From Chiridota heheva (taxonomy: Eukaryota; Echinodermata; Holothuroidea; Apodida; Chiridotidae), in assembly GCA_020152595.1 (NCBI GenBank), contig JAIGNY010001629.1:982589-1046588 (forward strand): DNA of 64,000 bases, read 5' to 3'. The translations under genes were made by a program, and so were the position numbers. Below, one piece after another: positions 1 to 64,000 of the stretch (the first letter of the stretch is position 1; the number at the start of each line of letters is the position of its first letter). The notes beneath the pieces were generated by a model. It saw nothing but the letters and a program-made list of their open reading frames with translations, was not told the origin of the DNA and made no database searches.

Positions 1-187
1 GCACCATATGCGTCCTACTTGCCAAACTTACGCAAACTGAAAGGGTTGGGAAATCTCACCACATTTCAATCAGGCGGGGACAAAGACATTTATGTACAAA
101 ACATGGCATTAAACACAAAATGTTGTGATTTTCCGAATGTGGTTAGTCCTTAGTCCAAATAACTAATCACTGCTACTTTTTTTACAG

Positions 188-370
188 GTGACGCACTCCT
201 GTTCTTCGGTCAAACAAGCTCTAGCTGCCCAGAAATGACCATCTCTACCTCCCCGCCGTTGACAGACGTGGAACCCTGGGTGATACCACCATTTGAGCCA
301 GAGGGTGATGCTGTCTTTGAGGTCATCATAGGGCCTGCAGGTGGAAAACGCGGCTATGAAGGAATTGCAG
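188..370 (+). CDS. Skeletor-like gene, exon a
   Basis: A TTTTTTTACAG acceptor precedes base 188 and a GTAATT donor follows base 370. The exon opens with the last two bases of a codon and closes with one base (phase 1 at both ends). It encodes a segment from D-A-L-L-F-F-G-Q to G-P-A-G-G-K-R-G-Y-E-G-I-A. The G-K-R-G-Y-E-G motif is typical of the stretch just before the cupredoxin-like domain of Skeletor relatives. Upstream exons are outside the window; bases 1-187 are intron. Confidence 0.75.
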
Positions 371-3077
371 GTAATTAAAGTCAGTTTGCACTTTTACTCT
401 TCATGCAATTCTCTGCATATGGATGTGGGACCTGGAAAATGAACAAGCGTAATGCAAATAAAAAGCATGTTTTCCAGAACAAATGCCTCAAAAAAATCCT
501 GAAGACACAACGGCACGATCGGGTGAGCACCAAAGAGATATCACTATGGGCCAGAATGAAACCACTGTGTGCTGAAATAAAGAAGAGGAAGTGGAGGTTT
601 ATTGGACATGCTGAGATAGGAGCCTGACAATGACAGCAATATCGCACTGACATGGACGCCGGGGCAGAAGGAAGAGAGGACGCCCCAAAATAAAATGTCG
701 GCGGACTGTAGAAACAGAAAAAATGAGATGACCCAGGTTGGAAGACCTGGAATGACACAAGAATAAAAGACCCGGAATGCAGCTAAAGACCGCGAGCAAC
801 GGAGACGCTATGTTGGGGCAGTGGCGGCGATTTCTTTTCAAAATTGGGGAAACGAACCCAGACAGGGGTGTAGCCAACCATATAGGCTTTATTTAAGGCT
901 TTGGATCTCTTTTTAGGGGGGACATAAGCATATTTGTCTCCCCCAACAACATTAATGGAGGCGGCATGCCCATGTCCTTCGTCCCCCGGAATTGCCGCCT
1001 ATGTGTGGAGGCCTTATGTGCGATTTGGCACGAAGAGGCTAGGTGAAGGTGAATTCCCTGCACCTTCAATAAGAGAGCAACGGGGAGTGGCTATAACCCA
1101 CATTGAGAATGTTATTGACACTTTGTAACACAGTTTTCAATTGCAATGTACGAATTTTTGTGAAAAATGAACAGATGTTTTACGTTATTATAAACCTACT
1201 TGGGAAACTTAAATTTAGGAAATTAATTTTTGTAAAACTTTTCAGCTGTTTTTTCGTTCCTCCTCTTCATACATAAGAAATCTTGCATATGTTAAAAAAC
1301 TCAAACTTTGGCTAGCCTACGTGTGAAGCGGTTTTGTCTTCTCCATATTGAAGTTCTTCTCAGAATCATGATCGTTTTTGATAGGCCATTTAAGTATTGA
1401 TCTTTAGCCTACAATCTGAATATTTTTCGAACATGTGCTTTTCATCACAGGTATTATCATAACATGTCTAAAAATTTAATATATTTGCATATTTTTTGCG
1501 TTTTCATTAATTCAGAAAAAGAATGTTCAATCCACTTGAATTTTTGTTTGGTGGAATACCAATCTTCCTGGCCAAACAGATCACTTGAATTAAAAAGTCA
1601 GAAAAGATTAATTAATAAATGATAACAAATGCTCGTACATACTGACAAACAGGGGTGGAAGCCACAACCTCTTAGGGGGACTTCCTTATTCATAAGCCTA
1701 ATTCATAAGCCCCAGTCTGCAGACAGATTTAGTGATCCCAAAACAATAAAGTTTAAAGGACACTTTTTACAGATGGACACTTTTCAACTTTGCCAATGGG
1801 GACATTCCCCGTACATATGGGACTGACAAAAGTCTGTAGATAAAATCAATGATCGACACACAACAAAGGCATATTGTCCATGACTTTTCTAAAAGAGAAA
1901 TCTTTGGCAATTGAAGGGAACTTTTACAAGAAAAGGTTTGTTATCTTCAATGAAAAATCACTAAAAGTGCCTATTTCCTGCTATTGGGTCAGTAATTAAG
2001 GGGCATTTCATTTTGAATGGGGCACTTTTGTAATATTTTTTTGAAAAGTTACACCAGTTCATGCACTTTTAACAGCATTTGAGGAGCAATTTTTAATTTT
2101 CAAAAGGGGCACTTTTGTCATTTTTTCGAAAAGGGTGGCGGCACGTTCCCCTTTCTCACAGTTCTTACACCTATTCGTACATAAATAGCACTTTCCTTAT
2201 CTTCCTCTGATGATACGACCTGAAAACACAGCTGAAGTCGTCTAATTTTCTTTCTTTTTCTGTAGCACATCTGGAGTTTTTACGACCCCGTGGGAAATTC
2301 GACCCCACAAAATCATAGCGTAATGTATTTGTTCTCCCATCCACCCCATCTATCAGTCTACTGCAGCCCCCGTGCTACACGCTCTGGGTATGGTAACAGG
2401 AACGCTCTGAATAACTGTAAATTTTGCATATCATCTACAGGCCAAGTTGGATGGGGGTTTGTGTGGTATGTTAATGGCACCCTCTTACCAGAAATCACGA
2501 TAAAACGGGGAAGCAGATATCGCTTTGTGGTTAGAGGAGGAAATGACGGGTCTACTTTAGCCAGTTATCATCCATTTTATATCACTGACGATAGAGATGG
2601 TGGATACTATCAAAAGACATTCCAAGAACAACAGGTGAGTTGATTTAACCTGTAACAGAAACAGCTTTTGGTCCCCTTCGATACACCCCCGGTACAACTT
2701 CTGCGACCTCTACCCTCATATGGCAAGAGTTTGATTTTCTTGTCTTCTATTTCAAATGTTGATAAGCGTAACTTTATCTACTAGGCAGCTAGGTCAGATG
2801 TGAAGTTATGGCGTTTGGTTAAGGAGATTGTCTATAATACGTCTGTGCTAAAATTCAGCTCAATTGCTCAGTTTCGTACCCTGACGTACAGACGTAGGTA
2901 ACTTCATTAGCGTACTTCGTGAATAGTTAATAAAAAACAAACAAAAAAACTTATAATTTATTCTCTTTCCATAGGAAGAAACAGTATATGCAGGACCTAC
3001 CAGTAAGTATAAGTAAAGGCCTAAGGTAAATATAAGCTAATAGTGATGATGATGATGATGACGATGACGATGACGAC

Positions 3078-3109
<32 letters not shown>

Positions 3110-5464
3110 CGCCGATGGTGATAATAATAATGATGATGATTATGACTGAACTTTATGACTAATAAACTTTTAACTATGATTACAGCTGGTGCGTTATGCG
3201 AGTGGACATCTACGGTCGATCCAGAAGATTTCGAGACATTCGAAGAGTTTCGGTCAAGATTGACTTTAAATTGTCCCCAGGCAGGTTTACCCGGAATCCT
3301 CGAATGGATCCCTGACAAGTACACACCTGATCTAGTTTACTATCAGGTAAGCATAGCAGGGCTGTAATTCTTAGGGAAATGGGGACTTACCCACCCCTCT
3401 ACTCACTTTTTAGAAATTTTGAAAGAAACAATACGATAGTGGAAATCGCTGTCCCCCGAATTTATGCCACCTCCCTCCACTTCATCTTGTAAAAGCATGA
3501 ACTTATAACTCCAGAATGAAAATAAGGCAAATTAATAACCTGAAGCATAGGATTACTATAGTGGTCAAGAGGGCAAAACGACGCACAATGATGAGGAATG
3601 TTAATCTGTAGACATGTACAGGTAACAATAACTACATTGAATGCAATTCAATTACAAAATTTGCAGAAATTCTCAACAGAATTGGGTAATAATCTACCAA
3701 TTTAATGCTTCTGAATGTGTAAACCCAGTGTGCAGATTTATATGTAAACTATTTGTGATGTATAAACAGGCAAACCTTTGAACTTATATCCTCTGCATAA
3801 CACTACTCTCTGGTATGATTGATGGTGATGATGATGGTGATGCTGATGGTGATGCTGATGGTGATGGTGATGATGGTGCTAATGGTGATGCTGGTGCTGA
3901 TGATAATGATGATGCTGATGATGGTGATGGTGCTGATGCTGATGATGATAATGGTGACGGTGATGATGATGATGGTGACGGTGATGATGATGGTGGTGAC
4001 GGTGATGATGATGGTGGTGACGGTGATGATGATGGTGATGGTGATGATGATGATGGTGGTGGTGATAATGGTGATGCTGATGCTGATGGTGATAATGATG
4101 ATGATGATGGTGATGATGCTAATGCTGATGGTGTTACTGATGCTGATGGTGATGATGATGGTGATGATGATGATGATGATGGTGTTGCTGATCGTGATGG
4201 TGATGATGATGGTGATGCTGATGGTGATGCTGATGGTGATGCTGATGGTGATGCTGATGGTGATGCTGATGGTAATGATGATGGTAATGATGATGATGGT
4301 GATGCTGATGGTAATGATGATGATGGTGATGATGATGGTAATGATGATGATGGTGATGATGATGATGATGGTGATGATGATGGTGATGATGGTGATGATG
4401 ATGGTGATAGTGATGATGATGGTGATAGTGATGATGATGGTGATGATGATGGTGATGATGATGGTGATGATGATGGTGATGATGATGGTGATGATAATGG
4501 TGATGATGATGGTGGCGGTGATGGTAACGGTGATGGTGGCGGTGATGGTGGTGGTTATGGTGATGCTGCTGCTGCTGATGCTGCTGTTGCTGATGCTGAT
4601 GATTATCTATTAACCTTTTTACAATTTGAATTATTTTCTATATATTAACTATAATTACCCTGATTAGTTTCTGTTTTAGTACTTTCCTAACATATCCAAT
4701 AGATATAAAGCCATATAGTCACAGAACTAAATATCATAGGATACATAGACTTTGAGGAATATAAGGCTAAGATGTCACAACTATTTTGATATCAGTCGTT
4801 TCTACACATAATATTAAACTTTAAACCTAAATTTCAGAAAATATAAAAGGGGGTAGTGAAAAAAGTTCCCTAAACCCCCATGTGTATAATAATAAACACC
4901 ATGCAACTAAATTTTGGACTGACTGCTGTATAAAATTTCAACAGTTTATTCCAAACACACGACATAACCATGGCTGTATGGAACCATTCCCGGCAAAAAG
5001 CTAAGCGGCTGTGGTAGTTTATTACCACTCCCCCTCTGCATTCCGTTTATACCTTATCTGCTTATACGCTTCCAAAACGAATTTCCACACTTCATTTTGA
5101 ATAACTACTCTATGAACCACCTTTGGATACTGAATGTCAAACAGTTTTTATAAGCTTTGAAAAAGTGCGTGTGAAGTAATTTGCTTCATGATTATCTTTT
5201 GTTTTTACCTCTAAACAGTGTTACGTTCACAAGTTCTTTGGATGGAGAATTAATGTCATTGACGAAGATGTCACCGTGTCACCACCGACTACAAGCGCCA
5301 CAACACAAACGACGACTGCAACTGCCACAACACAAACAACGACAACAGTAGCAGTACCCTTTGACTTTGTGCAAAGGGTGCGGCAATTACTGGATCTCAT
5401 TCAACGTCTTATCTGTTTGATAACGAGAGACCCGTATAAGCCCATCTGCCAACAATTCTTCTAA
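188..5464 (+). CDS. Skeletor-like protein, C-terminal part (5 exons, 5' end outside window)
   Basis: Five exons (188-370, 2441-2634, 2975-3002, 3186-3346, 5219-5464) join into one frame of 269 residues plus stop. All introns are GT...AG, with phases 1, 0, 1, 0 that match across each junction. The protein shows the hallmarks of the C-terminal cupredoxin-like part of Skeletor-type proteins: GKRGYEGIAG, then a W-Y-V-N-G-T-L-L-P-E-I strand, R-G-G-N-D, Y-H-P-F-Y-I-T-D, a L-C-E-W segment, W-I-P-D-K-Y-T-P-D and L-V-Y-Y-Q-C-Y-V-H-K-F-F-G-W. A Thr-rich linker and a short tail with two cysteines follow. In this family the C-terminal part usually follows DM13 and DOMON domains, which would lie upstream of this window. 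Skeletor was named from a Drosophila spindle-matrix protein; many relatives look secreted or extracellular, and the function here is unknown. The assignment rests on remembered family motifs, not a search. No start codon is visible, so this is a partial gene. Confidence 0.8.
403..870 (+). pseudogene. Decayed 3' end of a LINE endonuclease/reverse transcriptase, in the first intron
   Basis: Read across frames, the plus strand gives the usual C-terminus of one LINE type: F-Q-N-K-C-L-K-K-I-L-K near 471-505, K-R-K-W-R-F-I-G-H-A near 583-612, I-A-L-T-W-T-P near 643-663, then in another frame R-R-K-R-G-R-P-K-I and R-R-T-V-E-T-E near 668-718, and finally a stretch resembling A-K-D-R-E-Q-R-R-R-Y-V-G-A near 783-825. 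Known elements keep these motifs in one frame and in this order; here frameshifts and stops break them. The copy lies in the same orientation as the host gene. The catalytic core is absent, so it is dead. Confidence 0.85.
871..2440 (+). other. Remainder of the first visible intron, no gene
   Basis: Intron sequence without recognisable coding content. Around 1985-2150 the phrase GGGGCACTTTTG and close variants recur, suggesting an old dispersed repeat. A short open frame just before exon b is intronic. Confidence 0.6.
2441..2634 (+). CDS. Skeletor-like gene, exon b (cupredoxin-like core)
   Basis: The acceptor is CATCTACAG and the donor is CAG|GTGAGT. The first two bases complete a Gly codon with the last base of exon a, and the exon ends on a codon boundary. 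It encodes W-G-F-V-W-Y-V-N-G-T-L-L-P-E-I, a basic strand, R-G-G-N-D and S-Y-H-P-F-Y-I-T-D-D, ending Q-E-Q-Q. This is the best-conserved part of the gene. The His in Y-H-P-F-Y is a plausible metal-site position in cupredoxin-like folds, but that is inference. Confidence 0.8.
2975..3002 (+). CDS. Skeletor-like gene, 28-nt microexon c
   Basis: The acceptor is TTTCCATAG and the donor is GTAAGT. Its 28 bases encode E-E-T-V-Y-A-G-P-T plus one base, turning a phase-0 start into a phase-1 end, which is what the next exon needs. The V-Y/F-A-G-P/V text fits the same place in other Skeletor-type proteins. The call depends on frame continuity between exons b and d; without it the frame would break. Confidence 0.65.
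3043..3146. repeat. (GAT)n microsatellite in a 183-base intron
   Basis: Tandem GAT/GAC triplets, degenerating to AAT, fill about half of the short intron between exons c and d. The His-rich minus-strand frame and Asp-rich plus-strand frame through it are by-products of the triplet. Confidence 0.9.
3186..3346 (+). CDS. Skeletor-like gene, exon d
   Basis: The acceptor is GATTACAG and the donor is CAG|GTAAGC. Two leading bases complete a Thr codon from the microexon. It encodes L-C-E-W, an acidic/aromatic stretch, L-T-L-N-C-P, G-I-L-E-W-I-P-D-K-Y-T-P-D-L-V-Y-Y-Q. The two cysteines and the final V-Y-Y-Q match the family pattern, in which a Cys follows directly; the next exon starts with that Cys. 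Confidence 0.8.
3815..4605. repeat. GATGGT/GATGAT microsatellite, about 790 bp, in the last intron
   Basis: An almost unbroken run of GAT triplets mixed with GGT, GCT, AAT and GAC. Locally it forms higher-order units such as GATGCTGATGGT (4210-4270) and GATGATGATGGT (4435-4500). The 277-residue Asp/Gly-rich open frame follows from a 3-base period with no stops and lies wholly inside the intron 3347-5218, so I do not call it a gene. Length variation here could affect splicing of the flanking exons, but nothing in the sequence shows that. Confidence 0.95.
5219..5464 (+). CDS. Skeletor-like gene, last exon with stop
   Basis: The acceptor is CTCTAAACAG. The exon opens C-Y-V-H-K-F-F-G-W-R-I-N-V-I-D, completing the Y-Y-Q-C-x-x-H-x-x-x-G-W motif of the family. 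About 25 residues of Thr/Ala/Gln linker follow (mucin-like, possibly O-glycosylated if secreted). The tail is F-D-F-V-Q-R-V-R-Q-L-L-D-L-I-Q-R-L with cysteines at I-C-L-I and P-I-C-Q, ending TAA at 5462-5464. The tail may be amphipathic; I see no clear membrane span or GPI signal. Confidence 0.8.
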   Translation, partial: CYVHKFFGWRINVIDEDVTVSPPTTSATTQTTTATATTQTTTTVAVPFDFVQRVRQLLDLIQRLICLITRDPYKPICQQFF

Positions 5465-5473
5465 ACCCAAGAT

Positions 5474-5479
5474 AATAAA
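5474..5479 (+). promoter_or_regulatory. Candidate polyadenylation signal AATAAA
   Basis: An AATAAA hexamer lies ten bases past the stop of the Skeletor-like gene. A 3' UTR that short would be unusual. Further AATAAA words at 5790 and 6365 are equally possible, and using them would place the foldback element at 5509-5693 inside the transcript. Confidence 0.35.
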
Positions 5480-5508
5480 TGTACATATTCTAAAAATGAA
5501 TGATCAAA

Positions 5509-5693
5509 TATGACCATAACATGGTCAACTATGCACTGAACTACAATGGTCAAAATTGAACAACAAATTTAACTTTGATAATATGGGCAAATTTGATCAT
5601 ATTATGATTGTTATATGGTCAAATTTGACCAAATTATGGTTAAATTTGTTGTTCAAACTTAGATCGGTGTATTGTTGACCATGTTAATGGTCC
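5509..5693. mobile_element. Foldback (MITE-like) element just past the Skeletor-like gene
   Basis: A perfect 18-base inverted repeat, TTGAACAACAAATTTAAC at 5556-5573 and its complement at 5639-5656, sits inside an imperfect outer pair with the core GACCATAACATGGTCAAC (left, from 5511) and GTTGACCATGTTAATGGTCC (right, 5674-5693). The whole folds as one long hairpin. No transposase is present. It starts about 45 bases after the stop codon, so it may lie in the 3' UTR. Confidence 0.7.
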
Positions 5694-5699
5694 AATTTT

Positions 5700-7980
5700 A
5701 CCATTCCATTTTTATTTAAAGTGCAGAGCCATGAAAAACCTGGGAGGTCCTATGTACAGTACAGTATATAGACAAGCGCTTCCAATCCCAATAAAATTAC
5801 TCGATGTTCGGGGAATGGTAAATTGTGGGAATAGCTTGGGGTGGTTATAAAATGTATGGTAAAAATAGGTTTTTGTCCTTTCTCGAATAGTTTCTGTGAA
5901 TATTAAAGAGTCAATCTCGTTTAAAAAAAAATTCTTGACCCATTACCAATACATCCGATACAAACTAGAACGTCACGTAATTGATTGGCTTCACGGTGAT
6001 TGTGTAAATATTTTGATCATTCAGAAACATTGGATTGTATTATATATAATATTTTCATCTCACGTTATCTACGTTAACACAATATCCGGTCTTTAAATAC
6101 TTTGCTTAATTTGCTCGTCAAATATTTTTTGATAATCTGTGGTTAACGCCCTCACGTCCAAGAAGACAAAACCAAAATATTCATGCAGTTTTTTACCATT
6201 CTTTCCTTCATCCCACTGTGTAACTTTTGTTTTGATTTAAACTGACTTTTATTATAAATGTTATATTTCCACAGGTAAAATAATGAGGACTATTAGGTTT
6301 GACATAACAACTGCTTCGTACAAACTATTGACTATATTGTAATGAAAAATGTTTATTGCAAGGAAATAAAATTTGTTAATATCTGCAAGTTCATATTTTG
6401 TACTCTTCTAAGAAAGTAATGGATTTTGAACCTCAGATTATTATTTTTACTGAGAGTTGATGAAAGAGGGGAGGGCTTTATATGGTAGGCCTATGTTTAT
6501 CTGGGCATAATTGACTCATTAAACTATTTAGACAGTGACGAGGCATCGCAATTGATTCAAATCCCTTCACCAGTGATGATATGCCTTCCACCTCCGCTTC
6601 ACTTCCAATGCCCCTGTAAAGAGGCTACTTTCCACTGTCTTGCCTTGAGTTCCATTAAGTGCTCTTCTGATTAATCACCAAATTTTCTATCTCAAAATCA
6701 TAACAACGTGTTTTATCTGACATTCTTTCTCTTAATGCCCATTATACACCTATCAACCCCGGTTTATCTAGACCCACATCTACTGTGTAACCTAAAATTT
6801 CATCTCCAATTTAAAATGGGGTCAATAATTTTTCAAAATCTTCATAAAATTCTAAAAGTGGCTTCCTCCCTTATAGTTGTGTGTTTGCCTATTTCTCTCA
6901 GCAGCTCAACACTTTTTGCGGCATGAAGCCGAAACAAAATCCCTCTATTTCGTGGAAGTCATGGCATGAGAATGAAATTTCATATTACCTGTATTGCGAA
7001 GTTAAACCGTAAGTTCCCACAAAGCTTTTCCACAAATACCTCCTAAATAGTGTGCATCATACTATCTCTGTATAGTATTTTAAGTACGTTAATTGCAAGG
7101 AGTGAAATAACGTCCCACATTAATAGGATTTAATAAGTAAATATTTCATGAAATGTTATTGACATCTTTCATTGAATGTAAAGTACATGCATTACAACAT
7201 TTAAAAACAGACCGACAAACAAATGTGAAGTCACTATTTAAGATAGAATTTAATTCATGTAAGTCCTGAATAAAGAAGGGCTTATAATTATAACGCAGAT
7301 TTGAATGGAATGTGCAAATGCAATTAAACATTTAATTCATCATCAATATCCTCTCTATTGCAAAATGTACACTCTCTCATGCGCACTATGTTCACATTAA
7401 AATCTTTTCCTAACATTTTAATCCTTTCTTACATTTCTTCACACTAGCTAACATTAGGTTGTTGTTCATATTTCCCCACTAGCTTATTTACACAAGGAAT
7501 GCAAAACACAATTCTTACATGATTACATACACCACCATGATGAATAAATCTGGCTATAAATTTTCAGTCCAATTTATCCAAACTCACCAGAGTGTTTATA
7601 ACTCACTGATGAAACCATCCTTTTAAAAGTATAAATGAATCCTCAGCCCCACCTTACACGCATGAATTGGCCCTGCAGTAAGCCAAATCCACAATACCTG
7701 GCCCTTCAAAATCAGTTCCATTGTGTGCATATAGATGATTGGGAGTATAATTACTGATACGTAAAATCGCTGAATTATCTGTGGTTGGGTTTCTTGATTG
7801 CTTCTAACGTTAGCAGTCTAAAAGTTTTACCAGTGGTTTATACCCGCCAAAATGGTGGTTCTTGTGGGTAAAAAGACTAAAAATTTGTAACGAGGATTGG
7901 ACGTAATGACGTATTATCAGAGGCACTGAAGTTGCTTTAGCTCCATATAACAACTGATCACAACAAACAAGAGCTTTTAA
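5700..7980. other. AT-rich intergenic sequence, no gene recognised
   Basis: Short open frames only, none with recognisable motifs or convincing splice context. AATAAA words occur at 5790 and 6365. I see no RNA gene or tandem repeat of note. Confidence 0.6.
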
Positions 7981-7984
7981 TTTT

Positions 7985-8880
7985 TAACAGACTTTTGTTT
8001 TACTACTCCTTTCTCCTGAGTATTGAGATTGAGGCTTCTCTATGCAAAATCTTCCATCTCTTGCTACTTACTGCAGCTTCTTTCCAGCTGTTCCAACCAA
8101 AACTCTCTCTCTTTCCTTCTATACCACTCTTCTTCATCAGTTCATGTAGTTTTAGGGCTTTCTTTTTTTATTTTACCTTTGGTGTCCAGGTGATGGCTAT
8201 TTGGGCAAAATTTTCCCCGTCCTTTAGTATGTGACCTAAACATCTCATTTTCTCTTAAATATCTCCCTTCTTATTGTGCCTGTTCTATTATATAATTTTC
8301 ATTGGTGACTTCACTGACCATCTTATTTTCAAAATAATTTTTGACATCTTCTTTGGAGCACATCTAATTTCTGCAGTTTTGGTCAACTACCATGCATAAA
8401 GGAGTACAGAGACTACATTTGGTTGAAATATTCTCAGTTTAGCTTTTTCCGGTAGATGCTAGATTTCCAAATCTTGACAAGTTGTCTGTGCCAGCCCAAT
8501 TCTACGTTTTATGTGGCTTAGTGCCTCCTTTGTACAGTATTGCACCGTTATAGACAAAGATATCGTCTCTTCAAGCTCTGTATTTGCAACTTTGATTGTG
8601 CCATCATATTTGTTGTTACTGCGCATGATCTTTTTTTCATTAATCTTCAGACCAATCGTTTCACTAGCTGTTTCATGTATTTGCGGGTTTTGTCTTGGAG
8701 TTGTTCTTTGGTGCTAGAAGTAAGTGCAATGTCATCAGCGTATTCAAGATCGTTTAAAGGCTGTAAATATGTTCCACCAGATTCCACTCCTTCTGCATTG
8801 TGTACTGGTAATCATCACCCAGTCAATGACAAGTATAAAGAGAAAGCCATACATTACACATTATTGGTTTACCCATTTTA
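7985..8880 (-). pseudogene. Decayed LINE reverse transcriptase, C-terminal half
   Basis: The minus strand reads, with frameshifts, through the second half of a LINE reverse transcriptase: L-E-Y-A-D-D-I-A-L at about 8750-8724, with the catalytic Y-A-D-D at 8742-8731; then E-T-I-G-L-K-I-N-E-K-K; a H-I-K-R-R-I-G-L-A segment; V-L-L-Y-A-W near 8390; K-I-I-L-K-I-R-W; R-C-L-G-H-I-L-K; and A-I-T-W-T-P-K near 8195-8175. This motif order is characteristic of one widespread type of endonuclease/reverse-transcriptase element, and the 403-870 fragment belongs to the same type. Several stops and frameshifts show it is inactive. The 55-bp satellite begins immediately beside its upstream side. I do not assign a clade. 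Confidence 0.88.
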
Positions 8881-8884
8881 GACA

Positions 8885-10818
8885 GAAACAGATCTGTATG
8901 ATATTTGTGTATCTAAACAGACTATGAACGACAGAAGAACCTACAGTTCTGTATAATACTTGTGTATCTGAACAGACTATGAACGGCAGAAGCACCTACA
9001 GTCAGTGTATAGCAGTTGTGTATCTGAGCAGACTATAGAAGGCAGAAAGACCTACACTTCCGTATAATAGTTGTGTATCTGAACAGAATATGTACGGCAA
9101 AAGCACGTACAGTTATGCATACTAGTTGTGTATCTGAACAGAATATGTACGGCAGAAGCATCAACAGTTCTGTATAACAGTTGTGTATCTGAGCAGACTA
9201 TGTACGGCAGAAACACCTACAGTTCTGTATAATAGTTGTGTATCTGAACAGAATATGTACGGCAGAAGGACCTACAGTTCTGTATAATAGTTGTGTATCT
9301 GAACAGACTATGTACGGCAAAAGCACCTACAGTTCTGTATAACAGTTGTGTATCTGAACAGGCTATATAAGGCAGAAAGACCTACACTTCCGTATACTAG
9401 TTGTGTATCTGAACATAATATGTACGGCAGAAGCACCTATAGTTCTGTATAACAGTTGTGTATCTGAACAGACTATATAAGGCAGAAGGACTTACAGTTC
9501 TGTATAATAGTTGTGTATCTGAACAGACTATGTACGGCAGAAGGACTTACAGTTCTGTATAATAGTTGTGTATCTGAACAGACTATGTACGGCAGAAGCA
9601 CCTACAGTTCTGTACAATAGTTGTGTATTTAAACAGACTATGTACGGCAGAAGCATTAACAGTTCTGTATAACAGTTGTGTATCTGAGCAGACTATGTAC
9701 GGCAGAAGCACCTACAGTTCTGTATAATAGTTGTGTATCTGAACAGACTATGTACGGCAGAAGCACCTACAGTTCTGTATAACAGTTGTGAATCTGAACA
9801 GACTATATAAGGCAGAAGGACCTACAGTTCTGTATAATAGTTGTGTATCTGAACAGAATATGTACGGCAGAAGCACCTATAGTTCTGTATAACAGTTGTG
9901 TATCTGAACAGACTATATAAGGCAGAAGGACTTACAGTTCTGTATAATAGTTGTGTATCTGAACAGACTATGTACGGCAGAAGCACCTATAGTTCTGTAT
10001 AATAGTTGTGTATCTGAACAGACTATGTACGGCAGAAGCACCTACAGTTCTGTATAATAGTTGTGTATTTAAACGACTATGTACGGCAGAAGCATCAACA
10101 GTTCTGTATAACAGTTGTGTATCTGAGCAGACTATGTACGGCAGAAGCACCTACAGTTCTGTATAATAGTTGTGTATCTAAACAGACTATGTACGGCAGA
10201 AGCACCTACAGTTCTGTATAACAGTTGTGTATCTGAACAGACTATATAAGGCAGAAGGACCCACAATTCTGTATAACAGTTGTGTATCTGAACAGACTAT
10301 ATAAGGCAGAAGGACCTACAGTTCTGTATAATAGTTGTGTATCTGAGCAGACTATATAAGGCAGAAGGACCTACAGTTCTGTATAATAGTTGTGTATCTG
10401 AACAGACTATATAAAGCAGAAGGACTTACAGTTTTGTATAATAGTTGTGTATCTGAACAGACAATGTACGGCAGAAGGACCTACAGTTCTGTATAATAGT
10501 TGTGTATCTGAGCAGACTATATAAGGCAGAAGGACCTACAGTTCTGTATAACAGTTGTGTATCTGAACAGACTATAGAAGGCAGAAAGACCAACAGTTCT
10601 GTATAATATTTGTGTATCTGAACAGACTATGTACGGCAGAAGCACCTACAGTTCTGTATAACAGTTGTGTATCTGAACAGACTATATAAGGCAGAAGGAC
10701 CTACAGTTCTGTATAATAGTTGTGTATCTGAACAGACTATGTACGGCAGAAGCACCTACAGTTCTGTATAATAGTTGTTTATTTGAACAGACAATGTACG
10801 GCAGAAGCACCTACAGAT
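8885..10818. repeat. 55-bp satellite, about 35 copies
   Basis: The unit contains AGTTGTGTATCTGAACAGAC, then TATGTACGGCAGAAGCACCT, then ACAGTTCTGTATAAT, 55 bases in all; the spacing between identical words (for example 9676 to 9731) is 55. Two main variants alternate irregularly: TATGTACGGCAGAAGCACC and TATATAAGGCAGAAGGACC. The first copies (8885-9120) are more diverged than the middle ones, as expected when an array homogenises from inside. Short open frames within it are artefacts. Confidence 0.95.
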
Positions 10819-10897
10819 TCCGACTTATGGTCAATCAAAGTATGAAGGTTTTGTAATGAATGAGAAAGTTACGATGTATGAAAGAGAGGACAACGTA

Positions 10898-10911
10898 CGT
10901 ACGTATGTATG

Positions 10912-10942
<31 letters not shown>

Positions 10943-10967
10943 ACATATGTATACGTATGTATGTATG

Positions 10968-11035
<68 letters not shown>

Positions 11036-11066
11036 TATATAATATATATATGTGCATAAATATGTG

Positions 11067-11102
<36 letters not shown>

Positions 11103-11167
11103 TGTATGTATGTATGTATGTATGCAGTGTGTGTATGTGTGTATGTATGCATGTATGTATGTGTGTA
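10898..11167. repeat. Microsatellite cluster: GTAC/GTAT, (TA)n, (GTAT)n
   Basis: ACGT/GTAT tetramers lead into (TA)n at about 10913-10931 and 10978-11050, with a CTCTCTCT interruption near 10967, then (GTAT)n at about 11073-11125 and a degenerate TGTA tract. It directly follows about 80 bases of plain sequence after the 55-bp satellite. Confidence 0.95.
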
Positions 11168-11168
11168 T

Positions 11169-11268
11169 GTCTCCACAAGGAAAACACCTATTGCATGAAT
11201 TGTTAAGGTCTCCTGAATGATTATATATATCATTTAAGATGTTTCCAAAGGAAATACCTTGTGGAGAC
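11169..11268. repeat. Inverted repeat GTCTCCACAAGG / CCTTGTGGAGAC
   Basis: GTCTCCACAAGG at 11169-11180 and its exact complement at 11257-11268 lie 76 bases apart. A looser copy, TATCCACAAGGAT, follows near 11350. It could be a small foldback element or the edge of an older one; no target duplication is evident. Confidence 0.55.
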
Positions 11269-11269
11269 C

Positions 11270-11745
11270 TAACGGTGCATAAATATGTACAATTTCAGAT
11301 TTATAAAATGTTGTAAAATTAAAGTACGCATCCATTGTGTATCAGGTATCCACAAGGATAAAAGATTAACATGTACATTACAGTATATATTGCAAAGCAG
11401 TTGTTCTTGTAGTGTAGTTCAAGTGCAATGACATATATCTGGTAAGTTTTTTATTCTGCATTTTCTTTTTATTTAAGCTTATAGAAAGTCCCACACAATA
11501 CAATTATAAATGGTTTTAGTGAAAGCAACCGAACTTACAATTCACAACATTAATTTTTAATGTTTATGGAACAGTTGTTATGTTGTGAAATTGAAGTACG
11601 CCCCAGTATGTATCAATGGTCCTAACTGGTGTGGTGACATAGTAAACTCAACGAACAATTTTAATTTAATGGGCCTACACATTTTTTGCATAAGGATAGT
11701 GTCTGACTAATAGACCATACCAATATGTGTATAGTGTCTCCACCC
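11270..11745. other. AT-rich sequence, no gene recognised
   Basis: The word AAATTGAAGTACGC or close variants occurs twice (about 11317 and 11590), hinting at an old internal duplication. Nothing coding is visible. Confidence 0.5.
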
Positions 11746-11749
11746 TTAC

Positions 11750-12110
11750 AGAAATCCTTTATATGGGCCAGATATAAAATATCTTATATGGCCCAGATAT
11801 GATTTCAATATATGGGATTGATATGAATTTCAGATATATGCCATATAAAGAATTAGCCAGATAGATAATAAAGTTTGATATGGCCAGCTATAAGTATACA
11901 ATTTTATATTGCCAGATATAAATAGAAAACTTTATAAGACATAATATTTTATATGGCCAGATATGGATATAAAACTTTATATGACATAACATTTTATATG
12001 GCCAGAGACAGATATAAAACTTTATATGACATACAATTTTATATGGCGAGATATAGATATAAAACTTTATATGACATACAATTTTACATAGCCAGATATA
12101 ATAGAATCCG
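11750..12110. repeat. Tandem 45-bp ATATGGCC repeat, array 1
   Basis: The first part (11750-11900) has loosely repeated ATATGG and CAGATAT words. From about 11900 there is a regular 45-bp unit with the core TATATGGCCAGATAT, then GATATAAAACTTTATATGAC, then ATAACATTT. The same unit in the same orientation is found at 19020-19200. The array contains many short self-complementary words. Confidence 0.85.
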
Positions 12111-12119
12111 CCCCTGAAC

Positions 12120-12655
12120 ACTACTCAACTAGATTTTCTGCATTCAGCGTTTAGAACAGCATTCTAGCAATAAGACTTCTCCCCAGATTAACTGGATTCA
12201 CGCAATGTACGTACGTAACACTAACATGGGGGAAGATTTTACTTGAATAACAACTGAATGTGTGCTATGTCTTTTTATACAACGAAACTTGAACAGAATA
12301 TTTCTTTTTATTGCCGTAAATAACAAAAATATAATCAAAGTCATATTTAAGAAAACATTAGTTTATGGGACTGATATCACGTATTAAACTATTGTCTAAT
12401 GGTATGATCCTAAGAACACCATTTACGGACGGTACCATACATCAGTACTGTAATGCCAGCGTTAAGCCCACGTTGAGCCTCAGATCTGATAATCAAAACA
12501 ACGGAAATGGCAAAACTGCAGAACTTGTTTATTGAAAGCTTATGATGTGTTGTGTATTTATACTATTGATATCACTGACGAAATTCTAGCACTGATTTGT
12601 TCTTCGACTTGAATTTTAGTGTGGTTTGTCATACTTGTAACAGGCAGTTCCAGCA
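12120..12655. other. Unique AT-rich sequence, no gene recognised
   Basis: No motif-bearing open frame, no tandem repeat and no RNA gene are visible. Confidence 0.5.
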
Positions 12656-12667
12656 AAAATGTGCATG

Positions 12668-12938
12668 GAAAGGGAGGGGGGAGGGGGGTCAGTGACGTTT
12701 GGGATTCGGGGGATCTATGACTTGGGATTAAGATTTGGTGGGGGAGGGGGTCCGTGAATTGGAATTGAGATTTCCAGGGTGGGGGAGATTTGAGATTGGG
12801 GAGCGGGTGAGGGGTGCCCGTGATTTGGGATTGGGAATCAGTGTGTATGTGATTTGGCAGGATTGGGTTTTTGGGGTATACAGGGGTTTCGATGGGGTCC
12901 CTGATAGGATTGGGATAGGATTGAGTTTCAAGGTGGGG
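12668..12938. repeat. G-rich degenerate minisatellite, left part
   Basis: The phrases GGGGGTCCGTGATTTGGGAT, GATTTGAGATTGGGG and GGATTGGGATAGGATTGAG recur loosely at about 25-60 base spacing. The same phrases continue at 13797-13995, so the LINE at 12939-13792 split a single array. Confidence 0.75.
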
Positions 12939-13792
12939 CTTGTACTCTCCTCTTAGTCACTTTGCCATGTTCTCTGACTCAAAGGCTGTTCTTACTTCAT
13001 TACTCAATCTTAAATGGGATAACCTCACCTGCCACCTCCTCCTCCGGAAACTCTTTTCTCCCACCCTCTGCAGGAAAAGTGTTCTTTTCTTCTGGATACC
13101 CAGCCATGTTGGCATCCCTGGCAATGACAGGGCTGATACAGCCGCTAAGCTTGCCCTTAACCTCCTCCCTTCCCCTTTTCCCAAAACCCTCTCTGACATC
13201 AAACCGCTTATCGCTTCTCTTGTTCGTGACCGCTGGCAAACCTTATGGAACTTCCAAATTGATAACAAACTCCATGTTATCCAGCCCACAATCCCGATCA
13301 AATCCACCATCAACAACCTTTCTCGTATCGACAACGTTCATATTACCCGTCTTAGAATTGGTCACACCCACCTCACTCACTCCCATCTCCTTATTGGTTC
13401 CCCAACCCCTCTGTAACAATTGCCACTGCATCCTCACAATCCAACACGTTCTCCTTGCTTGCCCCTGTACAACCTTCCCAGAGCTTCTCTCGCTCCCCAC
13501 AACTCAATTGCTGAGTTCTTCCAAAAAAATCCTCCAGATAAAATAGTCTCCTTCCTTCAGCATGCATCCCTCTACAACAATATTTAATTCTCCTCTCCCA
13601 CCCCTCTCTACTTTGTTTTTAGTTTTACCCATGCACCTCCTCTCTCGATCACAGCTTTCTGGCTGTTGTTCTTGAATTTCTCTCATTCTTCCCCTGGTCT
13701 CTTTTCCTTACTACCTCTAAATGATCTGACCTCTCAGGCACAATCTGACCTTCGTTGTCGTGGTGCCGTTAAGACCTCATCAAACAAACAAA
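12939..13792 (+). mobile_element. 5'-truncated LINE with RNase H end and (CAAA)n tail
   Basis: The insert is 854 bp, flanked by a 10-base target duplication CAAGGTGGGG (12929-12938 and 13793-13802), and ends in CAAACAAACAAACAA. The plus-strand frame from 12940 begins in the RNase H domain: F-S-D-S-K-A-V-L-T-S-L with the active-site Asp region, then W-I-P-S-H-V-G-I-P-G-N-D-R-A-D, ending at 13414-13416 through a short deletion relative to the copy at 44018. The zinc knuckle follows out of frame (C-N-N-C-H-C near 13417, H-V-L-L-A-C near 13447). RNase H plus a terminal CCHC motif is a feature of the I-type group of LINEs. Inactive: no endonuclease or reverse transcriptase remains. Confidence 0.92.
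12940..13416 (+). pseudogene. RNase H domain remnant of the LINE
   Basis: A 158-codon open stretch covers the distal half of RNase H and the linker after it. The strongest motif, I-P-S-H-V-G-I-P-G-N-D-R-A-D, includes the His and last Asp of the RNase H active site. It ends prematurely where a run of C is two bases shorter than in the second copy, so the zinc knuckle is lost from this frame. There is no promoter or proper start: the open stretch begins at the truncation point. Confidence 0.85.
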
Positions 13793-13796
13793 CAAG

Positions 13797-13995
13797 GTGG
13801 GGTCCGTGATATGATTCGAGAGGAGGGGGTCAGTGATAAGATTTAGGAAAGGGGGTCCGTGATTTGGCATACGGGGATGAGGCTGTGATAGGATTTGAGA
13901 TTACTAATTTGATATTCAAAGGAGAAGGGGGCCGGGGGAAAGGGACCCGGGGGAAGGGGGGGGAAAGGGACCCGGGGGAAGGGACCGTGATATGA
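13797..13995. repeat. G-rich degenerate minisatellite, right part
   Basis: Continues the array of 12668-12938 with GGGGTCCGTGATATGATTCG, GGGGGTCAGTGATAAGATTT and GGGGGTCCGTGATTTGGCAT, then GGGGGAAAGGGACCCGGGGG words at 13925-13990. The G runs could form quadruplexes. Confidence 0.7.
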
Positions 13996-14231
13996 TTCGT
14001 ATCTAACCCACTTGTATTAATAAGTATTTAAAAAGTGATCATAGCATAATAAAATTTGAAATTAATTTAAATAATTATGTAGCTGAAATGCATCTACCTT
14101 ATCATAAGGACAACAGATTGATATTACGTACGCTGGGGAGCACCTGAGAAAATGCTGTTAAAACCCACCAAAGAACCAACCTAAAAATCATGAGCCGCAA
14201 TTAACTTAGCCACAATTATCTTTAATGCAAA

Positions 14232-14873
14232 GTATTTTCCTTTACTACAGTACTTTCCTTTACTACAGTACTTTCCTTTACTACAGTGCTTTCCTTTACT
14301 ACAGTACTTTCCTTTACTACAGCACTTCACAGCACTTTCCTTTACTACAGTACTTTCCTTTGTCAGTACTTTCCTTTACTACAGTACTTTCCTTTGTGCC
14401 AGTACCTTTACTACACTTTCCTTTGTGCCAGTACTTTCCTTGACTACAGTACTCTTCTTTACTACAGTACTTTCCTTACTACTACTTTCCACTTTCCTTG
14501 ACTACAGTACTTTCCTTTACTACAGTACTTTCCTTTACTACAGTACTTTCTTTTGTGCCAGTACTTTCCTTTACTACAGTACTTTCCTTGACTACAGTAC
14601 TTTCCTTTGTGCCAGTACTTTCCTTGTCTACAGTACTTTCCTTTACTACAGTACTTTCCTTTACTACAGTACTTTCCTTTACTACAGTACTTTCCTTTAC
14701 TACAGTACTTTCCTTTGTGCCAGTACTTTCCTTTACTACAGTACTTTCCTTTGCGCCAGTACTTTCCTTTACTACAGTACTTTCCTTTACTACAGTACTT
14801 TCCTTTACTACAGAACTTTCCTTTACTACAGTACTTTTCTTTACTACAGTACTTTCCTTTACTACAGTACATT
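14232..14873. repeat. 18-bp satellite (TTTCCTTTACTACAGTAC)n
   Basis: About 35 units of 18 bp. Some carry TGTGCCAGTAC or TTGACTACAGTAC instead of TTTACTACAGTAC, giving a mixed higher-order pattern; single units such as TACAGAAC mark point changes. Because 18 is a multiple of three, frames stay open on both strands (Y-Y-S-T-F-L repeats on plus, C-S-K-G-K-Y repeats on minus). These are not treated as genes. Confidence 0.95.
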
Positions 14874-14879
14874 TTGTTC

Positions 14880-17800
14880 CATCACTGAGCCAAATAACAC
14901 ATTATAATACCAATGGATTATCATCTATTTGGATTTGGTAAACAACTTACAATCAGATACTGTAAGTGTAACTGAAGAGGTGACTGACACCATGGAGCTA
15001 TCACACTTTTTGTAACTTAGGTTAAATGACTATAAATTTACCAATTTACAGCATTTTAAATTATTTCTTGTTATTGCACAATGACATCATCATTGACATC
15101 AATGGGGGACGGATCTTTCGTCACCTTTCGTAAAACCAATGTTTTTTTATTCCAGTCCACTGCTAATTATGTTTAAAATATAGCATAGATTGAGGGCAAT
15201 TTTTTTTTTTTTAATTTGGTCATACCCTAAATCATCATTTATCTAAAATAGGCATTCTAAAATTCACAAGTAGCTGAATTTGAAGCACAGAATTTAAAGA
15301 ATTACATAAAGATTTCAGATGTGTTCTTCTTACTATATCAGACATTCCACAAAAATTGTCAAATTTTAAAACTTTGTTTGGTCATAACTTGAAAACTTAA
15401 TAAGTTTTTTACAAATTCTAAAAACTACTGTATTCCACTCAGATTTTCATGCTCTTTCACATATTTTAAATGTGCTAGATGTCCATAGTCCTTAAATTAA
15501 CCAAGAAAATGTCCTTGATCCCTACAGAAACCTCTCTATCATACAAAAGATGATTCAAAGAGACAAAGAATATAATTTGTTTCACAGATAATTCTTAAAT
15601 AAGAGGATGTAACTGGAGATAAACAAAGGTGGCAGACTGTTTGTAACAACAATTGCAAAATATAATAATTTGTGGAAAGACAAGCAGCTAGCCTTAAACT
15701 AATTCCTTTTCAAAGTTTATAACAGTATCCCTGTTGTAATTAACTTATGACAATTAATCAACAATTTTTAACTAACAAAGTGGCATAAGTAACAAGGAAT
15801 TAGATGTTTTCTGTTTTGGATCTTTAGTAATTAGAAAGGAATGGTTAATATACATGTATTCTGTGATCTCAAAAAATTGACAATGCCCCGTGATACACCT
15901 ATAACGACCACAAAGAAAACTTCTTCAGAAAGTTGGATACAATTTCTTTCTGTCAGAGGAGTTGGGGGAAAATGAAAGCAGAAATTAACATAATTATACT
16001 TTTGGTCATGTGTTGTTTTCAATCATTGTTGTAAATTTCATGATGATGTAGGCTTTTCATCAACCCAGCTTTCCTTACGTGTTGAAGAATGTGATAACAT
16101 TTCACTTCAAGAAATAGGGAAAGAAGGAATAACTTCAGCCGGTTCATTTTGAATGCACCATGTTCACTACCAGTCACAGCAAGTGCTCTGAAACGGTCAA
16201 GATATTACCTGTAAACAAAGAAAGAGCGGAATATAATTTTATCTATTCATTTGATGGGTGTTTTTTAATTTAAAAGCCTTCACTGCCTTGTGAATTACAT
16301 GCTTGAGCCTAGACCTTACTACATGTCAGTTAAACTGAGAAAGGGAAATACTGATTAATCTCAAAGCACTATCGTAAATGTTTAACAGTTGTATGTTGTA
16401 CTGATTTCTCTCTTATTTACATTTGAAGTGCTTCAACTGACCTTTTTGCCCGTAACTAGAACCTGCTCTTTTCTGGATTTACAATACGATGAAATTAAAC
16501 AATAACTGGTATACTGTAATTTTTTCGTAAGCACTGGTAACAGATTCCACTCATTTTAACAAAGATCGCAGTTGCAGCTTTGTTTATTATACATATACAT
16601 GCCTATCTTGTCACACGGATTTCTTTAAGCTGCAAATAGGGTAAATCCTGTCCTTTGTACTGTATCAACACAAAATGGTCATTGTGGTCAACTTGAAAAT
16701 TGAAATTCTGCGCCGAAGCAGCTCAGAATGGGGAAAATAGTGTTTAACAAGACTTTCGAGTACAAATCTTATGAAAATTAGCCTGCAATAATGTAAGCTG
16801 CATTTGTGATTTTAGGCATTTAGGAAAACAAATATGGCATTTTAATTTTATCACTGGTGTAAGTGGGAATTTCAACATTTTGGCAATATTTTGGCTCAGA
16901 TTGTGAAACTACTGAAATTGAAATTTACTATTTTTTTCACAAACGATTTTGTGCCATCGAATTGTCTTGACAATGCGGATATTCCCGAAACTTAAAAACA
17001 AGCAAAAGATTACACAAATTACAATTTGTGCAGTTGCAAACACTGATTTGGATGGTGCGCAGCTGCGCGGAATTGCGTGACCTTTTTGCAAAATTATGAA
17101 AGATTTCCAGTTTTGTTCCCTAGGAGGAAAGTTTTTGAACATTTTTTGCAGGGAATGGATTGTCAAGGAATTTTTCTTCCCATTTCTAAGTTTCATGACC
17201 CAGAATGCAAGTCTTCAAATAAGAATCAAAATTTAACAAAAATAATGAGGTTTTTCCTATACAATCTAACATAAATGACCCTTATGGTTGCCATTTCAAG
17301 TGTGGCCTATAGTACAAGTGGGCCAAAGTTAGTGTAATCGTATATTTCTCCTTCTTCGACAAAAGATAACAAACTCATCAACTAAATTTACTGTTTTTGA
17401 AGACAGGGATGGGCTTCAAACAACATACAGAATAAGGTAAAACATCAGTACGACAGGGAGTGCACTTCTGAAGGTATACCCTCTCCATGATCTTGAAGGT
17501 GGAGTCGTTGTTGGTTTTGAGGGACAAAAAGAGTCCTTCTTTTCTTTTTATAAATGTTTCAACATTTCAGGATAGGAGGCCAAGTACTATCATAAACTTG
17601 TCCTTCCTCTGCATGTGTAGTCGTAGTGGAGTAAAAACTTGTCCTTTGTTTGCAGGCATAATTGTACTCGTAGTGCGCAAAAACGATGCAACGAAGATTA
17701 TTTACTTCAACTGCGCCTGTGCGGGCGTAGTGGATACTTTGAATTATGTGTTATGAGTCTGCACATAAGTTGTACGATGGTACTGGCGGGAGTATTACAT

Positions 17801-18925
17801 GCAGATATTTCTGACAACGAAAACAATTAGCCCTACTAACGTTGGGCAAATGCCCTTTCTTTGCAAACAAAAATATATTTTTAATTTATTACTTATGCTT
17901 AGCTGCATGAACTTCTAACCCAACATCTCAGATCTAGCCTATGAATGCCCTAACGTTAGACACCTACCTCCAGGCTCTAGTCCTGACTTCCAATTTCTTC
18001 ATTTTGTTAGGTTCTAAGTTAGACCTATCGAGTGTTAAACTAGCACTAGGGCCTACAGCCCAAGTTCAGTACCACAACAGACTACAGTACTACTACTATT
18101 ACTAACGTAAGACTAGCGCAACACTGATGTGGCCTAACGTTAATGGTCCCTACTATTCTGTTACTGTATCACAGTCAACGACGTTAGGCTATTTGCTATT
18201 AAGGCGGTCGGTTCGACGTAACCGTGTACGGGCTCAGTACGGTTTTGCCAAGTTGGAAAGGGAAACTTTATCATTACAGTCAATGGGATATTTTTTATGA
18301 ATACTTGTGTCGCCTCAGCCAGTCAGCGAAAATTAATGGTACTCATATATATTGAAAACTACTGTCTAATACACAATATTTGTTAAGAAAAATAAATTAT
18401 GTCAAGTATTTTTAGCAAAATGACAAAAATATAGGTTTTTCTCCCATTAATTGCAATGATAACTGACTGTTTGTTTTCCCCTTTGAATAAAGTTTGAGAT
18501 CGTCAAAAAAGCATTGTTACGTCACCGTGCACCACAACATTCCCGGATGTCCGACCTCCAGAATGAGCTGAGCCCAAGACAAATCATGATCAACTACTGA
18601 CAACTAGACATACTTTCATATACCTATTTAAAAAAAAAAAACTTAAAACATAAATCTAACTCACTTCTTTTTGATTTGAAACAACATTAACTTGCCTATC
18701 AAAAAGTCGGTTATTGTCCGTTTGCAGTAAGTGATTGTACGGTGATCAAAGTCAAACAGTGCGATGGTTCATGTGCGTGCAAAATAGGTGAAGTTTGAGG
18801 AGAAAGTTACACTGACAGATCAGCGAGATTTTCAAATTTCCCGGAAATGTCATTGTTGAGCAGGCATCAATTTGTCCTTGAAACGGGATAGAAATGCCAC
18901 TGACAGATTTATCCCGTCCGTGTTT
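14880..18925. other. 4 kb AT-rich sequence, no gene recognised
   Basis: I looked for splice-bounded frames and family motifs on both strands and found none that hold up. The longest frames are under 100 codons and show no known domain. There are no tandem arrays; a few poly-T/A runs only (for example about 15200). Confidence 0.5.
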
Positions 18926-18929
18926 CAAG

Positions 18930-19018
18930 AGGCGCTTTCTTGATATCAGTGACTTTATATCTAACTCTGACTGTCGTTGTGCCGTTAAACATGAACAAAC
19001 CAAACCAACCAAACCATA
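18930..19018 (+). mobile_element. Possible retroelement 3' end with AACCAAACC tail
   Basis: The end CTGTCGTTGTGCCGTTAAAC followed by ATGAACAAACC and ACCAAACC-type tail words resembles the 3' end of the two LINE copies (TTCGTTGTCGTGGTGCCGTT plus a CAAA tail at 13750 and 44587). Only the last tens of bases are shared, so it may be a related LINE or a SINE that borrowed its tail. It abuts the second 45-bp array. Confidence 0.45.
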
Positions 19019-19215
19019 ATATTTTATATGGCCATATATAGATATAAAACTTTATATGACATAACATTTTATATGGCCATATATAGATATAAAACTTTAT
19101 ATGACATAACATTTTATATGGCATATATAGATAGATATAGACATAAATTTTATAAAATTTTATATGACATAACATTTTATAGATATAAAACTTTATAAAA
19201 CTTTATATGACATAT
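19019..19215. repeat. Tandem 45-bp ATATGGCC repeat, array 2
   Basis: Regular 45-bp units (ATTTTATATGG at 19021 and 19066), with the core GATATAAAACTTTATATGAC as in array 1 at 11.9 kb and in the same orientation. It decays after 19120 into shorter partial units. Confidence 0.88.
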
Positions 19216-19445
19216 ATAATTTTAGGTCACCAGATATATATATAAAAAGTTATATCTTATTATATAAACTTTCATGCTGTCCATATAAATCTGTATACAA
19301 GTTGTGCTGAAATTTTCCATATGAAATATGGCTGTAAACAATTTGATTTACAGATGTGGCATTATATGGGTATATACAATTTGATTAACATGCAGTATAT
19401 GGCCAATTCTTTAGGTTTGATTTATATGGCTATATAAAAAGGAGC
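19216..19445. repeat. Degenerate ATATGG flank of array 2
   Basis: Loose TATATGG/CCATATA words, including GGCCAATTCTTTAGG near 19403. The complement of this word resembles AAAGAATTAGCCAGATA near 11847 in the flank of array 1, so the two arrays share a flank in inverted form. Confidence 0.55.
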
Positions 19446-20014
19446 CATTTTCTTTCTCTATTTAGAAATAGAGCACAACTAGGCAAGAACATTTCTTTCA
19501 ACCTTGAAATTATAATATCTACGACCTAAAAATATAACCTTATAAAAACTGTTATAACTACACAATCCATGTAATAGCTCTTTACTACAAGGCAAAGTAA
19601 TAAAAACTGTTTTTACATATACATCAAACTACGGTTTGAAAGATATAGCTAATTCCGGATAAGGGCTGCAAATGCATGAATTTTCAAAGTATACGTTTTA
19701 CTTGTAAATCATTTTTTTCGATAGTACACTAATCAAGCTTTCATAAACTGTTTTTGCTTTTTTCTTCTAATGCACTTCGATTTTTTATATTTTTTATCAT
19801 GGCTTGAAGTTTGGGGAAACAAAAGGTACATGTAACATTTCCACTTATTTTGTGATGGAAATTTGAGTTGCCCTCTGTTACAGTTCTTATGCTTCAAAGA
19901 TATTTTAGCCCAAAATATGACAATCTTGTACCATTTTCCGTCTGTCACAAAAAACATGAAAAATTGTGTACTTTTTACATGCAAAGCCTTTTTTTTTTGC
20001 TTTAAAGATAAATT

Positions 20015-20114
20015 GACCTCATCTGGGAAGTGAAATAAAAATAGCCTTTGATGTATAGTTATCAAGATGACCTCATCTGGGAAGTGAAATAAAAATAGCC
20101 TTTGATGTATAGTT
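20015..20114. repeat. 46-bp direct duplication
   Basis: GACCTCATCTGGGAAGTGAA plus 26 more bases at 20015-20060 recurs exactly at 20069-20114. The eight-base spacer between copies makes a 54-base tandem step. Being identical, the duplication is probably recent. Confidence 0.9.
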
Positions 20115-20119
20115 GATCT

Positions 20120-22970
20120 GATATTCCATGTCAAAAACGGCGGGGTGGGGGTTGTGGGTGGTATGCGCTTTTATGCGAAAAGGACGTGAATTAAATAAGA
20201 CGTGAATCTCGAGTGTTTTGTGTCATTAATATATTTTGTCGGGGATTGTAGCCTTATAGGATATCCCACTACTAAGACGTATGCACAACAGTGGACCCGG
20301 CGTAAACAAACCATTATTTCTGACACTTCACAATGCGTATTAATATTCTCGCAATCAGCTATAGCATGTAGTATACATCTATTATATACAAAATAAAACC
20401 GAAGCTCAGAATACTGAAATATCAACATCAAAGCCGCAAACAGGGGTCACAACTATCTAATCGAAGATGTGTCTTATTTATCGAGCTTTCCTTCATCTTA
20501 ACAACCCTCTGACATGTCTGACTAGCGCTCTTACCCCATATAATCCCGTAACGGGGTCATAATCTATGGGTTAGTTTTCTATCCGAACTTTTAAAGTCCA
20601 TATAACGCAATTAAGGTAGCACGGAACTAATTATTTGCCCCTATTGGAAACTATATGGTACAAGTGACCAATTTGGGATACTTTTCCTACCAGAACACGA
20701 AAGATCGGGGTATTTTGTGATGTATATTGTGTGACTTACACCCACACATAGGTACTTCCCCTTCAATTCCAGGACCACCATTTCCGTCCCTTACAACATG
20801 GGACCATTTGGAGACTAGTGCATACTTTCAAGACTAATTTTTCAAAACAACCTAAATCGATGAAAACATAAACTTCAAAAAATTGATAAAGCATGAATAG
20901 CCTGAAATGTTATTTGAAACTTATCTGCCGATAAAATAAAAAAAAAAAAGTGAAAATCACTCATTGACAACTCATGAAGTCACAACACAGTTCCACTTTT
21001 CTTGTTGGTAATTTTGGTGGCGCTATCTACATGTCTCATATTAATTATGTCTATGTTCCTCATATCTCACATATTGATGCGTATGTCACAAACACAGATT
21101 TGGAACACATTTTAATTTCAAGACCAGCTCGAAATTAATAGATTAGGATGGAGCCCCTATTAATCATGAAAACTCATTAAAAAGTCCCAGGACTGTCTTC
21201 TGGTCTTTTCGGTCCTGACTTTTAAAAATGTCCTATGTTTATTGGTGTGTATCCCGTAGCTGGTCCTCAGAATATAAACACACACACACACACACAAACG
21301 TTCGATAGGTGAAGTCGGCTTGTGCTACAGGCACCGTACCAGTCCATATTTGTCTCAAAATTAACGTATATAGGCCAATATAATGCTTACCCCAAGTTGA
21401 AATGATCACATCTACATGTCGAGTAGCTTTCGGGGCTTCAGATTCCGGGTCACCTGGTCACGCTTTGAGATCAGTGGCCCTTCCAGCGTCACTGATACTG
21501 CCAGAAAATTTCAGTTGTACCTCCTCTTTTTTAAATTCACAGGTCTGGGGCGCCCACTAGATAAAAATGAAATATATAGTTGTGTTATCTAGGAATTTGA
21601 TATGGATGTGACATAACTTCGCACACCTGGATGCCTGGCAGCCTGGATTTAGTGGCGCATTATATAGCTAGCTTCAAGTAGTGTGTGTGGGCGGGGGCGG
21701 GGATCTAAGATTGTGTTATATTTTGGCAATGTGAGGGCTCCGATCTCCATCTCCTGCACCTATTGTGTCGTCATTGTTTGTATCAGTACAGTTTAAATCA
21801 GGTCCATAATTCTCCTTCACAAAGTGGGGGACATAATTATGAGGCCAATTTTTTCCATTTTTTTTCAAAAGCTTATGTACTTTTAAATTAAAAAAAAATA
21901 TTAGAAATTTAGATTCTGCCGGAAAGTGTGTGTAGGTCAGGTTTGATAATCCAAATCGTTTTTTGAGATGAATATTTCGTTAAAGTCCGAACTGTTATTG
22001 CTCTCAGACTTCCGTTTTTCCCAGCGGATTTACTGTCAACTGCCTGAGCCGTTTACATGCTGCACAAGCGTATAAACCCGATTTTTTTTTTCTCAACTTG
22101 CTTCTGTAGATGACCCACGGGCATAACAAAAAATATCCCTCTTCTCTAGTTTCGTCCCTGGCCCTGTTTGGATGGCATCCAAGGCCCTACCAATTGAATT
22201 TGCCCCATGCCAGGGCCATAATTCCTAAAATTTTTTAACATACACGTTACGTTTGTGAAAAACGGTGTTTGGGGAACACTTGTTGGGGAAATATTTGCAT
22301 AATTTATTCAAATAATGCCTCGAAATGCTTTAAAATGGTCAATTGTTAATCCATCTTGATGAACCATATTTTCTTCCAATTAAGCTCAAGTTGTTGCTTC
22401 CTGTCCATGGATCTTTGAGTCATAGCATGGATGGTCATAATAATGATATCGAGTTGTTTGTTCAAAGTATGCATTGGCCAGTTGGTAATATTACGGAAGA
22501 TTGTAAGGTGCATGCATGGCAGCTAATTCTTTTAAGCGTATGTGCATTGACAGGTATTGTGATTAATTTTTGTTATGCACCTTCCCGACTACCGTACTTA
22601 CGCCGGGCAAAGCCAATGCGATAATGGGCAGGTGGGCAGCGAACCGATTCGTTTAATCCCTAAAATGGGCTTTCTGACAAAAGATGTTCTGAAAATGGGA
22701 AAGAAAGAACAATTTTAAAGGTTAGATCACGGTCTTGTGGTAAATTTTCAAATATTCATTGACCTGTTTTACCTCCCATAGTGATAATTCTATATTGTTT
22801 ATGAATCTCAGATTGCTACTTCGTATATAAAATTGGTGTTAGAGAAGTTTCGAAGCTCTCCACGACGATCAAAAAGCTTTGCGGAATATTTGTGAGTCTC
22901 TGAAAAATTGTGTCCTCACTTTTCGGTGCAGTGCCCCTTTAACATTATTGATTGAGATTACATGGGGTCA
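20120..22970. other. Sequence without recognised genes
   Basis: Only short frames. A small (CA)n tract lies at about 21280-21297. TTAAAGG near 22714 and CCTTTAA near 22937 could be worn ends of another MITE, but the pairing beyond seven bases is poor. Confidence 0.5.
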
Positions 22971-22979
22971 CATGTGTGA

Positions 22980-23123
22980 AATGTCAATGAATGTATGAAA
23001 GGGAGTTTGAAAAGCCAAAGACGCGGGAAATTTTGATATTTTTTATTCTGGATTTGATCATGGCACTTCGGAGCGTCTTGAAGCTTTCTGTCTACAGGCG
23101 GGGAAATCAACCTCTTAGAAAAG
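22980..23123 (+). other. Exon-like duplicated module, copy 1
   Basis: Shares the words GGATTTGATCATGGCACTTC, TCTTGAAGCTT and AACCTCTTAGAAAAG with the modules at 23581 and 25769, and ends in AAAAG|GTAATT, a good donor-like site. One frame reads F-Y-S-G-F-D-H-G-T-S-E-R-L-E-A, but it is not kept in the other copies. Likely non-coding or decayed. Confidence 0.4.
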
Positions 23124-23580
23124 GTAATTAATGTTTTAATATTTTATTTTTATAGCATAATATCTAAGAAGGACTGATTTGCCATGCTTATTCATGTTTT
23201 GTTTTTCTTAAAGAAACTTGACACAATATGTAAGTATAATTTTGAGTGTTAATTTAAAACTATTGACAAATACTCAACATGCTAATTGTACAACCTTTAA
23301 TTCTCCTGGCAGCCTGTGTTGGCTTTCCTTTTCCTTACCGTATTTTGAAAATCCTATAGAATATCGGTAAGAGTATTCAAAAATTTCACACAGGTTTGCT
23401 CAAAATTGCGGTTAGACCTAAATCAATATGGTAATTAATTTTCTGAGCGCATAGAAGTTAAGCGGAATAAAGACAAACTGATAAAACAAAAAAAAGAAGT
23501 CTAAATGAATAACTCAGATTCTACTGTTCTATCATGTCCATTGCGATTCACCGCTTTTTTCTTGTTTCATCCCTTTTCAG

Positions 23581-23770
23581 AGACGCCTTGGTGAGGCAAT
23601 GCCAATGAATGCAAGCATGGAAAATTTTGATGTCTTTTGATTCTGGATTTGATGCATGGCCCTTTAGGGATGTCTTGAAGCTTGCTATCTATCAGGCAGT
23701 CGGACAGGGAAATCGATCTCTTCCGAAAAGTACTCAATGCTTAATTCTTACTTTTCTTACCAAGGTTGAG
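23581..23770 (+). other. Exon-like duplicated module, copy 2
   Basis: It starts right after a strong pyrimidine tract and CAG (CTTGTTTCATCCCTTTTCAG) and ends at TTGAG|GTAAGTAAGT, a textbook donor. Internal words TTCTGGATTTGATGCATGGC and GATGTCTTGAAGCTTGC match copy 1. A transcribed, spliced non-coding RNA or dead gene would explain the module plus splice signals; expression cannot be seen here. Confidence 0.4.
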
Positions 23771-24360
23771 GTAAGTAAGTCTTGTAGACATTTGCCTTCC
23801 TTCTACAGATCATGGCTTGCAGTCTTAATTGCAGACAGATTTTACGAACACTTCAAACATGTATTCATTTGTTATTATCAGGCCAGTAGCCATGACTTTT
23901 CGTTAGATGGGAGGGGGAGGATTTTACGAGGGGACACTTAAGCAGATTATGCATATACCTTTGTGTTATATTTATTTGTTTAATACCTTTGCAGGGGAGG
24001 GGACGGTCCCCGTGCCGTATACTTGCTGCGGGCCGGGTTATTATGCAAATATAATCTAATAACTAATAATTATTTACCACATTCATTTTTTTTTTTTTTT
24101 AAGAAGTTTGAAAAACTATCAAAAGTATAATTTTGATTAATGAACGATTGTTGACAAATTTCCCTTTGGACATAGTGAAGAATATATAGTCGCGAACAAT
24201 ATATGACGAATATGCATTACCAATGTTTGAATGCAAATTACTATGATTTACAAATATCTGCATTTCGTATTTGTGCCATTTCTTGATTATGATTTACAGT
24301 TTATCCAATTATAAAAATCGATGGAAAGATGATTCAGATTATCGAACATATAACACATGA

Positions 24361-24840
24361 TTAAAGGATTGTAGTTCAAGGTTCAAGCAGAGAACTTTAA
24401 AAGAAACAAAAAAAATGGTGAAGAAAGCATTCAAATAGTTTATTCCGTTAAGGAGATAGGCGGCTATTCAGGTTTACAGCTCGTCAAATCTGTATGGAAA
24501 TGACTACTGTATATACAGATTTGATAGAGCTTTAAATTGAATATCTCCTTAGCGGAATAAGATGTTTGAGTGGAATGGTTTGCCTGAATGGGTACTTAGC
24601 TCCAATTCTGTTCACAATTTCAAAGTCAACATTGATAAGTTCTTTACTAACTCTGGGCGTTTTGTTGTTGTTGTGGTGGTGTGGGTGTTAGTTTGGGCTT
24701 TTTATGGGGTGATTCACCCGTCTTAGCCTGTCATCTTGTTATGTTATGTTATGTTTAAATGCTTTCTTCACCATTTTGTTTCTGTTGAAGTCCTCTTTCA
24801 CATAAGATGAACATGCTTGACCACTAAACTAATCCTTTAA
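24361..24840. mobile_element. Foldback element split by a small LINE insert
   Basis: Outer arms: TTAAAGGATT (24363) with GGTGAAGAAAGCATTCAAAT (about 24417) pair with AAATGCTTTCTTCACCATTT (24757) and AATCCTTTAA (24831). Inner arms: ATTCCGTTAAGGAGATA (about 24443) and CAAATCTGTA pair with TACAGATTTG and AATATCTCCTTAGCGGAAT (24540-24558). Removing the 24568-24756 segment restores a continuous palindrome of about 290 bp, whose arm matches the element at the right end of this window (63825 onward). No transposase is present. Confidence 0.8.
24568..24750 (+). mobile_element. Short 5'-truncated LINE insert in the foldback element
   Basis: It is bounded by ATGTTT at 24562-24567 and 24751-24756, and ends in a TTATG-type tail (TTGTTATGTTATGTT). 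Its first 90 bases encode E-W-N-G-L-P-E-W-V-L-S-S-N-S-V-H-N-F-K-V-N-I-D-K-F-F, the usual last residues of CR1/L2-like reverse-transcriptase proteins, then run to TAG after a Val-rich stretch. About 180 bp in all, so a very severe 5' truncation. The target duplication partly merges with the tail, so its length is uncertain. Confidence 0.8.
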
Positions 24841-25768
24841 GCACATTCGTCAGTGTGTCAAAACGAAAAAAGCTTTTGCAGTTAACGCATACACATTTGT
24901 CACTATATGTCAAAATAGGAATGAAATATATTTAGCACTACTTGTAGCCTATAGATCTAAACAACTTTTTATTCTCCTGGGCTGCAGGGCTGGGGTTTTC
25001 TTTTCCCCAATTATAAATTTGAAAGGTACAAAAGTTTCTGTGTAATCACATATCGAAAAGAACATTAAATTCTGAGTGTATTCGACTTTGAATTTTGAAA
25101 ATAGCATGTGTAGTTTTCAAGTTATGAGTAATCAAAGTGTGAAATTTTGTTTAATACATTGAAAAATATGACGTATGAACAGATTGACAGATGAACAGGA
25201 ATAAAAACACTTCAAAAATCTTTTGTTTTTATTTAGGCCAATATCTGTTTATATTTCTTCCCTTAAATCTGTCAATTCAGACCTTGTTCAAATTGTTCAA
25301 AATGACTTCTCCACTGCTTGAGGTTGGTTGGGGTATGAGAAAGATAAAATCCTCTTCATTAGAATTATCTTCCTTTTTCAATGAGAAATGGCAGGAGGCA
25401 TTTTATACACATTTTTGACACAATTTACATAAGAAATTAGAGACTGTCCCGTTCATACGTCACAAGAGTAACACATTTTTTTGCATATTTGCCGTTATTG
25501 CACAAAACTTCAGAAAACTGTAAAATGTAAAATATTAACCGATTTTGATATTTTTTCGCATTTTCATGTTTTTTTTAGTGGATTTTAAATCTAAATGTTG
25601 CCTATACCTCTCCATATATACAATAACGGAAAGAGCACAGTATTAGAAAGAATTCATCAAAGATTGAGCAAGTTTGGTACAAAATCGTTTTAATTTTCAC
25701 GAAGATATATAAAGCGATTTATACCATTTTGCATTATTTTAAATTTGTAATCCTTTTCTGCTGTTCAG

Positions 25769-26077
25769 AGGCGTCATATTGTCTGTCCGGCTGGGGCAAT
25801 GTCCATGCAGGAAGCTGCCATTCAATACAGGAAAAGAAGTTTGAAAATTGAAGAAGCAGGAAAGTTTGATATATTTTGTTATGAATTTGATCATGGCACT
25901 TCATGGACGTGTTGCTGTCTGTCAAGCTGGGTTAATGTCAATGGATGAAGTTTAACAAGCAAATGACGCGGAACATGTTGCTGTTTTTTTGTTCTGGATT
26001 CTAGCATGCATGCACTTCGGACTGTCCAAGACATCTGTCGGGCGACTAGGTCAAAGAAATCTACCTCTTTCGGAAAG
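25769..26077 (+). other. Exon-like duplicated module, copies 3 and 4 fused
   Basis: It starts after TCCTTTTCTGCTGTTCAG (acceptor-like) and ends TTTCGGAAAG|GTAATG. It holds two successive versions of the module: AATTTGATCATGGCACTTCA at about 25884, then a shifted one with GGATTCTAGCATGCATGCAC at about 25996 and the same closing words CTACCTCTTTCGGAAAG. No shared open frame is kept. Confidence 0.4.
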
Positions 26078-26089
26078 GTAATGCTTTTT

Positions 26090-27630
26090 ATATATACTGT
26101 ATGTAAAATTGCATAGGCGGGATTTGGGAGGAGTAATGGACCCTTGCCTCCCCCACTCCCCACTTTTCTCAATGTTAATCTTTTTCATTATGTGGTAATT
26201 TTTGGTATATTAGCGTGATTTTAGGATTGTTCCCACTTTTAACCCTCCAACGCCCTCCCCCACCTTCTACACACACTTTCATTAGGCACATCCCGTCTAT
26301 GTATAAAATCATGTTCTAAGAAATATTGATTTAGTATTATTATTCATTTTAGGCACATAAAAAAAAAGTTTGACATGATGCTATTTAAGAATAATTTTGA
26401 GTATTAATTTATGATTGTTTATTAAACACGCAACACTATCTATATAAGATGTTTCAGTTGACGTCATTAGGTCACATGACTTTGTTTACATCGCCATTTT
26501 GTAGGAGAGATTGTCGTCTGCTGTACACTTACATGCGTCTGCATGTTGAGATTACTTTTGTAAGTCGTATGCCGGAATCTTGCTGTGCGGTTGGTTGCAC
26601 TAACTAATAGACGTGTTTATAATCTACTGATTAAGTTTACTTGGAGGATAATTTTTTCTTTAAAATAACATTTTATACTAAAAAATTAATCTATCTGGCC
26701 AGTTCATTTTAACCAGCGCGTGTTTATATGCCCATCACGTGTTTTACATGCCCAGCGTGTGTTTTCATCACCAGCGCGTGCTAGCGCGTGTTTTAGATCA
26801 GAATCTGTTTGTTTTACGTGTTATGTGATCACAGATATATTATAAGGTAGATACTCTGACGTCAAAGTTAGGTATCTAACCTTGTTATATTTCTGTAGAT
26901 GTGACTGAGCTGTGTGAAGATCAGACGCGTGAAATACTACACGCAAAAAGCTCTGCCATGTAAAATAGCTCCCACTGAGTTAAAGTCACGTGATGAAACC
27001 CCTCTATAGGACTATGCTCTAGTTGTATACCCATATCTTCTCATAGCCTGGTTTGCATTTTCGGCCAATTATTATGTTAACTAGAACTGTCAGAAGGACA
27101 GTGTGCTCGACTATTTAAAGCTAGTATAGAGAATGGGATTAGAGAGGAAAGTATACAGAAATAGGGTAGCGGGGGCAGATGATTTCAAATTACTTGAGCT
27201 TTGAAAGATGCACTTACATTTTCATTTGCACTACAAGCTTCAAAATATAGTTTTCCCAGATATTTAAGACAAAAAAGTTCAAGGTTACCTCAACCAGTAA
27301 CTCTCTTTAGTAGCAGTGAGTCAGTAGCAGTCTTTATAACAACAACACCTCTTTTAATTCTATCAATTGAATAACAAAGAAAGGAGAGGCCCATAATTGC
27401 CAATGTCAATGAAAGAATGCCATTCAACCCCCTTTCAAACCTGTACCCTCCCCCAGCCCCTACACATTTCCAGAACTACATTCTGGATTTTAATACAACT
27501 TCCAATTTAAGAAAATATGTATGTCAAGCAAAGTCAAGCAGCATGAAAAATGTACAATAACATACAATAAGCAAAATTATGCGAAACAATATTGCTTAAC
27601 GTATGACAAACTAGACATTGGAAACGATAC
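26090..27630. other. Mixed sequence, mostly no genes
   Basis: Short repeats of CAGCGCGTG / GTGTTTTA type at 26715-26800 are the only local structure besides the THAP-like stub. No coding exon recognised. Confidence 0.5.
26569..26604 (+). pseudogene. Possible THAP-domain N-terminal stub
   Basis: ATG-initiated M-P-E-S-C-C-A-V-G-C-T-N followed at once by two stop codons. THAP zinc-finger proteins, and transposases carrying that domain, often begin M-P-x-x-C-x-x-x-x-C-x-N/R. The two cysteines with four residues between them fit, but nothing of the rest of the domain follows. It may be a first-exon relic or a 12-residue coincidence. Confidence 0.35.
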
Positions 27631-27639
27631 AAATCCCCT

Positions 27640-27995
27640 CACCACTAATAATGCATATATATGCCAGACTGTCCCACATTCCATCCCAACCTGTCCCAAA
27701 TGTCATCCTACGCCTGTACTCCATGCACTCACACCTGAAAACCAGATACTGTTTGTCATTCCACCACTTGCATGACCCACATGCCATCACAACTGAAATC
27801 CAGATGACATCCCACCACATGCCATTCCGCCCTGTCCCACATGTCCATCCTGTTCCGCATGCCAACCCATCATGTACCACATGCCAACCCACCCCGTTCT
27901 ACATGTCAATCCACTCTGTTTAACACGCCAACACATCCTGACCAACATCCCACTGCACCCTGCCCTACATACAATTCCACCCTGCCCAACATGAC
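27640..27995. repeat. Degenerate CCACATGCCATCCCACC satellite relic
   Basis: Loose repeats of CCCACATGCCATYCCACCCTG at about 20-25 base spacing. Read on the minus strand this is GGGTGGGATGGCATGTGG, the same theme as the satellites at 32.3, 39.3, 45 and 48-49.4 kb. Strong divergence suggests an old, isolated remnant. Confidence 0.7.
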
Positions 27996-28239
27996 CTCAT
28001 CCTAATTCCTTCAGCTACTTTATCATCATGTCATCTTCTACCCCACATTCTGTTTATTGTTTACATTTCCCAAACCTCTAATTTAACATTCTTTAGAAGC
28101 GAGGAACCTTTTACTTGCTTCTTTATTCAAGGCAAGACAACACTTTTATTGCTATTCCTGTCAGAAATGTCAATATCTTAACAAAACTAGAAATGTGAAG
28201 TTAGTAAGTCATAAGCCATATATATTTGATCTCAGGTTA

Positions 28240-29960
28240 AACATATTGCAGCAAATGCACACTATACCTCACCATTAAGTGTGAACAATGCTCTTCACAT
28301 ATACTGCATGATCATTTGTTTAAACAAAATCATCATACCCACTTTAATTCAAGAGATACCACATATACAAATATTTTCGTTGCTATGCAAATAGGCTAAT
28401 TATTATGCACACACAATCCCCCAATTTTGCTCAACTGAACAGTACCAATGCCCTCTACCACTGAACCAAATGGCAAGTTATTATCTCAGCTTAAATATGT
28501 TGTATGCAAGGCTATTGTTAGGTAAATAACCTATTTAATATGCACATTACACCTCACCATTGAGTGTAGACAATGCTCTTCACATATATGATAATTTAGT
28601 AAACAAAATCTCCGCTCCCATTTTAATTTAAGAGATATCATAGATACAAATATTTTCATTGTTATGCAAATAAGCTAATTAGTATGCACACACAACCCCA
28701 CATCACGCTTATCTAAACAGTACCTATGTCCTCTACCCATGTGCCAAGTTACATGAATGTACATCATTCATAACTTATGTTATGTGCTCATGAATATTTA
28801 ACATTTTGTACGAAAGTCTATTGTTATGCAAATAACCTTCTTAATATGCACACTTTACCTCAATATAAGTGTGGACATTGCTCTTCACATATATGATTAT
28901 TTGTGCAAACAAAATTCCCACATCCACTTTAATTTATGAGATGTTATAGATACAAATATTTTCATTGTTATGCAAATAAGCTAATTAGTATGCACACAAC
29001 CCCTGATCATGACCACTTGAACAGTACCCCTATACCAAGTTACATAAATGTACACTACTCATAATTTAAGTTATGAAAACTTTAACCAAAATCTTTAAAC
29101 AAAACTTTAACCTGACAAATATTTTGATTGTTACGCAAATAAGGTAATTAGCAACAGCCCAATCATGCTCAGTTGAACAGTACCCATGTCCTCTACCCCT
29201 ATGCCAAGTCATATGAATGTACACCATATATAACTTAAGTTATAAATTTTCAACCAAAACTTTACCGGACGCCGACGCCGACGCCGGGGGTAGTAGAATA
29301 GCCCTACTATTCTTCGAACAGTCGAACTAAAAATGATTATAATCCCATAGATTAAGGATCAAATTTACCCAATTTGCGCAAAATTGCATAATTTTCGCCT
29401 TAGACCTAAATCAGGTTTATAAAAAAAAAGAAGCCAAATTAAGCCAAAAAATAAAAACCGTCACCTGACAAATATTTTCACTGCTATGCAAATAAGCTAA
29501 TTAATATGCACACACAACCCTAAAATCGTGCTCATTTGATCAGTACCCATATCCTCTACCCCTATGCCAAGTCACATAAATGTACACCATTCATAAGTTA
29601 TGAAAACTTTGACCAAAAACTTTAAGCAAAATCTTTAACCAAAACTTTAACTTGACAAATATTTGTATTGCTATGCAAATAAGCTAATAAATATGCACAC
29701 ACAACCCTCCAATTATGATCATTTGATCAGTACCCATGTCCTCTATCCATATGCCAAGTCAGTATGAATGTAGACCATTCGTAACTTAAAGTTATGGAAA
29801 CTTTAACCAAAACTTCACCAGACGCCGACGCCGGGGTTAGTAGAATAGCCCGATTATTCTTCGAACAGTCGAGCTAAAAATATGGAATAAGGATAAGGAT
29901 AGAATTTACCGTTTTGCGCAAAATTACATAATTTTTGCCTTGGACCTAAATCAGTTTTAT
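28240..29960. repeat. Module X, copy 1: TATGCAAATAAGCTAATTA repeat block
   Basis: Eight or so diverged units of about 150-165 bases, each with TATGCAAATAAGCTAATTA then ATGCACACACAACCC, ACAGTACCCATGTCCTCTAC and CCAAGTCATATGAATGTACA. Two units close with ACGCCGACGCCGGGG-type words and a hairpin around GAATAGCCCTACTATTC and CGAACAGTCGAGCT (29272-29330 and 29820-29880). Copies 2 and 3 lie at 33865 and 42546. It lacks any protein frame; the hairpin end suggests a non-autonomous mobile element, though that is inference. Confidence 0.8.
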
Positions 29961-29984
29961 AAAAAAGCTGATTTATATATTTTT

Positions 29985-32285
29985 TAAATACTTGCAGGTG
30001 GTTGTGATCCCATACAGCAAAGTTTAGTTCCTTTTATGTATTTATGTACATAACCAGGCAAATTAAACTACGTTTTTACAAATATGTGAAACACTTACAG
30101 GCAGAATAAATTATATCTCATAAAATGCCTCGCATTCCGGGACTACGCGCTGTTAGCTGTAGAAAGCCTTATTGTGCTGTTATTTCCCCTCGGAGTAGCC
30201 TCGCTTATTGTTGTGTTTTTCAATAGGTGTTGAAGACGTTGCCAAATTGCAATACTACTGCACTAGGCCTACTTACTGTAGCTGACTTGTTGCTTATACC
30301 AGCCGTAAGTTACCAACTTGCCAGTTAAGGCATTATCAATTATTTACCTGAAATTGTGACATAATTGCAACATATTATTTATCTTATAGCACAATTGCTC
30401 ATCATGTTGTGTATTTAGTGGCATAATTGCAAGATCATCTGGTCAGATTCATCATATAGCATAATTTTTGTTTTTTATTTATTGGCATAATTGCAAATAA
30501 TACCTATGATGTTTCCTGGACGAAAGGCTAGTAGCCTGAGATTCCAGATCTAGAAGTGTCAAGTAATTCGTGACTCTCGGCCTTGAAGTGAAAGCGAAAA
30601 GCCCGATTACACCAGTGCTTATCCAGCCTGTTTTTAAACAAATGTAGATTACATGCTTCCACGACCTCCTTAGGTAAATTATTCCATTGCAAATCCAATT
30701 GGAGAAAAAATTGTAGAACGCTGGTGAATGAATGTGATTGAGAATTTTCCTGTTTTTAGAACCTCTTGTTCTAGTATTATTACGAATAGGTACTATATTT
30801 GCTACTTTGTAGCATATACATGTGAGACCATCTTATATACTTTAATCATATCACCTCTTGCTCTTCTGTAAGTTAATGTTGGTAGTTTCAGATTATTAAG
30901 CCTGTCAGGATATGGCAGATTACGCAGATGTGGGATACGTTTGGTGGCTATCCTTTGAACATTTTCGATCAACTCAATGTATTTTTTCTTTGATGGGTGC
31001 CAGACACAATAAATTCTGATATCTGCTGTCTTAAAAGTGTAATTTGTGTGTTGGTAATTTGGTGTCGGTGGCTTGAAAACCCCTATACCAAACCAATAAT
31101 TGTATCAAAGAAGTTCGTTTGCTTTTGGGATTTCTTTAAAAAAAGTGGGATTTCATTAAAGAAAAAAAAAAAAAAAATGCGAATTTGATGGGAAATTCGT
31201 TTTCATGATTCCTTAATGGATTTTGAATCAATGTAGCAAATGTTGCCTATACACGCAATCTCTTGCATCAATTTGCATATTTTATGCAAATTTTGTAATG
31301 TATTACAAGTCGAACGTACAATATTCTCTTTTTTAAATCCTTTTTATTTTCTATCATAATTATTTTGACCAAATCTGTATGCGTCTTTATTTACCGCAAT
31401 CCCTGATTAAATTCTAGCAAGAACATACTTTCTCATGATTTTCTGTGACTTAAATTTAAGAAAGAAATTTAAGCAATTATAACAAGATTTTGAGCTGTTC
31501 GCCCAGTCATACACCACAAAATTTTGCTTAAATCAACAACGGATGAAGTTTGTGATCTAGCCATAACTCAAAAGCTAAAGAGGTTTTTTTTTCTTCATCA
31601 AAAATCAAAAACTGGAGGTGCAGGAAGCGGGGACAGTGGAAAAACTGTCCCTCCAAGAGGATTTCGCCTTCTCGGATGCATCCTTTCTTTCCTGTTGAGA
31701 GGTGAAATTGGGAAATTATGAAAACTAACAAAATTGAGGGAAAAATTTGTTGAAATTATCGTAAATTTTGGTACGATTTATCAAGGGGTCCAAAATATTA
31801 AAAAGAAAATTTCAAAAGTGTATTTTTTTAATAAACAAAATGTAGAGGATAGAGAAAAGGGACAGGGTGGAGGCAATAAGGGGTAGCGTGAATCACCTGC
31901 CTGGAAAACTATGTGCTTGTTGGCGGAACGTGGGGCACAGGGGAACGTGCCCCCAACTTCTTAAGATAGAGAAGAAAAGTGCCCTTTCAAAGAGGACAAG
32001 TGCCTTTTTTAAGCGAAGGAACACAAATATCGCATACAAATTGGGGACCCAACAGCATTCTATATTTCGCCTTTGTTTTTTCAGCTTATAATTTGTAAAT
32101 AAACTTGTTCAAATAGGGCCTTTTTAAGTGTGCAAGCCACCTTAAAATTCATTAGTGGAGCAGCTTTGAAATAGGACATGCAGGACCATTGTCATGACAT
32201 AAACTGCCGTTTCCTCCCCCATCCTCTTTATAAAGTTTACAAGGTGCCCCTTTACAGAGATAAAAAAAGTTATTTAAAATATTAA
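29985..32285. repeat. Module Y, copy 1
   Basis: Matches 37046-39340 nearly base for base, from CGCAGGTGGTTGTGATCCCA-like words to GTGCCCCTTTACAGAGATAA. It contains a region with many ATAATTGCAA words (30345-30500), a CR1/L2-like LINE end on the minus strand, and a GGGGCACAGGGGAACGTGCC block (31930-31955). Confidence 0.9.
30540..30990 (-). pseudogene. CR1/L2-like LINE 3' end, in module Y copy 1
   Basis: Same fragment as at 37587-38060, but with more frame damage. On the minus strand N-V-Q-R-I-A-T-K-R-I-P-H-L-R-N-L-P-Y, then R-A-R-G-D-M-I-K-V-Y-K-M-V-S-H-V-Y-A-T, then a frameshift and stops before the W-N-D-L/F segment. Inactive. Confidence 0.8.
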
Positions 32286-32289
32286 ATGA

Positions 32290-32705
32290 TATTCAAGTCT
32301 CGTAATGGCACGTGTTGTCATTTGGGAATAGATATAGGGTTGGATGGCACGTGTAACATAGGGGGTTGTCATAAGGGAATAACAGTGGGATGACATGTAG
32401 ATATAGGGTGAGATGGCACGTGTAACATAGGGGGTTATCATATGAGAATAAGAGTGTGATGACATGTAGCTATAGGGTCGGATGGCACGTGTACCATAGG
32501 GGGTTATCATAAGAGAATAAGAGTGGGATGACATGTTGATATAGGGTGGAATGGCACGTGTAACATAGGGAGTTGTCATATGGGAATAAGAGTGGGATGA
32601 CATGTTGATATAGGGTGGGATGGCACGTGTAACATAGGAAGTTGTGGGATGACATGTTGATATAGGGTGGGATGGCACGTTTAACATAGGTTTGTCATAT
32701 GGCAC
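32290..32705. repeat. Module Z, copy 1: 69-bp satellite
   Basis: Six units of 69 bp containing GTTGATATAGGGTGGGATGG, CACGTGTAACATAGGG and ATAAGAGTGGGATGACAT. The unit length is a multiple of three, which keeps a 155-residue minus-strand frame open. I judge that frame non-coding because the repeats change in step with DNA period, not with codon position. Confidence 0.93.
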
Positions 32706-33860
32706 GGGGTGGGATGATGTATGGTGGATATGATCGCGCACCTGTATAAGATAAGGAGGGTGGGTTGTATTATGGGTCGTGTGTGGAAAGGTATATGGGA
32801 AATGGATGAGAGGGTATATGAGTTATTGTCTATGGAGCATAAAGGTGGGACAGACTCAAGGGTCGGATGTTATGGTTCATATGTTTTAGTGACGTATGGA
32901 GTATAGGGTGTGATGACATGGATGACGTCCTTGGTGGTGTTTGCGTGTGGCTTAAGATATCAATGGGAAATAAGGTGGAATGAAATATTGGACATGTGTG
33001 GGATTGCGTACTGTTAAGAGATATGAGACATATGGGACGGAATAGTGGGTCTGATGGCGGACATGTCTAAAACCACATGGGATGGCTTGTATGACATAAG
33101 GTGGGATAGAGATTCAAATTACGGATCATAGGGTGGGATATCAATGGGTGGGGATGTTATTTATGATGTAGGTTAGGATGGCATAATTTGTCTCTATTGT
33201 GCTGAGCTTATTTTGTTGGTATATTTTTTTATATTTACTAGAACTCTTTCAGAGCTCTCAGGTTCAAAAAGTTTGATTTTTTTTTTAATGAATGCAAAAG
33301 TCGTTCTTGTTTTAATTCCTGTTTATTGTAACCAGCTCCTCCCAATCAATATATGTGGAGAAAGGACCAAAAAAACAAACAAATTTATTGGTATATTATT
33401 CTAATATTCACAAATTATTACGCAATTTATGCTAAATAGGTATCTAAGTCTAAAATGCTGTTAAATGGTATTTTAACATATTCTGCTGTTGTTGTTACTT
33501 TTTTCATGCTTGGTGTTTAGTATAGGCCTATTGTAAACCCTTTAAGTTTGGGATGTTGGTACCTTAATAGTAGAGTACCATAATTTCAATAGATCAGATT
33601 TTAAATTTCCAAAGTAACGTTTGCGGTTTTGGCTGATGTATGTGTCTGGGTGAACAGCTCAAATTCTTTATGTAATTTATTATAGTTATAATTTATCAAT
33701 TTATTATGAAACCAGACAAAGACAAATTTAAGCAAGTTGTAACTTTATAAGTGTAGCTTTAAAGTTGTAAATTTAAATTTGTAATCTTAAATTGCACAAA
33801 ATATGAATTTATTATTATAAAGGTAACTCATGCATTAATTAGTATTTTGATTTTGTTAAA
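32706..33860. repeat. Module W, copy 1
   Basis: Begins with GGGATGATGTATGGTGGATA, continues through loosely repeated GGGTGGGAT/GACATATGGGA words (to about 33180), then AT-rich sequence with TATAGGCCTATTGTAAACCC. Copies lie at about 41420-42545 and 46090-47285. No gene recognised. Confidence 0.85.
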
Positions 33861-33864
33861 AGCT

Positions 33865-35125
33865 GACCCCACATCACGCTTATCTAAACAGTACTTATGT
33901 TCTCTACCCCTGTGCCAAGTTATATGAATGTACATCATTCATAACTTAAGATATGTGCTCATGAATATTAAATATTTTGTACGAAAGTCTATTGTTATGC
34001 AAATAACTTTCTTAATATGCACACTTCACCTCAACATAAGTGTGGGCATTGCTCTTCACATATATGATTATTTGTGCAAACAAAATCCCCACATCCACTT
34101 TAATTTATGAGATATTATAGATACAAATATTTTCATTGTTATGCAAATAAGCTAATTAGTATGCACACACAACCTCTGATCATGATCACTTGAACAGTAC
34201 CCCTATACCAAGTTACATGAATGTACACTATTCATAATTTAAGTTATGAAAACTTTAACCAAAATCTTTAACTAAAACTTTAAGCTGACAAATATTTTGA
34301 TTGTTACGCAAATAAGGTAATTAGCAACAGCCCAATAATGCTCAGTTGAACAGTACCCATGTCCTCTGCCCCTATGCCAAGTCATATAAATGTACACCAT
34401 TTATAACTTAAGTTATACAATTTCAACCAAAACTTTACCGGACGCCGACGCCGACGCCGGGGGTAGTAGAATAGCCCTACTATTCTTCGAACAGTCGAGC
34501 TAAAAATAATCATAGTCCCATAGATTAAGGATAAAATTTACCCAGTTTTGCGCAAAATTGCATAATTTTCGCCTTAGACCTAAATCAGTTTTATATAAAA
34601 AAAGAAGCCAAATTAAGCCAAAAATAAAAACCGTCAGCGCAACCTGACAAATATTCTCACTGCTATGCAAATAAGCTGATTAATATGCACACACAACCCT
34701 AAAATTGTGCTCATTTGATCAGTACCCATGTCCTCTACCCCTATGCCAAGTCACATGAATGTACACCATTCATAAGTTATGAAAACTTTAAGCAAAAACT
34801 TTAACCAAAACTTGAACCTGACAAATATTTGTATTGCTATGCAAATAAGCTAATAAATATGCACACACAACCCTCCAATTATAATCATTTGATCAGTACC
34901 CATGTCCTCTATCCATATGCCAAGTCATATGAATGTACACCATTCATAACTTAATTTATGGAAACTTTAACCAAAACTTCACCGGACGCCGACGCCGGGG
35001 TTAGTAAAATAGCCCGATTATTCTTCGAACAGTCGAGCTAAATATATGGAATAAGGATAGAATTTACCGTTTTGCGCAAAATTGCATAATTTTTGCCTTG
35101 GACCTAAATCAGTTTTATATAAAAG
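33865..35125. repeat. Module X, copy 2
   Basis: Starts GCTGACCCCACATCACGCTT and follows copy 1 from 28690 onward, including both ACGCCGACGCCGGGG hairpin ends (34440-34500 and 34983-35045). Small insertions and deletions only. Confidence 0.88.
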
Positions 35126-35139
35126 CCAAATTAAGCCCA

Positions 35140-35600
35140 AAAAACTGTAATCAGCTGGCGGATCCAGGGGCACATCTGTGAGGGGTAAAAAATGTTACTA
35201 AGATTTCAGGGAACCACATGAAAATATCGTCAGCACAAAATTGTTTTTTACTTTCTTTTTATTCTTACCATCAAAGCCTTTGAGAAAAGGCCAGAATTAA
35301 CTGAGCCAAATCAGACATTTTACAACCAAACAAGTCTCAAAAAATAATACAAAGAAAGCCAAAAGAAATATATACATAACGTTTTTTGGGACCAAACAAG
35401 TATAGAAATAAGGAATTTTCTTAAAATTTGGCTTCTGAAATGCGAATAATGCCAACTCTTTGAGTCCCGTCGAGGCTTTGCCGCAACTACAACCTCGTTT
35501 ACAGACCCCGAATGCAAATATATATGCACATGCTTGATGTGCAGCTTGAAATTACTTCACTCAAAGGAGTCTTAAAAACTGACCAGACCATTTTGTTTAT
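35140..35600. repeat. Module V, copy 1 (empty site)
   Basis: Starts CAGCTGGCGGATCCAGGGGC and ends near ATTTTGTTTATTTATTTTGA. At 35345 it reads ATAATACAAAGAAAGCC uninterrupted, where copy 2 carries a LINE. No coding content. Confidence 0.85.
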
Positions 35601-35618
35601 TTATTTTGAAGATAGTTT

Positions 35619-35861
35619 TTAAAGGAGCACTATAAACCGTAAAGATAGGGCGCTCGTATTTGCGAATTTCATACATATATTTTCCACAACAAACCGCTAA
35701 ACTTCATGCTTCCATAGCCCACAGCCGACAGCCGACTTAAGGGCAAAAGTTACTTGAATATGTATATTAACTAGAAAATCGCTATGCCGTTGCAATTTTT
35801 TTTTAAGGGGGGGGGCACTCTAAAACTTCACCCTCGCTTTTTCGCTGTAGTACTCCTTTAA
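35619..35861. mobile_element. MITE with TTAAAGGAG ends
   Basis: TTAAAGGAGCACTATA at 35619-35634 pairs with TGTAGTACTCCTTTAA at 35846-35861 (14 of 16 positions complementary). Length 243 bp, no coding capacity. The terminal TTAA could be a TTAA target duplication, as for piggyBac-type elements, or part of the inverted repeat itself. Confidence 0.6.
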
Positions 35862-36056
35862 GTTAAAGCGGATCAAATTTTTAAGCAAAACTGTTTTAAA
35901 ATATAACTGTTATAGTATAGATTTATTCACCATGCATGTGTAAAAGTGATGATAGGCCTATATGAAAATGAATAGTAATAAGGATCTAAAATTGCATTCT
36001 ACTGCTAGATCTGGGTCAAAGTTATATCTAATTTTCTGTTCACTATATACACATAA

Positions 36057-36235
<179 letters not shown>

Positions 36236-36239
36236 TAAA

Positions 36240-37045
36240 TGCCGTTGCATGATAGATCAGCATTCGATTTTTTTCGTGGGGAGAGGGTGGGGGTGGGGGG
36301 ACCCTAGAATTTCGCCCTTAGACATCTGAAGAAATTTAACATCATGCAAAACAATTTAGTATACATTTTCTAAATGATCAAATGATACATATCAATACAA
36401 AATTACATGGGAGCGGCCATTTTGTTCGTAAGCCCTCTAAAAAATGATGTATACCCCCAGTATAGATTTAGAATTTCAAATTGTCTAATTTCTATTAAAT
36501 ACTTTGTATTTTAAGTAAGTCTATGAATTTTTGTTTGTATATGATATTAATGATTCAAGCCCTTAGAACTTCATGTCGAAGCATTTTGAAGGCAAAATTG
36601 AAAGCGAATTTTTCTATACAAATATATTGCTAGCACATATATAGGGCAAAGGATGTCATCATTCATTGGCATGACTTCAACACCAAACTAGACAATGGCA
36701 GCTCGATGTTACAACTTGGATAGCGTGAGAATGGAATCAGATTTTATGATGGGGTTTTTGGTAGTTGGTTTATTTTTGTATTCTCTATCATATATCAAGG
36801 TAAAATATGTTACTTTATGTCTCCTTTAAATGCTGTAAATAATGACAATGTCCTGCATGCAGGAATTTAATTGGGGAGACTCAACAGACTTTTGGTCAGA
36901 AATTACTACATGTGCACTATTTCAAAAGCCTATGAGGGACAAGATTTACCTTAAGAAAATAACCACTCGGTCATGAATGATCTATTGAACACTTGACGGA
37001 ATTTTCTGATTAGTTTTACCCGATTCTGCAGGGCTTTTTTTTTTT
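36240..37045. other. Single-copy spacer between duplicated blocks
   Basis: No counterpart elsewhere in the window and no coding frame recognised. It contains a short G-rich run (36278-36302). Being unique, it marks the gap between the two tandem blocks. Confidence 0.55.
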
Positions 37046-39340
37046 TAAATACTCGCAGGTGGTTGTGATCCCATACAGCAAAGTTTAGTTCCTTTTATGT
37101 ATTTATATACATAACCAGACAAATTAAACTACGTTTTTACAAATATGTGAAACAGTTACGTGCAGAATAAATTATATCTCATCAAATGCCTCGCATTCCG
37201 GGACTACGCGCTGTTAGCTGTAGAAAGCTTCATTGTGTTGTTATCTCTCCTCGGAGTAGCCTCGCTTATTGTTGTGTATTTCAATACGTGTTAAACACGT
37301 TGGCAAATTGCAATACTACTGCACTAGGCCTACTTACTGTAGCTGACTTGTTGCTTACACCAGCCGTAAGTTACCAATTTGCCAGTTGCATTATCAATTA
37401 TTTACCTGAAATTGTGACATAATTGCAACATATTATTTATCTTAAAGCACAATTGCTCATCATGTTGTGTATTTAGTGGCATAATTGCAAGATCATCTGG
37501 TCAGATTCATCATATAGCATAATTTTTGTTTTTTTATTTATTGGCATAATTGCAAATAATACCTATGATGTTTCCTGGACGAAAGGCTAGTAGCCTGAGA
37601 TTCCAGATCTAGAAGTGTCAAGTAATTCGTGACTCTCGGCCTTGAAGTGAAAGCGAAAAGCCCGATTACACCAGTGCTTATCCAGCCTGTTTTTAAACAA
37701 ATGTAGATTACATGCTTCCACGACCTCCTTAGATAAATCATTCCATTGCAAATCCAATTGGAGAAGAAATTGTCGAACGCTGGTGAATGAATGTGATTGA
37801 GGAATTTTCCTGTTTTTAGAACCTCTTGTCCTAGTATTATTACGAATAGGTAATATATTTGCTACTCTTGTAGCATATACATGTGAGACCATCTTATATA
37901 CTTTAATCATATCACCTCTTGCTCTTCTGTAAGTTAATGTTGATAGTTTCAGATTATTAGGCCTGTCAGGACATGGCAGATTACGTAGATGTGGGATACG
38001 TTTGGTGGCTATCTATTGAACATTTTCGATCAAGTCAATGTATTTTTTCTTTGATGGGTGCCAGACACAATAAATTTGATATCTGCTGTCTTAAAAGTGT
38101 AAAGTGTGTGTTGGTAATTTAGTGTCGGTGGCTTAAAAAACCCCTATACCAAACTAATAATTGTATCAAAGAAGTTCGCTTGCTTTTGGGATTTCTTTAA
38201 AAAAGTGGGATTTCATTATAAAAAAATAAAAAAAATGCGAATTTGATGGGAAATTCGTTTTCATGATTCCTTAATGGATTTTGAATCAATGTAGCAAATC
38301 TTGCCTATACACGCAATCTCTTGCATCAATTTGCATATTTTATGCAAATTTTGTAATGTATTACAAGTCGAACGTACAATATTCTCATTTTTAAATCCTT
38401 TTCTATCATAATCATTTTGTCCAAATCTGTATGCGTCTTTATTTACCGAAATCCCTGATTAAATTCTAGCAAGAACATACTTTCTCATGATTTTCTGTGA
38501 CTTAAATTTAAGAAAGAAATTTAAGCAATTACAACAAGATTTTGAGCTGTTCGCCCAGTCATACACCACAAAATTTTGCTTAAATCAACAACGGATGAAG
38601 TTTGTGATCTAGCCATAACTCAAAAGCTAAAGAGGTTTTTTTTTTTTTCAAAAATCAAAAACTGGAGGTGCAGGAAGCGGGAACAGTGGAAGAACTGTCC
38701 CTACGAGAGGATTTCGCCTTCTCGGATGCATCCTTTCTTTCCTGTTAAGAGGTGAAATTGGGAAATTATGAAAACTAACTAAATTGAGGGAAAAATTTGG
38801 TGAAATTATCGTAAATTTTGGTACGATTTATCAAGGGGTCCAAAATATTGGAAGAAAATTTCAAAAGTATATTTTTTAGTGAACAAAATGTATGAGTATA
38901 GAGAAAAGGGGCAGGGTGGAGGCAATAAGGGGTAGTGTGAATCACTTGCCTGGAAAACTATGTGCTTGTTGGCGGAACGTGAGGCACAGGGGAACGTGCC
39001 CCAAACTTCTTAAGAATGAAAAGAAAAGTGCCCTTTTAAAGAGGACAAGTGCCTTTTTTTAAGCGAAGGAACACAAATATCGCATACAAAATTGGGGACC
39101 CTAAAGCATTCTATATTTTGCCTTAGTTTTGTCAGCTTATAATTTGTAAATAAACTTGTTTAAATAGGGCCTTTCTGAGTGTGCAAGCCACCCCAAAATT
39201 CATTAGTGGGGCAGCTTTGAAATGGGACATGCAGGACCATTGTCATGACATAAACTGCCGTTTTCTCCCCCATCCTCTTTAAAAAGTTTACAAGGTGCCC
39301 CTTTACAGAGATAAAAAAAGGTTATTTAAAATATCAAATG
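37046..39340. repeat. Module Y, copy 2
   Basis: Near-identical to 29985-32285 with scattered substitutions and small indels (for example a shorter stretch around 38400). Carries the better-preserved copy of the CR1/L2-like LINE end. Confidence 0.9.
37587..38060 (-). pseudogene. CR1/L2-like LINE reverse transcriptase, last ~150 residues
   Basis: The minus strand reads Y-I-D-L-I-E-N-V-Q, stop, I-A-T-K-R-I-P-H-L-R-N-L-P, L-S-T-L-T-Y-R-R-A-R-G-D-M-I-K-V-Y-K-M, then S-N/N-T-R-T-R-G-S-K-N, L-Q-W-N-D-L-S-K-E-V-V-E-A and F-K-N-R-L-D-K-H-W. This is the classic C-terminal text of CR1/L2/Crack-like LINEs. The open stretch 37910-37587 is intact for 107 codons; one in-frame stop lies upstream. The rest of the protein is missing. 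Confidence 0.9.
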
Positions 39341-39344
39341 ATAT

Positions 39345-40130
39345 TCAAATCTCGTGATGGCAAGTGTTGTCATTTGGGAATAGATATAGGGTCGGATGGC
39401 ACGTGTAACATAGGGGGTTGTCATATGGAAATAAGAGTGGGATGACATGTAGATATAGGGGTGAGATGGCACGTGTAACATAGGGGGTTATCATATGAGA
39501 ATAAGAGTGTGATGACATGTAGCTATAGGGTCGGATGGCACGTGTAACATAGGGGGTTATCATAAGAGAATGAGAGTGGGATGACATGTTGATATAGGGT
39601 GGAATGGCACGTGTAACATAGGGGGTTATCATAAGAGAATAAGAGTGTGATGACATGTAGCTATAGGGACGGATGGCACGTGTAACATAGGGGGTTATTA
39701 TAAGAGAATAAGAGTGGGATGACATGTTGATATAGGGTGGAATGGCACGTGTAACATAGGGGGTTATCATAAGAGAATAAGAGTGGGATGACATGTTGAT
39801 ATAGGGTGGAATGGCACGTGTAACATAGGGAGTTGTCATATGGGAATAAGAGTGGGATGACATGTTGATATAGGGTGAGATGGCACGTGTAACATAGGGG
39901 GTTATCATAAGAGAATAAGAGTGGGATGACATGTTGATATAGGGTGGAATGGCACGTGTAACATAGGGAGTTGTCATATGGGAATAAGAGTGGGATGACA
40001 TGTTGATATAGGGTGGGATGGCACGTGTAACATAGGAAGTTGTGGGATGACATGTTGATATAGGGTGGGATGGCACGTTTAACATAGGTTTGTCATATGG
40101 CACTGAGTGGGATGATGTATAGTGGGTATG
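39345..40130. repeat. Module Z, copy 2: 69-bp satellite
   Basis: Eleven or so 69-bp units (GTTGATATAGGGTGGAATGG at 39588 and 39726, two units apart). Twice as long as copy 1, with internal two-unit and three-unit blocks repeated, which points to expansion after the modules duplicated. A 264-residue minus-strand frame is again a by-product of period. Confidence 0.93.
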
Positions 40131-40164
40131 ATCGCGCACCTGTATAAGATAAGAGGGTGGGTTG

Positions 40165-40860
40165 TATTGTAGAAAATTTCAAAAGTATATTATTTAGTGA
40201 ACAAAATGTAGAGTATAGAGAAAAGGGGCAGGGTGGAGGCAATAAGGGGTAGTGTGAATCACCTGCCTGGAAAACTATGTGCTTGTTGGCGGAACGTGGG
40301 GCACAGGGGAACGTGCCCCCAACTTCTAAAAAAAGAAAAGAAAAGTGCCCTTTCAAAGAGGACAAGTGCCTTTTTTTAAGCGAAGGAACACAAATATCGC
40401 ATACAAAATTGGGGACCCAACAGCATTCTATATTTCGCCTTTGTTTTGTCAGCTTATAATTTGTAAATAAACTTGTTCAAATAGGGCCTTTCTGAGTGTG
40501 GGGAACGTGCCCCCAACTTCTAAAGAAAGAAAAGAAAAGTGCCCTTTCAAAGAGGACAAGTGCTTTTTTTTAAGCGAAGGAACACAAATATCGCATACAA
40601 AATTGGGGACCCTAAAGCATTCTATATTTCGCCTTAGTTTTGTTAGCTTATAATTTGTAAATAAACTTGTTTAGATAGGGCCTTTCTGGGTGTGCAAGCC
40701 ACCCCAAAATTCATTAGTGGGGCAGCTTTGAAATGGGACATGCAGGACCATTGTCATGACATAAACTGCCGTTTTCTCCCCCATCCTCTTTTTAAAGTTT
40801 ACAAGGTGCCCCTTTACAGAGATAAAAAAGGTTATTTAAAATATCAAATGATATTCAAAT
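40165..40860. repeat. Two partial copies of the module Y end
   Basis: 40165-40497 matches 38860-39180, and 40498-40860 matches about 38985-39345. The junction at 40497 splices GTGTG to GGGAACGTGCCCCC. They appear as a tandem partial duplication inserted between Z and W. Confidence 0.85.
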
Positions 40861-41420
40861 CTCGTGATGGCACGTGTTGTCATTTGGGAATAGATATAGA
40901 ATAAGAGTGTGATGGTGTAGGGTGGAATGGCACGTGTTAACATAGAGGGTTGATGACATATGGAAATAAGAGTGGGATGACATGTAGATATATGGGGGTG
41001 AGATGGCTATAGGGACGGATGGCGTGTAACATATGAGAATAAGAGTGGGATGGGTTATATAGGGTATGAGAATAAGAGTGTGGGATGACATGTAGCATGT
41101 TGATATATAGGAAGTTGTGGGATGACATGTTGATATAGGGTCGGATGGCACGTGTAGGGGTTGTCATATGGGAATAAGAGTGGGATGACATGTTGATATA
41201 TGGGTGGGATGGCACATGTGTAACATAGGTTTGTCATATGGCACGGAGAGGGATGATGTATAGGGTGGATATGATCGCGCAGGGAGTTGTCATATGGGAT
41301 AAGAGGGATGGTTGTATTATGGGTCGTGGAATGGCACGTGTAACATAGGAGTTGTGGGAATAAGAGTGGGGAAAGGTATATGAGTTATTGTCTATGAAGT
41401 TGTTGTGGGAACATAGGGTA
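40861..41420. repeat. Scrambled module Z fragments
   Basis: The words of the 69-bp unit are present but truncated and shuffled (for example GGGATGACATGTAGATATAT, GGCACGTGTAGGGGTTGTCA). Unit length is irregular. This could be real rearrangement or a misassembled patch. Confidence 0.75.
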
Positions 41421-42545
41421 CAGGGACAGATATAGGTTTGTCATCAAGGGATGATGATGTGGATTATGGTTTATATAAATTAGTTATTGTCGTGGAACAT
41501 GGACAGACTCAAGGGTGTGTTTATGAAATTAGTGGTGATGGAGTATAGGGTGTGATGACATGGGTGACGTGTGGTGGCTTCCTCGGTGGTGTTTGCGTGT
41601 GGGCTTAGATATCAATGGAAAATAGGGTGGGATGAAATATTGGACATGTGTGGGATTGCGTACTGTTAAGAGATATGAGACATATGGGACAGGGTGGGAC
41701 GGAATAGTGGGTCTGATGGCGGACATGTCTAAAACCACATGGGATGGCTTGTAGGACATCAGGTGGGATAGAGATTCAAATTACGGATCATAGGGTGGGA
41801 TATCAATGGGTGGTGATGTTATTTATGATGCAGGTTGGGATGGCATAATTTGTCTCTATTGTGCTGAGCTTATTTTAATGGTATATGTTTTTATATTTAC
41901 CAGAACTCTTTCAGAGCTCTTAGAATTGATTTTTTTTTTTTTAATGAATGCAAAATTCGTCGTTGTTTCAATTCCTGTTTATTGTAACCAGCTCCTCCCA
42001 ATCAATATATGTGGAGAAAGGACCGAAAAAAACAACAAATTTATTGGTATATCATTTTAATGTTCACAAATTATTACGCAATTTATGCTAAATAGGTATC
42101 TAAGTCTAAAAATGCTGTTAAATGGTATTTTAAGATATTCTGATGTTCTTGTTACTTTTTTCATGCTTGGTGTTAAGTATAGGCCTATTGTAAACCCTTT
42201 AGTATAGGCCTATTGTAAACCCTTTAAGTTTGGGATGTTGGTACCTTAAGAGTAGAGTACCATAATTTCAATAGATCAGATTTTAAATTTCCAAAGTAAC
42301 GTTTGCGGTTTTGGCTGATGTATGTGTCTGGGTGAACAGCTAAAATTCTTTACGCTATTTATTATAATCATAATTTATCAATTTATTATGAAACCAGACA
42401 AAGACAAATTTAAGCAAGTTGTAACTTTATAAGTGTAGCTTTAAAGTTGTAAATTTAAATTTTTAATCTTAAATTGCACAAAATATAAATTTATTATTAT
42501 AAAAGTAACACATGCATAAATTGGTATTTTGATTTTATCAAAAGC
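41421..42545. repeat. Module W, copy 2
   Basis: Follows copy 1 from about 32830. It carries a direct duplication of TATAGGCCTATTGTAAACCC (42178-42225) that copy 1 lacks and the third copy shares. Confidence 0.85.
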
Positions 42546-43790
42546 TGACCCCACATCACGCTTATCTAAACAGTACTTATGTCCTCTACCCCTGTGCCAA
42601 GTTACATGAATGTACATCATAACTTAAGTTATGTGCTCATGAATATTAAACATTTTGTACGAAAGTCTATTGTTATGCAAATAACTTTCTTAATATGCAC
42701 ACTTCACCTCAACATAAGTGTGGACATTGCTCTTCACATATATGATTATTTGTTCAAACAAAATCCCCACATCCATTTTAATTTATGAGATTTTATAGAT
42801 ACAAATATTTTCATTGTTATGCAAATAAGCTAATTAGTATGCACACACAACCCCTGATCATGATCACTTGAACAGTACCCCTATACCAAGCTACATGAAT
42901 GTACACTATTCATAATTTAAGTTATGAAAACTTTAACCAAAATCTTTAACCAAAACTTTAACCTGACAAATATTTTGATTGTTACGCAAATAAGGTAATT
43001 AGCAACAGCCCAATCATGCTCAGTTGAACAGTACCCATGTCCTCTACCCCTATGCCAAGTCATATAAATGTACACCATTTATAACTTAAGTTATACAATT
43101 TCAACCAAAACTTTACCAGACGCCGACGCCAGGGGTAGTAGAATAGCCCTACTTTTCTTCGAACAGTTGAGCTAAAAATGATTATAGTCCCATAGATTAA
43201 GGATAAAATTTACTCAGTTTTGCGCAAAATTGCATAGTTTTCGCCTTAGACCTAAATCAGTTTTATAAAAACCAAATTAAGCCAAAAAATAAAAACCGTC
43301 AGCGCAACCTGACAACTACTTTCACTGCTATGCAAATAAGCTAATCAATATGCACACATAACCCTAAAATCGTGCTCATTTGATCAGTACCCATGTCCTC
43401 TACCCTTATGCCAAGTCACATAAATGTACACCATTCATAAGTTATGAAAACTTTAACCAAAATCTTTAACCAAAACTTGAACCTGACAAATATTTGTATT
43501 GCTATGCAAATAAGCTAATAAATATGCACATACAACCCTCCAATTATAATCATTTGATCAGTGCCCATGTCCTCTATCCATATGCCAAGTCATATGAATG
43601 TACACCATTCGTAACTTAAGTTATGGAAACTTTAACCAAAACTTCACCGGACGCCGACGCCGGGATTAGTAGAATAGCCCGATTATTCTTGGAACAGTCG
43701 AGCTAAAAATATGGAATAAGGATAGAATTAACCGTTTTGCGCAAAATTGCATAATTTTGGCCTTGGACCTAAATCAGTTTTATAAAAAAG
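42546..43790. repeat. Module X, copy 3
   Basis: Starts GCTGACCCCACATCACGCTT like copy 2 and has the same unit order, with a shortened ACGCCGACGCCAGGGG end at 43120. Confidence 0.88.
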
Positions 43791-44017
43791 TCAAATTAAG
43801 CCCAAAAAAACTGTGATCAGCTGGCGGATCCAGGGGCATATCTGTGTGGGGTAAAAAATGTTACTAAGATTTCAGGGGAACACATGAAAATATCGTCAGC
43901 ACAAAATTGTTTTTTACTCTTTTTATTCTTACCATCAAAGCCTTTGAGAAAAAGCCAGAATTAACTGAGCCAAATCAGACATTTTATAACCAAACAAGTC
44001 TCAAAAAATAATACAAG

Positions 44018-44422
44018 ACCCTCTCTGACATCAAACCGCTTATCGCTTCTCTTGTTCGTGACCGCTGGCAAACCTTATGGAACTTCCAAATTGATAACAA
44101 ACTCCATATTATCCAGCCCACAATCCCGATCAAATCCACCATCAACAACCTTTCTCGTATCGACAACGTTCATATTACCCGTCTTAGAATTGGTCACACC
44201 CACCTCACTCACTCCCACCTCCTTATTGGTTCCCCCCAACCCCTCTGTAACAATTGCCACTGCATCCTCACAATCCAACACGTTCTCCTTGCTTGCCCCC
44301 TGTACAACCTTTCCAGAGCTTCCCTCGCTCCCCACAACTCAATTGCTGAGTTCTTCCAAAAAAATCCTCCAGATAAAATAGTCTCCTTCCTTCAGCATGC
44401 ATCCCTCTACAACCATATTTAA
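44018..44422 (+). pseudogene. Intact C-terminal reading frame of the LINE protein, with zinc knuckle
   Basis: 134 codons then TAA, unbroken from the truncation point. It contains I-D-N-V-H-I-T-R-L-R-I-G-H-T-H-L-T-H, then a C-x2-C-x7-H-x4-C knuckle (P-L-C-N-N-C ... Q-H-V-L-L-A-C) at about 44249-44303, and ends H-A-S-L-Y-N-H-I. Two extra C at about 44235 keep the frame that the first copy loses. No start codon of its own, so not expressed as a gene in any obvious way. Confidence 0.82.
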
Positions 44423-44637
44423 TTCTCCTCTTCCACCCCTCTCCACTTTGTTTTTGTTTTACCCATGCACCTTCTCTCTCGATCACAGCTTTCTGGCTTT
44501 TGTTCTTGAATTTCTCTCATTCTTCCCCTGGTCTCTTTCCTTACTACCTCTAAAATGATCTGACCTCTCAGGCACAATTTGACCTTCGTTGTCGTGGTGC
44601 CGTTAAGACCTCATCAAACAAACAAACAAACAAACAA
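44018..44637 (+). mobile_element. 5'-truncated LINE, second copy of the I-type element
   Basis: Begins ACCCTCTCTGACATCAAACC, corresponding to about 13187 of the first copy, and ends in a longer (CAAA)n tail. It is therefore truncated more heavily than the first copy and lacks the RNase H domain. The site before insertion is visible in module V copy 1. A target duplication of about five bases (ACAAG) is possible but overlaps the tail. Confidence 0.92.
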
Positions 44638-44937
44638 GAGAGCCAAAGGATAAAATTCGACACAAAAAGCCACAAAAAGCCAAATTAAAAGAGATATATA
44701 TATAACATTTTTGGGACCAAACAAGTATAAAAAAAGGGAATTTTCTTCAAATTTGGCTTCTAAAATGCCAATAATGCCAACTTTTGAATCCCGTCGAGGC
44801 TTTGCCGCGGCTACAACCTCGTTTACAGACCCCGAATGAAAATATATATGCACATGCTTGATGTGCAGCTTGAAATTACTTCACTCAAAGGAGTCTTAAA
44901 AACTGACCAGACCATTTTGTTTTTGTTTATTTATTTT

Positions 44938-46090
44938 AGTTATAGGGTCGGATGGCACGTGTAACATAGGGGGTTATCATAAGAGAATAAGGGTGTGATG
45001 ACATGTTGATATAGGGTGAGATGGCACGTGTAACATAGGGGTTGTCATATGGGAATAAGAGTGGGATGACATGTAGATATAGGGTGAGATGGCACGTGTA
45101 ACATAGGGGGTTATCATATGAGAATAAGAGTGTGATGACATGTAGCTATAGGGTAGGGCACGGATAGGGGTTATCACGTGTAACATAGCTATAGGGGAAT
45201 AAGGTTATCAGGGTGAGATGGGGTAAATAGGGAGTTATCATATGAGAATAAGAGTGTGATGACATGTAGCTATAGGGTGAGATGGCACGTGTAACATAGG
45301 GGTTATGGGAATATGAGAATAAGATAGGGGTTGTGAGAATAAAGTGGGATGACATGTAGCTATAGGGTGAGATGGCACGTGTAACATAGGGAGTTGTCAG
45401 AGGATGGGAATAAGGGTGAGATGGGGATGACATGGGAATAAGAGTGGGATGACATGTAGCTATAGGGTGAGATGGCACGTGTAACATAGGGGGTTATCAT
45501 ATGAGAATAAGAGTGGGATGACATGTAGATATTGGGTGAGATAGCACGTGTAACATAGGGGGTTATCATATGAGAATAAGAGTGTGATGACATGTAGCTA
45601 TAGGGTCGGATGGTACGTGTAACATAGGGGGTTATCATAAGAGAATAAGAGTGGGATGACATGTTGATATAGGGTGAGATGGCACGTGTAACATAGGGGG
45701 TTATCATAAGAGAATAAGAGTGGGATGACATGTAGATATTGGGTGAGATAGCACGTGTAACATAGGGGGTTATCATATGAGAATAAGAGACATGTAAGGG
45801 TCGGATGGATAACATGTTATCTAAGAGAATAAGAGTGGGGACATGTTGATATAGGGTGAGATGGCACGTGTAAGATAGGGGGTTATCATAAGAGAATAAG
45901 AGTGGGATGACATGTTGATATAGGGTGGAATGGCACGTGTAACATAGGGAGTTGTCATATGGGAATAAGAGTGGGATGACATGTTGATATAGGGTGGGAT
46001 GGCACGTGTAACATAGGAAGTTGTGGGATGACATGTTGATATAGGGTAGGATGGCACGTTTAACATAGGTTTGTCATATGGCACGGAGTG
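44938..46090. repeat. Module Z, copy 3: 69-bp satellite, partly degraded
   Basis: 69-bp units as in 39345-40130. Those at 45150-45440 are shortened and shuffled, the rest regular. This copy follows V directly, whereas the earlier ones follow Y, so the module order was changed by recombination. Confidence 0.9.
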
Positions 46091-47285
46091 GGATGATGTA
46101 TGGTGGATGTGATCGCGCACCTGTATAAGATAAGAGGGTGGGTTGTATTATGGGTCATGTGTGGAAAGGTATTTTGGAAATGGATGAGAGGGTATATGAG
46201 TTATTGTCTATGGAGCATAAAGGTGGGACAGACTCAAGGGTCGGATGTTATGGTTCATATGTTTTAGTGACGTATGGAGTGTAGGGTGTGATGACATGGG
46301 TGACGTGTGGTGGCTTCCTCGGTGGTGTTTGCGTGTGGGTTAAGATATCAATGGGAAATAGGGTGGGATGGAATATTAAAACATGTGTGGGATTGCGCAC
46401 TGTTAAGAGATATGAGACATATGGGACAGGGTGGGACGGAATAGTGGGTCTGATGGCGGACATGTCTAAAACCACATGGGATGGCTTGTATGACATAAGG
46501 TGGGATAGAGATTCAAATTACGGATCATAGGGTGGGCTATCAATGGGGGGATGTTATTTATGAAGCAGGTTGGGATGGCATAGTTTGTCTCTATTGTGCT
46601 GAGCTTATTTTAATAGTAGATCTTTTATATTTACCAGAACTCTTTCAGAGCTCTTAGGTTCGAAAATTTGAATTCTTTTTAATGAATGCAAAAGTCGTTG
46701 TTGTTTCAATTCCTGTTTATTGTAACCAGCTCCTCCCAATCAATATATGTGGAGAAAGGACCGAAAAAACAACAAATGTATTGGTATATTATTCTAATAT
46801 TTACAAATTATTACGCAATTTATGCTAAATAGGTATCTAAGTCAAAAAATGCTGTTAAATGGTATTTTAAGATATTCTGATGTTGTTGTTACTTTTTTCA
46901 TGCTTGGTGTTTAGTATAGGCCTATTGTAAACCCTTTAGTATAGGCCTATTGTAAACCTTTAAAGTTTGGGATGTTGGTACCTTAAGAGTAGAGTACCAT
47001 AGTTTCAATAGATCAGATTTTAAATTTCCAAAGTAACGTTTGCGGTTTTGGCTGATGCATGTGTCTGGGTTAACAGCTCAAATTCTTTATGTAATTTATT
47101 ATGATTATAATTTATTAATTCATTATAAAACCAGACAAAGACAAATTTAAGCAAGTTGTAACTTTATAAGTGTAGCTTTAAAGTTGTAAATTTAAATTTG
47201 TAATCTTAAATTGCACAAAATATAAATTTATTATTATAAAGATAACACATGCATGAATTAGTATTTTGATTTTATTAAAAGTTGA
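46091..47285. repeat. Module W, copy 3
   Basis: Aligns with 32706-33860 and 41421-42545 from GGGATGATGTATGGTGGATG onward and shares the duplicated AGGCCTATTGTAAAC with copy 2. Ends at about 47285, where unique sequence leads into the next element. Confidence 0.85.
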
Positions 47286-47724
47286 GTAGCTGACTTTACA
47301 AATGTCGCCGCTATGGCTAATAACTGGAGTATGACTGGGCAGCCATTTTTGGTTCGCATGCGAAGCATTTATGCGAACCTATGTAATGGCGATTACGTCC
47401 GTCCGGCCGTCCACAGATTTGTCCTGAGATTTCCTCAAAAATGTTAAAGTTTTTTGAGAATTCCTCAGAATTTCCTTATAAAATGTTAAAGTTTTTTAGA
47501 GGTACTTAAGATAGGATTAAAGACCAGTTCCTTAAAAAGTCTACAATACATTTGATATTTTCTTAGAAAATAACTGTAAAATGATATAATTTTCCAATAT
47601 TCTTCAGAGATCATTAAGTCTCTCTTGTAGCACTTGAGATTTGAAATCCTTAAAATTCTTCAAAATATTTGGGCACCAAACATTAATATCAGCCATGATT
47701 TGTTAAAATTCCAGCTTTATTATT

Positions 47725-48420
47725 GTGTTCATTTGCATAAAGTTATTACAGTATATGACCTGACCAGACTTTTTTTATTTAGCATGCTTAGTCAGGGAGT
47801 GTGACAGGATGTGATTGCATATAAACATAGGGAGGGATGCCATGTGGGACATGGATGGGGGCCATGAGGGACATATGATATAATATTTACCATGTTGTAT
47901 ACACCAAGGGCTATATCAGGCATAATTATTTGACTCCACTTTTTTTTCTTATTCAACAACTCATTTGCATATAAGTTATTTTATGAACTGACACTTTAAT
48001 ACATGGTATGCTCAATCAGGGACTGTGATAGCTAGGATGAAAATTCTTATGGAGCTTATGGGACGTCATGTCAGACATAGGGTGGGATGCCATGTGGGAT
48101 GCCATGTGGGACATGGGGTGGGATACCATTTGGGACATGGGGTGGGATGCCATGTGGAACAGGGTGGAATGCCACGTAGGATATGTGGTGGAATGCCATG
48201 CAGGACATAGGGTGGATTGCCATGGGATGGAATGTCATGTGGGACATGGGATGATATGGGATGTCATGTGGGACATGGCGTCCCACCCCATTTCAACAAG
48301 TCATTTGCATATAAGTTATTATATGAACTGACACTTTCAAACAGAGTATGCTCAATCAGTGACTGTGATAGCTAGGATGAGACTTCTTATGGAGCCTATG
48401 GGATGTCATGTGGGACATGG
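47725..48420. repeat. Three tandem copies of a larger unit carrying satellite
   Basis: CATTTGCATAAAGTTATT (47730), CATTTGCATATAAGTTATT (47963) and the same (48302) each lead, through TATGCTCAATCAGGGA-type words and TGTGATAGCTAGGATGA (absent from the first), to a stretch of GGGATGCCATGTGGGACAT repeats. Spacing is about 230 and 340 bases, the difference being the satellite length. Confidence 0.8.
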
Positions 48421-49400
48421 GGTGGGATGTCATGTGGGACATTGGGTGGGATGCCATGTGGAATAGCGTAGAATGCCATGTGGGACATGGTGGGATGCCA
48501 CAAGTAACACAGAGTGTGACAGGTTGTGATGCCATGTGTGACATAAGGTAGGATGCCATGTGTGACAAGGTAGGATGCCATGTGTGACATAGGGTAGGAG
48601 GCTATGTGGGACATAGAATGGGAGGCCATGGGGATATGGGATGTGATGCCATGTGGTACATCAAGTGGGATGTCATTGGGAGGGATACCATGTGGAACAT
48701 ATGGTGGGATGCCATGTGAGACATCAGGTGGGAAGCCACTGATGCAGGACACAGGGAGGGATGCCATGTGGGACATAGGGAGGGATGTCATGTGGGACAT
48801 AGGGAGATATATCATGTGGTCTTATGGTTGGATTAATGTGGGACACACATGTAGGATGGGATCCATGTGGGTCATAGCATGGGATGCCATGTGGGACATA
48901 TGGTGGAATGCCATGTGGGACATATGGTGGAATATGCTATGTGAGACACTGTGTGATGGAATGCCATGTGGGAGATATGGTGGAATGCCCTGTGGGACAT
49001 ATGATGGAATGCCATGTGGGACATGGGATGTCATGTGGGACATGGGGTGGGAATCCATGTGGGAGAAATGGTGATATGCCATGTGGGACATGGGGTGGGA
49101 TGCCATGTGGGAGATATGGTGGAATGCCATGTGGGACATGAAGTAGGATGCCATGTGGGACATGGAGTGGGATGCCATGTGGGACATGGAGTGGGATGCC
49201 ATGTGGGACATGGAGTGGGATGCCATGTGGGACATGGAGTGGGATGCCATGTGGGACATGGAGTGGGATGCCATGTGGGACATGGAGTGGGATGCCATGT
49301 GGGACATGGAGTGGGATGCCATGTGGGACATGGGGTGGGATGCCATGTGGGACATGGGGTGGGATGCCTTGTGTGACATAGGATGCCATGTGGGACTTAA
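48070..49400. repeat. 24-bp satellite (GATGCCATGTGGGACATGG + AGTGG)n
   Basis: The unit is GATGCCATGTGGGACATGGA plus GTGG, 24 bp. It is perfectly regular at 49150-49340 and more varied to the left. The same GGATGCCATGTGGGACAT theme appears in modules Z and W and at 27.6 and 62.7 kb. Frames on both strands stay open because 24 is a multiple of three; I do not call the 120-185 residue frames genes. Confidence 0.95.
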
Positions 49401-49497
49401 GTGTGAGGTGCCATTTTATAATTGGCCGGATCATATGATATGGGTGTCAATTTGCATGGGCATGCGAACCATGACGGTATTTACCATTCTAGGTAAA

Positions 49498-50160
49498 GTT
49501 GTGACTGTAATAGAGAGTTGTGACTGTAATAGAGAGTTGTGACTGTAATAGAGAGTCGTGATTGTAATAGAGAGTTGTGACTGTAATAGAGAGTCGTGAC
49601 TGTAATAGAGAGTCGTGACTAATAAAAAGTCGTGACTGTCATGGAGAGTCGTGACTGTCATAGAGAGTCGTGACTGTCATAGAGAGTCGTGACTGTCATA
49701 GAGAGTCGTGACTGTCATAGAGTCGTGACTGTCATAGAGTCGTGACTGTCATAGAGTCGTGACTGTCATAGAGAGTCGTGACTGTCATAGAGAGTCGTGA
49801 CTATCATAGAGAGTCGTGACTGTCGCAGAGAGTCGTGACTGTCATAGAGAGTCGTGACTGTCATAGAGTCGTGACTGTCATAGAGTCGTGACTGTCATAG
49901 AGTCGTGACTGTCATAGAGTCGTGACTGTCATAGAGTCGTGACTGTCATAGAGTCGTGACTGTCATAGAGTCGTGACTGTCATAGAGAGTGACTGTCATA
50001 GAGTCGTGACTGTCATAGAGTCGTGACGAAGTCGTGACTGTCATAGAGTCGTGACTGTCATAGAAAGTCATGACTGTCATAGAAAGTCGTGACTGCCAGA
50101 AAGTAGAAAGTCGTGACTGTCATAGAGTCGTGACTGTCATAGACTGTCATAGAGTCGTGA
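49498..50160. repeat. Morphing satellite, stage 1: 17/19-bp AGAGTCGTGACTGTCAT
   Basis: First GTGACTGTAATAGAGAGTT (19 bp), then GTGACTGTCATAGAGAGTC, then a 17-bp form AGAGTCGTGACTGTCAT that lost one AG. The shift from TAATAG to TCATAG occurs near 49625-49640. Units are homogeneous within each block. Confidence 0.95.
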
Positions 50161-50430
50161 CTGTCATAGACTGTCATAGACTGTCGAAGACTGTCGAAGA
50201 CTGTCGAAGACTGTCGAAGACTGTCGAAGACTGTCGAAGACTGTCGAAGACTGTCGAAGACTGTCGAAGACTGTCGAAGACTGTCGTAGACTGTCGTAGA
50301 CTGTCGTAGACTGTCGTAGACTGTCGTAGACTGTCGTAGACTGTCGTAGACTGTCGTAGACTGTCGGAGACTGTCGGAGACTGTCGGAGACTGTCGGAGA
50401 CTGTCGGAGACTGTCGGAGACTGTCGCAGA
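50161..50430. repeat. Morphing satellite, stage 2: 10-bp CTGTCGNAGA blocks
   Basis: Two CTGTCATAGA, then ten CTGTCGAAGA (50181-50280), eight CTGTCGTAGA (50281-50360), six CTGTCGGAGA (50361-50420) and one CTGTCGCAGA. Position 7 of the unit therefore passes through A, T, G and C in four clean blocks. Confidence 0.98.
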
Positions 50431-53400
50431 CTTGTTCGCAGACTTGTCGCAGACTTGTCGCAGACTTGTCGCAGACTTGTCGCAGACTTGTCGCAGACTT
50501 GTCGCAGACTTGTCGAGACTTGTCGCAGCGACTTGTCGGAGACTTGTCGCAGACTTGTCGCAGACTTGTCGCAGACTTGTCGCAGACTTGTCGCAGACTT
50601 GTCGCAGACTTGTCGTCAGACTTGTCGCAGACTTGTCGCAGACTTGTCGCAGACTTGTCGCGGAGACTTGTCGCAGACTTGTCGCAGACTTGTCGGAGAC
50701 TTGTCGCAGAGTCGCAGACTTGTCGCGAGACTTGTCGCAGAGTCGTCGTGACTGTCGGAGACTTGTCGCGAGACTTGTCGCAGAGTCGTGACTGTCGCAG
50801 ACTTGTCGCGAGACTTGTCGCAGAGTCGTGACTGTCGCAGACTTGTCGCAGACTTGTCGCAGAGTCGTGACTGTCGAGACTTGTCGCAGACTTGTCGCGG
50901 AGACTTGTCGCAGAGTCGTCGCAGACTTGTCGCAGACTTGTCGTCGAGAGTCGCGGAGACTTGTCGCAGACTTGTCGCAGACTTGTCGCAGAGTCGCGGA
51001 GACTGTCGCGGAGAGACTTGTCGCAGACTTGTCGCAGAGTCGTGACTGTCGCAGACTTGTCGAGACTTGTCGCAGAGTCGTCGACTGTCGCAGACTTGTC
51101 GAGCAGAGAGTCGCGACGTCAGACTTGTCGCAGAGTCTTGTCGGAGACTTGTCGCAGACTTGTCGCGAGTCGCAGACTGTCGGAGACTTGTCGCGAGACT
51201 TGTCGCAGAGAGTCGAGTCGCGACTGTCGCAGACTTGTCGGAGACTTGTCGCAGAGTCGCGACTGTCGAGACTTGTCGCAGACTTGTCGCGACTGTCGGA
51301 GACTTGTCGGAGACTTGTCGCGACTGTCGCAGACTTGTCGCAGACTTGTCGGAGACTTGTCGCGACTGTCGCAGACTTGTCGGAGACTTGTCGCGACTGT
51401 CGCAGACTTGTCGCAGACTTGTCGCGACTGTCGCAGACTTGTCGGAGACTTGTCGCGACTGTCGCAGACTTGTCGGAGACTTGTCGCAGACTTGTCGCAG
51501 ACTGTCGCAGACTTGTCGCAGACTTGTCGTGAGAGTCGCGACTGTCGAGACTTGTCGCGAGACTTGTCGCGACTTCGTCGGAGACTTGTCGCAGACTTGT
51601 CGAGACTTGTCGCAGACTTGTCGCAGACTTGTCGCAGACTTGTCGCGAGACTTGTCGAGACTTGTCGCAGACTTGTCGCAGACTTGTCGGAGACTTGTCG
51701 CAGACTTGTCGCAGACTTGTCGCAGACTTGTCGAGACTTGTCGCAGACGACTGTCGCAGACTTGTCGCAGACTTGTCGCAGAGTCGTGACTGTCGCAGAC
51801 TTGTCGCAGACTTGTCGCAGACTTGTCGCAGAGTCGTGACTGTCGCAGAGTCGCAGAGACTTGTCGACTGTCCGGAGACTTGTCGCAGAGTCGTGACTGT
51901 CGCAGACTTGTCGCAGACTTGTCGAGAGTCGTGACTGTCGCAGACTTGTCGCAGACTTGTCGCAGAGTCGTGACTTGTCGCAGACTTGTCAGACTTGTCG
52001 CGAGAGTCGTGACGACTGTCGCAGACTTGTCGCAGACTTGTCGCAGAGTCGTGACAGACTTGTCGCAGAGTCGCGAGACTTGTCGCAGACTTGTCGTGAT
52101 GAAGAGTCGTGACTGTCGCAGACTTGTCGCAGACTTGTCGCAGAGTCGACTGTCGCAGACTTGTCGCAGACTTGTCGCAGAGTCGCGAGTCGCAGACTTG
52201 TCGAGACTTGTCGCGAGAGTCGGACTGTCGGAGACTTGTCGCAGACTTGTCGCAGAGTCGTGACTGTCGCAGACTTGTCGGAGACGATCGTCGAGACTTG
52301 TCGCAGAGTCTTGTCGCAGACTTGTCGCAGACTTGTCGCAGAGTCGCAGACTTGTCGCAGACTTGTCGCAGACTTGTCGGAGAGTCGCGACTTGTCGCAG
52401 ACTTGTCGCAGACTTGTCGAGACTTGTCGCAGACTTGTCGCAGACTTGTCGCAGACTTGTCGCAGACTTGTCGCGAGACTTGTCGCAGACTTGTCGCAGA
52501 CTTGTCGCAGAGTCGGACTTGTCGAGACTTGTCGCGACTTGTCGCAGAGTCGCGACTGTCGGAGACTTGTCGCAGAGTCGCGACTGTCGGAGACTTGTCG
52601 CAGAGTCGCGACTGTCGGAGACTTGTCGCAGAGTCGCGACTGTCGGAGACTTGTCGCAGACTTGTCGCAGAGTCGCGACTGACTGTCGAGACTTGTCGCA
52701 GACTTGTCGCGAGAGTCGCGACTTGTCGCAGACTTGTCGCAGACTTGTCGCAGAGTCGCGACTGTCGGAGACTTGTCGCTAGAGACTTGTCGCAGAGTCG
52801 CGATCGTCGCAGACTTGTCGGAGACTTGTTGCAGAGTCGCGACTGTCGTCGAGACTTGTCGCAGACTTGTCGGAGAGTCGGAGTCGTCGAGACTCGTCGA
52901 GACTTGTCGCAGAGTCGTGACGTCGCGAGACTTGTCGGAGACTTGTCGCAGAGTCGCGACTGTCGGAGACTTGTCGGAGACTTGTCGGAGACTGTCGTCG
53001 GAGACTTGTCGCGGAGACTTGTCGCAGAGTCGCGATCGTCGGAGACTTGTCGCAGACTTGTCGAGAGTCGTGACTGTCGCAGAGACTTGTCGCAGACTTG
53101 TCGCAGAGTCGCGACTGTCGCAGACTTGTCGCAGAGTCGCGACTGTCGCAGACTTGTCGCAGAGTCGTGACTGTCGCAGACTTGTCGCAGACTTGTCGCA
53201 GAGTCGTGACTGTCGCAGACTTGTCGCAGACTTGTCGCAGAGTCGTGACTGTCGCAGACTTGTCGCAGACTTGTCGCAGACTTGTCGCAGAGTCGTGACT
53301 GTCGCAGACTTGTCGCAGACTTGTCGCAGACTTGTCGCAGACTTGTCGCAGACTTGTCGCAGACTTGTCGCAGACTTGTCGCAGACTTGTCGCAGACTTG

Positions 53401-53627
53401 TCGCAGACTTGTCGCAGACTTGTCGCAGACTTGTCGCAGAGTCGTGACTGTCGCAGACTTGTCGCAGACTTGTCGCAGAGTCGTGACTGTCGCAGACTTG
53501 TCGCAGACTTGTCGCAGAGTCGTGACTGTCGCAGACTTGTCGCAGACTTGTCGCAGAGTCGTGACTGTCGCAGACTTGTCGCAGACTTGTCGCAGAGTCG
53601 TGACTGTCGCAGACTTGTCGCAGAGTC
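50431..53627. repeat. Morphing satellite, stage 3: 11-bp CTTGTCGCAGA
   Basis: An added T turns the 10-bp unit into CTTGTCGCAGA. Variant pieces (CTTGTCGGAGA, GTCGCGACTGTCG, GTCGTGACTGTCGCAGA) are interspersed, most heavily at 50.7-53.1 kb. From 53100 to 53620 a longer unit of about 40 bp (GTCGTGACTGTCGCAGA plus two 11-mers) is regular. Confidence 0.97.
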
Positions 53628-54300
53628 GCGCGCGGGGAGGGACTGTCGCGCGCGGGGGAGGGACTGTCGCGCGCGGGGAGGGACTGTCGCGCGCGGGGAG
53701 GGACTGTCGCGCGCGGGGAGGGACTGTCGCGCGCGGGGGGGACTGTCGCGCGCGGGGAGGGACTGTCGCGCGCGGGGAGACCGTCGCGCGCGGGGGACTG
53801 TCGCGCGCGGGGACCGTCGCGGGACTGTCGCGCGCGGGGGAGGGACTGTCGCGCGCGGGGAGGGACTGTCGCGCGCGGGGGAGACTGTCGCGCGCGGGGG
53901 ACTGTCGCGCGCGGGGGACTGTCGCGCGCGGGGGACTGTCGCGCGCGGGGCGGGGACTGTCGCGCGCGGGGGCGGGGACTGTCGCGCGCGGGGGCGGGGA
54001 CTGTCGCGCGCGGGGGCGGGGGGACTGTCGCGCGCGGGGGGGGCGGGGAGACTGTCGCGCGCGGGGCGGGGAGACTGTCGCGCGCGCGGGGCGGGGAGAC
54101 TGTCGCGCGCGGGGGCGGGAGACTGTCGCGCGCGGGGCGGGAGACTGTCGCGCGCGGGGGCGGGGAGACTGTCGCGCGCGGGGCGGGGAGACTGTCGCGC
54201 GCGGGGGCGGGGAGACTGTCGCGCGCGGGGGGGGGAGACTGTCGCGCGCGCGGGGGCGGGGAGACTGTCGCGAGGGGGGGGAGACTGTCGAGCGCGGGGA
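53628..54300. repeat. Morphing satellite, stage 4: CTGTCGCGCGCGGGGAGGGA
   Basis: A 17-24 bp unit combining the old GACTGTCGC core with a CGCGCG run and a GGGGAGGGA/GGGGCGGGGA spacer. The alternating CG run recurs about 35 times, giving a short CpG-dense, Z-DNA-prone stretch. Confidence 0.96.
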
Positions 54301-55450
54301 GAGGCGGGAGACTGTCGCGCGAGGAGAGGCGGGAGACTGTCGCGCGAGGAGAGGCGGGAGACTGTCGCGCGAGGAGAGGCGGGAGACTGTCGCGCGCGGA
54401 GAGGAGAGGCGCGGGGGGGAGACTGTCGCGCGAGAGAGGCGGGAGACTGTCGCGCGAGGAGAGGCGCGGGGGGAGACTGTCGCGCGAGGAGAGGCGGGAG
54501 ACTGTCGCGCGAGGAGAGGCGGGAGACTGTCGCGAGGAGGAGAGGCGGGGAGACTGTCGCGCGGGAGAGGCGGGAGACTGTCGCGCGAGGAGAGGCGGGA
54601 GACTGTCGCGCGAGGAGAGGCGGGAGACTGTCGCGCGAGGAGAGGCGGGAGACTGTCGCGGGGAGAGGAGAGGCGGGAGACTGTCGCGCGAGGAGAGGCG
54701 GGGAGACTGTCGCGCGAGGAGAGGCGGGGAGACTGTCGCGCGAGGAGAGGCGGGGAGACTGTCGCGCGAGGAGAGGCGGGGAGACTGTCGCGCGAGGAGG
54801 CGGGAGGCGCGAGGAGAGGGGCGGAGACGTCGCGCGAGGAGAGGCGGGAGACTGTCGCGCGAGGAGAGGCGGGAGACTGTCGCGCGAGGAGAGGCGGGAG
54901 ACTGTCGAGGCGAGGAGAGGCGGGAGACTGTCGCGCGAGGAGAGGCGCGGGAGACTGTCGCGCGAGGAGAGGGGGAGACTGTCGCGAGGAGGAGAGGCGG
55001 GAGGGAGACTGTCGCGAGGAGAGGGGAGAGGCGGGAGAGGCGAGGGAGACTCGCGCGCGAGGAGAGGCGGGAGACTGTCGCGCGAGGAGAGGCGGGAGAC
55101 TGTCGCGGCGAGGGAGGCGGAGACTGTCGCGCGAGGAGAGGGGAGACTGTCGCGCGAGGAGAGGCGGGAGACTGTCGCGCGAGGAGAGGCGGGAGACTGT
55201 CGCGCGAGGAGAGGCGAGGGAGAGGGAGACTGTCGCGCGAGGAGAGGCGGGGAGACGAGGAGAGGGGAGACGTCGCGAGAGAGGTGAGGCGGGAGACTGT
55301 CGCGCGAGGAGAGGCGGGAGACTGTCGACGCGAGGGAGGAGAGGCGGGACTGTCGCGCGAGGGAGGTGAGGAGAGGCGGGAGACTGTCGCGCGAGGAGAG
55401 GCGAGGGAGAGGTGAGACGCGCGGGAGACTGTCGCGCTTGAGGAGACGCT
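54301..55450. repeat. Morphing satellite, stage 5: 25-bp GACTGTCGCGCGAGGAGAGG
   Basis: The unit is GACTGTCGCGCGAGGAGAGG plus CGGGA, 25 bp, in about 40 copies with small indels. The CG run of stage 4 is interrupted to CGCGCGAGG, and the purine spacer lengthens. Confidence 0.96.
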
Positions 55451-56050
55451 GGGAGACTGTCGCGAGGGAGGTGAGGGCGAGGAGACGCGGAGGAGACGAG
55501 AGACGCTGAGGGAGACGCGAGGAGACGCGAGGGAGGGGAGACTGTCGATGAGGAGACGCGAGAGGGGGAGGTGAGACTGACGAGGAGACGCGGGGAGACT
55601 GTCGGAGGGGGAGGTGAGGAGAGGGGAGAGACGAGAGGGGGAGGTGGAGACGGGGGGAGGTGGGAGGGGGATACGGGAGGGGGATACGGGAGGGGGATAC
55701 AGGAGGGGGGGGGATACAGGGGGGGGATACGGGAGGGGATACACGGGAGGGGGATACGAGGGGGAGGGGGATACGGGAGGGGGATACGGGAGGGGATACG
55801 GGAGGGGGATACGGGAGGGGGGGATACGGGAGGGGGATGGGAGGAGGGGATACAGGAGGGGACGGGAGGGGGGGGGATACAGGAGGGGGAGGGGGGGGGG
55901 GATACGGGAGGGGGATACGGGAGGGGGGATACGGGGGGGGATACGGAGGGGGGAGGGGGGATACGGAGGGGGGATACGGGAGGGGGACGCGAGAGGGGGG
56001 GGGGATAGGGGGAGGGGACGCGAGGGGGAGGGGATACGAGAGGGGGGAGG
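55451..56050. repeat. Morphing satellite, stage 6: GGGATACGGGAGGG
   Basis: A transition zone (55451-55640) in which GACTGTCG is lost for the last time at about 55600, then GGGGGATACGGGAG 14-bp units. G runs of four to ten are frequent. Confidence 0.93.
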
Positions 56051-59000
56051 GGAGACGGAGGGGGGGAGGGGAGACAGGAGGGGGGGAGAGGGGAGGGGGA
56101 GACGAGGAGGGGGGAGACGAGAGGGAGGGGGGGAGGGGGAGGGGGAGGGGGGGAGACGGGAGGGGGAGACAGGGGGGGGGGGAGACGGAGGGGGAGACGG
56201 GAGGGGGGGAGACGGAGGGGGAGACGGGAGGAGGGGAGACGGGAGGGGGAGACAGGGGAGAGGGGAGACGAGAGGAGGGGGGAGAGGGAGGGGAGACGAG
56301 AGGGGGGAGAGGAGACAGAGGGGGGGGAGAGGAGGGGAGACAGGAGAGGGGAGACAGGAGAGGGAGACGGGGAGGGGAGACGGGAGGGGGAGGGAGACGG
56401 GAGAGGGGAGACGGGAGAGGGGAGACAGGAGAGGGGAGACGGAGAGGGGAGACGGGAGAGGGGAGAGGGGAGAGGGGAGAGGGGAGACGGGAGAGGGGAG
56501 AGAGGGGGGGGGAGGGGGGGGGGAGAGGGGGAGGGGAGACGAGAGGGGGGAGAGGGGAGAGGGGGAGGGGAGGGGAGGGGGGAGGGGAGACGAGGGGGGA
56601 GGGGAGGAGGGGGAGGGGGGAGACGGGGGAGGAGAGGGAGAGGGGGGGAGAGGGGAGAGGGGAGAGGGGGGAGACAGGAGAGGGGGAGGGGAGGAGAGGG
56701 GAGACAGGAGGGGGGAGAGGGGGGAGAGGGGAGAGGAGGGGGAGGGGAGAGGGGAGGAGAGGGGAGAGGGAGAGGGGAGAGGGGAGACGAGGGGGAGAGG
56801 AGACGAGAGGGGGGGGGAGAGGGAGACGGGAGAGGGGAGACGGGAGAGGGAGAGGAGGGGAGAGGGGAGAGAGGGGAGAGGGGGGAGGAGAGGAGACGGG
56901 AGAGAGGGAGACGGGAGAGGGGAGAGGGGAGGAGAGGGGAGGGGCGAGGAGGAGAGGGGAGCGAGGGGGGGAGGGAGAGGGGAGACAGGGGGGGGAGAGG
57001 GGGGGGGGAGGCGAGAGGAGAGGGGGGCGAGACGGGAGAGGGGCGAGACAGGGGGGGGAGAGGGGGGGGAGACGGGAGAGGGGAGGGAGGAGACGGGAGG
57101 GGCGAGGAGAGATGAGGGAGGGGGGAGAGCGAGACAGGGGGGAGAGGGGGGAGGGAGACAGGAGAGGGGGGAGGCGAGACGGAGAGGGGCGAGGGGAGAG
57201 AGGGGAGGGGGCGAGGCGAGACAGGGAGGAGGGGAGGGGAGACGGGAGAGGGGAGGAGAGACGGGAGAGGGGGGAGGCGAGACGGGAGAGAGGGGCGAGG
57301 GGAGAGGGGGAGGGGAGGGGGAGGAGAGGGAGAGGGGCGAGGCGAGACGGGAGAGGGGCGAGGCGAGACGGGAGAGGGGGAGGCGAGAGGGGAGACGAGG
57401 CGAGACGGGAGAGGGGGGCGAGGCGAGACGGGAGGGGGAGGGAGGGGAGAGGGGAGGGAGGGGCGAGGGGAGACGAGGAGAGGGGAGAGGAGAGGCGAGA
57501 GACGGAGAGGGGCGAGGAGGAGACGGGAGAGGAGAGGGGAGACGGGAGAGGGGCGAGGGAGACGGAGGGGGGCGAGGCGAGACGGGAGGGGGCGAGGCGA
57601 GACGGGGAGAGGGGACGGGAGAGGAGGGAGACGGGAGAGGGGCGAGGCGAGACGGAGAGGGAGAGGCGAGACGGGAGAGGGGCGAGGCGAGACGGGAGGG
57701 GGAGGCGAGACGGGAGAGGGGCGAGGGAGAGGGGAGAGGGGCGAGGCAGAGACGAGGGGAGGGGCGAGGCGAGACGGGAGAGGGGCGAGGCGAGAGGGGA
57801 GGGGGAGGCGAGGGAGAGGGGAGGGAGGGAGGGCGAGACGAGGGGAGAGGGGGAGGCGGAGACGGAGAGAGGGGCGAGGCGAGACGAGGAGAGGGGCGAG
57901 GCGAGACGAGGAGAGGGGGCGAGGCGAGACGGGAGAGGGGCGAGGCGAGACGGGAGGGGAGAGGGAGACGAGAGGGGAGAGGCGAGACGAGGGAGAGGGG
58001 CGAGGCGAGAGGGGGGAGGGGCGAGGCGAGACGGGAGAGGGGCGAGGCGAGACGGGAGAGGGGCGAGGCGAGACGAGGGAGAGGGGCGAGGCGAGACAGG
58101 AGGGGCGAGGCGAGACGGAGAGGGAGCGAGGCGAGAGGGGAGGAGGGGCGAGGCGAGACAGAGAGGGGCGAGGCGAGACAGGGAGAGGGGGCGAGGCGAG
58201 ACGGGAGAGGGGCGAGGCGAGACGGGAGAGGGGCGAGGCGAGACGGGAGAGGGGCGAGGCGAGACGGGAGAGGGGCGAGGCGAGACGGGAGAGGGGCGAG
58301 GCGAGACGGGAGAGGGGCGAGGCGAGACGGGAGAGGGGCGAGGCGAGACAGGAGAGGGGCGAGGCGAGACAGGGAGAGGGGCGAGGCGAGGCGAGAGGGA
58401 GAGGGGGCGAGGCGAGACGGGAGAGAGGGCGGCGAGAGGAGAGGGGAGGAGAGGGGGCGGGAGAGAGGGGCGAGGCGAGACGGGAGGGGGGGAGGCGAGA
58501 GGGAGAGGGGCGAGGCAGAGACAGGAGAGGGGCGAGGCAGAGAGGAGGGAGAGGGGGCGAGGCGAGACGGGAGAGGGGCGAGGCGAGAGAGGGGCGACGA
58601 GACGGGAGAGGGGCGAGGCGAGACGGGAGAGGGGGCGAGGCGAGACGAGGAGGAGAGGCGAGACGGAGAGGGGAGGAGGGGAGCAGGGAGAGGAGAGGGG
58701 AGACAGAGGGGGAGGGGCGAGGCGAGACGGGGAGAGGGGGCGAGGCGAGAGGAGAGGGGCGAGGCGAGACGGGAGAGGGGCGAGGGGAGGGGGGAGACGA
58801 GAGGGAGAGGGGAGACGAGAGGGAGAGGGGAGGCGAGAGGGAGAGGGGCGAGGCGAGACGGGAGAGGGGGAGGAGAGGGGAGAGGGGAGGGAGGGAGAGG
58901 GAGAGGGGAGAGGGGCGAGGCGAGAGAGGGAGAGGGGCGAGGGAGAGAGGGGAGAGGGGAGAGGCGAGACAGGAGAGGGGAGAGAGGGAGACGAGGGGAG

Positions 59001-60010
59001 AGGGGAGACAGGAGAGGAGGAGAGGGGAGGAGAGGGGAGAGGGGGGACGAGAGGGGCGAGGCGAGACAGGGGAGGGGAGGCGAGGGAGAGGGAGCGAGGG
59101 AGGAGGGAGACAGGAGAGAGGGCGAGGCGAGAGGGGAGGGGAGGCGAGAGGGGGAGGCGAGACAGGAGGGGCGAGGGGAGAGGGGAGAGGGGGGGAGGGA
59201 GAGGACGAGAGGGAGAGGGGAGGCAGAGACAGGAGAGGGGCGAGGCGAGAGGGAGAGGGGCGAGGCGAGACAGGGAGAGGGGGAGGCGAGACGGGAGGCG
59301 AGGGGGAGGCGAGGCGAGACGAGAGGGGAGAGGAGGCGAGAGGCGAGAGGGGGAGGCGAGACGGGAGAGGGGGAGACGAGAGGGAGGGAGACGAGGAGAG
59401 GGGCGAGGGGAGAGGGGAGGGAGAGGGGGCGAGGAGAGGAGAGAGGGGAGAGGAGGGAGAGGGAGAGGGGAGGAGAGGAGGAGAGAGGGGGAGAGGGGAG
59501 GAGGAGAGGGAGAGAGGGGAGGCGAGACGAGGGGAGAGGGAGGAGGGGAGAGGAGGGGCGAGGGGAGAGGGGAGGAGAGGGGCGAGGGGAGACGGGAGAG
59601 GGGCGAGGCGAGACAGGAGAGGGGAGGAGGGGAGGGAGACGAGGGGAGAGGGGAGACGAGGGGGGAGGGAGACGAGGGGAGAGGAGACGAGGGGGGGAGG
59701 GGAGACGAGGGGAGAGGGGAGCGAGGAGAGGAGAGAGGGGGGGACAGAGAGGGGAGAGGGGAGACGAGAGGGAGAGGGGAGACGAGAGGGAGAGGGAGAC
59801 GAGGGGGAGGGAGAGGGAGAGGGGGGGAGGGGGAGGGGAGGGAGACGGAGGAGAGGGAGACGAGGGGGAGGGGAGACAGGAGGGGAGAGGGAGAGGAGGG
59901 AGACGGAGGGAGAGGAGGAGGGAGAGGGAGACGGGGGGAGAGGGGAGACGAGAGGGAGAGGGGAGACGAGAGGGAGAGGGGAGACGAGAGGGAGAGGGGA
60001 GACGAGAGGA
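56051..60010. repeat. Morphing satellite, stage 7: 4-kb polypurine, 14/21-bp GACGGGAGAGGGG units
   Basis: Made almost only of G and A with single C in GACG, GACA or GGCG, and nearly no T on the plus strand. A 21-bp form, GACGGGAGAGGGGCGAGGCG plus A, dominates 57.0-59.3 kb and is perfectly regular at about 58190-58350. Stop codons need T on plus and A on minus, so all frames run open over kilobases. That explains predicted proteins of 1000-3900 residues here. Confidence 0.96.
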
Positions 60011-61900
60011 GGAGACAGGAGGAGATGGGAGAGGGAGGGAGAGGGGAGACGAGGGGGAGAGGGGAGACGAGGGGAGGATGAGACGAGGGGGAGACGGAGG
60101 GAGAGGGAGAGGGGAGACGGAGGGGAGATGGGAGACGGGGGAGGAGGGGACGGAGACGATGGGGAGGAGAGATGGGAGACGAGGGGGGAGATGGGACGAG
60201 GGGAGGGAGAGAGGGGGGAGACGAGGAGGAGATGGAGGAGGGGAGATGGGGAGGGGGAGATGGGGAGACGAGGAGGAGATGGGAGACGAGGGGAGAGAGA
60301 GGGGGAGGGAGAGAGGGGAGGAGGAGGGGAGATGGGAGACGGGGGGGAGATGGGAGACGGGGGGAGATGAGGGGGGAGACGGGAGGGAGATGGGAGACGG
60401 AGGGGGAGATGGGAGACGAGGAGGAGATGGGAGACGGAGGGGAGATGGGAGACGGGAGGGGAGATGGGAGACGGGAGGGGAGATGGGAGACGGAGGGGAG
60501 ATGGGAGACGGAGGGGAGATGGGAGACGGAGGGGAGATGGGAGACGAGACGGGGGAGATGGGAGACGGGAGGGGGAGAGGGAGACGGAGGGGAGATGGGG
60601 AGACGGGGGGGAGATGGGAGACGGGGGGGAGATGGGAGACGAGGGGAGATGGGAGACGAGGGGGAGATGGGAGACGAGGGGGAGATGGGAGACGGGAGGG
60701 GAGATGGGAGACGGGGGAGATGGGAGACGAGGGGGAGATGGGAGACGGAGGGGAGATGGGAGACGAGGGGAGGGGAGATGGGAGACAGGAGGGGAGATGG
60801 GAGACGGAGGGGAGATGGGAGACGGAGGGGAGATGGGAGACGGAGGGGGAGATGGGAGACGGGAGGGGAGATGGGAGACGAGGGGGGAGATGGGAGACGA
60901 GGGGGGAGATGGGAGACGGGGGAGATGGGAGACGAGGGGAGATGGGAGACGGAGGGGAGATGGGAGACGAGGGGAGATGGGAGACGGGGGGAGATGGGAG
61001 ACGGGGGGAGATGGGAGACGAGGAGGAGATGGGAGACGAGGGGAGATGGGAGACGAGGGGAGATGGGAGATGGGAGGGGAGATGGGAGACGAGGGGAGAT
61101 GGGAGACGGGGGAGATGGGAGACGGGAGGGGGAGATGGGAGACGAGGGGAGATGGGAGACGAGGGGAGATGGGAGACGGGAGGGGAGATGGGAGACGGGA
61201 GGGGAGATGGGAGACGGAGGGGAGATGGGAGACGGGAGGAGATGGGAGACGAGGGGAGATGGGAGACGGGAGGGGAGATGGGAGACGGGGGGGAGATGGG
61301 AGACGGAGGGGAGATGGGAGACGATGGGGACAGGGGAGATGGGAGACGAGGGAGATGGGAGACGAGGGGGGAGATGGGAGACGAGGGGGAGATGGGAGAC
61401 GGGAGGGGAGATGGGAGACGGGGGGGAGATGGGAGACGAGGGGAGATGGGAGACGGAGGGGAGATGGGAGACGGGAGGGGAGATGGGAGACGGGAGGGGA
61501 GATGGGAGACGGGGGGAGATGGGAGACGGGAGGGGAGATGGGAGACAGGAGGGGAGATGGGAGACGGGAGGAGATGGGAGACGAGGAGGAGATGGGAGAC
61601 GAGGAGGAGATGGGAGACGAGGAGGGGAGATGGGAGACGGAGGGAGATGGGAGACAGGAGGAGATGGGAGACGAGGAGGGAGATGGGGAGAGAGGAGGAG
61701 ATGGGAGACGAGGAGGGAGATGGGAGACGAGGAGGGAGATGGGAGACGGAGAGGGGAGATGGGAGACGGAGGGAGATGGGAGAGAGAGGGGAGATGGGAG
61801 ACGAGGAGGGAGATGGGAGACGAGGGGAGATGGGAGACAGGAGGGAGATGGGAGACAGGAGGAGATGGGAGACGGGAGGGAGATGGGAGAGGGGAGGGAG
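60011..61900. repeat. Morphing satellite, stage 8: 17/18-bp GGGAGATGGGAGACGAGG
   Basis: A GATGGGAGACG core alternates with GGGG/GAGG/GGAGG spacers to give 16-20 bp units, about 100 copies. It differs from stage 7 by the GATGG insertion. The spacer drifts along the block: GGAGG, GAGGGG, GGGGG, GAGGAGG. Confidence 0.96.
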
Positions 61901-62219
61901 ATGGAGAGGGGAGGGGAGAGAGGGGAAGGGTGGGAGACGAGGCAGGGGAGACGAAAGGGGGAAGGGAGGCGAGAGGAGGGGAGACGAGAGAGGAGGGGAG
62001 ACAAGAGGGGAGGGGAGATGAGAGGGGAGGGGAGACGAGAGGGGAGGGGAGACGAGAGGTGGAGGGGAGATGAGATGGGGAGGGGAGACGAGAGGGGAGG
62101 GGAGACAAGAGGGGAGGGGGAGACGAGAGGTGGAGGGGAGACAAGAGGGGGGGGAGACGAGAGGGGAGGGGAGACGAGAGGAGACTAGAGGGGGAGGGGA
62201 GACGAGAGGGGGAGGGGAA
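61901..62219. repeat. Morphing satellite, stage 9: GGGGAGACGAGAGGGGAG
   Basis: About 19-bp units GAGACGAGAGGGGAGGG, with GAGACAAGAG and GAGATGAGAG variants. The array ends abruptly at GGGGAAACGAAATTTTGG. Confidence 0.94.
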
Positions 62220-62470
62220 ACGAAATTTTGGTCGCTTCCTGAAAGTTTGACCCAAATTTGGGGAAAATATTTTGCCAGTCTTTAGGAAATTTTGGCTTTT
62301 CCTGAAAATTTTCGTCAGCTTTTGGTTAGTTTGCGGGGAATTTTGGTTTAATGGACGTTTTGACCACTTTTCGATAAATATTACCAAAGTTATAACTTTT
62401 GTAGTGCTCGGGCGCCGCTGTGCCGGGTAACGAACAACAAGGGCTCCCAATGTTCCAAATATCTTATGAT
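62220..62470. other. AT-rich flank of the satellite, no gene
   Basis: Loose repeats of GAAATTTTGG and CCTGAAA words at 62221-62345; a small GC-rich patch at 62405-62450. No coding content seen. Confidence 0.55.
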
Positions 62471-62475
62471 TCTTA

Positions 62476-62705
62476 TGTTTTATTACTCATTCAAATGAAC
62501 GTTAATTTTTCAAATTGATGAAATATTTACGGGGCCCCTAAAGTCAGAAAGTCGCGGGCTCCCGTGTGCCCATGCGGTAAGACCGTGCTTTATTATTATG
62601 TTTTGTTACTTATTGGTATTAACGTTAATTTTTCAAATTGACCAAATATTTACGGGGCCCCTAAAGTCGCGGGGAACCCCGTGTGCCCATGTGATAGGAC
62701 TGTGC
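62476..62705. repeat. Direct duplication, about 115 bp twice
   Basis: ATGTTTTATTACTCATT...AACGTTAATTTTTCAAATTG...ATTTACGGGGCCCCTAAAGT...CCGTGTGCCCATG occurs at about 62476-62585 and 62598-62700. The copies differ by small indels and a few bases. Confidence 0.85.
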
Positions 62706-62895
62706 GGTTCTAAATTCCATCCTCGATCCATTTCTTCCATCGCATCATACGACCCACATGCTCCACGTGACATTTTAACTATGTATCATATGCTATCCAT
62801 GTCGCACACGCACTATCTCATTTATGCCACCCCACGCATCTGATGCCAACCCACTCAACGTGCCACATGATATCCCACCCTGTCTCTCTGGTACC
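62706..62895. repeat. Degenerate CACATG/CCACCC satellite relic
   Basis: Loose GCCACCCCAC, CACATGATATCCCACCCTGT and CCACATGCTCC words, in the same orientation and style as 27640-27995, probably another remnant of the GGGTGGGATG-GACAT family. Confidence 0.5.
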
Positions 62896-63349
62896 TGCAA
62901 TGCATCCCGATATAGCTCAGTGCCAGCGCACACACGCTTACAAGAATTGGCTACCGGGCATGTACTTTACAACCTTCCGTGATATTCAGAAAATGTAGTT
63001 TATGCTTAATTAATCAGCATATAATCTAAGAAATTCCTCGTAAATACTGACCCAATGAATAATAGGAAACTTGTTGTCAGTCCCATGTACGGGGGAATGT
63101 GGTCCCATTACGAAAAGTGACCCTTTCTAAAAAAGAAGTCTAAAAATAAAGTGCTGATGTAGCAGTTTGTTGTAGCATACAGCCATGTGCATTTTTTCAA
63201 CTAGAAAGGAATATTTGTTTGTATATAAACTGTTTCATCAAAAGGAAACACTTTTTTAGTTGGCCTTTGTCTGCTTGTCACAGCAGAAATTTGTACGACG
63301 CTAAGTAACTTTTCCTTTGGGTGATTTGATATCTTATCATCGTTGGTTT

Positions 63350-63470
63350 CGTTTGGCCTGGCCCCCCTGACATTTTATCCTGGCTACGCCCCTGGGAAAA
63401 GTAAGATATTTAGCTTGGCCCCTTGACATTTTATCCTGCCTACGCCCCTTTGGAAAAGTAAGAGATTTTG
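63350..63470. repeat. Short tandem duplication with CTACGCCCCT
   Basis: TTGGCCCCTTGACATTTTAT plus CCTGCCTACGCCCCT recurs twice at about 60-base spacing (63352 and 63412), each followed by GGAAAAGTAAGA. A related phrase, GAGCTACGCCACTGAT, closes the block at 63737-63752, as at the ends of some dispersed animal repeats. Confidence 0.6.
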
Positions 63471-63820
63471 AAGAAAATTTTAAGAAAAGATGCCTGGTAT
63501 TTTGAGGAAAAAGTCGGATATTTTGAGGACAAATTGTGAAAAATCGGTTTTCGGAAATTTTGTGATAATTTTTTCCAAGATGGCTGGTTCAACCAAATTT
63601 TCAAACAGATTTGATTTCATCAGGAGTACCAAAAAATCAAATGAACTGAATTTATGTTGTGCAAATGAAAAAATCTGCACAAATTGTTCGACTTTTTGGA
63701 AATTTCCGGCCAGGGGGAAAATTGTCCCCTGCTCCTGAGCTACGCCACTGATTTTACCTATATTTCTTTGGCGTCTTTCTGACAAAATTAAAATATTACT
63801 TCAGGAACAAGCAAGTTCAT
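63471..63820. other. AT-rich sequence, no gene recognised
   Basis: Short overlapping frames on both strands have no family motif. The phrase GATTTTGAAGAAAATTTTAA and similar runs suggest an old dispersed repeat. Confidence 0.5.
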
Positions 63821-63824
63821 CTGA

Positions 63825-64000
63825 TACGAACAAGGACTTAAAAAGAAACAAAATGGTGAAGAAAGCATTTTAAAATCTTATTCCGTTAAGGAGATATTCA
63901 AGTTTAAAGTTGGGTATCATTCGTGTAGAAACGATTCTAAAAAGTTTTTATGTATTTTATTAGATTTTATCCTACAATTTTGTGGCTTGAAAACCCATTG
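63825..64000. mobile_element. Left half of a second foldback element (runs off the window)
   Basis: AAACAAAATGGTGAAGAAAG, then CATTTTAAAATCTTATTCCG, then TTAAGGAGATATTCAAGTTT match the arm of the element at 24361-24840, and outward CAAGCAAGTTCATCTGATAC matches its complement. Here the target of the LINE insert (CATTTAAACATCTTATTCC in the other copy) is undisturbed. The right arm would lie beyond 64000. Confidence 0.75.

Follow-up and report, generated by a model that had tools for sequence, protein, structure and literature searches.

The satellite array in the window, the last 64 kb of contig C1622 in a 1.10-Gb assembly of Chiridota heheva, is best explained as an old array anchored at a fixed site and evolving by frequent short-range internal tandem duplication and deletion, a reading to which we assign a probability of about 0.7. 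Judged from comparison with homologous loci, all of them contigs of this single assembly, the ends of the array and its coarse order look old and its blocks look young.

Stepwise change of the repeat unit along the array

A single tandem array occupies positions 49498 to 62221, ending immediately 5' of GAAATTTTGGTC (Table 1). Unsupervised order-4 Markov segmentation, which is blind to repeat units, divides it into nine blocks (9 to 11 across nine segmentation settings), and each of three shuffles of its 60-bp pieces gave a single block. The modal units of the blocks are 5 to 25 bp long, those of 5 and 7 bp being cores of longer purine-rich units, and Tandem Repeats Finder reports a 39-bp higher-order unit within the 50- to 53-kb part. 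As a control, five other tandem arrays of the window segment into 2, 2, 1, 1, and 1 blocks, a weak comparison because those arrays measure only 0.65 to 1.9 kb and have no fewer blocks per kb than the array studied here. A coding role was set aside, as the very long open frames (up to 4,006 amino acids) look like simple repeats without stops.

Table 1. Features of the array and its borders (positions in the window).
Feature	Position	Strand	Remarks
Older left flank	47025..47350	+	90% identical to C161:100238-100563, which there abuts the array directly
Non-autonomous Helentron-like (HINE) element	47349..49492	+	2,144 bp; not part of the array
Whole array	49498..62221	+	12,724 bp; stepwise rightward change in unit type
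Left end, 19/17-mers, (GTTGTGACTGTAATAGAGA)n then (GTCGTGACTGTCATAGAGA)n	49498..50177	+	First 300 bp 95-99% identical to C1595 and C2416 (aligned columns)
10-mer ACTGTCGNAG	50178..50417	+	N = A x10, T x8, G x6, then C
11-mer ACTTGTCGCAG and ~39-bp higher-order unit with GACTGTCGCAGACTTGTCGCAG and GTCGCAGAGTCGT	50418..53617	+	
~20-mer GGGACTGTCGCGCGCGGGGG	53618..54257	+	GC 0.83
25-mer GGGAGACTGTCGCGCGAGGAGAGGC	54258..55637	+	Unites left word GACTGTC with right word GGGAGA
13/14-mer GGGGATACGGGAG	55638..56037	+	
Purine-rich blocks GACGGGAGAGGGG, 21-mer GACGGGAGAGGGGCGAGGCGA, GGGAGACGAGAGGGAGA	56038..60017	+	By-eye reading
~18-mer GGGGAGATGGGAGACGA	60018..61917	+	
Right end, 17-mer GGGGAGACGAGAGGGGA	61918..62221	+	Last 300 bp 87-94% identical to C1595 and C2416 (aligned columns)
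Right flank common to C1595 and C2416	62222..62888	+	96-97% over 480 bp; also a dispersed repeat from 62713

The array contains every one of the ten unit words listed in the original prediction, in the order claimed (5, 21, 27, 10, 135, 7, 25, 11, 35, and 77 copies, respectively), none of which occurs elsewhere in the window, and the two words said to be long-lived span 49634 to 55597 (GACTGTC) and 55250 to 62197 (GGGAGACG). The stepwise morphing of the unit is likewise confirmed, by the nine blind blocks against one after shuffling and by a permutation test in which only 13 of 20,000 block orders had neighbors as similar as the real ones (48 of 20,000 with the ends fixed). To call the blocks each homogeneous was too strong: the block structure stands and uniform homogeneity does not. 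The stretch from 50418 to 53617 is a mix of 11-mers and the ~39-bp higher-order unit, and much of the 56- to 60-kb part is noisy. The finest steps had been overlooked; between 50170 and 50429, base N of ACTGTCGNAG passes from A (10 copies) to T (8), G (6), and C (1).

Homologous arrays with common ends and replaced interiors

Searches with a piece of the array found further arrays on contigs C1595 and C2416, which flank searches placed at the same site. The left flank, left end, right end, and right flank are all common to the three copies. In the three pairwise comparisons, with gaps uncounted, the flanks are 96 to 97% identical, the first 300 bp of the array 95 to 99%, and the last 300 bp 87 to 94%, while pieces from the middle, taken at matched relative positions, have 69 to 86% identity over 12 to 139 aligned columns. 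The interiors are unlike series of blocks, which number 13 in C1595, 13 in C2416, and nine in the window array. A fourth array, on C161, is an older copy (86% identity in a stretch 28 kb left of the window array and 90% beside the array) whose homologous flanks enclose a separate series of 11 blocks; against it, the first 150 bp of the other arrays are 87 to 89% identical and the last 150 bp 91 to 94%.

Close counterparts were found for 10 to 38% of 150-bp segments among the window array, C1595, and C2416, and for 1 to 18% in comparisons with C161. Over the inner 80% of the four arrays, all 12 ordered pairs show colinear best matches (rho 0.72 to 0.92), and the word order GTGACTGT, TCGCGCG, GGGGAGA is identical in all four, the median relative position of TCGCGCG lying between 0.33 and 0.57. 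In the three younger copies, GACTGTC or GACTTGTC sits between GTGACTGT and TCGCGCG, and these two words together number 186 to 366 there, compared with three in C161. As the ends seem conserved and the interiors replaced, internal duplication fits better than growth at the outer edge. The one-way outward growth of the original prediction, seeded at the edge of the last expansion, therefore fits less well, both ends being common to homologous arrays with unlike interiors. Nor is the record "frozen," since much of the interior has been altered since the three closest copies split, with flanks that differ by only 3 to 4%.

Sharing of close segments is greater between C1595 and C2416 (27 to 38%) than between either of them and the window array (10 to 14%), which suggests that these two split later from each other than from the window array; the flanks disagree, as by them the three pairs are equally distant. 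C1595 and C2416 may be paralogs, or one of them may be an allele.

Noisy reads of different repeats that had been mis-joined could also give a series of unlike blocks. The lengths of G runs vary in the purine-rich half in the manner of sequencing errors, the window is terminal on its contig, and the contigs C1595 and C2416 are short. Separately assembled contigs nevertheless agree on end types and coarse order while differing in their interiors, and mis-joins would hardly yield blocks that carry the words of both neighbors, nor colinearity between contigs, so that we regard an assembly artifact as very improbable indeed.

A Helentron-like element that arrived after the array

The array predates the element at its left border. 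This element ends 5 bp before the array, and sites without it exist in C161 and C3117, the insertion lying between T and T; as the array is present at these empty sites, the element must have come later. The base that follows CTAG is T in C1595 and C2416 and G in the window. Subterminal inverted repeats of 12 bp, TGGTTCGCATGC, are found at both ends of the element, with a further inverted repeat, ATGCGAACC, a few bases beyond the 5' TGGTTCGCATGC. The 3' palindrome before TCTAG is ACGGTATTTACCGT in three of five dispersed copies examined; the remaining two, like the window, have ACGGTATTTACCAT. At least 37 further copies of the last ~120 bp of the element exist elsewhere (40 of 1,999 candidates were scored), and a 24-bp tandem array lies in the inner part of the element (48399 to 49379). 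As far as the accessible parts of the published descriptions go, the 2.1-kb insert matches a HINE (PMC4067079, PMC7492417); the match concerns this later-arriving neighbor and not the array.

HINEs are described in part of one such report as carrying central tandem repeats (PMC7492417), and with an element of this type ending 5 bp away, the array could be thought to be the central repeat of the adjacent Helentron-type element. In C161, however, an empty site borders the same array start, and in all five dispersed 3'-end copies examined, unrelated sequence follows. The probability of such an origin is close to nil, and we rejected it on the evidence of the C161 empty site.

Order and kinship of blocks across more distant loci

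Repeats that change block by block also lie beside matching flanks on C3117, C2210, and C1390, which are more distant, partly matching relatives. The left flank is 79% identical in C3117 and 75% in C2210, and the right flank 80% in C2210 and 75% in C1390. Both C2210 and C1390 match positions 21000 to 22200 of the window (76 to 80%), a similarity that supports a common origin of the region for these two loci; their homology at the site itself is less sure because the right flank lies inside a dispersed repeat. C3117 was examined over 28 kb, short of its far end, and is mirror-like over that length, with the repeats reversed on the far side; C1390 was examined over 6 kb. Array lengths across loci range from about 9 to at least 27 kb. 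On C2, the right flank is 76% identical, and the preceding 1.5 kb hold no such array.

Five of seven loci (the window array, C1595, C2416, C161, and C3117) have the word GTTGTGACT, on the plus strand, at their left end only; it is missing from C2210 and the examined parts of C1390. GAGACG is right-sided in six of seven: it occurs in the right 60% of the window array, C1595, C2416, C161, and C2210, with one exceptional copy each in the window array and C1595, and in C1390 it occurs in the examined right part and not in the examined left part; it is missing from the examined part of C3117. Positional order is demonstrated at four loci, with hints from end words in three more, whose flanks are ~75 to 80% identical. 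A tentative extension, which we hold somewhat below even odds, is that such arrays possess a positional memory, whereby an ordered series of sequence states would be inherited even though most blocks are replaced, and composition, from an AT-rich edge through a CpG-rich middle to a purine-rich far end, would be set by position rather than by unit descent.

When block orders were permuted, orders as good as the real one numbered 0 of 20,000 in C1595, C2416, C161, and the examined part of C3117, and 1 of 20,000 in C2210, from which one 20-bp block had been dropped beforehand. Shuffled pieces of C2210 and C3117 still give 4 to 7 and 5 to 6 blocks, where the unshuffled arrays give 13 and 12. Only five of the nine blocks of the window array have a neighbor as their closest match, probably because the purine-rich blocks resemble one another. 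At the level of single units, distance correlates with position in all eight half-array sets from four arrays (Mantel rho 0.13 to 0.51, and 0.41 in both halves of the window array), and none of 200 shuffles per set reached the observed value. Adjacent blocks and units are therefore near kin in the window array and in its sisters, in keeping with the predicted record of serial local amplification. An unrelated array on C91 is also block-wise and gave a weaker order test (547 of 20,000, or 2,518 of 20,000 with the ends fixed).

Placement of new blocks

In the mechanism that we favor, each new block would be copied from an adjacent unit and inserted adjacent to it, the molecular event being replication slippage or unequal exchange or conversion between sister strands. 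Such adjacent copying would give gradual sequence change along position. The outermost units would be hit less often by these events and, being less often covered, would tend to be the oldest part, and the line of units would amount to a tree laid flat, with each unit the offspring of its neighbor. Sister loci would then retain their ends and a coarse order, from AT-rich GTTGTGACT through CpG-rich TCGCGCG to purine-rich GGGGAGACGAG, while inner blocks were replaced.

Simulations were run under three placement rules, namely local duplication, edge growth, and non-local insertion, with two settings in an earlier round and three in a later one, the latter grown from one seed of six left and six right units; they serve as plausibility tests and not as fits. 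Local duplication with 40 events after the split of sister copies ordered the blocks in all 10 runs of the later round, left both ends at least 85% alike in eight of 10, and gave a colinearity of 0.81 and a middle distance of 0.53; on the same measures, the window array, C1595, and C2416 show a colinearity of 0.77 to 0.95 and a middle distance of 0.53 to 0.56. With 80 events, colinearity was 0.73 and both ends were kept in three of 10 runs, and larger bursts reduced colinearity to 0.34, which does not surpass edge growth, and kept both ends in four of 10. In the earlier round, ordered blocks arose in 16 of 16 runs under local duplication, six of 16 under edge growth, and 0 of 16 under non-local insertion, and the local model kept both ends in four of eight runs after 120 events and 0 of eight after 400. 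The local model also overproduces blocks, with medians of 14 to 32 versus nine in the window array. Non-local insertion was rejected: its interiors fit worse, and it never produced ordered blocks, including in the 30 later runs.

Under outward accretion, the array would grow at one edge, where the last unit seeds the next block, and position would be a one-way time axis. The few changes between adjacent blocks and the tracking of position by unit distance are what such growth would leave, and simulated edge growth often gave ordered blocks (8, 7, and 5 of 10 runs in the three settings, 20 of 30 altogether) and often kept both ends (7, 5, and 8 of 10). Because edge growth so often retains both, ends and order alone cannot separate the models. 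It does so, however, with 48 to 63% close segments, compared with 10 to 37% among the window array, C1595, and C2416, and with a colinearity (0.25 to 0.44) and a middle distance (0.39 to 0.44) below the real values, and the real arrays diverge most in their interiors. Outward accretion is accordingly improbable. Interior turnover and colinearity, as modeled here, favor local duplication, in some settings only.

Composition, homogeneity, and selection

GC content climbs with distance from the nearest end in the window array, C2416, C161, and C3117 (rho 0.55 to 0.68); the relation is absent from C1595 (rho 0.16, p 0.29), and GC hardly varies along C2210 (0.70 to 0.79). In C3117, GC is ~0.40 at the left end, up to 0.79 inside, and ~0.41 on the far side. 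The flanks are 27 to 53% GC. Observed/expected CpG is at least 1 in all deciles of the window array, C1595, C2416, and C161, and below expectation in nine of 10 deciles of C3117. The right half has a strong purine bias. The inward rise in GC and the ever-changing same dinucleotide of ACTGTCNNAG are left unexplained by a simple local model.

Frequent recombination with GC-biased repair, superimposed on local duplication and most intense in the interior, could push newly spread variants toward GC by conversion, so that old edges would stay AT-rich and the interior become GC-rich. It would suit the inward rise in four arrays, the near mirror image of C3117 around a GC-rich core, and arrays with CpG at or above expectation beside flanks poorer in GC, but C1595 has no gradient, C2210 hardly any, CpG in C3117 is mostly below expectation, and the purine bias of the right half is not accounted for; we consider this addition rather unlikely.

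Within-block homogeneity rises significantly with inwardness only in C3117, and in the window array the relation is reversed (rho -0.37). An age gradient read from homogeneity within a single array thus failed save in C3117, and since homogeneity generally does not rise toward the middle, it is the sister loci that argue for older edges.

Were the order maintained by selection, a role in, for example, chromatin or replication might fall to the gradient itself or to words like GACTGTC and GGGAGACG. The coarse order has been retained although the flanks have diverged (to 90% beside the array between the window and C161), end words are shared by more distant loci, and GACTGTC lasts for 6 kb while the two bases after it vary. 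On the other hand, the neutral local model alone preserves order in some settings, C3117, C2210, and the examined parts of C1390 each lack one end word, and the GACTGTC/GACTTGTC words so frequent in the younger copies are nearly absent from C161. The window, moreover, contains no Rfam match at the gathering score and no tRNA. Selection of this kind is highly improbable, and the preferred process of local duplication, together with drift, may be enough.

Relation to known repeat systems

Units of alpha satellite are ~171 bp long, and those described here are short and form arrays between about 9 kb and at least 27 kb long. In the parts of the report available to us, layered alpha satellite around human centromeres has older repeats flanking younger ones, new repeats arising inside and pushing the old outward, in a succession partly common to different loci (PMC2729386). 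The mirror-like succession of C3117 over 28 kb resembles such layering. The window array, C1595, C2416, and C161 do not have the same layers on both sides; their two ends are of different types, making each a one-way gradient and not a mirror. As to the age of the layers, the ends of the arrays are common to sister loci and the interiors largely not, and homogeneity increases inward only in C3117 and decreases in the window array.

The other nearest known kind, as far as the accessible portions of both reports allow, is MSY1, a minisatellite of the human Y chromosome, in which variant repeats lie in successive blocks (PMC2599865). Its length mutants gained or lost one to three units in block lengths, and others moved a block border; the locus is haploid, so that exchange between alleles is not needed (PMC2599865). 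MSY1 has a fixed unit of 25 bp and is 75% A+T, and the 77 repeats of the donor allele under study fell into three block types (PMC2599865). Like MSY1, the window array has variant repeats in successive blocks, nine in number and lost upon shuffling of 60-bp pieces. Unlike in MSY1, unit length is not constant (modal units of 10 to 25 bp plus the 39-bp higher-order unit), block GC reaches 0.83, the window array, C1595, C2416, and C161 have nine to 13 blocks each, and homologous loci can be compared.

In titles and abstract openings of the open-licence literature, we found no homologous arrays with conserved ends and order and replaced interiors, which is weak evidence of absence. What is new here, to that extent, is that conserved ends of two different types and a conserved gradient go together with replaced interiors.

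How an array passes between repeat types is commonly deduced from its endpoints; here the intermediates survive in order, and sister loci, similar at their ends, are replicates of one process at several divergence depths. Ordered intermediates and replicate loci together make turnover rates, direction, and tract lengths estimable without crosses or pedigrees, and they make local duplication, edge growth, and distant jumps separable as models. If positional memory is real, arrays that possess it would be a readable clock and a tree in one dimension.

Sequences flanking the satellite array

The left border of the array carries a Helentron-like (HINE) insert from a high-copy family, and empty sites for this insert were found both in C161, an older copy of the array, and in C3117, a more distant relative. 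Three window segments are homologous to one ~3.3-kb left flank of C1595, among the closest sister copies, and have 69-bp minisatellites between them; these segments are a local duplication of the flank. The old left flank of the array itself has two extra copies in the window, but their similarity to it ends 65 bp before the border of the array is reached. In C1595, a tandemly duplicated 563-bp unit contains the end of the Helentron-like element plus the start of the array. On the other side, the right flank of the array is present on C2 with no such array over the 1.5 kb ahead of the match, which may represent either a pre-array site or one of array loss.

Coordinates of features in the window and on other contigs of the assembly
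Location	Coordinates	Feature
Window	8888-10816	Homogeneous tandem array (55-bp unit, 35 copies, 89% matches)
Window	12925-13416; 44012-44422	Open frames
Window	29025-36575; 41626-44922; 46362-47437	Homologous to C1595 left flank
Window	near 33.6-33.9 and 42.2-42.5 kb	Extra old-left-flank copies
Window	47349-49492	HINE insert
C1595 (L012)	5340; 5903 (oriented copy)	563-bp unit
C2 (L020)	1664504-1665173	Right flank, 76%
C3117 (L055-L057)	512501-540500	Stretch of mirror-like array
C3117	496099 (+); 553937 (-)	Flank pieces
C91 (L013 4221-9179)	40221-45179	13-mer array
C2009 (L052)	1-9000	GAGACGGACGC-type repeats

Other repeats and open frames

The 55-bp array served as a control. The two open frames are related to each other, and the first resembles the RNase H part of a non-LTR retrotransposon. 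A second array family on C91, unrelated to that of the window and built on the 13-mer CCAGTCGCAGACT, also changes block-wise, with the succession AGACT, AGCCT, AGACG, AGACT, AAACT; its order test is weaker than that of the window array (547/20,000 permutations with neighbours as similar). On C2009, repeats fill most of a 9-kb stretch, which segmentation divides into 4 blocks.

Along 28 kb of the array on C3117, AT-rich repeats give way to a GC-rich core, beyond which AT-rich repeats related to the first set follow in the opposite orientation, the far-side repeats being 77-78% identical to the reversed copy. Flank pieces on opposite strands agree with a similar centre for this mirror-like arrangement, which possibly arose by inverted duplication.
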